Assembly (NCBI RefSeq): GCF_000003815.2
Contig: NC_049983.1
Span: forward strand, 7,954,319-8,018,318
DNA: 64,000 nt
Reading direction: 5' to 3'
Source: Branchiostoma floridae
Taxonomy: Eukaryota > Chordata > Leptocardii > Amphioxiformes > Branchiostomatidae
Made by a program: the position numbers and the translations under genes. Shown one piece after another: positions 1 through 64,000 of the stretch. The notes below the pieces were generated by a model, which saw only the letters and a list, made by a program, of their open reading frames with translations, did no database searches and had not been told where the DNA came from. Every line of letters begins with the position of its first letter. Positions within the stretch are counted from its first letter, which is position 1.

Positions 1-666
1 AGAAACTTACCAGTAGTTTTAGCTAAAATTTAAAGTGAATTTTCAAGGATCAGCCAAATGTTGGCCAAAAGAGCTTCTTGATCATCATAATACATCAAGG
101 AAAACAACCCTGTACATCCAGCACATCATCTTTAGCCTAAAATGTAAGTAGTTTAACAATATATATTAACAGTAGCAATAGGAAAAAAAGTATTATTTAG
201 GCAAAATTAAGGATGTTCACATTTACAAGTAGCACAATTTGAATGTCAGAGGTTTCGGCATCTGTACAGTTTGGCCCCCAGCCAATCTGGAATTCGGCAC
301 ATGGCATTTGTAGATGTTTCGCCATAGACTGTCTTATCCTAACTCAACCCTTTAACCATAACCCAACCCAAGTTGTCCTAGACCTTGTGCTGATTTGTCC
401 TGATTGGCGAGGAGCCAAACTGTCCTGATACCAATATACATAAATGTACATTTGTAGTATACCACAACATCAATACAATGTGTTCCCAATAAGTAGTGCC
501 CATGACCCCAACAATGAGAGAGATAAAAGTACACAGGTGACCTGACATAGCCATAAATGATAAAGCAGCCATACTTCGCTGAAGTGTGATGCTTTTCCTT
601 TCACCAGTTACTACACATACAAAATGCAATGTAGCACCAATCAGTAGCGTTCATGACAGCAAGAGC
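1..666. other. Non-coding flank
   Basis: This stretch lies downstream of the stop codon of the minus-strand gene that ends at 667. It is AT-rich and its open frames are short and have no recognisable motif. It probably includes the 3' untranslated region of that gene. I saw no convincing poly(A) signal on the minus strand. Confidence 0.5.
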
Positions 667-2702
667 CTACAAGAGAGAGTCCAGCACGCTCTCGACCCAT
701 TGTGAGGGTTCGGCGTAGATGAGCGTGCCGAGTTCGTCGTCCACCCTGTCCTTGTTCTCGTCCTTGGGACAGACGTTACACCAGATGAGCAGGTCCTCCA
801 CCATCCCCTGCATCTCCTGGAACTCGATCTCTGCTGTCTCCTCTACGGTCTTCGCTGCATGCTCTGACGTGTACTCTAGCTTCCTGCAGATGTCGAAACA
901 CAGGCAAAAAACATTGAGTTTCAAAGTGGTCCCATACTTGTGAAGTTTTCATAAACCAGCACAGCAAAAAACAGTAATGATTTCAAATTATTGCACATTT
1001 TTATTGCAAGTTTGAAAATTTACTTTATATCAAAATACTACCATCCATGCACTTAGACAATCTATAATTGTAGAAAATGCAAGCACCTCTAATGGCCCTC
1101 TAGATGTGGAACAGAAGACAACAAATTGGATAGCGAGTGGTGAATCAGTAAATAAAGTGCCAGACAGTTTCTTGCACCAATGTTTACCAATAAAACAAAG
1201 TAAATTTAGCAGGGACAGAATCTACATTACATGTAGTAATGTAGTAAAACAATCTTCATGATCAGGAAGGCCGCTTGTTACTGAAACAAGAAGCTGGAAA
1301 ATGCAACAAATTTAGAGTAGAGTTTTTTGGTTGGGTAGAAGTTACACTCCAGTTGGAACCACTGCTCCTCTTAGACTCTTGTTTGACTTTTCATCAGCTT
1401 CCAACATCTGCTTGGAGATGATACTCCAGCTACCAACATCTGCAGTGCAGGTGACATGATATACTAGTAGGTCCTGTCAGGTTTGATGGATCGCCTAACT
1501 AGGTGAGTGGCTGTGTGAAACCAGCCTGTACAAGCCAACATAAACACCCCAGGACACCATCAAGTGCAGCATTCTTTCCTTATGTAATCCGAGACAAGGT
1601 GACATGACTCTCAACTTATCATCCACACTTGATGACAAATATAGACCATATAATTTGTTCAGCACCAATGCATGATGTAGTGGCTATGTTAAACATTACC
1701 ACAGTTGGTCAATAAACGAAATGACTTTCAAGTGTACATGTAATTCTACTTTGTTCAGCTTGAGAGGTTAATACCTAGCCCCAAATCTCATTACTGCAGT
1801 AGACACAAGTCAGCTGGACTACAAAAACTTGACAGATCTCAGCTTTAGTAACAACATATTAATTGGGCTTATCATGAAAATTGAAGTCGAACAAAAGTTA
1901 TGAAAGCATATCCATTCAAGTACACTACAGTCCATAAAAAAGTAGTCAAAATACATTACACTGCAGATTCATGAATGAAGTAACACGATGAAGCCTGTAG
2001 CAATACTGGTAATTTTGATTTCTTAAACATACTTCTCAAATTCGTTTCCTGTGAGCCAAAGAGGAGGTGACTCAAGTTTCATGTGCATGTGCAACTTGAG
2101 TAAGCTGTATTTCATTCAAGGACATTATTATTACAATTTCTATGGAAGGTACATGTACATCTGGTGCCAACAGACCCCTTTCCAAATCCCAACTTGCATT
2201 GATCTTCATTTATTCCCTACATGTATATATGTACCACTCTGAGTTTAGAATTTTAGAAGTCTATTATTTCCAGAGGTGTTGAGCTGGATAAAAACATTAC
2301 AATAAAAGAATGATTGACTGACCTGTTACCCCCAATAGCATCGGACATTGACTTCCTGGCGACCTTCATGTTGATCTCAGTGCTTCGGATAAGCGGGAAC
2401 AGCTGAAAATCCAGCACACCTGACTGAATCAAGGTCACCTTCAGCTGACTGATCAGCCTCTGGAGCCTCTTCAGTTCCCGGTCGGCCTGTAGCAACTTGT
2501 AGTTTGCAGGGGTGTTCTCCAGCTCAATCCTTGGCGGTGTTAGTCTGTAGATACAGTCTGGGTCTATGGCACATTCAGCATGACCCCACTCTAGAAGGCT
2601 GGCGTTGCACGGTGTAGAAGGGAGTTGAAGTTCAGGCTGTGCCGAACACACGTGGATGAAGAAAACTACACACAGCACCAAGGTAAAGGCCATCTTTGCC
2701 AC
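667..2702 (-). CDS. Small secreted helical protein, unrecognised
   Basis: Two coding exons on the minus strand, 2702-2323 and 883-667, join in frame across a CAG/GTCAGT donor and a CTGCAG acceptor. They give 198 residues ending in a TAG stop. The first 21 residues form a clear signal peptide (MAKMAFTLVLCVVFFIHVCS, then AQ). Cysteines at about 32, 43 and 50 follow, then an amphipathic, leucine- and lysine-rich stretch (about 75-115) and a second acidic helical segment containing one CNVC pair. There are no membrane segments after the signal. The start at 2702 is the first Met; Met4 is a possible alternative. I do not recognise the family. The few cysteines and long predicted helices would suit a small extracellular helical-bundle protein, but this is inference. 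The 1.4 kb intron shows nothing notable. Confidence 0.7.
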
Positions 2703-4060
2703 AGCTGACCGGCCCGCAGAGATGGAAACTCAAAATGCAGGAAAGGCGATCAACTTGAGTTGGACAGGGTCCCTCTAGTGTTGATAGATGGCAGCTGTGG
2801 TTGTCTGGGCCGCAGAGAATTGGGAAGTCCTGCTGTTTATAGTGAGACTGCCCTGCCAGAGTCTGGCTCAGTCCATCAAAAATCCTCAGGTTTACCCGGC
2901 CAGGAGACTGTGAACCTTGTTGAGTCCCTGATGGCATTGAATAAACTGTTCAGGAAAGCAGACTGGGAAGGAGCCTACACTTGCACACTCTGCACCCAGC
3001 CACTTGGACTGAATGTCTCAGCCAGCCAACTTACTGTAGTTCTTCAAATTTTCACTGCAGTTTCTATGTTCACGGCCTTTTGCAGTGACTGATTCACCGC
3101 GAATATAAAACCAGCAGTTTCATTAGTGTACAGTATGTGAATATAGCATAATACCCCAAACCTAAAATCACCACAAACACCCCATTTTCTCCCTACAAAG
3201 AAATTAAAGTATGGCAAATGTAAAGGTATCTACAGTACTAGGGACTTTACTCCTGGGTTAGCAGGGTGACTTGTCACTGGGAGATTCCAAGTGGAACCAC
3301 ATGGAACCAATTTACTTGTCCCCATTGTATAAAGGTCATTAGATACCAAACATGAGTGGAGGGTGTAGTTTTATATAGGGAGATGGAAAAGACATGAGGT
3401 ACAAGTAGTAAGAACTGTTTGTGATTTTATGTGGTCATGTTGATAAAACCCCCACAGCTAAATGTGAAATGTGGTTGTGTCCCAACAAGGTGACACCAGT
3501 ACAATTTGTTTAGTTAGACCCCATGATGTCTGGCCTATAGTGGGCTTCTGCAAAGTATTTGAAGGTTTCATATGCTAAAATATTCCAAAATATATATCTC
3601 AATCGATCTTCAAGTAGCAGTAAAAGTTACTATTAAACAATTTGAATATGGACTTTACTAGGTATCTTGATATATCGGTACATGCATTTGTATTTGCTAA
3701 TGAAAACCAACTGTGGATATCCTACAAACTTGAAATGTACAATAAAACAACTAAATTAATAAAAACTACCTTGGTCCGAAATTATTCCCGATTTCCTGGT
3801 CATTGGCTATCATAACATCTGATTGGTTATCCCTCATCAGGATTGACCACCTCATCTGGTGGCATGATCTTAAGTGACCCTTCAGTCATCACCTTTCCAT
3901 AGATCGTCTAGCAATGTAAATCTCTGAGATTGTTGGCTGCCAAATCTCCCCCTTTTTAGAGTGCTCTGGAACATATTGTAAATGCAGAAATGTTCGTGAG
4001 GGTTTGATGTCTGCATTTTTTTTGTGGCGGCCACTTCACCGTGAACTTTGACTTTATCAA

Positions 4061-4200
4061 GAGGGTCTGCATAGGGGCGTCTTGGTAATGCTTAACGGTG
4101 AATTCAGGAGGCCCGGTAACGCTTAACGATAAATTCAGGAGGCCCGGTAACGCTTAACGGTAAATTCAGGAGACCCGGTAACACTAACAGTAAATTCAAA
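4061..4200. repeat. GAGGGTCTGCAT element fragment with 31-bp array
   Basis: The sequence opens with GAGGGTCTGCATAGGGG, the same end as the element at 24545-24757. It then runs into about 3.5 tandem units of 31 bp (4090-4120, 4121-4151, 4152-4182, then a partial unit). Each unit contains CTTAACG, AAATTCAGGAG and CCCGGTAAC. No matching right end is visible, so this is a truncated or rearranged copy in which the internal unit has expanded. Confidence 0.65.
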
Positions 4201-4270
4201 ACGGGTTACAAAGCATAGAGAGGAGCAAGTAAATCCATCAGACTGAGGAAGACCTGCCTATCAGTCATGC

Positions 4271-4417
4271 CATCCTGTCACCTGTTTCTTTGTATTGCTT
4301 ACCTGGTAAACCACCTTGACATCCTGTCACCTGTTTGTTTGTATTGCTTACCTGGTAAACCACCTTGACATCCTGTCACCTGTTTGTTTGTATTGCTTAC
4401 CTGGTAAACCACCTTGA
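4271..4417. repeat. Three 49-bp tandem repeats
   Basis: Three consecutive units of 49 bp (4271-4319, 4320-4368, 4369-4417) are almost identical. The first differs from the others by one base. Each unit begins CATCCTGTCACCTGTTT and ends CACCTTGA. Confidence 0.9.
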
Positions 4418-7332
4418 CATGGTGTAACAGGTTGTACAGATTTGTATTGACGAGTACAAGCTCCATGTTCGGACTGAGATTTATTTGGTCCACTCACACC
4501 AGGAAGGCCCCTACTCTTTTCAGCAAGTGTGGTGGGCTCTTTACAAGCTCGAGGTAACGTTGCTCAAAACGGGACCTCTATTTGATGTCCTACCCATCTA
4601 AGAGACGTCCCTAGCCGAAGGCACGTCTGAATGGAGTAAGGAAATTCGTGTTAGCTTTCCCAAGCGTATACAGCATACAAAGACTCCCTACACAATGGCT
4701 CAGGTATACAATGTTGCTATTTGTAGCATATTTTCAAGGTTTGACCAAATATGGTCAGAAAGAGATGAAAAGGTCACCGTGTGACCTCAATTACATCATA
4801 CGCAGGCGTAGTAAACAAATCAACTTCGGACCCATTCTTCACCAAGCCGGTGTGCCACAATCTACCTGAGGAATCTTAAGCAAATATTTTGTGTTCTTTG
4901 CGTCAGGTCTGCAGATTTCGAATCCAGTTGTTGCAGAGCCTCTGAAGCAGATAATGACTGAGGTAAGGCTAGTAACTTTATGCAGGCAAATCAACAGGTA
5001 CTAACTTACAGGTAACTTGGGAGATGTCAGGACTTTGTGCCCATGCACCTGCTTAACAGAAACCGGTTTCTGCCAGTTTACGACCACCAGTCTCAGCCGG
5101 TCTGACACCACCAGTCAAAAAGAAAGGCAAGTTCCTACTTTTTCCTATAACTGTTATCCAATAATTGGGTAAACTCGGCTCTTAATCATTTGCTAACAGA
5201 AGAAATTTACCTACATTGTATACATTATCTTGCCCCCATCCCCCATTTGAAAAAATGTAGTATTAGACATGACTTCAACCCATTTAAGTCTGGAGTAACC
5301 ACTCCCCTAGCACCCATTTTTCATCAGTCCCTTGAAAATTAAAGTTTGACATGCTTTGCTTTCAACTGATTTTTTTACTGAATTCAAACAAATCATGTTC
5401 CTGCATGTTAATTCTACAACACACATGACGAAGAAGAACGTTCGGACCGAGAAAGACATGTCCTGACAGTAAGTGCATGAGAAGGAATCGTACAGAAATC
5501 ATCAAGACTGATGGTAACATTACAGTGAAAATGTATGTAAATAGCTAGTGTGTTAAATACATGCCAGAAATCTTTCAGGTAACTTAATGGCTGTGGCAAA
5601 GGTGTAACATTACAACAACAAATTACAAACAATTGCTGCTTGTTTTCCTTGCTCAAACACTTACCTAATGGCTAACTAATAAAGTTCAATGGCCTTTCAT
5701 TGGCTTTACTATGCAAGCGCAAACTGTATGTAACCAGACCCATTTCTTTTGTCTCGGTAGATGCGGCATTTTTCCTTTAAGATTTTGTTGATAAGCCAGC
5801 TTTTTCGTACGGTCGGGCACTCCTGCAGTTGACACTACATTCTCTGACGTTACTACCTTCAATAGGTGTAAATAGGTGTTGAAATGGATACGTTTCTTGA
5901 TATTGTTCATGTTTTGGCTCATGCTTCTTTGTCTGCATGATTCACACTCACGAGTCCAGTGCAGCGTACAAGTACACGTCAGCAGTGTGGCATAATCCAA
6001 CTTCTACTAGAACAGTGGTCCAGTGGTCTGAGAAAAAGTAAGTCATCTATCCCTTACTTCGTAAATATCACTTATATCGGTATATTACATTGCCGTGACA
6101 TTTGTTTATTTGAAGTATGAGGAGTGTGTTGCCACAGTAGGCATAGACTTTGCCCCCCTCCCTATTCCACTGCGTCACAGACCAATGGCAACATACTCAC
6201 TGTGGCATGTGACAATGAATTGCTTTCTGCTCTTCTCTGGATCATGTTGTGTTACTTCACATTAGGGATGTGTACCTAAACGTAACATCCCCACCTATAG
6301 CTATACTGAATGATAAGATAAAGTAACCTGTGGTCTTCAATGGTGACAAAAATATGAATTGAGTAGATCTAAGAGAATGTTTCTGAATAGATCTTAGATC
6401 AAAATTGGTGCTGGTTTCCTCACCCATACAAAATTTGATTTCATCTTTTTCCTGTGCTAAATTTCTATCTCTGTGGTAGGAATAAAACATTTCTAGTAAG
6501 AAAATAATTAGTCCACGACTTTATGCACTTGTGTATAAATCTATTCACATACAGTGCCAATAAATTTATGTTCTGGAATTTTGGACCTTTACATTGTACC
6601 TAAATGATTTCTGTGGTATTGTACAAATATTGTGTACCAGTATGCAGATTTACTTCACACAATCATGTAACGTTCTATTCAAATTAGCCCTGTCACTCAC
6701 ATCCAAGCAAGCTATATCAGCCTTGAATAAGCTGTTAATTATGCAGGTTACATAATATCTGAGCAAATTATCATTATATGTATTTAAAAGACCTGGGATA
6801 AATAAACCGCATTTGGAGGAAACAAAGCACTCACATTTTCTAAAAGAATCAAATCTTCCATAACAATCAGTATAGTAAGCAATGCATTACAACAAAGTTT
6901 CATGCTGATCTTAAAGTTTATAGATCTTGCTAATTGATACAAATGTATACCTGAATTGTTTGCCATTACGGTACTAGTATTTGTGTAGCGCCGGTTCAAA
7001 CTGGCTAAAAGCAGATCTACAGAAAAGAAGTTTGTAATAGAAATGAGTCAGCTTACAGATATGTGTTGTGTACCACAGGTTCAACATTACATTACTAATA
7101 AAACAAAGAACAAACATCAGGCAAGTCAAAGAGTGCAATGTGCCAAATCTGCCCATAGATGCAAACTTTTGTTGTGCATTCTGGTAAATTATGATAACCT
7201 ATGTCACCATGACAGTGTTGTCTGTTTTTTTTTTAAACATCATAATTTTTACACTAGTTACAGTACTATTAATGGTTTAGAAACATGGACCCAAAGTAAG
7301 CAAATTGAATCTGTTGTCTCCAAAGGAGCAAG

Positions 7333-10300
7333 ATGGACGTGGAGAGCAGCCTTAAGGAACTAACACTTGATGACAACCAACCTGTGAGCCTGGAGGATTC
7401 TGGTTTTTACTCCATACATGTACAACAGCTCCAACAGCCAGGCACCAGCTCATCAAGTGATGACCAGTCACAAGCTCAAAGTCTGGCATCCTTGAACAAT
7501 TCTGGGATCGACCCCAAGGAAGACAGCCAGACTGACATTGGCTCTTCAATTGAAAATATGAGGGTAAAAAACACCAGAGATCATTATGAGAGCAATGGAG
7601 CATGCCCGGAACAGAAACCAGTGCCTGATACACAGATGCCTGGATGGCATGCTCGAAATTATCAAGATCTTGTAGCTTACCATGCACAGCTAGACAGGAT
7701 CTCACATTTGATTTCTGAAGCCAAAAATGACATTACAAGGCACCTTCAAGACACTACTGGTAATGTGGATCTTTCTCAGGCATTAAAAAACAGCGACAAG
7801 ATATTCAATGAGGCAGTTGCTCTTAAGAGAATTGGGGAGTACATAATGTACAAGTTTCAGCTCAAGAGTTCAGATCAACGACAAGAAACCACAACATTCG
7901 CAACTCCTGCGACAAAGATGCAGACTGAAGTTGTGACATCAAAGGCATCTTACCCAACACATCATCCACAAAATGGAAAAGAGCATACTCTTGCTGACCC
8001 ATTGAAACAAGATCTGCTGTATGTAGCTCTGCCCACTGAGACCCAAAGAAACATTGACATCAGGATACCTCCAGTGGATGATGTTCAACAGGTAGGAATT
8101 TGTTTTCTTTTTGGTACTTTTAAGATTATTATTATCAATTACTATACAAACTATGGTACTTCAAGATTGTAATACATGTACAGGATGAGGACAATCAAAT
8201 GATCAAATATGTTGCTATGGGTAACATAGCACATGATGCTAATAATTCTTTTTAATTTTTCTTAAACTTTTACATTGCAATATATTCTAAATGTTATCAC
8301 AACATTTTTCAGGCCACACTTAATATCAATATAAGTTACTAACCATAATATCTATTAATTAATTGCTTATTCTAGCATACAACAGACACACCTGGAGTGT
8401 TGAAGAAGACAAGTTCTGGTCTTGATGACGGTGATGTCGAGATGCCACCTGTGGCTCACGTAAGATTGGCATTTAATGCCTGTTATTTCAAGATCATTAC
8501 AGAGACTAGGAAATAGATGCCAGGGGTAGGAAATGATGTAACATTAATACAGAAAAGATTAAATAAGATAGCTGCTAGGGTGTGCATGGCACATGGTCTG
8601 ACCAATTGATCAATGTTAACTAGCTGTTTTTTTGTGTAAATTTCAAAGGCCACACTCATCCACATCAAATCATCAACAGCCACGCTAATTTTTCTATTCT
8701 ATCCTAGGATGGACTGGACACTCAAGAAGTATTGGAGTCCATGTACACAACAGGCTCTAATGTAGACATGTATGAAGACGAATCATCTCCTGAATCAATA
8801 GCTGAAGAAAAAGCACCAGGTACTCGTGTGATTTTTTCTTTCTTGCTCAAAAGCAGACTTTGTTTATGTCAAATTTCTGATGTTCAAAAGGCTTGTCAGA
8901 AAAACTTTGACTGACTTGTACATTGTATCAGAAATCCATAGTTTAATCTATTTGAAAATTTTCTGTCCTTTGATCTTCAACTTCCAAGACTAACATTATA
9001 CATGTATTAGCATTACTGAACAAGTGGTATAGACTTAGCCTGGGTACCATCCGATTTCTACTGGGGCTCCTTACATTCGCTACCCTAAAGTATTTTTTTA
9101 GGCTAGCAAGTGTCACCGCTAGGGTAGCGAGAGCCAGAACACCAGTATCGAAAATAAATACGGCCCAGGTATGATATAAATTTAAATACAAATAAAACAT
9201 CTTCAGCTTAGCCTAAATCTACATACATATAATAAAGGATAGATTTATATAAATTTCTCATACCATCGTTGTCAAAATCTTGTCAGAACTCAAATTATTG
9301 CAATTGCCACAGGAATTCAGCAATGCTCTACTAAATCTAGCATAATTCATCCCTCCAGAGAACAATGGGAACCCACCACACAAGCACAGTTTCATCCAGT
9401 CAAGAGAACCAAGCTTTCTGGATGGCATGTCACATCACCCTCTGCAAAACAGAGCTGCTGTCTCACCTTTGGGGAGAATACCTCACAGTCTGTGGTGAGA
9501 TGCTTTTTTCATACATTGCCAGTATTTTACTTAGATCCAAATAGATTAAAAAATGTTAAGCAGGCTTTGTAAATTTTTAATGAAGGCCACACGAATTTTT
9601 TTTGTCGCTTCTCGGATCCCCTGTCCATTTTTTTTCATTTAAAAAAAAATTAAGTCCCATGAAAAAATAGTACAGATTTTGCTATCACAATCCTGTAAAT
9701 CCTGTACCATTGAGAGCCACATACACATAATTTCAGTCTAAAACAATGCCTTTTATTCAGAACATATTAGTAACAAATCAAAGGAAGGGAATCATTGTTT
9801 ATAATGTGCCATTTAACTCCTCATGCTGTTTTTTTTGTTATTTAAGCCATATATCTTCACCCTAGACATTTTGAAAAAATTCATTTTCATGTTTTTACCT
9901 GTCAGTCCAATTTTTTTTCTGAAAAAATCCAAGAAGCAGCAAATAAATTTGCTGTGACCTAACCATTATTTTATGTTACACTAATTCAGCATATTTGTAC
10001 ATTGTGATATTTGTGTCATTTTATCTCATTACGTCATTTGTTCATATGTACAAACTGTACAACGTCATGTTATTTGGGCTTTCTTACTAAAATTCAAATG
10101 AAACAGATGACAAGACAATAGGTAAAAACATTTCATTTCCTAGCATGGCCCACAAAGTGTTTATGACACCAAATGGAAGTATGATTTAGGATTAGCTGAT
10201 GTTCAATAATATCAGAAGGGTTTATATCTAGTACAAATGTCTATGATCTGTGAATAATTCTATTATTACTGAACATAATCAGAAAAATGGTGCACTTTGA

Positions 10301-11176
10301 TGTCATTGGTGTCGCAAATGACATTCCTGCTTTCTCAATTTATGCTTACAAATATGAAAGCCTGCTCATTGGCACTGAAAGTGTACATTTATTTGTTTTC
10401 ATTCCAGGGACATTAGACATACAAGATATGACAAGGGGACTTCTTTCAAGTTTGCTGAAGAACTGTTCTCATTTTCAAGATCAGTAGGCATCATTGTAAA
10501 TAATGGTCACCGTTGGGGAACATGTGCACGATACGGACAAAGACACGTCATGACCTGTCAGCATGTAGCAAGTCCAGATTATGCAAACCTAGATGAATCT
10601 TCTGATGCCTATGTAGAGTTTAATTATTACAATGAGTGGCCCCCTCAGTCATCAGTAAGATTACCAATCAAGTGCATTGACTACAACTGTCAAAGCAGAA
10701 GTCTAGACTTTTGCCTTCTTTGCTTAAACATCCAAGACAGCAGGATTCAAGAAGTCCAGAGTATTACACCATTGGGCCCTTATGTTCGACAAGGTAGTCT
10801 TCCAGTAGAAGTAGAAAGGGTCACCTTGATAGGGCATCCACAGGGTGTCCGAAAGAGTTTCGACTACAACTGTCCTGTACTTGATTGGCATCAATCTGCT
10901 CAGTATACAGGCCAAATTTCTAATGATGAAGAAAATTCTTCAATGTTCGATGCAAACAGAATCAATTACCGTTCTACTTTTTGGAGTGGAAGTTCAGGGT
11001 CTCCTGTTGTAGCAATATTTGATGACAATGTAGACAATTTACAGATTGTTGCCATGCACACACAAGGTTATCCTACTGGACAACCATGCGAGGTAGAACA
11101 GGGTGTCAAGATGTCAGCAATACAAGATGAGGTAAAAAGTAATCGCCCAGATCTGTATTATGAATTGTTCACTTAA
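7333..11176 (+). CDS. FAM111-like trypsin-like serine protease
   Basis: Five exons (7333-8091, 8376-8459, 8708-8819, 9359-9494, 10408-11176) have good GT-AG borders and join in frame to give 619 residues, close to the roughly 610 of human FAM111A. Residues 1-360 are hydrophilic and Ser/Gln-rich, with a helical stretch near 115-180. I see no known domain there and no clear PCNA-binding box. The last exon carries the protease fold: His416 in CQHV, Asp464 in SLDFCLL and Ser562 in SGSSGSPVV. The spacing of 48 and 98 residues is close to that of the FAM111A triad. All three catalytic residues are present, so it is probably active. Vertebrate FAM111 proteins act in the nucleus on replication-fork obstacles; a similar role here is inference. 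HtrA- or TYSND1-type proteases are less likely because no PDZ domain follows. Confidence 0.82.
9586..9960. mobile_element. GGCCACAC miniature inverted-repeat element, diverged
   Basis: The left end GGCCACACGAATTTTTTTT and the right end ...AAATTTGCTGTGACC are degenerate inverted repeats. Both are followed inward by TCTCGGAT / ATCCAAGAAGC blocks that match the intact copy at 53679-54033. It lies in the fourth intron of the protease gene and carries no coding sequence. Confidence 0.6.
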
Positions 11177-11821
11177 GATAACTACATGTATATCTATTAT
11201 TCTCATCCCAAAGTGCTATTAGGAAGAGAAGTGGCTAAGACAAGCATTGTCAGTTGAAGGATGAGCAAATGTGGAAATAATTCTGCTGTACCCTCTGGTC
11301 AAGGATAAATTCTCAACATCAAACAACAATGGAAAAGTGTGACTTCTATCTTCTTGTGCAGCTTTTCAATGCAATGTGGAAATACATTATCATACACACA
11401 GTATGTATTATTTTCATACACACAGATATTAAGGATCTAAATTCAGAGCCAACATTGTAAGTTCATCTCAGGGTTTTGTAATGCTCCAACAGATCTACAT
11501 GTATCAACAGATATCAAAATGTTACTTTAAAATTTATGAATCTGAACAAGCCAGAAGTACATTTTTTGTATGTTTACTTTTTTCTTGCCTACTTTGAGAA
11601 ATGCAATATTAGTTGTCTATTGTGAACTTAAAACAAACAGATCTATTGATCTATTATTATTGTCTTCCTTGTCTGGACTGTTAGTCTACCAAATGAAAGG
11701 TGGGACAAGACAGGAATAGGCTCCTTAGAAAAGGAAGAAAGGGACAGTTATATCTCAGTTGGTCAGTGACTGTACTTACACAATGTACATGTATATTGTA
11801 TAAATTAAAGGCCCAGTAAAT

Positions 11822-11827
11822 AATAAA
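11822..11827 (+). promoter_or_regulatory. Candidate poly(A) signal of the protease gene
   Basis: AATAAA lies about 650 bp after the stop codon, in an AT-rich, non-coding stretch. It is the first canonical hexamer in a plausible position that I found. Confidence 0.4.
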
Positions 11828-12404
11828 GTTGCATTTTCAAACACTTTACCAGAATATCAAATCTGCTGTTTGCCAGTGACTATTTTGTACATACAAATGT
11901 ATGTGTATAATATAGTATGGTTGTTTTCAATGTAAACATGAAAACTTTTGAAGAAGCCACACACCTTTCTCCAGAAGGAGCAATCATTGTGGTCAGCAAA
12001 TTGAGGTCCTAGTCAACATCCTTCCTTCCATGTGCCTTCTGTGCAAAAAAACAACTCAGTTCAGTCAGTTCTTGCGTTGTTGTGTATGAATCGAGTTCTT
12101 ACGGGTATTGGTCACACATTCAAGTTAACAAAGATCCCATACTGATGGATTTCCATGCTCTGTTTCACTAAACATAAATTGTCATCATTTGCTTACTTTT
12201 ATTTTCTTGCACCTTTAAGTAACACCAGAAAAGATAGGGAGTGAGCAAAATGATTTGCTTTTTTATTTGCTTGATATTGATCTTACTTCCTTGTGTTTAC
12301 AGTTCCATTATGTCATACGTTTGCCAAATTAATTTCTCATTACAATGTTACCAACAACTAAGGAAATTGTCTATGTTTTATGACTTAAAATGCTTGCTTC
12401 TACC

Positions 12405-12436
12405 AAGGACGTTATATTATCACATATAACGTCCTT
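12405..12436. other. Perfect 13-bp hairpin
   Basis: AAGGACGTTATAT (12405-12417) and ATATAACGTCCTT (12424-12436) are exact reverse complements separated by a six-base loop. A direct repeat, TGCTTCTAC, flanks both sides of the stem. Confidence 0.8.
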
Positions 12437-13496
12437 GCTTCTACATAACATGCAAATGTCACAAGTATGGAATCTCTTTAATTTACCAAGATATTATACA
12501 ATTTTCTCATTAATCATGCAAATTAGGTCATGACTTGTATCCTCTCTATCCATCAATGTTCTTCTTGAACCAAGTTACAAAATGTACATATGTAATGAGA
12601 GTTCCTGTCATCAAGCACAATTGAAATTTTTCCTACTTTAAATACACACACACACAACCATAGACACACACTATTCTATCTGGCAAAGGTAATCAATTAT
12701 TAAGATTGTACGCTGTCAATTCGGAGGAAGGCCCACGAAACACCATACTGGTTTCTAATCTCCCATGCATGTCGTTTCTCATTGCTGTTACTAGTCTGAT
12801 TCGTTTCTTCTTGTGTACAAATAAACAATGAACAACAAACTACCGGTAGACCTCCAGGTAAAGTTAACACACAAGACAAACACAGAAAACAGTCAGACAG
12901 ACACGGATGAAATGAGTTGACATTGTGTATTTACAACATTCTCCGAAATCCACATCAGTCTTTGGAATGTTTCCATCATATTCATCAACCAGGCCTTATT
13001 AAGGCCATATCAAAGTGACTTCTTAAACAATATCAAAGTGACTTCTTGAACAATAATCCAAGACCAAACCATAACCATATCAGCTTGCTATCTTCTCCAT
13101 TTCATTTTTTTTTTAACTGTCCTTGCTTTCAAAATCCAGATGCTATATCACGGAGGCAGTAGTAGTAGGCATCACAACCATCTCATGAGATGATGGTAGC
13201 TATATCTATGGTGTTATGGTGTTTCTATAGATAGTACTTTTGCTGGACTGGCATTACTTTTCATAAAGAGCCTGGTATTGGTTTGCCTTCAAGAAGGAAA
13301 ATCAGTAAAACATAATCTTCACTGCAATATTTTGCACAATGTTGAATACATGAACATAAAAACGTTACTGTTTTAGAGCTGTTTGCTTTTGGGGTCACAA
13401 AAACATTTTTTTATAGTTTTCAAGTTCTGAAAAAAATATGAGCTTCACATTTTGGCTATACTAACTTAAAACAATTCTTGATGCACGAAGACCAAC

Positions 13497-13502
13497 TTTA
13501 TT
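13497..13502 (-). promoter_or_regulatory. Candidate poly(A) signal of RUVBL1
   Basis: AATAAA on the minus strand lies about 165 bp past the RUVBL1 stop codon, which is a normal distance for a short 3' untranslated region. Confidence 0.5.
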
Positions 13503-13667
13503 CTTTTCTTATCTGTGATCACACATTATACAGAAAATACAAAAAATATCAAACTTTCAACTTTACAACATTTTATCACTAATTAATCAATAGGTGGAAT
13601 ACAAAATATACTAACGGACAACACAATACTCAAAACCCCAAACAGAGACGACTCCATCCCCCCTTCA

Positions 13668-24128
<10,461 letters not shown>

Positions 24129-24131
24129 ATG

Positions 24132-27100
24132 ATGGCTGCCATCCTGAACTTCAATGTTGGTGTTTTAGGCCACATTGACAGCGGGAAAACCTCCCTCTGC
24201 AAGGCTTTAAGCACTGTTGCTTCCACTGCAGCCTTCGACAAGCATCCACAGAGTAAGGAGAGAGGAATTACGCTGGATTTGGGGTTCTCTTCGTTCTCTG
24301 TGGACGTCCCAACCCACATCAAGGAACAGAACCCCAAGTATGAAAAGTTACAGTTCACACTTGTGGACTGTCCAGGACACGCCTCCCTCATAAAGACTAT
24401 CATCGGTGGTAAGTATTCAATAAAGATGATTCAGAAGTTAGTACATTCCTATCCCTCCAGCACTAACTGATAAACAAACAAACATACATGAAACATTGTT
24501 AACTTTGAAGCAATAAACAATTTGCACAAATTAAATTTTAGATCATATATGAGGGTCTGCATGGGGGGTTCCGACAACGATTTACGCTGAATTCAGAAGA
24601 ACCCCCTGCGTATTACGCTAAATCAAATAAGGCAATTACGCTAAATTTGGTCGCCTCGCTACGAATTACGTACATAAGATGGTTTTCCCTACGAATTACG
24701 GGAAATAAAATAGGTTGCCTATGCCTTACGTAAAAGAGCATGCAGACCCTCATATATAGATGCTGTGAAACCTTTTATGTTTGTGTGGATTTCCATAAGG
24801 TGTACGTAGAATAAGGATGTGCATGGGGGTCACAACAGAGCCGAATAAGAAGATCCCTCAATGTACTAGCTGCTAACATCAAGGAAGGCAATTATGCAAG
24901 ATGTGGTCGTCTCACTGAATTATGTCATGTGAAAAAGGATGGATTTCCCAGCGAATTATGAAATCGTTTTACAGCCCGCTTATCCATNNNNNNNNNNNNN
25001 NNNNNNNNNNNNNNNNNNNNNNNNNNNNNNNNNNNNNNNNNNNNNNNNNNNNNNNNNNNNNNNNNNNNNNNNNNNNNNNNNNNNNNNGCCCTCTATATTG
25101 GGCATCAGGCCTATGTATCCAGACTTTTTGGCATATATGTCTCTGTGGACGAGCTCTGCTGTCTGACCATCTAGATCGAAGTCCATGGATCTGTGGGTCT
25201 GAGTTCAATCGTAGGGTCAGCTCAGCTTGGACATGTTGTATGTAAGGGATTACATTCGTCTTTTGGAAGGGACTAAAAATGGGGTTCCTGTGTTTGAGGA
25301 GGTGCCACAAGTACATGAAAGAGCCTCAATACTCGGATTGAGTGTCTACTGGCTACAATAATACATCTGCATTGTCATCCCCCAGGTGCCCAGATCATAG
25401 ACCTGATGCTGCTGATAGTGGATGTGACAAAAGGCATGCAGACCCAGACAGCAGAGTGCCTGGTCATCGGGGAGATCGCCTGTGAGAGGATGGTGGTGGT
25501 GCTCAACAAGGTCAGAAGTGTGGAAACTTTAGGGCATACAGTTAAAACTGATCCAGAAGACCACTCAGGGACTGATAGAATTCGTTCTGTGTGAACTTTA
25601 GGCAGGAATAGAAAAAATTTTCTAAGGGACCACCAAAAAGTGGTTACACTTGCCAACTGGTCTTTATGTAGAGGTGGTCACTTGTACAGGTTTGACTGTA
25701 CCAACTACCTTGCAATATATGTATGTAGTGCACACTTAATAGATATCTTAAGTGACAAATTGGTTGTAAACCTCATAGCAATGAGTGTGTGATTCAGTCT
25801 ACAGCCTACATATAATTTCCTTGATTGAAATCCGATACCAAAATACTACAGTATCCACACATGACAAAACTGTATTGTATCTTTAATTAGCATGTAGAAT
25901 ACATCAATCTTCTAATATTAGTATTGTTATTAAGTAGTAGTCACTAAATGGTTGACCACTGGTATACATGTGTGATACATCTATGTAATTGTTAAGCAAT
26001 AGAATGAAAGATTAAAGTTTTCATTCCTTTAAGGCTGACCTCCTGCCTGAAGCCAAAAGAGACCAAATGATAGAGAAGATGAAGAGGAAGATGGCCGCCA
26101 CGCTCAAGTCTACCAGATTTGCTGATGCACCAATCATTGCTGTGGCCGCCAAGCCAGGTGGACCGGAGGTAGTCTAGTATCGTTGTTTTGGTTATCAGTT
26201 ACTATAGTACTTGTATTATTAAGCTTCGGAATATATTTTCAGATTGTTGACAATTTGCTACAAATAAAAAAAAAGATTAATACCTGTCATACAATATAAT
26301 GTAAATGCCTTTACTAGTATGTTTGTGGTTATTTGATTGTGCAGTAAGGAGAACATGGAATGTTTATAGTGGTCTCAAGCTCTTGATAGTACTATACTTA
26401 TAGTCACATAAAGAACAGCAATAGAAACAATAATTTTGTGGTGATTTGAGGCCGCATGTATGCAGTCACTGCAAAAGCCACAAACAAACAGCCAAAGGCA
26501 AAAATGTCAAGAATTATAGTAGATGAGTAAAAATTTCATGTCATTTTGAAAAGCCAAGAAAGGAATAAAGGAAAGGTGTATCCACAGTTGCTGGCAAAAG
26601 CCTTTGTAATTGTATATATCAAGGACCATGTATACAATGTAAGATCAATTAAAGAGATTAGTTGTTTGTCAGATTGAGTCTAACTTATCATTTCTTCCCT
26701 CATCAGGCTCCTGACACAGAAGCTGTTGGCCTGCAGGAGTTGATGGATCTCCTGAAGAAGCACACCTACCTGCCGAGCCGTGATGCCAGCGGTCCGTTCA
26801 TCTTCGCGGTGGACCACTGTTTCTCCATCCGAGGACAGGGTACGGTCATGACGGGTACCGTCCTGAACGGCACTGTCGCAATCAACGACAACGTAGAGGT
26901 CGCTAACGTCAAGGAAGTCAAGAAAGTCAAGTCCATGCAGATGTTTAAGCAGCCTGTGAACTCGGCCATGCAGGGAGACAGGGTGGGGATCTGTGTGACA
27001 CAGTTTGATCCCAAACTGTTGGAACGTGGGCTGGTTTGTACACCGGGGACTCTCACCCTCATACATGCAGCTATCCTGAAGGTGAAGAAGATAAGGTTTT

Positions 27101-27879
27101 TCAAGGGAGCGTGCCAGACAAAAGCCAAGATTCACATCACCATGGGTCACGAAACTGTTATGGCGAGAGTGCAGTTCTTTGGTTCCCAAGACAGCATAGA
27201 AGAGGAAGAAACCCACTTTGATTTCACTAAGGAATACCTGTATCAAGATGAACTCTATGGGCAGGAGGGGGCAAGTAAAGGCAAGGAAAATGGCACAGCA
27301 GACTCAGAAGCAGTACAGGCATCTCCCAGCCAACAGTGGGCTCTGCTGGAGTTTGAGAAACCTGTGATCTGTCCCCAGAAGTGTCTGGTCATCGGCTCCC
27401 GTCTCGACACTGACATTCACGCCAACACATGTAGGTTAGCCTTCCATGGTCGTCTGCTTGAGCCAGTGGTGGACAAGAACTACAGCGAGACTGTCCTGCC
27501 AAAGCTGAAAGTCTTCAAGAACAAATCAAAGGAGGGAATGGTGGAAAGGATGACAGACGAGTACACGGTGATCGGGAGGTCGCTCTTCAAGAAGGAGACA
27601 AACATTCAGCTGTTTGTGGGTCTGAAGGTGAAACTGTCTACAGGAGAGGAGGGGGTGATCGAGGGGGGGTTTGGGCAGAGCGGGAAGTTTAAGATCCGGA
27701 TTCCGCAGGGTCTCCAGCCTGGTACGGTTCAGGTGCTCTCTGCTGCAGGGAAGAAGAAGAAAGGGAAGAAGGCAGAGGAGGAAGAAGCTGCACCACAAGC
27801 ACATGGACAAGGGATTCAGGTCTCCCTGCAGTTCAAGAAGTACATCTTTGATCCAAAGAAGAAGATGATTCAAACATGA
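24132..27879 (+). CDS. EEFSEC: Selenocysteine-specific elongation factor eEFSec
   Basis: Four exons (24132-24408, 25386-25510, 26034-26168, 26707-27879) join in phase to 569 residues; human eEFSec has 596. It delivers Sec-tRNA to ribosomes at recoded UGA codons with SECIS-bound SBP2. GTPase motifs are G1 GHIDSGKT (13-20), G2 RGITLDLGF, G3 DCPGH (79-83) and G4 NKAD (133-136). The large last exon holds domains 2 and 3 (VDHCFSIRGQGTVMTGT, SAMQGDRVGICVTQFDPKLL) and the eEFSec-specific domain 4 (SLFKKETNIQLFVGLKV, FGQSGKFKIRIP), ending with a lysine-rich loop. The start is ambiguous between tandem ATGs at 24129 and 24132; the second aligns well with the family. Intron 1 contains the 100-base gap. 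All motifs are intact. Confidence 0.97.
24545..24757. mobile_element. Intact miniature element with 19-bp perfect inverted repeats
   Basis: ATATATGAGGGTCTGCATG (24545-24563) and its exact reverse complement (24739-24757) bound a 213-bp element in EEFSEC intron 1. Inside are repeated short blocks of the type ATTACGCTAAAT and CGAATTACG. The outer ATATAT makes the exact target-site duplication ambiguous; TA is possible. There is no coding sequence. Confidence 0.85.
24812..24987. mobile_element. Diverged GAGGGTCTGCATG-family copy abutting the gap
   Basis: The sequence AGGATGTGCATGGGGGTC, followed by CAAGGAAGGCAATTATGC and GCGAATTATG blocks, matches the neighbouring element at 24545-24757 in order. 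The right end is hidden by the run of N. Confidence 0.6.
24988..25087. other. Assembly gap (100 N)
   Basis: A run of exactly 100 N inside EEFSEC intron 1. The size is probably conventional and not measured. It follows a repeat copy, which may explain the break. Confidence 0.99.
25537..25700. mobile_element. TACAGTCAAACCTGT miniature element
   Basis: A 164-bp copy in EEFSEC intron 2 runs from TACAGTTAAAACTG to CAGGTTTGACTGTA. It contains AGTGGTTACACTTGCC and CTTTATGTAGAGGTGGTCAC, matching the copy at 45696-45877. Confidence 0.8.
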
Positions 27880-29134
27880 CAGAACTCAAATTAGAAGAGA
27901 TCTAAGCCCACAATTTTTAACATGTATGACCATACAAATGTATTTGTATGATCATGATAAGTGAATCTAAGTTGTTTTGGAATACCTGTGTTTTGAAATT
28001 ACTTTCCCTGCAATTCAGCATAGTAGTATACAGAAGTATATTTAGTGTATTTGAGTAATGCTTTCAACTGAACACATTGTTTTCATGGTACAACAACGTG
28101 CAGGGTAGAATGAAGTTTAAAAGAGCACTAATATATGGTAAATTGGATTAGGTCAGAGTTAGGTGAGTAAAAATTACAATAAAGATGGACAGAGAGAATT
28201 CAGGTATGAATCAGATGAAAATGCAGTTTTTACCCTAGTAGTGTTCAAGTGTTCTTCTATGGGATTGAGCACTGAAAGAATATGGAAAGAACTGGTGCAA
28301 TAATGATTGATAAAGGAAAAGTGCCTTGACTTTATTTCTTTTGGAAAAGACTTTCTGCTGAGATCAGGCATTGATTATGGTAACTTAATTAGCATAATAA
28401 GACATCAACAAATGTGGAGTCATTTAGAAGTCATTGCTACGATCTTCCATGCCAAAATTAAAACTGGTGCAGAAGTCTGCATTAGATTACATCGCATTGT
28501 CGTATTCTTCCTCAAATTGTTTCATTCCTTTTTTTAGCCTTTTTAGCCAGCCTTTTGAAGTTTAGTACACTCTCTCTGTTGCTTCTCGGTAGTGACCAGG
28601 GAGCATAATTATGGTAAAAATATTGGCATCTAAGCTATCCCATTTTTGCATTGTGCAAATGAAATAGATATTTGAATCAACTATTTGTTCCTGCATGCTT
28701 GATTTTATTTAAAAAAACAGCACCCACCTGTTCAGCATTATCAGCATGATTTTCTCATCATATTGAAACTAGAAAATACCATAAAAGATTGCAATCTGCA
28801 AGAAAGCTATTGATTCTTTATGTCTATACACAGAAGATAGCAACAGTACTACTGGTCAGTCCACAGTCTGAAGCTGGTGTGTTACGCCGACGTCCAATAA
28901 TACCAGGGGTAAGTACTGGAAAATTCAGGTCGGACCTGCATGAACCTGCACCTGATTCTTGGTGAAAACGTTTGAATGATGGGTGATACTAAAAACAATG
29001 GTCTATCTCTCTACAAATCTGTTGTTGGAGTATCCGACTCCTATTGGCATTTTAAAATCCTATCTTCATGTCTGAAACCTTGTTACGTCAGGGGTACAGT
29101 GGGCAGGGTTGTCCCGTGCTAGAGGATAGTTTTG
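27880..29134. other. EEFSEC 3' region and flank
   Basis: AT-rich sequence downstream of the EEFSEC stop. A poly(A) signal AATAAA lies at 28178-28183. I found no gene in the rest. Confidence 0.5.
28178..28183 (+). promoter_or_regulatory. Candidate poly(A) signal of EEFSEC
   Basis: AATAAA about 300 bp after the stop codon, in non-coding AT-rich sequence. Confidence 0.5.
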
Positions 29135-30905
29135 TAACTTTTTTTATGTAGGCCACAGCAAGTAAATGTTATGGATGACAGTCTCTGTAGACTCAAATGC
29201 AAGCGTGGGAAAAAAATAAGGTGGGCAAAGAAAATAAGATGCCTACATTTTCAAATTTAGAGACCAAAAAGCTTATAACAAGAATTGAAGAGATAAAACA
29301 TGACACCACAACCAACAAGGCTTTTTCCTCCTGCATTCGGTGATGCAGAAAGTGACACAGGTGTCAACATTATATTCAACAGAACATTGGCATTTCTAAT
29401 TAACGTTACCATAACAAATCTCTATTCATGTCTGATTCATATACATCGCTGACTGCCACGAAAAAGTGCTTTTAAAACTGTCCTTACATGTGTACATGAA
29501 CTACAAGTTCAATATTTTGAAGTGAAAGTGGAAATAAGTAGAAGTTATCTCAAATAACAACACTAGTTGAACATCGCAAAGCCTTTCTGGTACAGAAGCG
29601 CCACGTAGCGGACAAAGTTATTATTACAACGTACCGTTATGCCAGGCGGAAACATTTTTGCTTTCTTATCTGTGATTGGTCAAATTGATAATGTCTTAAG
29701 CATGCTTATTGGTAAATATTGTCCAATGGCAGCGTATCTATTTTACACCTATGGTACATTTTAACCCGTCTATCAAATGCAACAATTTGCTATTGGTAAG
29801 CTTTGCCCAATCATATTAACGATAGACTCCGCATTGGCCAATCAACAACGTTTTCTTTTCCGTATGTCAACGATAGATCTGCATTTTGCTTTCTGATCAC
29901 TAGGGAGCGCTGTAAGACCGTGTCCGTAAGCATTTGAACTTAAACCGTGTCAGATAGCCGTGTTGACTGTTGCATGCTTTTCTTGCTTGCGGTCGCCATG
30001 GTTAGGTGTTTGAAATGATTTATGCATTCATTCCTTGTCAACATAAGGCAACTACACCTGTCCTTGGTTCTTAACATCATTCGCACACAAGTAAACAAAC
30101 TTGTCCCTGGCCTTGAACACCCATACGCGAATATACCTGGCCTTGGTGCTGAACATCCACGAGTAACAAAACAAGTAAACACAGCTGTCCCTGTGTAGTA
30201 GTATTCACAATGGCACACCTGTCCTGCGCGCACCAGACAGGTGGTGAATTAAACTCATTATCGGCTCAGCAAATCAGGAGAGGTATGCAAATGAGCAAGA
30301 TATGCAAATGAGACAGGGAAGGGAGAAAGAAAAGTGAGCGCGAAGTTTGTATGGGCGAGATAGCAGCAGGAAGGAGTAGAACATGTCGCACGTTCCAAGA
30401 CAACCACCGCCGGGCGCAAGCGCTGTCCAAGCAAGCTCCGGTACCAGTAGTTTCCTCAGCAGCCACCAAGATAAGACAAGCAGCCGGCACAGCAGCTACT
30501 AGCGGTGCCTCAACAACAGGACCCGCAAAATGTTGCGAAGCCGGTTCAGCAGGCGGTCGGAGAGGGCCGCATGCAGTTCGCTCAACAGTCCGCCCAGCCG
30601 CCACAACACACGTACAATAAGCGAATATACACGTCCTTTGTGCTGAAAATGAACACGTAACAAAACAAGTAAACACACATGTCCCTGCACAGTACTTACA
30701 CATGGGGCCTTTTCCCTCATTGTATGTCGTAACGTTACAGCGTGTGTTCATATCATTTTCTAATTGGTCCAAAGTCCGGCCTGCTTATTTTTTCCAGGTC
30801 CGTATATTTTCAGACTGGTCTAAGAAGGAAACCGGTTTTGGACTGGTCAGTACAATGTACCGGTCCCCACCCCTGACCAGCTACAAGTAACGTTATATTG
30901 ATACA
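29135..30905. repeat. Tandem unit, copy A
   Basis: First of three related units in direct orientation. Ordered landmarks are a CAGCAAGTAATGTTATGG-like start, a block of CCAAT boxes, CACTAGGGAGCGCTGTAAGAC, GTCAGATAGCCGTGTTGACT, short CCTTGGTGCTGAACA repeats, two octamers, and a Gln-codon-rich stretch near 30500-30620. It lacks a segment of roughly 190 bp that copies B and C carry before GTCAGATAGCC. Two long minus-strand open frames (30772-30266 and, in copy B, 32730-32227) look like antisense shadows of the biased sequence, and I do not call them genes. Confidence 0.8.
29675..30309 (+). promoter_or_regulatory. CCAAT cluster and octamer pair, copy A
   Basis: Seven CCAAT/ATTGG motifs lie within 168 bp (29675, 29708, 29723, 29792, 29807, 29833, 29838), a density typical of NF-Y-bound promoters. 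Two exact octamers ATGCAAAT follow at 30285-30292 and 30302-30309, 17 bp apart start to start. No confident gene starts downstream, so activity is inferred only. Confidence 0.45.
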
Positions 30906-32870
30906 GGTACAGTTGACATTTTTTATTCAGGCTACAGCAAGGTAATGTTATGGTTGACATCTTCTGCAGATTCAAAATCTAATGTGAGCATGCGAATAAA
31001 AACAAGGTCAGCAAAGAAAACAAGATACCCAGATTTCCAAATTCAGAGACCATAAAATATAATATATGGAATCACAACAACAAGACTTTTTCTCCTGCAT
31101 TCAGTGATCCAGTATAAGTGACACTGGTGTAAACATCAAAATCATCAAACAAAATAAAATTAGTATGTCTTTGACAAAGAAATCTCTATGTCCTCTATTC
31201 ATGTCTGTATCGTGCAACCAACAGGTAGCTCTGATCCAGAAGGTTAAATTCCCTGACTGCCAAGACAAAGTACTTTTAAAATGTCCTTAAACGAACGTAT
31301 AAAACAAATGAACAACAGTCGAATGTACATCATTAGAAAAAAAGGAATACGTATGAAGAAGTTATTGGAAGTCGTTATGATATCAATAGTTGTACTGTAC
31401 ATCGCAATGCCTTTTATAGTACAGAAGCGTCGCCTTGCGGACAATGTTATTACTACAACGTATCATTATGATACCAGGCAAAGATATTTTGTTTTCTTAT
31501 CTGTGATTGGTCAATTTGATAATGTCTTAAGCATGCTCATTGGTAAAGATTGTCCAATGGCAGCGTATTTATTTTACACCTATGGTACATTTTAACCCGT
31601 CTATCAAATGCAACTATTTGCTATTGGTTAGCTTTGCCCAATCATATTAAGACTCCGCATTGGCCAATCAACAACGTTTTCTCTTCCGTATGTCAACGAT
31701 AGATCTGCATTTTTCTTTGTGATCACTAGGGGTCGCTGTGAGACCGTGTCCGTAAGCATTTGTGAAAAAGACTGAGACATTTTGTGGTTTTAAACGTCCT
31801 GAGATTTACTGTTTAAGTTTCACGATTGATGAATAGCATGGCATCCATTCTATTTTAACTCTAATTTGCTCCACTTATTGCTTATGCCGAATTCGGAGCT
31901 ATATATTTGGATGGGTATCAGGGTTGCGCTAGTTGGGGAGGGGGTGGTCAACATCAACGACAATGGTAAACCATGTCAGATAGCCGAGTTGAATGTTGCA
32001 GTCTTTTCTTGCTTACGGTCGCCATGTTTAGGTGTTTGAAATGGTTCCTTCATTCATTCCTTGTCAACATAAGGCAACTACACCTGTCCTTGCATTGGTG
32101 CTGAACACCCACAAGAAACAAAACAAGTATTACACAGCTGCCCCTGTGCAGTAGTATTCACAATGGCACACCTGTCCTGCGCGCGCTAGACAGTTGGTGA
32201 ATTAAACTCATTATTGGCTCAGCAAATCAGGAGAGGTATGCAAATGAGCAAGATATGCAAATGAGACAGGGAAAGGGAGACAGAAAAGTGAGCGCGAAGT
32301 TTGTATGGGCGAGATAGCAGCTGGCAGGAGGGAGTAGAACATGTCGCACGTTCCAAGACAACCACCACAGGGCGCTAGCGCTGTCCAAGCAAGCTCCGGT
32401 ACCAGTAGTTTCCTCAGCAGCCACCAAGACAAGACAAGTAGCCGGCACAGCGGCTACTAGCGGTGCCTCAACAACAGGGCCCGCAAAATAATGCGCAGCC
32501 GGTTCAGCAGGCGGTCGGAGAGGGCCGCATGCAGTTCGCTCAACAGTCCGCCCAGCCGCCACAACACACGTACAATAAGCGAATATACACGTCCTTGGTG
32601 CTGAAAGTGAACACGTAACAAAACAAGTAAACACACATGTCCCTGCACAGTACCTACATATGGAGCCTTTTCCCTCATTGTATACCGTAACGTTACAGTG
32701 TGTGTTGATATCATGTTCTGATTGGTCCAAAGTCAGGTCTACTTATTTTTTCCAGGTCCGTTTATTTTTAGACTGGTTTAAGAACGAAAAACTGTTTTGT
32801 ACCAGTACAATGTAACGTTACCGGTCCCGAACCCCTGACCAGCTACACGTACAAAATGTATATTGATACA
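30906..32870. repeat. Tandem unit, copy B
   Basis: Second unit. The shared anchor GTGATTGGTCAA is 1831 bp after its counterpart in copy A, and the first octamer is 1953 bp after. Sequence similarity to A is high across most of the length, with extra sequence around 31770-31970 that A lacks. A 104-codon open frame at 31281-31595 with one hydrophobic stretch is not kept open in copies A and C, so it is not called as a gene. Confidence 0.8.
31506..32262 (+). promoter_or_regulatory. CCAAT cluster and octamer pair, copy B
   Basis: CCAAT/ATTGG motifs at 31506, 31539, 31554, 31623, 31638, 31659 and 31664, then exact octamers at 32238-32245 and 32255-32262 with the same 17-bp spacing as copy A. Confidence 0.45.
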
Positions 32871-34550
32871 GGTACAGTTGACTTTTTTATTTAACCTACA
32901 GCAAGGTAATGTTTTGCAATTATCTTCTGCAGACTCAAAATCTAATGTGAGCATGCGAATAAAAACAAGGTGAGCAAAGAAAACAAGATACCCAGATTTC
33001 CAAATGTAGAGACCAAAAAACTTGAAGCATTTTGGTATCACAAAAACAAGACTTTTTCTATTGCATTCAGTGATCAAGTAAGTGACACTGGTATCAATAT
33101 CAAAATCACCAAACAAAATAAGATTAGTAGGTCTTTGACAAAGAAATCTCTAGGTCCTCTATCCATGTCTGTATCGTGTTGCCAACAAGTAACGTTAGCT
33201 CTAGATCTGATCCAGAAGGTTAAATTCCCTGACTGCCAAGACAAAATACCTTTAAAATGTCCTTTAATGTGTACGTATAAAACAAATGAACAAAAGTCGA
33301 ATGTACATCAGTAAAAAAAAGGAATACGTATGTAGAAGTTATTGGGAGCCGTTATGATAACAATAGTTGTACTGTACATCGCAATGTCTTTTACAGTACA
33401 GTTCAGCGTCGCCTTGCGGACATTGTTATTATTACAACGTACCGTTATGATACCAGGCAAACATATTTTTCTATATCTGTAATTGGTCAATTTGATAATG
33501 TCTTAAGCATGCTCATTGGTAAAGATTTCCAATGGCAGCGTATTAATTTTACACCTACGATACATTTTAGCCTGTATATCAAATGCAACTGTTTGCTATT
33601 GGTTAGCTTTGCCCAATCATATTAACGATAGACTCTACATTAGCCAATCAACAAAGTCTTCTCTTCTGTATGTCAACGATAGATCTGCATTTTTCTTTGT
33701 GATCACTAGGGGTCGCTGTGAGACCGTGTCCGTAAGTATTTGAACTTAAACCGCGTCGTAAAAAAGACTGAGACATGTTGTGGTTTTAATCTTCCAGAAG
33801 TTTACTGATTAAGTTTCACGGTTGATGAATAGCGCGCGAAATCCATTCTATTCTAGCTCTGATCTGCTCCTCTGGTCGCGTATGCCAAATTCGGAGCTAG
33901 ATTTGGATGGGTATCAGGGTTGCGTTAGTTGGGGTGGGATGGTCAACATCAACGACAATGGTAAACCATGTCAGATAGCCGTGTTGACTGTTGCAGGCTT
34001 TTCTTGCTTGAGGTCGCCATAGCGTTTAAAATTATGTGTTTAAAATCATTTCTGCATTCATTCCTTTTCTACCTAAAGCAACTACACCTGTCCTTGGTGC
34101 TGAACAACGGTCCATACATGTAAACAAACTTGTCCCTTGGTGCTGAACACCATGCAACCATACCTATCCTTGGTGCTGAACACCAATACTGTACGTAACA
34201 CAACAAGTAAATACAGCTGTCCCTGTGTAGTCGTACTAGTACTAGTATTTACCATGGCACACCTGAATGACCTGTCCTGCGCGCGCCAAACAGGTGGTGA
34301 ATTAAACTCATTATCGGCTCAGCAAATCAGGAGAGGTATGCAACTGTGCAGGATATGCAAATGATGCAGGGAAAGGGAGTAGCGCGAAGTTGGTATGGGC
34401 GAGATAGCGGTTGGCAGGAAGGACTAGCGCATGTCGCTGGTTCCAAGACAACCACCGCGCAGCGGGTTCAGCAGGTGGTCGGAGGGCCGCAGTTCGCTCA
34501 ACAGACCGCGAACAACAATTTTCCCGAAATCAGTCGAAAACAACGCCCAC
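32871..34550. repeat. Tandem unit, copy C
   Basis: Third unit, about 1976 bp from copy B at the CCAAT anchor and 2100 bp at the octamer. It has lost part of the Gln-codon-rich block and ends in a different sequence near 34530. The first octamer is degenerate (ATGCAACT); the second is intact. Confidence 0.75.
33482..34362 (+). promoter_or_regulatory. CCAAT cluster and single octamer, copy C
   Basis: Most CCAAT motifs are kept (from 33482 to about 33648), though one ATTGG is changed to ATTAG. One octamer remains at 34355-34362. Confidence 0.4.
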
Positions 34551-35126
34551 ACTGATGATATCCATAGAATTTCATTACGTTGGCCTTGACATTTTCACTT
34601 TTCTAAAACTAAAAGTTTGAATCAAACGGTCGTGACAACCAAAGAGTTTTTTTTTTCTGACAACGTACTCGTACATGTAACGTTACCTGTCTACTGTAAT
34701 ACATGCAATTATTGCTAGGAGGCGCTGTAGATAATACCCATGTTGCCGTGCGGTGTCCACCATGTTACATTTCTGTGCGGAATTCAAGTTTTACGATTCG
34801 TCCACTGCAACTTTCAGTCCATATTCTACACCTTCCACAGCATTTTCTTGCCCGTCACAGTTCTACAAGCAAGGCCAGAAGGTCTGAGAGGCCGCGGATT
34901 GTCGCCAGATTGCCAGATGTAACCGGATAGTTCTCAGTTTACCTCCAAGCCGCATGTAAACACCGGGTATCGAGGAAGAGTCCAGCGGCAAAGCTCCGGG
35001 TTTCCCCCGATGATTCATACATTCCTTTGTCTTTTATTTCCCGAAATATGATTTAGTCACAGTCATCCGAATTCCTGAATGTTGAAAAGGGACTGTTGAT
35101 CGCAGACGTGAAGATTTCCTACAGCA
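34551..35126. other. Upstream region of NEK4
   Basis: This is non-coding and somewhat richer in CpG around 34720-35000. It probably contains the NEK4 promoter and 5' untranslated region. I see no TATA box in an obvious position. Confidence 0.4.
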
Positions 35127-38100
35127 ATGGGGCTGGAAGAATACCAGAAAGTTCAAGTTGTGGGGAAGGGGAGTTATGGAGAGGTGTGGCTGTCCCGACA
35201 CCAAAAAGACAGAAAACAGGTCAGAAAAAGAAGAAGCGTTTTCAAGAAAAATCCAGTTGCTTTTTCTGTTGTTTTTGTGGCAATGACACTACTACGGTTT
35301 CACTGCATTTCATAATGTTTGTGAGGGTTTGAAATTGCAGAAGGCCGCACCAGCTTTTAGTGTCAAGTGCATGTTACGTTAGCAGCTGGCTAAGATCTTG
35401 AACAAACAGTTAACATTACATATTTTTGATTAATAAAGGTTTGACGGTTTATGATAGCTAGGTTAAACGTTTATTACACCCCAATGTGTAACTTGAGAAG
35501 TTACAAATAAAAATAAAAACTTTTATGCTTATTTCTCACTACCTCAAAATCTTGAATATGGAATTAAGGAATGCGTCTTGCAACTTGTTATCAGAGACTA
35601 TCCCAATTAGTTGTCATGGTAACGTCTTGACGCCACCACCTGTAGGCATTTTAAGACATGGATTAAGGATCAAACGTTAAGGTTGTATCTACATGTTCAC
35701 TTATCCAATTTTTTGGGAAGTCCCGCACTTGGTATTAAAAGGTACTCTGAAACTGTTACAGAGTTTAAATGTTAACGTTACACGCCGTGATGCGTTAACC
35801 CTTAAGGCTTAAATGACCTGTAAAATCAGGAAGCTAACCCATCCTTCCATTGAAAATTAAGTCTGAAAAAGTACTATCCAAGCAAATTAGTTGTACGTAG
35901 TTAATCGTTTGCCAGTATCTATTGGAAGTTTGCCCAATTGAGTAAGGCTCTGCAAACGTTAGAGACGTTGGTTATTGTGTTCCTTTCACCATGACAGGAA
36001 CCGTTATACACAAACACACAATCATGGCACCACGTGGACCAAAGTATGTAGTTATGTTGACTTATAACAATTTTGAATGTCAATTCTAGAGATACCAAGT
36101 ATAAGAGGGTCTGCATGGGGGGTCTCCACAACACTTTACGCTGAAGTCAGAAGAAAGAAGAACATCCAACGTACTAGTACTACGCTAAAATCAAGGAAGG
36201 CATTTACGCGAACTTTGGTCACTTTACCATGAATCATATAACATTAAAATATGCTGCCTACGCCTTACAGAAAAGGCCTGCTCTCATATTAGTACGTGTC
36301 GTTTACAATATTTACAGTGTGCACAATGTAAGTTTTAGAAAATGTCAGAACAACCCATATCTGGCAATTAGAGTTCATACACCTGAAAGAAAATAGAATA
36401 TTGTATAATTTCACAAACAGCTATGATAAAATTAAATTATACCAGACTTTGTTACTCAAGTGTCAGGAGTCCGTGACTGTATTTTGAATATTTAATAATG
36501 TATAAGACCTCCAATCATATCTGTTTACTTCCCCTTTTCACTGCATTTGTGATAGAATTGATCTCATCAATAATTTAGACATTTTAGTGGCATCTTATCC
36601 AGCTTCTTTTCTGACTACTTGGCAGTTCTTTTGTGTGTATATCTTTTGGTTGAATTTGATATAATCTAACATTAATCTGAATCTCCTTCAATGAAGTACT
36701 TCCTGTAGAAGGGGAAATGTTCGGGAAAGTTTTTATGTTTCAAATTTTCATAAAATCACAGTTAAAATGTTCATTCTATCACAAAATTAACCCCTGCAAA
36801 CTTTTACAGTAATGATCTGATTTATGAAATTGATATACATTTGTATTATTACTTAGTCGACTTTTGTCTTCAAGTTGTTGTATTGCCATATTGTCAAGAT
36901 TAGTTGTTGAAAAAGAATTTGATTTTATGCATTCAAAGTATTCGGAATTCTAGGGAATTGAAAGAAAGTTGGCTTGAAGATTTAGAATGTTCAGATTCTT
37001 TCAAACATCCTTTTAGTTCTTATCAGCATGTATCACAAGTAGGAAATACAAATGTACAGGAAGTACATGTAGGCACGCTGAAATGTTATGACACAGAAAT
37101 CTTTAGTTTATTGTATTGTATATATGGTATCATTTGTTGCCGCATAGGCAGAAGGTATGAAACATTTGTTAATAAGTACTAGTAACAGCATCCAAAATCT
37201 TCATTGTGCAATGTGATTTACCAACCCTGAGAAACTTTCATGCTAATATAGAATCTTCATCTCTTTCTGTTTTTCAGTATGTACTGAAACGTATGGACTT
37301 ACAGAATGCATCCAAACGTGAGAGGAAGGCAGCAGAACAGGAAGCCAAGCTGCTGTCCAAGCTGCGGCACCCCAACATCGTGAACTACAAGGACTCGTTT
37401 GAGACGGAGGAGGGGATGCTGTACATAGCCATGGGGTTCTGCGAGGGGGGAGACCTGTACACCAGACTCAAGAACCAGAAGGGGGTGCTGTTAGAGGAGG
37501 AACAGGTGGTGGAATGGTTTGTGCAGATCACAATGGCGCTACAGGTTAGTAAACAGGTGTTTTTTGATAACTAGTTATCCTCCTGTGCTAACTAGAACAG
37601 ATTTATTGTATTACTGGTACTGTAAATCTTGAAATGCTTGTGATTTTATTTGCATAAGGCCATGTTGATTTGATTACTTGTATATGGATAATCCGCAAAA
37701 CTGCGAGAATGGGAATATACAAAAGTTTGACCAAATAAAATTTGCCTTCATTATGGGATCTATGTGGTCAGGAAGGTTGAACAAATGACTGTACATAAAG
37801 AATATTGGAATTGGCATTGCCATTCAATGACATTGGTTATATTTCTGGATATTTTTTTTTCATATCTATGGCATCTATTTGCTTATTTCGCAGCTGCTTT
37901 GTACGATTTACAAGATGGTTGATAACTTCTTTTTTTAGGGGTTGGGAAAATGAAGGTCAAGTTTGATAATGGGCCTCCTAGTGGCTTTCAACAGTACTGC
38001 CATGGAAACTGTCTTTATATCTAATTCTTTGTGATAAATACAAATATCTTAAGTAAATCTATTGGTTTCTTTCATCTCCTTACTTTTTCTTCAGTACCTG

Positions 38101-41100
38101 CATGAGAGAAACATCCTCCACCGAGACTTGAAGACCCAGAACATCTTCCTGACCAAGACTAAGATTATAAAGGTCGGTGACCTGGGGATAGCCCGAGTGC
38201 TGGACAGCTCCAGTGACATGGCCACCACTCTCATCGGCACACCTTACTACATGAGTCCTGAACTCTTCTCCAACAAACCTTACAATCACAAGGTGAGAGA
38301 GACATCCTTAAGTTAAATATAGCTAGTAGGAACTAGGAACATTCTTTGCCTATACCTGTTGCCCAGATGAACATGAGAGATTCCTTTATAAAACTTTTTT
38401 TCAGAAAATCAGAAAGTCCATTACTGTTCATAGCATTGTGTGTCCTTCTTTGATACATGTACATAATGTTTTAATGGTGTTTTGTGTTTTTTCCAGTCTG
38501 ACATCTGGGCCCTAGGGTGCTGTGTGTATGAGATGGCCACCCTGAAACATGCCTTCAATGCCAAAGACATGAACTCTCTAGTCTACAAGATCCTCAGGGG
38601 AAAGGTAAGTCTGCTATGTCATTCTCATTAAAATGAATTTTATGAAATGCATACAAACTAATACTATGTAACGATTGGATAACAGTTCCGTAATGTTCAA
38701 ATCCTTATTTATGATGTCATATCCTGTTCTGATCAGTTTACATGATGTCATATCCTGTTTCTTGTCCCCAGATGCCTTCCATGCCCAAGAAGTACAGCAC
38801 TGACCTGTGTGACCTGATTAAGTTGATGCTGGCCCAGGATCCCGAGAAGCGCCCCAGCTCCAAACGTGTCCTGAGGAACCCTTACATCAAGACTCACATC
38901 GCCTTGTTTCTGGAGGGGACCAGGAGACTGTAAGTATCTTTTAAATTAATCAGTCAATGTAAGTGGTAAAAGTTGGGACCATGTTTATAAGTGAAGTTTA
39001 TTATACCTGGTGTGCAAGATACTAGTATTGAATGTGTAGATTGGACTACAGAAGCCTTAGCAGTTGCAAAAATATTCAAGTATTTATACTACCAATGACC
39101 CTGAAATACAACAGTTTCTGAAGAAAATATCCTTTCAGTTCCTGATTAAGCAAGTATTATGATAACCTGCAATGGCATGTGATCACAAAATATGATCATG
39201 TACTGTTTGCTTCTCAAAGGAACATTTTTTGCGAGTTGTAATGCCAGGTTCTAAACCTGATTCAGACCTAAGATCATGTCAGATTGCTTTAAGGTCCAAA
39301 AGCCCCAGCTAATGTCATTGATGACTTTGAGTGCTGACATCTTCTCTTGTGTCCCTGTTCCAGGCAGCGCCCTCGTTCCTCCTCCGGCTCACGTCCTGGG
39401 TCGGGGTCCCGCCAGGCCGTCCCCCCCTCCCCGCAGAAGTCGGACGCTCCAGATGGACAGATGATGGGGTCCATAGCAACGGTATCCAAGGTATGATTGA
39501 GTACAGAAGTTAGCACTGTATTTGAATACAAATTCTTGAAACCAGAGAATTAAATCTTTTTGAATTGCTTCCAAACTCTTAATGGAAAATGGAAAATATA
39601 TATGTATTATAGATTGTCCGGAAAATGGTGAAAACATGTTTCTTTTTGTATCATTACTGGTAAGAGGACAAAATCTTTGGTATGACAGGAATATACAACA
39701 TATTACCTAAAAGTTTGTACTAGAATGTTTGGGAACCGTCCCAACAAGAAGTGTCTGTAACTCATAAATTGCATTTTTGAGTGAACCTCCATCCGTCTTG
39801 TCTTATCTCTTAATCATACCTTGATGTTCCTTTGTTTCACCAGGTGGATTTTGAAGTCCAAGATGTTCCTGATACCCCGGGTGTGGCCGTCAGTCCTGAC
39901 CTGGAGACCATTGAGGAGAAATCCCCTCCTCCGACGGAACAGAATGTCAAACAGGCAGCAAGAAAGGTCCGCCATGCTCTCATTCTGTTGTTGATTGTGC
40001 TGTTACAACCTTTATATGTCTACAGTGTATTTTTACTGTTCTAGCTACTCCCTTGTCAGATGCCGATATTGTAAACCTTTTACTTAGGGATGGGGTTACT
40101 GTTAGCACAGGGGGTTCTAAGGACAGAGTAGATGTGGGATAAACAAAATGTTTTTGAATGGATATTGATTGTTGAGTGTTGTGAACCAGAACTTTGACTT
40201 ATTCTTACACTCTTATATCTGCGTAGTAGATTCTGATGAAGACTTTTGGATAAAAAGGTGGAAATCAGTAACATATTGTTGTGTCCCAACTGCCACCTTT
40301 ATGAAGCCCAATTGACCAAGCAATATAACTAATGCTTGTGTCAGGGAAAGAGAGGCGATAGCATGGCTAGGCTCAATCTAGATAGAAAATTAACTCAGCA
40401 ATAAAAACTGTAACAACAGTGTTTACATTTTGACGCCCCGTTTGAACACCTTCACAAGCATTAGTGATCAGTGCTTAATTGGCCTGAAAGAGGATCACCC
40501 TTCTAGGCTTTTTCCTCCTCCTGCTTGTATGTTTGCTTTCTTTGTCGTTTGTCTGTTTCGTGCAAATAAATAAGCTCAATCTCCTATACATCCCTACAGA
40601 CCCCCCTCCCCACCCCTGGTAGTGAGGAGCCCTCCAAACACAAGCAGAGGAGAAGGAAGAAGAAGGATGCAGACTCTGACTCAGTCAACAGTGTCGACTC
40701 TGTCACATCCGACTCCTCAAGCTCAAGGTCATCTGTGTTCGACAAGGTCAGTTGTTACTGTGTTTCACGTGCACATTTATAATAGGTATTCTTATTTTCT
40801 TGGATAGTGTTTTCTGGTGTATTTCATATCATGACCATTGTTATTGTAATAATTTGGAGTTACTATAAATGTTATTGTGGCAAGTTAATTTCTCACTGAA
40901 AACAATTTGTGTACAAATTTTACTTAATTCCAGTCTTGTTGCCCAGTACATGTCATAATCGTGGCTATCAATCTCTATATATATGGCAAAAAACAAGTGT
41001 CATGGAACATAGCAAATGAAGGCTTTCCCTTTAGTCATACTTTGATTTTTTAGCCCAAGTAAGTGCCAAAGGTTAATTCAGTCCAGTTGTATTTGACATT

Positions 41101-44100
41101 TTATTATATATGGCTCTTACCGGTAGTTGCTTTATGTCGAAATTTGTTGAACCACAATGTACATACAAACTGAGAATATCCTTTGTAATCGTTCATCAGT
41201 CACGTATGAATAACTTCAATAACTGGCTCTTGAAAACACGTACCTCCAAATTTTTGAAGTCTTCTCAGTGCACCTTGATCACGGAATGACCTAGTAGACT
41301 AGGCCTGAGACTTGCATGCATATGGATCTCACCACTTCCCCTGCCTCCTTTTGGTGTATCGCAGGGCTCCAAATACTTTTTTTCTGCATACTTGCACTGG
41401 TGCAGGTAACATTGAAAATTACCTGCAGCAGAGAAATTTTACCTGCACCACTCTGAATGTAGGAAGTATGGATCATATTGAAATTGTTGTGGAACCATTG
41501 CTTTTTTATAGGTGGTAACACTAACAGTCAATGCAGCTAATAACAATCCACATACACCTTCATCATAGAACATTTATGTATAAAACCCAGTACATGTACC
41601 AGTGCAGGATAGGTACAGGTAGACACCAGAAATTCCTGCACAGCTACAATTTTACCTGCACTAACCTGCATATGCAGGTGGTATTTCGAGCCCTGTGTAT
41701 TGGGAAGTAGGACTTGGGCAGCTTTCAGCCATCATTGCGGTTCAGCTTTGCGCCTACCTTTGTAGTCATATCTTAACTGTACCCTGAATATTTTTCCAGC
41801 CCAAAGCAGTACAAAAGCCCCGTCCCCTGCCCCCACCCCCCCACAGTGACGAGACCCCCAAGAGGAGACCGCACTCAGGAGACAAGCATGCCAAGGGGCG
41901 GAGTGTGGAGTCCAGCTCAGGATACAGCTCTGTCTCCAGCTCTAAGGAAGATGCAGACACACCAAGGGTTAGTCACTAGTAGAGTCATGTTAGTTATTAG
42001 TAGAGTCATGTTCAGTCCCCCATGTTTCTTTGTACGTCCTACTAATATTTCAACCATACCACATCTCACGGGGTGAATTTTTTAAAGATTCAATTTTGGA
42101 CCAGCGTTTTAGTGGAAGTGTTTTTGTACTGGTCCATTCTCACACGGGTGTTGACTTTTTAAAATTATTCACTTTTGGAGCAGTCCATTTTTGCATGGGT
42201 CAGGAGAAATATGCTGCATTTGCTCACAAATGTTGACATTTATCTAATATATGTATTCTTGTCATCCTTACAGCAAAGTATCAACAAGTCAGCACGAGCA
42301 AGAAGAAGAGAAAAAGTCAAGCAAGAAGTTAAACTGTCACCATTAGGTACTGATATCTTACTTTTTTTTTGTCTTCATCACATTATGTTTCTTTCTCCCT
42401 TGCAATATTTGTAACACTAAGCAAATGTGCATGTATTCTGGTTTTGATATGCAAGTCCTGTACGCTGTAACCACATGTTAGTATATATGAACAACAGTTC
42501 ACAACAGGAGGTCATCAGGTGAAAGACCAAGGACAGGTGGGGACCGACCTAAAGACGAGACAGATTCCATTGCAGCTCCCAGAAGGAGAGCGCACTCCGA
42601 CAGCGGGGGGTCTGGTGACAGCAGGCCGTACTCGGCCGAGACAAAAAGTAGTCAGGACAGCTCAGAAGAGGATGATGAAGTCGACTCTCAGTCATCCAAC
42701 GAGGGAAAGAAAAAGTATGGCCTTGACAATAAGCTAGTTTAGAGTTCCAAGTGCATGTGTGCAGTGTGATGCATTATGGTCGGAGGTCGAAGCTTAAGGC
42801 CACTCGTATGTAGACAAAGAGTATGGCAAGGACCTTAATGCTTGACCCTGCATATGTGCATTTTGAACTGTGAAGTGGCATCTTACGGTTTTGAATTGAT
42901 GTTGCTTGACTTGCAAATCATTGATTGTGCTAAATTGTCAGTAGGGTCCCAAAATATGTTTGTAAGAAATTAAAGTTATAACAGCACTAATGTACTAGGG
43001 AGGCATAATTCTTTGAAGATTATCCCAAATTGCCCGTTGAACAGTAAGATGCCCCAGTTTCTTGCAATGATTTTCCAACAAGAATCTACTCCATCTCACT
43101 ACAAATGTTACAGGTAAGTTAAGCAACTAGATGAGTCTTGAAAATGGTCAGATGTCAGCACCCACTGTCTGTTACTGACAGGCAAAAGACAACGAATGCT
43201 GTCTGAATCCTCTGACCAGTTTCCAGTTACTTCAGTAACTTTTATGCCAAACAGCAATTACTGAAGCGACTGGATATGATTTTGGAAACAGTCAGACGTT
43301 GCAGGTAGAATCCACTATCTTTCGTCAGTCACACTTCAGTTACTTTTGCATCTTATTACCCAGATATCTAACCTTAATTGACGAACCTTTGTCCATCATT
43401 ATAGGAAAGAGACGGAGATGAACAACTTCATCTGCCTGCTGGACACCACCCTGAAGATGCAGGATGGGAAGGATGAGGAGGATGACTCCCCGCGGGACGG
43501 AGAGGAGCCCCTCCCCATGGAGGAGGTCCCCACACCCCAGCCACCCGCACAGTCTCCTGCACCGTCCATGAGTCCAGGTAGGGACAGGACAGAACCAGGA
43601 GCATGCTTAGGCTCCCTTTCAATTAGATGAACACCTTTGAGTGATAATTGAGCAACCAGAATTGTATTTGTATAACTGATGACTTTATAGATTGAATATG
43701 ATCCACGATGTTAGAGTATGTTCTTTAAGTCTGAAATAAAAACATCAAATACATTTGTGTAACACAAAAATCTTGTACGAAAGAAATTTTTCAATGATGT
43801 TCGTTATAACCATTATTGAAATTGTTGTTCTCTTAATGGTCACTTAACTATTGTCGCCTCAGTGGTTAGGGGTATTACTGCAATGTTTCTTTTTCATCAT
43901 ATTCCTTCCTTCCTCTCTCCCTCCCTCCCTTTCCTCTATTCTCTCCTACATTCCTTCTTCCTTTGGGCCTACCAACTTCTACAACAGCTAAAGATTCATG
44001 TTCTCAACTGTTGTATATAATGAACTTCTGCTTTTCAGTCCCTAACTATATACTCTCTCTATGCATCTATATTCTCTTGTCTCTCTCTCTCTAGACCTTC

Positions 44101-45439
44101 CTTCCTTTGTGCACCGTGTCCTTCAAGATGCAGACAGACCTTCAGATCTTCTAGGTATTGACTCAGAATCTGATGTGTACTAAGCATACAGACTTATGAT
44201 CTCCCATCAATAAGAAAAGGCATGGTTGATTTGCACTAGGTCTTGCACAATGAATGTACTTTGCATCCATTTTTTTGTACAGATACTACATATTCTGAAG
44301 AAATAAGTTGCAGTCTTCTGCTCTATCATCTTTGTGTTAGTTGGAAATGAAAACAAGATATGCCTCTACTAGACCTTTTTGTCAAGTTAAAAACAGTTGT
44401 GGAAATTAGTTAAAAATAGGGGTAGTAAGCAGGGGGACTGAGCTTGCCTTGNNNNNNNNNNNNNNNNNNNNNNNNNNNNNNNNNNNNNNNNNNNNNNNNN
44501 NNNNNNNNNNNNNNNNNNNNNNNNNNNNNNNNNNNNNNNNNNNNNNNNNNNCTCCTCTGGAATCGTTCTATTTGGCCTTTTTCTAGACTGGTAGAGCCTA
44601 ATACATGTACCTCTGTACCTCTGTGTCATGGAAGGCAGATTTAGGAAAATTAAAGATTTTATTCTGAACTCCGTATCATTCCATCTCTTTTCAGGGCTTG
44701 AAACCATCAGTGCCTCCGGCAGGCTGATGAACAGAATAGCAGCCCTGAGGAAGGACTGCATCAAGGGGCTGGGCATGGGGGTTCTGAAGAAGGCTTACGA
44801 CATTCTGGACACAGTAGATGGAGACGAGGTGGAGGTAGGAAGCTTTTTCTCTGCTTTCATATACATTTTATACAAGTATGATGAGTCCATACTGTCTGAA
44901 ATACAGGCATTATAAAACTACCAAATCTTTAGCAAGACCAGCATTGACATTCTTAGAAAAGTGACAGAAGTTCACCTCTCATTGAATATCATATGCAAAT
45001 AGCTTTATTTTTGGAGAGTCATATGTACCCAATCTGTACCAGACCACAGCTGTAATCACATTATATCGGTGATATCAAAGGTGTGTGACATGTGAACAGT
45101 TGATAACTTAGTACTGAATAGGAGGGTCTTTTGCAGTAGCAAGGAAATCCACCAGGAGGCCCAAAATTGACATTGACCTTCGTCTTCCAAACATTTTTCT
45201 TCATGCCAAATATCATTACAACTCATTCATACACATGTAGCTTATGCATGCCAGTATGTAGAATAATAAGACAAATGCCCTCCTCAAACAATACCCCTTT
45301 CACAAATGTAATGATTTACTCTTGATTTGTTTTCCAGCCCCAGCTGGTTGAACTGCTGGGTAAGGAGAAGTTTGACATGTATGCTGGGAAGGTTTGGCAG
45401 CTCAAGTTCTGTGAGGACTCCATGATGGGACTGCTGTAG
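35127..45439 (+). CDS. NEK4: NIMA-related serine/threonine kinase 4
   Basis: Fifteen exons join in phase to 710 residues (human about 841): 35127-35219, 37278-37544, 38095-38292, 38497-38604, 38772-38929, 39364-39490, 39844-39966, 40600-40746, 41800-41967, 42274-42346, 42519-42714, 43405-43577, 44095-44154, 44695-44834 and 45338-45439. The kinase domain spans about 6-265: glycine loop GKGSYG (13-18), VLK Lys35, HRDLKTQN with Asp131, DLG Asp149, and [17 protein letters not shown], which is diagnostic for NEK4. All catalytic residues are present. The tail is Ser/Pro/Arg-rich with basic runs (KQRRRKKK), then acidic, then a conserved helical C-terminus ending MMGLL. Vertebrate NEK4 acts at cilia and in the DNA-damage response. 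Exon 11 uses the acceptor that keeps the frame. The next-to-last intron but one contains a 100-base gap. Confidence 0.92.
36100..36290. mobile_element. GAGGGTCTGCATG-family miniature element
   Basis: This copy in NEK4 intron 1 starts TATAAGAGGGTCTGCATGGG and ends near GGCCTGCTCTCATATT, a damaged version of the terminal repeat. Internal TTTACGCTGAAGTCAGAAG and AAATCAAGGAAGGCATTTACG blocks match the copies at 24545 and 24812. Confidence 0.75.
37650..37935. repeat. Dispersed repeat shared with the RUVBL1 intron element
   Basis: Blocks AAGGCCATGTTGATT, TGTGGTCAGGAAGGTTGAACAAATGAC and CAGCTGCTTTGTACGATTTA (each longer block seen only in part) occur in the same order at about 16905-17285 inside the long inverted-repeat element. 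It lies in NEK4 intron 2 and has no coding capacity. Confidence 0.55.
41362..41695. mobile_element. hAT-like miniature element
   Basis: A 334-bp element in NEK4 intron 8 has inverted ends CAGGGCTCCAAATAC and GTATTTCGAGCCCTG, which pair at 14 of 15 positions. The flanks share GTGTAT(C/T)G, a possible 8-bp target duplication. CAGGG-type ends and 8-bp duplications are typical of hAT elements. Inside are many TACCTGCA/TGCAGGTA motifs and no open frame. Confidence 0.7.
44452..44551. other. Assembly gap (100 N)
   Basis: A run of exactly 100 N inside NEK4 intron 13, so a small additional exon could be hidden here. The flanking exons still join in phase. Confidence 0.99.
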
Positions 45440-45463
45440 TACACCTCAAGGTCAAGGTCAACT

Positions 45464-45735
45464 TCTCAATCCCACTTCTGACACCATGTGTTAGGGCAAC
45501 TCAAACACCAGATACAATCTAACATGTCCAGACCACCTAGGAGACTGACTTCTCAATCCCACTTCTGACACCATGTTTCTGTGTTAGGGCAACTCAGATA
45601 CAGTCAAACCTGTCTAAGAAGACTAATCAGGATACTGACCTTCTCAATCCCACATCTGACACCATGTGTCTGTATAGAGCAACTCAAACACCAGGTACAG
45701 TCAAACCTGTCAAAGAAGACCACTCAGTGGACTGA
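45464..45735. repeat. Threefold ~90-bp repeat in the NEK4 3' UTR
   Basis: Three units begin with TCTCAATCCCAC at 45464, 45551 and 45642 (periods of about 87 and 91 bp). Each continues with TGACACCATGT and a GCAACTCA block. The second and third units each carry the TACAGTCAAACCTGT end of the adjacent miniature element. Confidence 0.8.
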
Positions 45736-45877
45736 CTATACAATCTGGTCAATTTTGACAGGTGGACTCTTAATGCTTGTGTTAATGAGAAAATTAATCT
45801 AATGGACCCAAAAAAAGTGGTTGCATTGGCCAGATGGTCTCTATATAGAGGTCCTCACTTCTACAGGTTTGACTGTA
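45696..45877. mobile_element. Intact TACAGTCAAACCTGT miniature element
   Basis: Perfect 15-bp inverted repeats (45696-45710 and 45863-45877) bound 182 bp in the NEK4 3' untranslated region. The inside has GACCACTCAGTGGACTGAC and TATATAGAGGTCCTCAC blocks shared with three other copies in the window. There is no coding sequence. Confidence 0.85.
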
Positions 45878-46759
45878 CCTTGCAGTGAAGGATAGGTTAC
45901 AATAAGAATAGATATATGGTAAATCACAAGGGGATTGGCATCAGTGGTTTGTCTCAGTAGAGACATTATAAGCTATTTACCGTATCCCATTCCTCAGAAT
46001 GCACAAATGGTAAATGCCCATCCAAACACAGGTGAGCCTTGGTAAAATTACCTAGTCATGCACCAGGTTGAGGATAAAGACCACTTTAGATTAAAGAACT
46101 CCATTATAAATGTGTCTAAAAGAAATAAACGGTTAAAGACAAATCTATAGTAAGCTTGGTTCCTCATAGCTAACTATTTTTGAATCTATGGCTTCAGGTA
46201 CTGAGCTACTACTGCTGTACAGTATTGAGTCTTAATGTAGCAGACATCAAAAACAAACATATATTGTATCAACTTGCAGTGTCTTATGCAGCAACCTTCT
46301 CAGATTCACAAGTTTTTTCTGGCAAACTACAAGGAGGCTAAAGTGATAATTGAGCTATTGTTACAGAATGAACTGCAACCAATTTACATTGTTCCTTGGT
46401 GCAACTATTGTTATGATTTTATAATTAAGTGAAATAGCTATTTTCTACTTTTCACCTTAAACTCTGTGGATATATGCTACTGCCAAAGGTGGTGATTATA
46501 TAGAGGAGAAGTGAAATTGATTTATACTTTTTGATTGTTTTGCGTGTTTTGTTTGTATATGTTGCAAAATCCGGATTTATGTCTCGGTCTTTGAGATGTT
46601 AATACCTTGATTTCAGTGTTGTGTGTGAAACTGCCAGATGTGTTAGATTGTGGACTCTTGTTGTCCTGAGTGGTTTGAATTCTTTATGTAGAGTGTATAT
46701 TTATAGAGGCTTGGAAAATTGGAGCTTTACCTGTGCCTTAATAGACCACAGTCGGTAGA

Positions 46760-46765
46760 AATAAA
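46760..46765 (+). promoter_or_regulatory. Candidate poly(A) signal of NEK4
   Basis: AATAAA about 1.3 kb after the stop codon. Other AT-rich hexamers occur nearby, so the true end is uncertain. Confidence 0.35.
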
Positions 46766-49545
46766 GGAACATGTATGAAATTGAACTGTTATACAAAATG
46801 GGACCAGGCGCTTTCATATTTGGGTAAAGAAAAACTGACTAGAAAACATGAAATATATTTGGATTTGCACCAAGAAACATATCGTCCTTCTATTAGATAT
46901 TCCATGCAATAAGCACCTTCATAAGGCTACAAAAGAGCGGATGTAAAATTTGGGCTTCACGTAAAATGCTTTGCAAGAGATAATCATGAAAGTGTGGAAA
47001 ATTATAAGAATGATATTGTGTCTTTCCTTTATAATGTGTTATCCCCATAAATTGTACCCAATTTCTCCACAGCTGAATATAGATATTAAATTCTGTGAAC
47101 TTTCACTGGCAACTGAAGTTACATCTGATTGATTCTGCAGTGTCCTGCCAAACTGCTAGAGGGCATTTCAAAATGTTCCATGCAGCCTAATGGTCTATCT
47201 TTGACATCACCTTTAATTAATGTTCCAGGAGTACCTTATTTCTGCTATGTAACTGCCACTACTGAAAGTACACAAATGGCTGCTGTAACAGTTATAGAAC
47301 TAAGAGGTCGTTGTACTTACGGCAGTGAATGGTACATTCAAAGCCGTAGTTCATGTATTTACATTTGACTAACCCTGTTTCTATGCAACGTAAGGCCTCA
47401 TATGACCTCTAATGATCTTGTTGTGTGCATAGAGCTGTATAGAGCAGATCTACATTGCTGTGTTGTGAAGAAACCATCAGTGCTTTAGCTAGATACAGTT
47501 TGTGTAAAACGTCGTAAATGGACCTCGAAAGGTTGAAAACCTCTGCAACCTCCAAACAGGATGTAACAACATTTTTCAGAAACTACAATAATTATTGTTA
47601 CTGTGTTACTGTACAACTATGCTGTAAACCTGTACATTTTCACCATTTGTCACCATAAGAATTGAATAGTGTTAAACAGAAACCACCTATCTTGATGTCT
47701 ATGTTACATAGTTACACCAAGGTAGTCTGTTGTGCATGAGTCTCTACAACTGTGACCATTGTTGGATGACACAGTATGAAATACAATCTGGTGAATAAGT
47801 CAGTCTCAGGGCAAGCCTTCTTTATGTGGTTTAGTTTGGTTACTCTAATGGTACCTGTTTTCTAACTGCTTCTATTTGCAGGAAGTCATTTGTAGTGGCG
47901 GACAGAGAACTGTACATGAAGTTAACAGAAAATAAGAGCTGTCAGGAAAAGGGTGAAAATGCCAGGGAAAAACCACAGAAAAAAGGCTTACATCTGAGGC
48001 AAGATCACTTATCTGTCAACTTGAAAGCAGTATTCAGAACTCAGATACATATGCATATTTTTCTAATCAGAAGAAGACACAATTATGTTAACTTTACTTT
48101 ATTAGAAAAGTTGATATATGCTTCGAGTAATATGGCTTGAAGAATATACATTAATTTTGATTTGATCATCCAATTATAGATTTAATGAACCGTCCCTACA
48201 CTGTGGAGGTCTATCTCTATTGATTATTCTCGAACTATCCCCTTCAGAACAAGAAGCCATCTGAAGTATCCAATAAAGATCTGTTGTGACGTACAAAGTA
48301 CCTGATGTAAGTGTTTACTCATCTGTTGCTAAAACAAACAGTTTCTAAGGCCTTGTTGTTATTCGAATTTAACTGCACTTTGCATCAGCTTAACTGTAGA
48401 AAGATCAAAGATAACGGCATCCTTGAACTGTTACTTTTTCTCCCTTGTCCTTTCTTTTATAACTTCAACTTTCTGTAAACTTTTTACAAAATGTTTGGCA
48501 CAAAGGTTAACAAGGTTAGGCTGAAGAGAGTCATGTTTCATTTGGAGAAGCTTCAGCTTTTCTGACAAGAAAAAAATCAATATCAAAATACAGGATACTC
48601 GTTGAAAGCTTGGTGGTTTACAAGTGCTATTTTTAAACAGAAGGCCACTATGGGGTATTTCAGAAAACGCTTTGCGATTATTGAAGACAGACTGAGACTA
48701 GAGTCCAAAACGAACTGAAATGTTTCCTAACCGTTGCCTCTGTTGACTTCTCTATTATCTTTTTGACAGTGCTTTACAGGTGGAATACCTCACACCACTT
48801 TTACCACCCGCATAGCCTTTTCTTCGTATGGCAAGTCTTTTTTTCCTGGCCATGAAAAAGTCGGTGCTCGCTGTTTGCACTTCATTTTGTGGCATGTCAA
48901 GTGCTTGCCCAAGTTGCAACGATCCGTGCTCCAGTGTTTGTTCTCCTGTGGGCCCAGGTCAGCCATTATCTTTGCCTTCAATGAGTTTGCATAGCAACAT
49001 GTGTGTTTTGCCCATGTCCGCCAATATTTTCCATGCTAGCTGTGCAACGTTTAACAACTTGGAGCAAAGTCGCTACCGCGTATGCTGGCTTATATTTTTC
49101 TCCAAGCTGCACTATGCATCAATAACTTGACAGGTCTGTATTCCACTTTTCTTAACAAGGATGCCATCTTGATTTTGTAAAGTAGCACAAGTTTACCGTA
49201 GAATGTTTTATTTCTTCTGCAAACGAAGTATCCAGGAGGGATGCTGACTTCATTAAGATATGCAGTTGTTATGGTTTCAGGTTTCTATCTGAATCCCTCC
49301 TGCTTTTCTCTGTCAACACCTCCCGGGATTCCTAATGCCTTACCTGTGAATTATTGCACTGTTCTATTGTCCTGCATTCAAGGAAATATTTGCATAGTTT
49401 TAGCACATGTTTGTTGCACACGATGCATGACGCTACCGTCATACTGCAACTCTTGCCTGAAGTTTCACTGATATATTCTCTAAGCTTCAACTTCTGTTAA
49501 CTCCTGTCCCTTATGTAGTGCCTTTTTTGTCTCTTGCGTTCTATA

Positions 49546-49670
49546 GATGACGTGTACAGTTGAATAGGCATGCAGGTGGCCCCAGTCTTGACACCACTAG
49601 AGTGTGAGTTTTGCAATCAGCACTTCAGCGTAAAAGGCAAGAGAAGCCGCCAGAGAAATCGACAGGACAG
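49546..49670 (+). other. Candidate spliced exon with a short CxxC reading frame
   Basis: A pyrimidine tract and ATAG acceptor precede 49546, and a GACAG/GTTGGT donor follows 49670. The ATG at 49570 opens a 33-codon frame containing CEFCNQHF and a basic run (KGKRSRQRNRQ). Spliced to 50707 it meets a stop after two more codons, so it is a short upstream frame at best. It could be a non-coding 5' exon of the second NEK gene. Confidence 0.25.
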
Positions 49671-50706
49671 GTTGGTGTTCTCCTAGCTCCTCCCCCTGTA
49701 TTCATTGCTCTCTATGAAAAAGTAGTTGTCCAGTTTTCTTTGACTATGAAAGGATTGTATCAGCTTTAATGCATAATTGATGATCTGTGTATTAAGAGGT
49801 AGAGCCTTCCTTTTGTGCATACCTAGACCACGAAAGAATAGATGTCTGAGTTACCGTTACATGTACAATTCTTACAGTATCCTTTAAGTACTATCTTTCT
49901 TCTTGAAGAATGGATTCAGCGTCTACTTAACGGGTGTTCACAGTAGACAAGAGTGTTTTTCTCCTCTGGTTGTTTTGGAGGAGCGACAGTGAATGTTTGC
50001 GGTGATATGCACAGGTGAATTGATACACAATGGTAAACAGCATGGACGCTTTGCTTCACCTTACCCACCATTGTCGGGACAGGTATCTGTTACGTAGTAA
50101 CCAATGCCACTGTAGAATGCACACAGGCCACGCTACTGGCTAGTTGTCTTTGCTGATGCCAAAGTTGACCCTATCCCCACGTAATTAGTATGATAACCCA
50201 CTATAATGCACTTAACCTTCCTGTGATAACAGGACTTAAATGCCTGCTCGGTGAGCCCCTACTTTCAGCTACTTACTGCATAATGGTGGCATCGTTCAAA
50301 CTCAAAACATAACGCTGGCCTTAAAAGAAAGAGGCGGGGTCTTGGTCTTTGAAACTGAGTCGGTAAAGAAAACCTGGGGCATCTGGCATTCAGCCCACCC
50401 TCCTAGAGTTTCCCCCTCCCATAGACAGGGCTCGTAACCGAAGCTCTATGTTACCAACGAAGCCCCCTAATTGGTTTAAGTGTCCCAGGCGGGGGTAGCG
50501 TTTCGCGGGGTCTTTTCTACGGGGTGTTAGGAATTTCCTTTGGCTTAGCGTCGCGAGAGCCTTTCTGCGACTGCTCATGCAGAACGTACGTAAACAGTGC
50601 TGCGCCACGGCTCAAGCGTGAGACCTAACGGTGCTGTCAAAAGGACAGGTGGAATTTTTTTTATATCGTGGTGAACGTGCAGCTTTTGTCTCTTCTTTGT
50701 GTTCAG

Positions 50707-50759
50707 GGAGTGCTAAGAAGAACAAGGTGCAGGCATTTAGTAGAAGCTGCCCAAGCAAG
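50707..50759 (+). other. Candidate 5' untranslated exon of the second NEK gene
   Basis: A strong pyrimidine tract with TTCAG acceptor before 50707 and an AAG/GTATGT donor after 50759 define a 53-bp internal exon. No frame through it reaches the ATG at 53506 without a stop or a frame change, so it would be untranslated. Confidence 0.35.
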
Positions 50760-52647
50760 GTATGTCATTCCCTTTGATGCTGTATCCAGGTGTACTACTC
50801 ACCTGACCTTACAATAGATGGATAAGGTAGCCATTTTGAAACAGTGTTCTCAGTCCGAAAGGATGATAAAGTCTGAGTAGTAAAACTGAATCCATGTTGT
50901 TGGTATTCAGTGTTGTTTTTACCCTGGCAGTGATTGAAGTACAAGGACGCCTAGCAATGGCACCTGTTTGTGTAGCTGGGGGAGAGGGGGACGCCATTTA
51001 TTTGAACTTGATAGTCGTCCTGAACATTGCAAATGTTAGTTTTCGATAATAACTTTTCTCTGATTTACCCCATTCCTGTTGTGTGTGTAGCGTGCTATCT
51101 ATATTTGCTCTGTGTACATGGCAGAGCTACTGTTAAAAGTGACGTTTGTTTTTTGCATGCATTGTTTTGACATGCAGCCTGGCTGTTGTCAATGGAGTAA
51201 CCGAACGTAGGCACCGGCATAAGACAGAGCACATATATTCAGCAGAGGGAATGTTAATTCTTTAGTAGAAGGTTGGAAAAACAACCACCTGTTTTCCGTA
51301 GCATGTGACACTTCTGAACCCGACATGCCAGGCTTTTGTGTGACAAGTGAAAGCAGCCTTTGGATTAGCCTGGCGTTTGTTGCTCTTAGCCGCTGTCACT
51401 GTTGATTTTTGCCCCATCTGTGTCACTGCACCTCAACGACATGTGTCACATACCTCGTTTGTTGTAGAGCACGAGTGACGTGATGGGCAGTCTGAGTGAT
51501 TGTGCTATCTTTTGGGATTGACACACACAGGTGTTTTTGTCGGATTTAATACCACTGTCTTTATGTAGAGCGATTGATCGTAAATAGGCCATTGTGTTTT
51601 CAAAACCTCCTGGGGATTCAAATCCGATATAAGTACAGTTTGCAATTAATAATGTATTGGGATTGTCAATTCTGCTTCTTGGAATTCCTTTACATCAAGG
51701 GGAGACCTTATTGAAGAACCGTCCGTCCTTGGCTGTGCAGGTGCAGTACTGTTCACATTTGTCCATTGTTCATGTGTGTGTCTAACGATATTGTTCTCAT
51801 ATGTCGCTATTGTGTTCTTTTTTAATGTAGTTTTCGTTAACAACAGGATAATCAGAGCATCTTGTAGGGTCAAATGTTAGTTGAAACAAAAAGGGGTCAT
51901 ACATTTGGACAGCATGTGAAAGAAGTTGCAAAAAAAACTGGATATATTGTTTCTTAGCTTTTGTATGAAAGCTGCAAATGTTTCATATTCCCATGATTTA
52001 CTGTTACAGTAAAAGTTTTTTGTAGAGAAATTGTATTTGATTTTGTTGGGAGCTAATTGCTGCCAACAGACTACCTACTACACAACATAATCGTTTGGAC
52101 TTCAGGATAACTCAATTTTGAGTAACTGAATTTCTAGCATACCAGCAAACAATGGGTGATACAATACCTGGGATTTGGCAAATTAAGGTCAGTGTTTTTG
52201 GTTCCCATGTCAACTTGTTGTCTCAAAGGCTGCTGACATGTCAGAACCTTGTTGTGTTTCATGCCGGTGTATAATGTCATTTTTCAATCAGAAAGCACTT
52301 TTGATTTTGATTGACTAGCTACGGTGTGATGTGCAGGAATGCTTGCTGTGTACCAAACAGGGCAGTTGCAACTTGAAGCTGAATATAGCTTTCCAAGAAG
52401 AGTTTGTTACATTTTATGAGATTGATCATGAGGAAAGATACAAGGGAAAGGAACGTTATAAATGTTCCTCAAATTTCTTTCAAAGTTGAACTAGACTAGG
52501 TAACTGTGGCTGAAGTATCTGAAAGCAACATTTCTAACCATAGACAGTTGTACTATTAATGCAGAGAATCTTTTTTTTTAAATTGCTTGCCAAAAAACCC
52601 TTCTTGAAAGCTTTCTTTGTTGTAATGTTTTGATGAGGTTAGACAGG

Positions 52648-53016
52648 CTAGTCTGAGATACAAGCAAACATTGTCCCAATCTTTGACAGAACTTGATAGT
52701 GATATTTTACCATGATTATCATCATGTTAGAAATCTGAGGCTCTCTGAGCACAGAATGGACAATGTTTCTGACACTACTATTCACATGTCTTTCTTGTAC
52801 TGATACATCCCATCCAACATGTATACACTGCTGAAGAATGTCCACTCTTTGTAAGGGCCCATCTGCGCTGACCCACTCCAGGCATATCATAAGCAATGGA
52901 TCAGCTTTCACTTTGTTTACTCTTAGAGCATCACTGATGCACCTGTCGGATAGTGTAGCCAAACTGTTTGCACAGCGTTGAGGTAGACTTGCAACCAGGT
53001 ATTTGCATGCGACCAT
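52648..53016 (-). pseudogene. Possible BACK-domain (BTB-kelch type) remnant
   Basis: A 122-codon minus-strand open frame contains a run resembling a BACK domain: ALRVNKVKADPLLMICLEWV, then SADGPLQRVDILQQCIHVGW. The BACK consensus has a similar pattern of 'E/D...l..a.l.Wv..d...R...l..ll..v'. No BTB or kelch repeats are present in the same frame. A neighbouring upstream frame reads VVLIQADDKLLTMRKA, loosely like part of a BTB domain. It may be a decayed copy of a host KLHL-type gene, or chance. No start, splice site or full-length frame supports a live gene. Confidence 0.25.
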
Positions 53017-53402
53017 AAGCCGTGTAATAGCAAGACAGTAGTGTTTGGGGATATGCTTTGCGCATCGTCAACAACTTGTCATCTGCTTGGATCAGGACGA
53101 CTGAAGAGTCAATTTGCGCAACAGATTATCCTGTCTTTGGAACAGACATGTCTACTGTAATGTGGTCATCACCTTACAACTTAAAGGTGATCATGTGGCC
53201 AAAAGAGGAAGATGCTTATTGTAGGCTTTAAAGAATAGGTTCAAAGTCATTGGGAAATTCAGAGGCCCTCACAGTTTCTGATGTCTGTATCAAATGCTGT
53301 ATCAGTTACTAGTAAAATGACTTTTCGTTCATGTGTTAACAAAGGAAAAAGGGAACAGGACTAATGCAATAACACCATACTTGGAACACATTCATGAAAG
53401 TT

Positions 53403-53417
53403 GGGGGGGGGGGGGGG
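53403..53417 (+). repeat. Run of 15 G
   Basis: An uninterrupted G tract about 90 bp upstream of the first coding exon of the second NEK gene. A similar run of 14 G lies at 63669-63682. Confidence 0.95.
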
Positions 53418-53505
53418 TAAAAGAATTTCTGTGAACTTGTTTGCTGTTGTCACCGCATCATTTTTGTTAACACCGTATGTCTCTCTTCCATTTTAGGCAT
53501 AGACC

Positions 53506-56500
53506 ATGGCAATGGCAGGGATGAATCCTGGCCATATGGCAGGGAACCAGCCATGGAACCAGGCACCCTCTGGGCCATGGGGGACTGTCACACTCAGCAT
53601 TGACAATGCTTTCATGCCGACAGGGACAACAATAGGTAAGAGCTATACAAATGAAGTACATAATTATATATAATGTTAGGCCACACCAATTTAATTTGTT
53701 GGCTCTCGGATTTCCCGACCCATTTTTTTCTGATTTGGAAAAAAAAAATTTAGTCCCAAGAAAAATAATATACAAAACTGTAGGTTTTGCTATTGCAGAC
53801 CTTTAAAAAACCCCATTCCAGGGGCACATACTGCTGATAAACCAATCTGCTTATTTGCAGTCACATGATCAGAACAGAGATTCATTGGATAAATCATGCC
53901 ATGAAAGCTGACTACTTTTTTTGTGTTATATAAGTTCACCACAGACTTTTTGCAATTTTTTTTTTTTTCCGACCGACCGCCCCAATATTTTTCTGAAAAA
54001 ATCCGAGAACCAAGAAATTAAATTGGTGTGGCCTTAACTACCAGTATATCAATTGTCACCAGAGGTTACAGTGTTTGCCAAGTCATATCAAAGAAGTGGT
54101 ACATGCTGGTTTCTCTGCTTAGCACTCAGCATTTGGGAAAGAGTATGGTAGTATAAGACACAGATCACTACCAGTGGAGTAAAGCTCCCTGCTGTACTGA
54201 TGGAACAAATCTGTGCGGCCCAAGGCTACAGAAATGGAGATTGGCACTGCCCTATGTCCCATTCGGTTTGGGAAGGACCAGTATATCATAATACTGTAAA
54301 TGCAGAAATGTTCGCGGTGGATTAATGTTCGCGGTTTTCGCGGTGACCACTTCACCGCGAACTTAAAACCACCGCGAACATTTTTCTATTATGGTATTAG
54401 ACTGCAGTCTATGGTGTTACCGCAAAATTAAAACCACAGCAAAAAGTTCTTTTTCCCGCTACTGCGAAATTAGATCCCCGCAAACTTAAATGCATTTACA
54501 GTAACTAATAGACAGCTTTGTACTAATTCAAAAGTGGTGCCATGTAAGTGCAAACAAGATTTCAGGGGTATCATTATTGTCACACATACTAGTACATGTA
54601 ACGCTAGTTTACCTTTATTCAAAGGGTAACCTATATCCGTTAAAACGGGGTATTTAGGGATATCACATTGATGAACGATGGTTCTAAATTGCATTTGTTT
54701 CAATATAATGCAGTTTGAGACCACCGTCCGTCGACTTGATATCCCGAAATACCCTGATGCTAAGTACAACGAATAAAGGTTACCCTGTGAATAAAGGTGA
54801 ACTTGCATTAAGTGTACTAGTGTAGGATGTTCAATGAGTGGGGTCGTATATTAAGCTATAGATTCTTCCAGGATCTAAGTGAGCTAAAATGCAAAGTGCT
54901 ACAGTGTTCTCTTTTATAGTGCTGTGACTGCCAAAACTGGCTGTGACATGACATTCTATACCACTTTTATTGTATGTCTCCCTTATTTACAAATTTGTAT
55001 CCTACCTGGGCCATAATAACATTTTGATATGGGTATTCTGGACCAGGTGATATTTTGGATATCACACGGGCTTCTACTTGTGTCACATGGGCTTCCATAG
55101 AAGGATTTTAATGCACTTTGCATGCACCGAGTGCACTACATTCAAAAATTCAAACACTGGGTTCGGACAGCATTGATGTCGTTACAACTTTTTGTTTGAA
55201 AAGAATTTCCTCAAGTTCTAGGCCAGGCGTATTTTACATTGGAATGTGACACTGTTTTGAATTCACAGGTGGGTTAAAGACATAGACACCTCAGATTATG
55301 TTGAAATTACCGTGTTGTATTCTGTATCTATTAGATGACAGCTGACACATTTGTCTTATAAATCTCATTGTATTTGACTCATGCATGAATATTTCAATAA
55401 ATCTTGGATGGCAGATTCTTGAAAAATCAATGCCTGTCTCAAAGCTTCTTATGGTTTGAAATGACAAAGACAAAATCTTCTTTTCTCCAGCACAATTCTA
55501 TGCATCCAACCCGATGAACAAGGCCCTGACCAGGGCGGCGGTGAGGACCGTTATCGAGAGACAGGTGTCCGGCGGGAGGAACCCAGAGGTGGCGAGCATC
55601 ACTGTCGGTGGGAAGGTACTTGTGGAGGTGCTGTTCAAGACAGAGGAAGGGTGGAAGTACTTCAAAAGGATTCAGGACAGTGGACGTCTGCGGCTGGGGC
55701 TGGAGGATGAACTGAGAAAAGTAAGAAAGAGCCTTACATGTAGCTGATAACAAAAAATGACAATCATTTATCAAGAAAACTGATTGTTAGGCATAGATAC
55801 TGCTACTGTAGAATCATTTACTAATACATCCAGGTAGTTGTATTTTGCAGTTGGAGGGAAAACAAGGTTTAGATTTAGCTGTTGAAACAATTTTGTTGCA
55901 TTGCAGATAAACTTCCCAGGGACTAAACCATACCCGGGCTCCCCACAAGCCGCGTCTGCCTCCAAGTACAAGCGGTACCCTGGCATCTCCATCCACTTTG
56001 AGCCACTCCAGCATACAGGTCTGTTTTACATGTATCTGTGAGGAAACTCAAAGCCGCTGTCTGTAAAAACTGGGTATTAAGGGATATCAAGTCAACAGAC
56101 AGAGTTTTTAAATTGGAATATTTTCAATACACTGCAACTATTTTCAAAATATTGCACCATTCATTGATCTGATATCCCTATATACCGATCATAAAAACAA
56201 TGGATATATGTTACCCTATGAATAAAGGTGAACTAACATTAGACACAACTTAATCATAAAAGCCAAAGATGAAGAAGAAGAGGGAATTTCAAGATGACTG
56301 CCATGTGGGAAACTCAATGAACTGACAAATATGAGTTTGAGTTTATTTATATCTTTAGGCTACTATAATCATGCTATACATGTACGAATTATGTCAGTTT
56401 ATAGGGTAATGTTAAGTTGTGTTTGTTTGTTTGTTTCAGCAGCAGCCGCCTCACCATTGCCACAGTTGTCCCTCACACCCCCCACCCCAGCAACTGCCCC

Positions 56501-59500
56501 TGCCCAGCCTGCCTATCCCAGCGTCCCTTTCTCCAGCTACGGCAGCATGCCATCCCTGCAGCACGGCAGTTCCCCCCCTCACCACTCCAGCTTCCTCCCC
56601 ACCCAGCCCTCAGTAGACAGCCGACGCTCATCCGTGGATACTCTTCCCTTTGCAATCTCGTCCGCAAAAAGTTCCCCTCCCGAAGACTCCGCCCAGCGAA
56701 CCTCTCTATCTTCCCACGACTCGCTACGATCATCGAGCCTGTCTCCCTTCATTATGGCTGGGTCTCCTCCTGGTTCACTACATTCAGGCATGACCTCTAT
56801 GAGGTCAACGACAGGTTCCTACTCACCAACAAAGAGCTCGGAGTTCGGCTCCTCTCTGCACTCGACGTCTCCCTTTGTGGGGTCTGCTCCACACGGGAGC
56901 TCCCAGTTTGGTGGAACAGCCAGCTCAGGGCTGTTGGCCATCAGTAGGTCTCCCCCCTCTGATCACGGATCCCTCCAGCTGCCTTACTCTGCCTCTCCAC
57001 TCATGGGCTCCTCCAGGAGGACATCTATAGACAGTGGTAAGTCTTATTCCAAAGAGCCCAGAAAACTTACTAGTTTCTTTACTATGAAAGCATTAATTCA
57101 TTTATCCATCGTAAGATTGACACACCATTACTAATTGCCTCTCATATTTTCTCTGCTTTCAGTGAGTTTGCTTCAGCAATCAACAGGACTACCTATGTCC
57201 TCATTGCAGGTAAGATCTTTTTGGCGATACCTCGGGTATGGAGCCTTTTTTCTCTTTTTTTCTGTGTCTGACTGAAGGTCTTTTCAATGTCGTACTCGGT
57301 GGATTAGCTCTCTTACATCACATATCCTTTAGATGTTTTAGGTGTAGAAAGAGAAAAAAAGAGTCTTTAGTTTATAAGCATGTTGCATGTTTGTATGACT
57401 AATGTTATGCTCTGTACACTGTTCTTTCTCACTCAGAGCCCACCACGCACCCTACCATGGCAGAAGGTCTGTCTAGATCTCAAACACATGTCACTTTTGC
57501 ATGACGTCTCGTGGGCAAATGCCAGACTTTTGTTCATCTTTGAGGTTTAGTTTTCTCACTGTAAAGCCAAACCTTGAAAATGAACAATGATCTGCTGTAG
57601 TTTGCCTTTGGTAATTTTGGAATTACTTTTTGGATGATCATGATTGTAATGCATGCAACTGAGAATCAATCCTTGTGATCAGTTCTTTCCTTGTTTTTAT
57701 GTTATGTGAAGGAGGCCTTTTCTCCTTCTTAGTACATACTTTTGGGAACATCCATTCTAATGATGGAATTAGGCAGTGGGGTTTTTAACCTTCAACTTGC
57801 TATGGTAGCCATTTGGCACCAAATTTACATTGATTATGGGGTTGGTCAGCATGAAAATGGTTCAGCAATTGTATAATCATTATAATGCAATTTCATACAT
57901 TACATGTAATGACTGGCCAGAATGTCACTTGCATAGAGCAATATCTTAGCGGTGCAGCTTGCTTACTACATGTACAGTACTTGGAATATCATGTACGTAC
58001 TCATTAAAAATAACACAGTTGTACAATTATAGTCTGCTCCCAAATTCATGACAGGTAATGATGAATGTGAGATTTATGGCCAGAATTGTCAATATATCAC
58101 AAGGACAGTAAAATGTAATCTTACTGTTTCTTATGTTGTTTCCCCCCAGCCTGAAGAGGAGGTAGCAGGGTACATCCTGATCAGGACCCTGGGGAGCGGC
58201 AGTTTTGGGGAGGTGTGGCTGGGGAGGAACAGGAAGGACTGGAAACAGGTGGGGAGCAGCTATTTCACATAGGATTGCTCCCAAGAGCATTGTTTTTACC
58301 TTGAACCAAGAAGATTATGTTTTCATTGACATTTGTGGACTTGGGTGCAAAGTGAATTCAGCACCAAGGACAGGTACAACAGAAATCATGAATCAATACT
58401 AATTATCTTCATAGGGTTGACTCAGATGGATAATGGCATTCCAAACATTGCCATTGGGTTGTGTGCTATCTGTCCAATGGGTATAGCAACTAGAAAGCCA
58501 TGTACATCTAAAAACAGACAACTGAAGGACTTAATTTCTTTAGCTTATTTAATATACATAAGTTTCTAATAAGAGTCTACCTTACTCTACAACAAGTCAC
58601 TATGTATTTCATTCATTTTGAATGTGTGCCATGGACCACTTATAAAGCTTAGTCCTAGTTGACCTCAATTTTGAGAGATAAATCCTGGTGTTTACAAGTA
58701 ACTTCAATTGTACCTGTCCTTGGTGCTGAAATTCCTTTATATATATATATATACATATATAGTCAGTGAGCTGCCATTCCTATGCATTTGATAAAGAATA
58801 TACATGTAAAATGTACTACAATTCCATGATCCCACAGTACGCCATGAAGCGGGTCTCAATGGTGGAACGTTCAGAAGATGAGCGAGAAGCAGCCCTGCGG
58901 GAATCAGAGGTGCTGCGAGACCTGAAACATCCCAACCTGGTGGGGTACAAGGAAGCCTTTGAACAGGTGTGTTACTATACTAATCCCTCTTGTAAGAAGA
59001 TAACATTAACTGTTATTGAAATTTAAGGGGAGTCAATTCTATAGGAGTATGGTTTAGACCTAATTTGCTCTAGAAATGATTCATTGTACGGCAATATGAT
59101 AGTTATTTGCTCCTTTTTCATGATTGGGAAAGACATTCTATTTACAGTAATTATGGCCTTACCTTTAATGAAATGTCATTACTGTCTGCAGTGTACCAGG
59201 AGGTTTGTGCTTGGTCATGAAATGCACTGCCAGCTGTTACTTCTAGCCTGCTCCTTCTAATCTTTTCCATCAAAATAACTCCTATGAGATAATGTCTCAG
59301 GGTATTGTCTTATCACATTTTGCAAATAAAGAAAATGCATTTTGAGAGGAATGCACCAATTCAACGCACAGAGATCAAGAGAGACAGAGAAAAAGAGAGA
59401 GAGAAAGAGTAATACTGCTTGGTGATCATATTCATGTTGATTGATGTAACTTATGATAAATAAACAATAATGGTACAATGATGTCAACTCTCCCCCTCCC

Positions 59501-62500
59501 AGTTTGGATACCTGTACATCGTGATGAACTACTGTGACGGAGGTGACCTGTTCACCAGGCTGAAGGGACAGAGCGGGCGGCCCCTGGAGGAGCCCGTGCT
59601 GGTCGAGTGGTTTGTGCAGATCGCCATGGCGATACAGGTATGACTTTGGAACTCATAACTGAGCAACAATAAATGATACTATGACATGTAGGATTGTTAC
59701 GATGCTATTTCATGGGACCTGTCCTCGGTGCTGAAGTTATTAAGTACAAAATGTATGGTTGAGTGGTTTGTGCAGATTGCCATGGTGATGCAGCTATGAC
59801 TTTGACTCATGACTGACCAAAAAGTAACAATAGCTTGATAAACTATTGGGATAACTACAGTGCAATCCTTTCGTACCTGTCCTTGGTGCTGAATGGGGGA
59901 TGTTCCTGATATGCATAGCAGCTGTAGTCATATATCTTTCCAGGATGGTTGGTAGTTGCAGTATCAATTCATGTCAAGGCATTCTCATAGGATATGTTGA
60001 CTTGAAATTTCATCCATGTTGGTAAACGTCATCCTGAGTTAGAGTTCAACTGTAAATTTCACCCCCCCCCCAAAAAAAAGGACTTTCCCAAAATTGACCA
60101 ACTGAAGTTTTTGTCAAAGAATGATCATTCCACTGCTTCTGTTATATAACACCTGACTTGGCGACTAGTAGATTATAAGTTGCAGAATGTCTATGGCGCC
60201 CCCCTCCCCCCACCATTTCTATTGAAGGATGGTTGTATTAGGATTTGTTGTAATACTCTGTGACTTGTACCCTGGGCCCTTCTCTTCTAACAGTTTCTCA
60301 GTTTGGTTTCCGAGATTGATCATCCTAGAATACTATTTTTTTTTCATTGCAGTACCTTCATAATCACAACATCATCCACCGTAACCTGACCACTCGTAAC
60401 ATCTTCCTGACGCTGCGGTACCGGCTGCTGAAGGTAGGGGACATCGGGCTGCCGGCGGTGGTGGACGGAACCCGCTCCATGGCGGAGAAGCAGAAAGCCA
60501 TGGGCATGCCGTGCTACATGAGCCCTGAGTCACTGGCAGGGCGACGACACAGCAACGAGGTGAATACACAGTTTTACACTTTTACAGTGTCTGTTGTTGC
60601 ATAGTCTGAGCAAACACGGGATAAAAGAAGCTAAACAAAGATCCAAAGTTAAATTCTGCCCAATCATCAGTTTTCCTCTTTCTGTCAATGATGAACTTTA
60701 CAAAATTTATTACATCTGCAATGTGTATAATGCAACAAGTTGTTGAATTAATATTGGTCATTTTAAATTTGGATGCATGTTTTTTTACAGTAGCATCCCT
60801 AGGGTTTGGAGTTTGGGTTGAGAAATTCACCCTGTCTGTTTTTCAATTTTACTATGTGGGGCAACTGCAAAAGATATTGGGATGCTCAAAAAAGACTGCG
60901 GACTGCTTATTTTTCTACTGTCTGCAATTTTCATCAATGATGCCTTAAATTGTGAACATTGTAAAATAATGATTGTCATATCACTGTACTCAATACATCA
61001 AGAGCTATCCACTGATATCTCACTTAAAGGTAGAACATCAATTTTGCTCAAATTTCCAAATGGCTTGTATCTTTCCTTAATTGAAGTGACCAGTGTTAAT
61101 TAGTGTCAACTTAGCTACCCGAGTATTTCCTTCTTGTGGTCTGTGTGAACATGCAAATTCAATCCTCTCTGTAGAATGTGCTTTAGAATCATCTGTCTAT
61201 GTTAATGTCAGTCACGTTGATTTTGTTACTAGTCGGATGTGTGGGCCCTGGGTTGCTGCCTGTATGAGATGGCCTCTCTGAAGCACGCCTTCCCCTTCTA
61301 TGACAAGGACATCAACAACCTGGCCCTCAAGATTGTCAAAGGAAAGGTTGGTAACACTCCTTCTATAATAAGAATTCTGACATTGTGATTTCATTGGCAA
61401 CAATTTCTTGGATCATCATTTTTTAGTGCAGTATACTAGATTGAAAGTGCAATTTTGACCCCTCAATTTATTGTTGAAAAAATATATTGATATGTAGAGA
61501 CAACTTGAACATTGGACTTTCAATCAATATGGTGTTTGAATCTTAAGCACAATGCTGTAAGCCAACTACTTTTTGATAGAGTGATTTACTCTCAGACTGA
61601 TATTGTTGTTGCATATTTTCTACTGTTAATCATTGATAATAACACAATGAATGAATGAAGACCTTTATTGTACATACATTGTATATACTCACTGGGTTCA
61701 GTACTAGTAGTAGTAGTAGTAGTAGCAGTTGTCCACTGTGTTCTGCCATTGCAGTGGTCTGGATACTCTGCATCAGCATTCAGTCTTTCTTCAGTACTGA
61801 TCACAACAAAATGATAGCTGACAAATACATGGCATATTTACAATGTCAACCAACACAAGGATCAAATTCTTCCAGTATACTAAGGGAATTCGACTTCTCA
61901 CTTCTTTGTGATATTTGATCAACATGATCTTTGTTGTATAGTCTACATTCTACTATAAAATGCTGTTCATTTTCTAACATAATGTATGTTCTATCGTGTC
62001 AGATGGGTCCGCTGTACAACAGTTACAGCCGTGACCTTGTGGACCTGATCAAGGACATGCTGCAGATAGAGCCCGACCAGCGCCCGACCGTACGCACCAT
62101 CCTCCGCACCAAGTTCATCAAGAAACATGTGTCCAAGTTCCTGGAGGAATCTATCAGAGAGTGAGTCTTAGTAGAGATACCAAAAGTCATATCTTAGATT
62201 TTATCTAAGAACTTAGAGAAAACAATAAATGTAATGATTTAGTCAATGAAATGATGTTTAACTCAAGGCATCCGAATTTGATCTTAAAGACATTGGCATT
62301 GAGGTCTTTACGTCTATTAGTAAGAACATTTCCAAGATGAATATTTTAACAGGTTGTTGAGTTAAATCACTGGCAGCTACAATATAATGTGTCTGCTCAA
62401 ACTAACTAATCAACTAACTAACAATTGTGTTGTTTGTCTCCCTCCAAGCTCCTACGGAATGAGGTGCGATGTGTGAGTAACTAACCCGTCCCTGTCTCCC

Positions 62501-63618
62501 GTGTGCCCTTCCATCTTTCCCTTCCTAATGTCACGTATTCCCTTTTAACCTGAACATCACTCCATAGCTTATTTCTTGCACTTAAAAAGCTTAAATCCTC
62601 CATAATAGTTATTTTGTTAATGCATGATTGCTTTTTCACAGAATTTAGACATCAAAATCAACATTATATTGTGCACATTGTTGGCGAAAATACATGCACA
62701 ACAACTGAAAAGCAACTGTGCAAGGAATTTAATTCTTAAGTAGAAATATAACGCTATACATTGTCTAAGTATTGTTTACTCTGATACCTAATCACTAACT
62801 CCTTCTTAGTTAGATATGTTATCAATAGAAAAAACTCATCATTGAACTCGTCATTATCTGCAGTCGATTCCCCACCTCCCCTGCCTGGGATGAGTACAAC
62901 CAGTACCGCTTCCCCTCCCCTCCCTCCTCCCCCACCCCTGGGGACAGTGAGCAGTCCCAAGAGGAGGACACTCCAAAGAAGAGGGTGGTCACCGGACCGC
63001 TGGTAGATATGGAAGTCAAAACTAAGGAGACAGCTAAGGTAATATGATAATTATGAATTGTGACTATATATTTCATATATCACTATACTTTCATTAATTT
63101 ATGCAAATTGGGCCATGACTTGCATCATAAGCATTATGATAAAAATAATTAGATCATCATTTAATCTATTTATATGAAAAAAAACATGATATGTCAACAC
63201 ATTCTTGAGTTGTTAATTCAGTTCTAGTTATTCTCTTTCAAAATAGGAAACAAAACTGGCCCCTGCAGTTCTAAGAAAGTTGCTAGAGGGCCCAAACCTA
63301 GTAGTATTCCCTGTCTGAAGAACTACTGCTCAAACATGATATGTCATGAAAGGCTCTTTGACAGGACATGAAACAGAAAAAAATATCATTAAAGTAAGAA
63401 GTAAACCCTGTGTTTTTCCTTTCTAGGCTAAACCATTTGGTGCGCCTGTACGTGTGCCTCCCTCATCAGATCCAGTGGAGATCCCCAGGAAACGAGCCCG
63501 AGAAGAACCTCCTGAGGAGACCATCGATGATGATGATGATGATATCGACAACATCAGTCAGACCAGCTCAGAGGTGGAACTGATGAGGCTGACGGAGGAG
63601 TTCCTTAAAGAAGCTGAG
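53506..63618 (+). CDS. NEK-family pseudokinase with unassigned N-terminal region (partial)
   Basis: Fourteen exons join in phase to 785 residues and the gene runs off the right edge: 53506-53635, 55491-55720, 55907-56018, 56440-57036, 57163-57209, 57437-57466, 58150-58248, 58838-58966, 59503-59637, 60353-60559, 61233-61346, 62003-62160, 62864-63038, 63427-63618. Residues 1-158 form a compact Met/Gly-led region with a [20 protein letters not shown] core that I cannot assign. About 160-380 is Ser/Pro-rich. The kinase domain (about 390-650) keeps the glycine loop GSGSFG (397-402), Lys419 (YAMK), Asn519 and Asp533 (GDIG). However, HRD reads HRN (Asn514), the next Lys is Thr, and GTPYY is GMPCY. 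It therefore probably binds nucleotide but is a weak or dead kinase. The tail has a basic run (PRKRAREE) and an acidic run. It lies in tandem with NEK4. The 30-bp exon at 57437 is tentative. Confidence 0.82.
53679..54033. mobile_element. Intact GGCCACACC miniature element
   Basis: Perfect 19-bp inverted repeats, GGCCACACCAATTTAATTT (53679-53697) and its complement (54015-54033), bound 355 bp in intron 1 of the second NEK gene. Both sides carry TTA, a 3-bp target duplication of the kind PIF/Harbinger elements make. The inside is poly-A/T rich with TCTCGGAT and ATCCGAGAA blocks. There is no coding sequence. Confidence 0.85.
54292..54503. mobile_element. TACTGTAAATGCA miniature element with TTCGCGG core
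   Basis: A 212-bp element is bounded by 13-bp perfect inverted repeats TACTGTAAATGCA (54292-54304) and TGCATTTACAGTA (54491-54503). It contains GTTCGCGGTGG, GTTTTCGCGGTGACC, CACTTCACCGCGAACTT and CCACCGCGAACATTT, which also pair with one another. Decayed relatives lie near 3040-3235 and 3975-4050. Confidence 0.85.
54606..54812. mobile_element. Palindromic TTTACCTTTATTCA element
   Basis: The first and last ~36 bp are inverted repeats (AGTTTACCTTTATTCAAAGG on the left, ATAAAGGTGAACT on the right). Inner GGGTATTTAGGGATATCA and GATATCCCGAAATACCC blocks also pair, so almost the whole 207 bp can fold on itself. A related, more diverged copy lies at 56057-56234. Confidence 0.8.
56057..56234. mobile_element. 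Related palindromic element, diverged
   Basis: This copy in intron 3 of the second NEK gene has GGGTATTAAGGGATATCAAG, GATATCCCTATATACC and TGAATAAAGGTGAACT in the order seen at 54606-54812. Its left end is truncated. Confidence 0.6.
58738..58762. repeat. (TA)n tract
   Basis: An interrupted TA dinucleotide repeat in an intron of the second NEK gene. Confidence 0.9.
61705..61727. repeat. (AGT)n tract
   Basis: About seven AGT/TAG units in an intron of the second NEK gene. Confidence 0.9.
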
Positions 63619-63668
63619 GTTAGACATTGTTCTTTCTATTTCAAGACTCCATTGTTCAGTGTGTGTGT

Positions 63669-63682
63669 GGGGGGGGGGGGGG
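63669..63682 (+). repeat. Run of 14 G after (GT)n
   Basis: A G tract following GTGTGTGTG, about 50 bp after the donor of the last exon seen in the window. Confidence 0.95.
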
Positions 63683-63894
63683 TGCAATAACCATGTGCAC
63701 AGTGTTCTATGGACAGATTTCATATGTAAACTTTTGCAAATATATTGCACATTAGTCCTAGTATGGTGATGCACTCAATGCAAAACTACTGGTTGGGAGC
63801 TGAGTCAGCAAATTGCAGATTACCCCTTTCTGAGAGTGAGTCCTATAATAGAACGGTCAAACAAATTCAAAGTCACAATGATAGCTTTAAATTG

Positions 63895-63985
63895 GGGATG
63901 TCCTTGTGGTTCAACTTGTAGCAGCCTCACAGTTGAGCTCCTGGTTTCAATTACTTGGTAACTGGGAGTTCAAGTCATTACCAAA
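63895..63985 (+). repeat. Possible tRNA-derived SINE head
   Basis: GTGGTTCAACTTGTAGCA resembles a tRNA A box and GGGAGTTCAAGTC a B box, about 55 bp apart. No clean cloverleaf forms, so this is not a functional tRNA gene. A tRNA-derived SINE running off the window edge is possible. Confidence 0.3.
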
Positions 63986-64000
63986 TGGGGTCATGACATG

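Follow-up and report, generated by a model that had tools for sequence, protein, structure and literature searches.

A likely maintained NEK4-group pseudokinase gene downstream of an intact paralogue in Branchiostoma floridae

The window, which denotes the whole stretch of DNA analysed here, consists of 64,000 nucleotides of Branchiostoma floridae contig NC_049983.1 (forward-strand positions 7,954,319 to 8,018,318) and contains two NEK-type kinase genes on the same strand. The upstream one, gene A, is a canonical NEK4-type paralogue with the motifs HRDLKTQN and GTPYY. The following exons of its kinase domain were found.

35127..35219, + strand: first coding exon found of gene A; putative start ATG at 35127; glycine loop GKGSYG
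37278..37544, + strand: gene A kinase exon 2
38095..38292, + strand: gene A kinase exon 3, with HRDLKTQN and GTPYY
38497..38604, + strand: gene A kinase exon 4
38772..38929, + strand: gene A kinase exon 5, of the same length (158 nt) as exon 12 of gene B; GT at 38930-38931

The putative C-terminal exons of gene A reach a stop at about 45439, some 8 kb before the ATG of gene B; the kinase exons of the two genes are about 19 kb apart. Two runs of exactly 100 N, presumably assembly gaps, are located at 24988-25087 and 44452-44551, the latter within gene A.

Gene B, the subject of this analysis, was joined by hand from 14 exons and extends on the forward strand from 53506 to at least 63618.

53506..53635, + strand: gene B exon 1; putative start ATG at 53506, beginning of the N-terminal region; GT donor, phase consistent
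55491..55720, + strand: gene B exon 2; portion of the N-terminal region
55907..56018, + strand: gene B exon 3
56440..57036, + strand: gene B exon 4; Ser/Pro-rich linker
57163..57209, + strand: gene B exon 5
57437..57466, + strand: gene B exon 6; 30 nt, and the frame closes without it too
58150..58248, + strand: gene B exon 7; encodes the glycine loop GSGSFG of the kinase
58838..58966, + strand: gene B exon 8; contains the VAIK-type Lys (58847-58849) and the alphaC Glu (58901-58903)
59503..59637, + strand: gene B exon 9; together with exon 8 the counterpart of a single gene A exon
60353..60559, + strand: gene B exon 10; HRN catalytic loop, DIG, GMPCY
61233..61346, + strand: gene B exon 11; SDVWALG
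62003..62160, + strand: gene B exon 12; end of the kinase domain
62864..63038, + strand: gene B exon 13; tail
63427..63618, + strand: gene B exon 14; acidic part of the tail, open to the end of the exon

All 13 introns are GT-AG and the phases chain. The joined frame has no stop in 785 codons over the 14 exons (the two remaining forward frames have 31 apiece), which agrees with the first-pass annotation of the gene as maintained and not decaying. GC content is 0.57 in the coding sequence (GC3 0.67) and 0.36 in the introns. Exon 6 may be skipped or not real. Since no stop is reached in exon 14, gene B probably continues beyond the window. The kinase domain is found at the putative start in gene A, whereas in gene B (exons 7-12) it is preceded by about 380 residues, encoded by the 1146 nt of exons 1-6. 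The first-pass annotation mentions neither these residues nor gene A. This N-terminal region had no matches in Pfam, the PDB sequences or NCBIfam, the last being a prokaryotic library, and neither it nor the tail had homology to the rest of the window at E 1. An AlphaFold single-sequence model of the N-terminal region (53506-56018) had a mean pLDDT of 52.6, and this low-confidence model hints at a helix-strand-strand-helix-helix arrangement over residues 51-119. For the kinase domain, AlphaFold with a two-row alignment gave a mean pLDDT of 46.7, too low to interpret. In a scan of viral contigs, one of seven pattern stretches of the N-terminal region passed (L001, 25% identity, with an E value relative to the candidates only) and was taken as a chance match, while none of ten passed for the kinase stretch.

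A direct repeat of two to three copies, about 1.8-2.1 kb apart, occupies 29722-34376, shortly before gene A, with families D1-D5 at 60-96% identity. The 18-mer CCTGTCCTTGGTGCTGAA occurs 11 times at up to 3 mismatches, compared to 0.06 expected (30057-34180 and 58357-59893); seven copies are in this repeat region and four in gene B introns, of which one is on the minus strand.

The kinase domain of gene B was assigned to the NEK family in the first-pass annotation, and database comparison is consistent with this. The Pfam Pkinase profile matches gene B with 197.9 bits (cut-off 31.7; 2.6e-58) over profile positions 2-263 of 263, and gene A with 230.4 bits. Among the best 60 of 2738 matches to PDB sequences, the closest solved structure is NEK1 (4apc_A, 5.6e-71), followed by NEK2 and NEK7; 15 of the top 16 are named NEK1, NEK2 or NEK7, the remaining one is 6npy_B, a record that combines PKR with a kinase of truncated name, and MARK2 comes next. 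In a tree with provisional NEK4 and NEK3 sequences, not drawn from a database record, gene B clusters with gene A and human NEK4 (support 100). With the same provisional sequences, the two tested placements of B outside the A-NEK4 group were rejected (AU p 0.0068 and 0.0067). All three orders in which A, B and human NEK4 could have diverged were compatible with the data, with AU p values of 0.68 for A with NEK4, 0.47 for A with B, and 0.15 for B with NEK4. The branch of B has a length of 0.82 versus 0.20 for A.

The two kinase domains are identical at 140 of 273 aligned residues and have four intron positions in common, corresponding to the gene B joins 7/8, 9/10, 10/11 and 11/12; their last kinase exons each measure 158 nt. 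These common positions suggest that the genes arose by duplication at the DNA level rather than through a retrocopy. Gene B has one extra intron (58967-59502) inside a single exon of A.

The distinguishing feature of gene B is in exon 10 (207 nt, phase 0 to 0, with an AG acceptor and a GT donor). In the following, kinase residues are numbered from Pro1 of the exon at 58150-58248. The codon AAC at 60383-60385 on the forward strand encodes Asn132 where the catalytic Asp of HRD is expected, so that the motif reads HRN, exactly to the base as first described. Three further substitutions in that description also agree with the codons, namely Thr134 in place of the HRDxK Lys (ACC, 60389-60391), and, as GTPYY becomes GMPCY, Met173 in place of the P+1 Thr (ATG, 60506-60508) and Cys175 in place of the first Tyr (TGC, 60512-60514). 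The activation segment thus ends in GMPCYMSPE, compared to GTPYYMSPE in gene A. The DFG-type motif is DIG (context KVGDIGL) in gene B and DLG in gene A, and the Ala-Arg that follows this motif is gone in gene B. Three positions before the Gly of GTP, gene B has Lys169, while A and NEK2 2w5a have Thr; the aligned constructs of NEK1 (4apc) and NEK2 (2jav) have Ala there. Retained in gene B are the three glycines of the glycine loop, Lys37, Glu55, His130, Arg131, Asn137, Asp151, Gly153, Glu180, Asp192 and Arg255. The ATP-binding Lys, the loop Asn and the DFG-type Asp, which had been reported as kept together with the glycine loop, are thus all present (Lys37, Asn137, Asp151).

According to passages of PMC4718504, a pseudokinase is defined as a kinase homologue without at least one of the VAIK Lys, the HRD Asp and the DFG Asp. 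By this bioinformatic definition gene B is a pseudokinase, having the VAIK Lys and the DFG Asp and not the HRD Asp. Among the residues by which active kinases are recognised, the HRD Asp is missing from gene B, as are the HRDxK Lys and the P+1 Thr. The initial description of the gene as a likely pseudokinase is borne out at the level of sequence, where substitutions affect the catalytic Asp and the HRDxK Lys as well as the Thr residues of the P+1 position and the activation loop.

Gene B has evolved faster than gene A. With NEK1 as outgroup there are 40 private changes in B and 20 in A (p = 0.0098), and with NEK2 as outgroup 29 and 12, respectively (p = 0.0079). Gene B differs at 19 of the 83 sites that are invariant in A, NEK1 and NEK2, and gene A at 6 of the 70 that are invariant in B, NEK1 and NEK2. 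Changes of B at invariant sites amount to 12 of 27 in residues 125-190 versus 7 of the 56 sites outside this region (p = 0.0019, one-sided Fisher test); the region, from the catalytic loop to just past the activation segment, was chosen post hoc after viewing the alignment.

Another reading takes HRN for a sequencing error, a rare allele, or a codon restored by A-to-I RNA editing. A single G-to-A change suffices to turn HRD into HRN, and an edited AAC would be read as GAC and encode Asp. However, a one-base sequencing slip is inadequate as an explanation because 19 of 83 invariant sites differ in B, several of them within the same functional site. As for editing, no extended inverted copy that could pair with exon 10 as a duplex was found within 50001-64000 (the best was 15 nt, E = 0.53), and two local RNA folds at the AAC codon had only short, interrupted helices. 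We consider error, allele or editing the least probable of the readings discussed here, with a very slight chance of being correct.

The faster evolution of B than of A would also be in keeping with a decaying pseudogene that is open by chance. When the kinase codons of gene A were evolved neutrally in simulation to half the A-B divergence, 5 of 2000 runs were free of stops, with a mean of 5.5 stops. Neutral sequences thus rarely stay open even over the kinase codons, while gene B is open over all of its 14 exons, has intact splice sites and phases, and still matches gene A at about half of its kinase residues, all of which makes the pseudogene highly unlikely. Differences between A and B at codon positions 1, 2 and 3 number 102, 77 and 133 of 273, the second position being the lowest, and 25 of 54 fourfold sites differ. 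Pairwise dN/dS values for the two kinase domains were 0.42/1.13 (NG86) and 0.41/0.83 (LWL85), with a saturated dS of 28.7 by maximum likelihood. We did not use these values as evidence, since the synonymous estimates are near saturation and depend on the method (0.83 to 28.7).

The closest parallels for the catalytic-loop change come from the tyrosine-kinase group. As described in passages of PMC4718504, Asn replaces the catalytic Asp in HER3 (ERBB3) and in JAK2 JH2, and nucleotide is still bound; HER3 binds ATP with a Kd of about 1 uM and autophosphorylates weakly. Like gene B, both have the nucleotide-contacting Lys, the loop Asn and Asp184. Unlike HER3, which in that account is without the alphaC Glu, gene B retains it, and the tyrosine-kinase group is not the group of gene B. 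The kept residues, together with the analogy to HER3 and JAK2 JH2, make it probable that the product of gene B binds nucleotide, as the first-pass annotation proposed. The same source states that the catalytic-loop Lys (Lys168 in PKA) helps place the gamma phosphate. Because the set of residues that holds nucleotide is kept in gene B and the set for transfer, including the equivalent of Lys168, is lost, the product would be expected to bind ATP but to transfer phosphate scarcely, if at all.

HRN alone is no proof of inactivity, because HER3, with the same Asn, autophosphorylates weakly, and does so on vesicles (PMC4718504, in part). Gene B could accordingly encode an atypical yet active kinase with weak or specialised phosphotransfer, a reading with which the glycine loop, the VAIK-type Lys, the alphaC Glu, the loop Asn and the DFG-type Asp, all present in B, are consistent. 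But B has lost more than HRN implies, since the Lys of HRDxK and the Thr residues at P+1 and in the activation loop are missing as well, and we regard an active kinase as unlikely.

Within the NEK family, pseudokinases are already known in Giardia: in Giardia lamblia WB, 139 of 195 Neks are without a key catalytic residue according to the available portions of PMC3218828 (also PMC5716973). Gene B resembles these in being a NEK-family member that misses key catalytic residues. The Giardia Neks, however, form a big and very divergent expansion, whereas gene B is one duplicate still near NEK4. It has the kinase domain and intron positions in common with gene A and clusters with it and the provisional human NEK4 sequence, but the catalytic Asp of gene A, its HRDxK Lys and its P+1 and activation-loop Thr residues are missing from gene B. 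No NEK4-type animal pseudokinase is described in the titles and abstract openings listed from the open-access literature (25 of 82 entries for one query). TbNRP1 was rejected as a NEK comparison, as it has HRN but is related to NAK kinases and not to NEK in the part of PMC9633767 available.

We therefore consider it likely that gene B is a maintained pseudokinase derived from a duplication within the NEK4 group, located about 8 kb downstream of the intact gene A, and probably acting as a nucleotide-binding scaffold or partner. Its product would fold as a kinase and bind nucleotide, perhaps with one cation as in HER3. Phosphorylation of the activation loop at its customary site would not switch it on, and its phosphate transfer would be poor or absent. 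It could then serve as a non-catalytic scaffold, or as an allosteric or competing partner, for kinase A or the partners of A, while its N-terminal region may recruit other proteins.

The model we propose for such a role is by analogy. Passages of PMC10958382 report that the pseudokinase ULK4 binds its kinase paralogue STK36 in ciliogenesis, and that NEK4 is linked to cilium stability and, hypothetically, to a scaffold with RPGRIP1 and RPGRIP1L. Because an intact paralogue lies close by, the likeliest use of B would be as a partner or scaffold on the ULK4-STK36 model, and that role would most likely be tied to A or the partners of A. The ULK4-STK36 pair belongs to a different kinase family. More tentatively, and with considerable doubt on our part, A and B may form a linked kinase-pseudokinase pair in which B, through its N-terminal region and locked-off fold, allosterically controls or localises A. 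Such a pair would parallel ULK4-STK36 or HER3-EGFR within the NEK family, with the genes kept linked. Two neighbouring copies in one genome, one intact and the other apparently dead, invite a natural comparison of what a NEK kinase can do without catalysis.

Elsewhere in the window, an exon of RuvB-like 1 was identified at 15551-15775 on the minus strand (4.4e-36 to 6k0r_A). Minisatellites are found at 4084-4198 (units of 31 nt) and 4271-4420 (units of 49 nt). Exons at 24057-27876 on the plus strand, near RuvB-like 1, resemble what we take to be the selenocysteine elongation factor EEFSEC.
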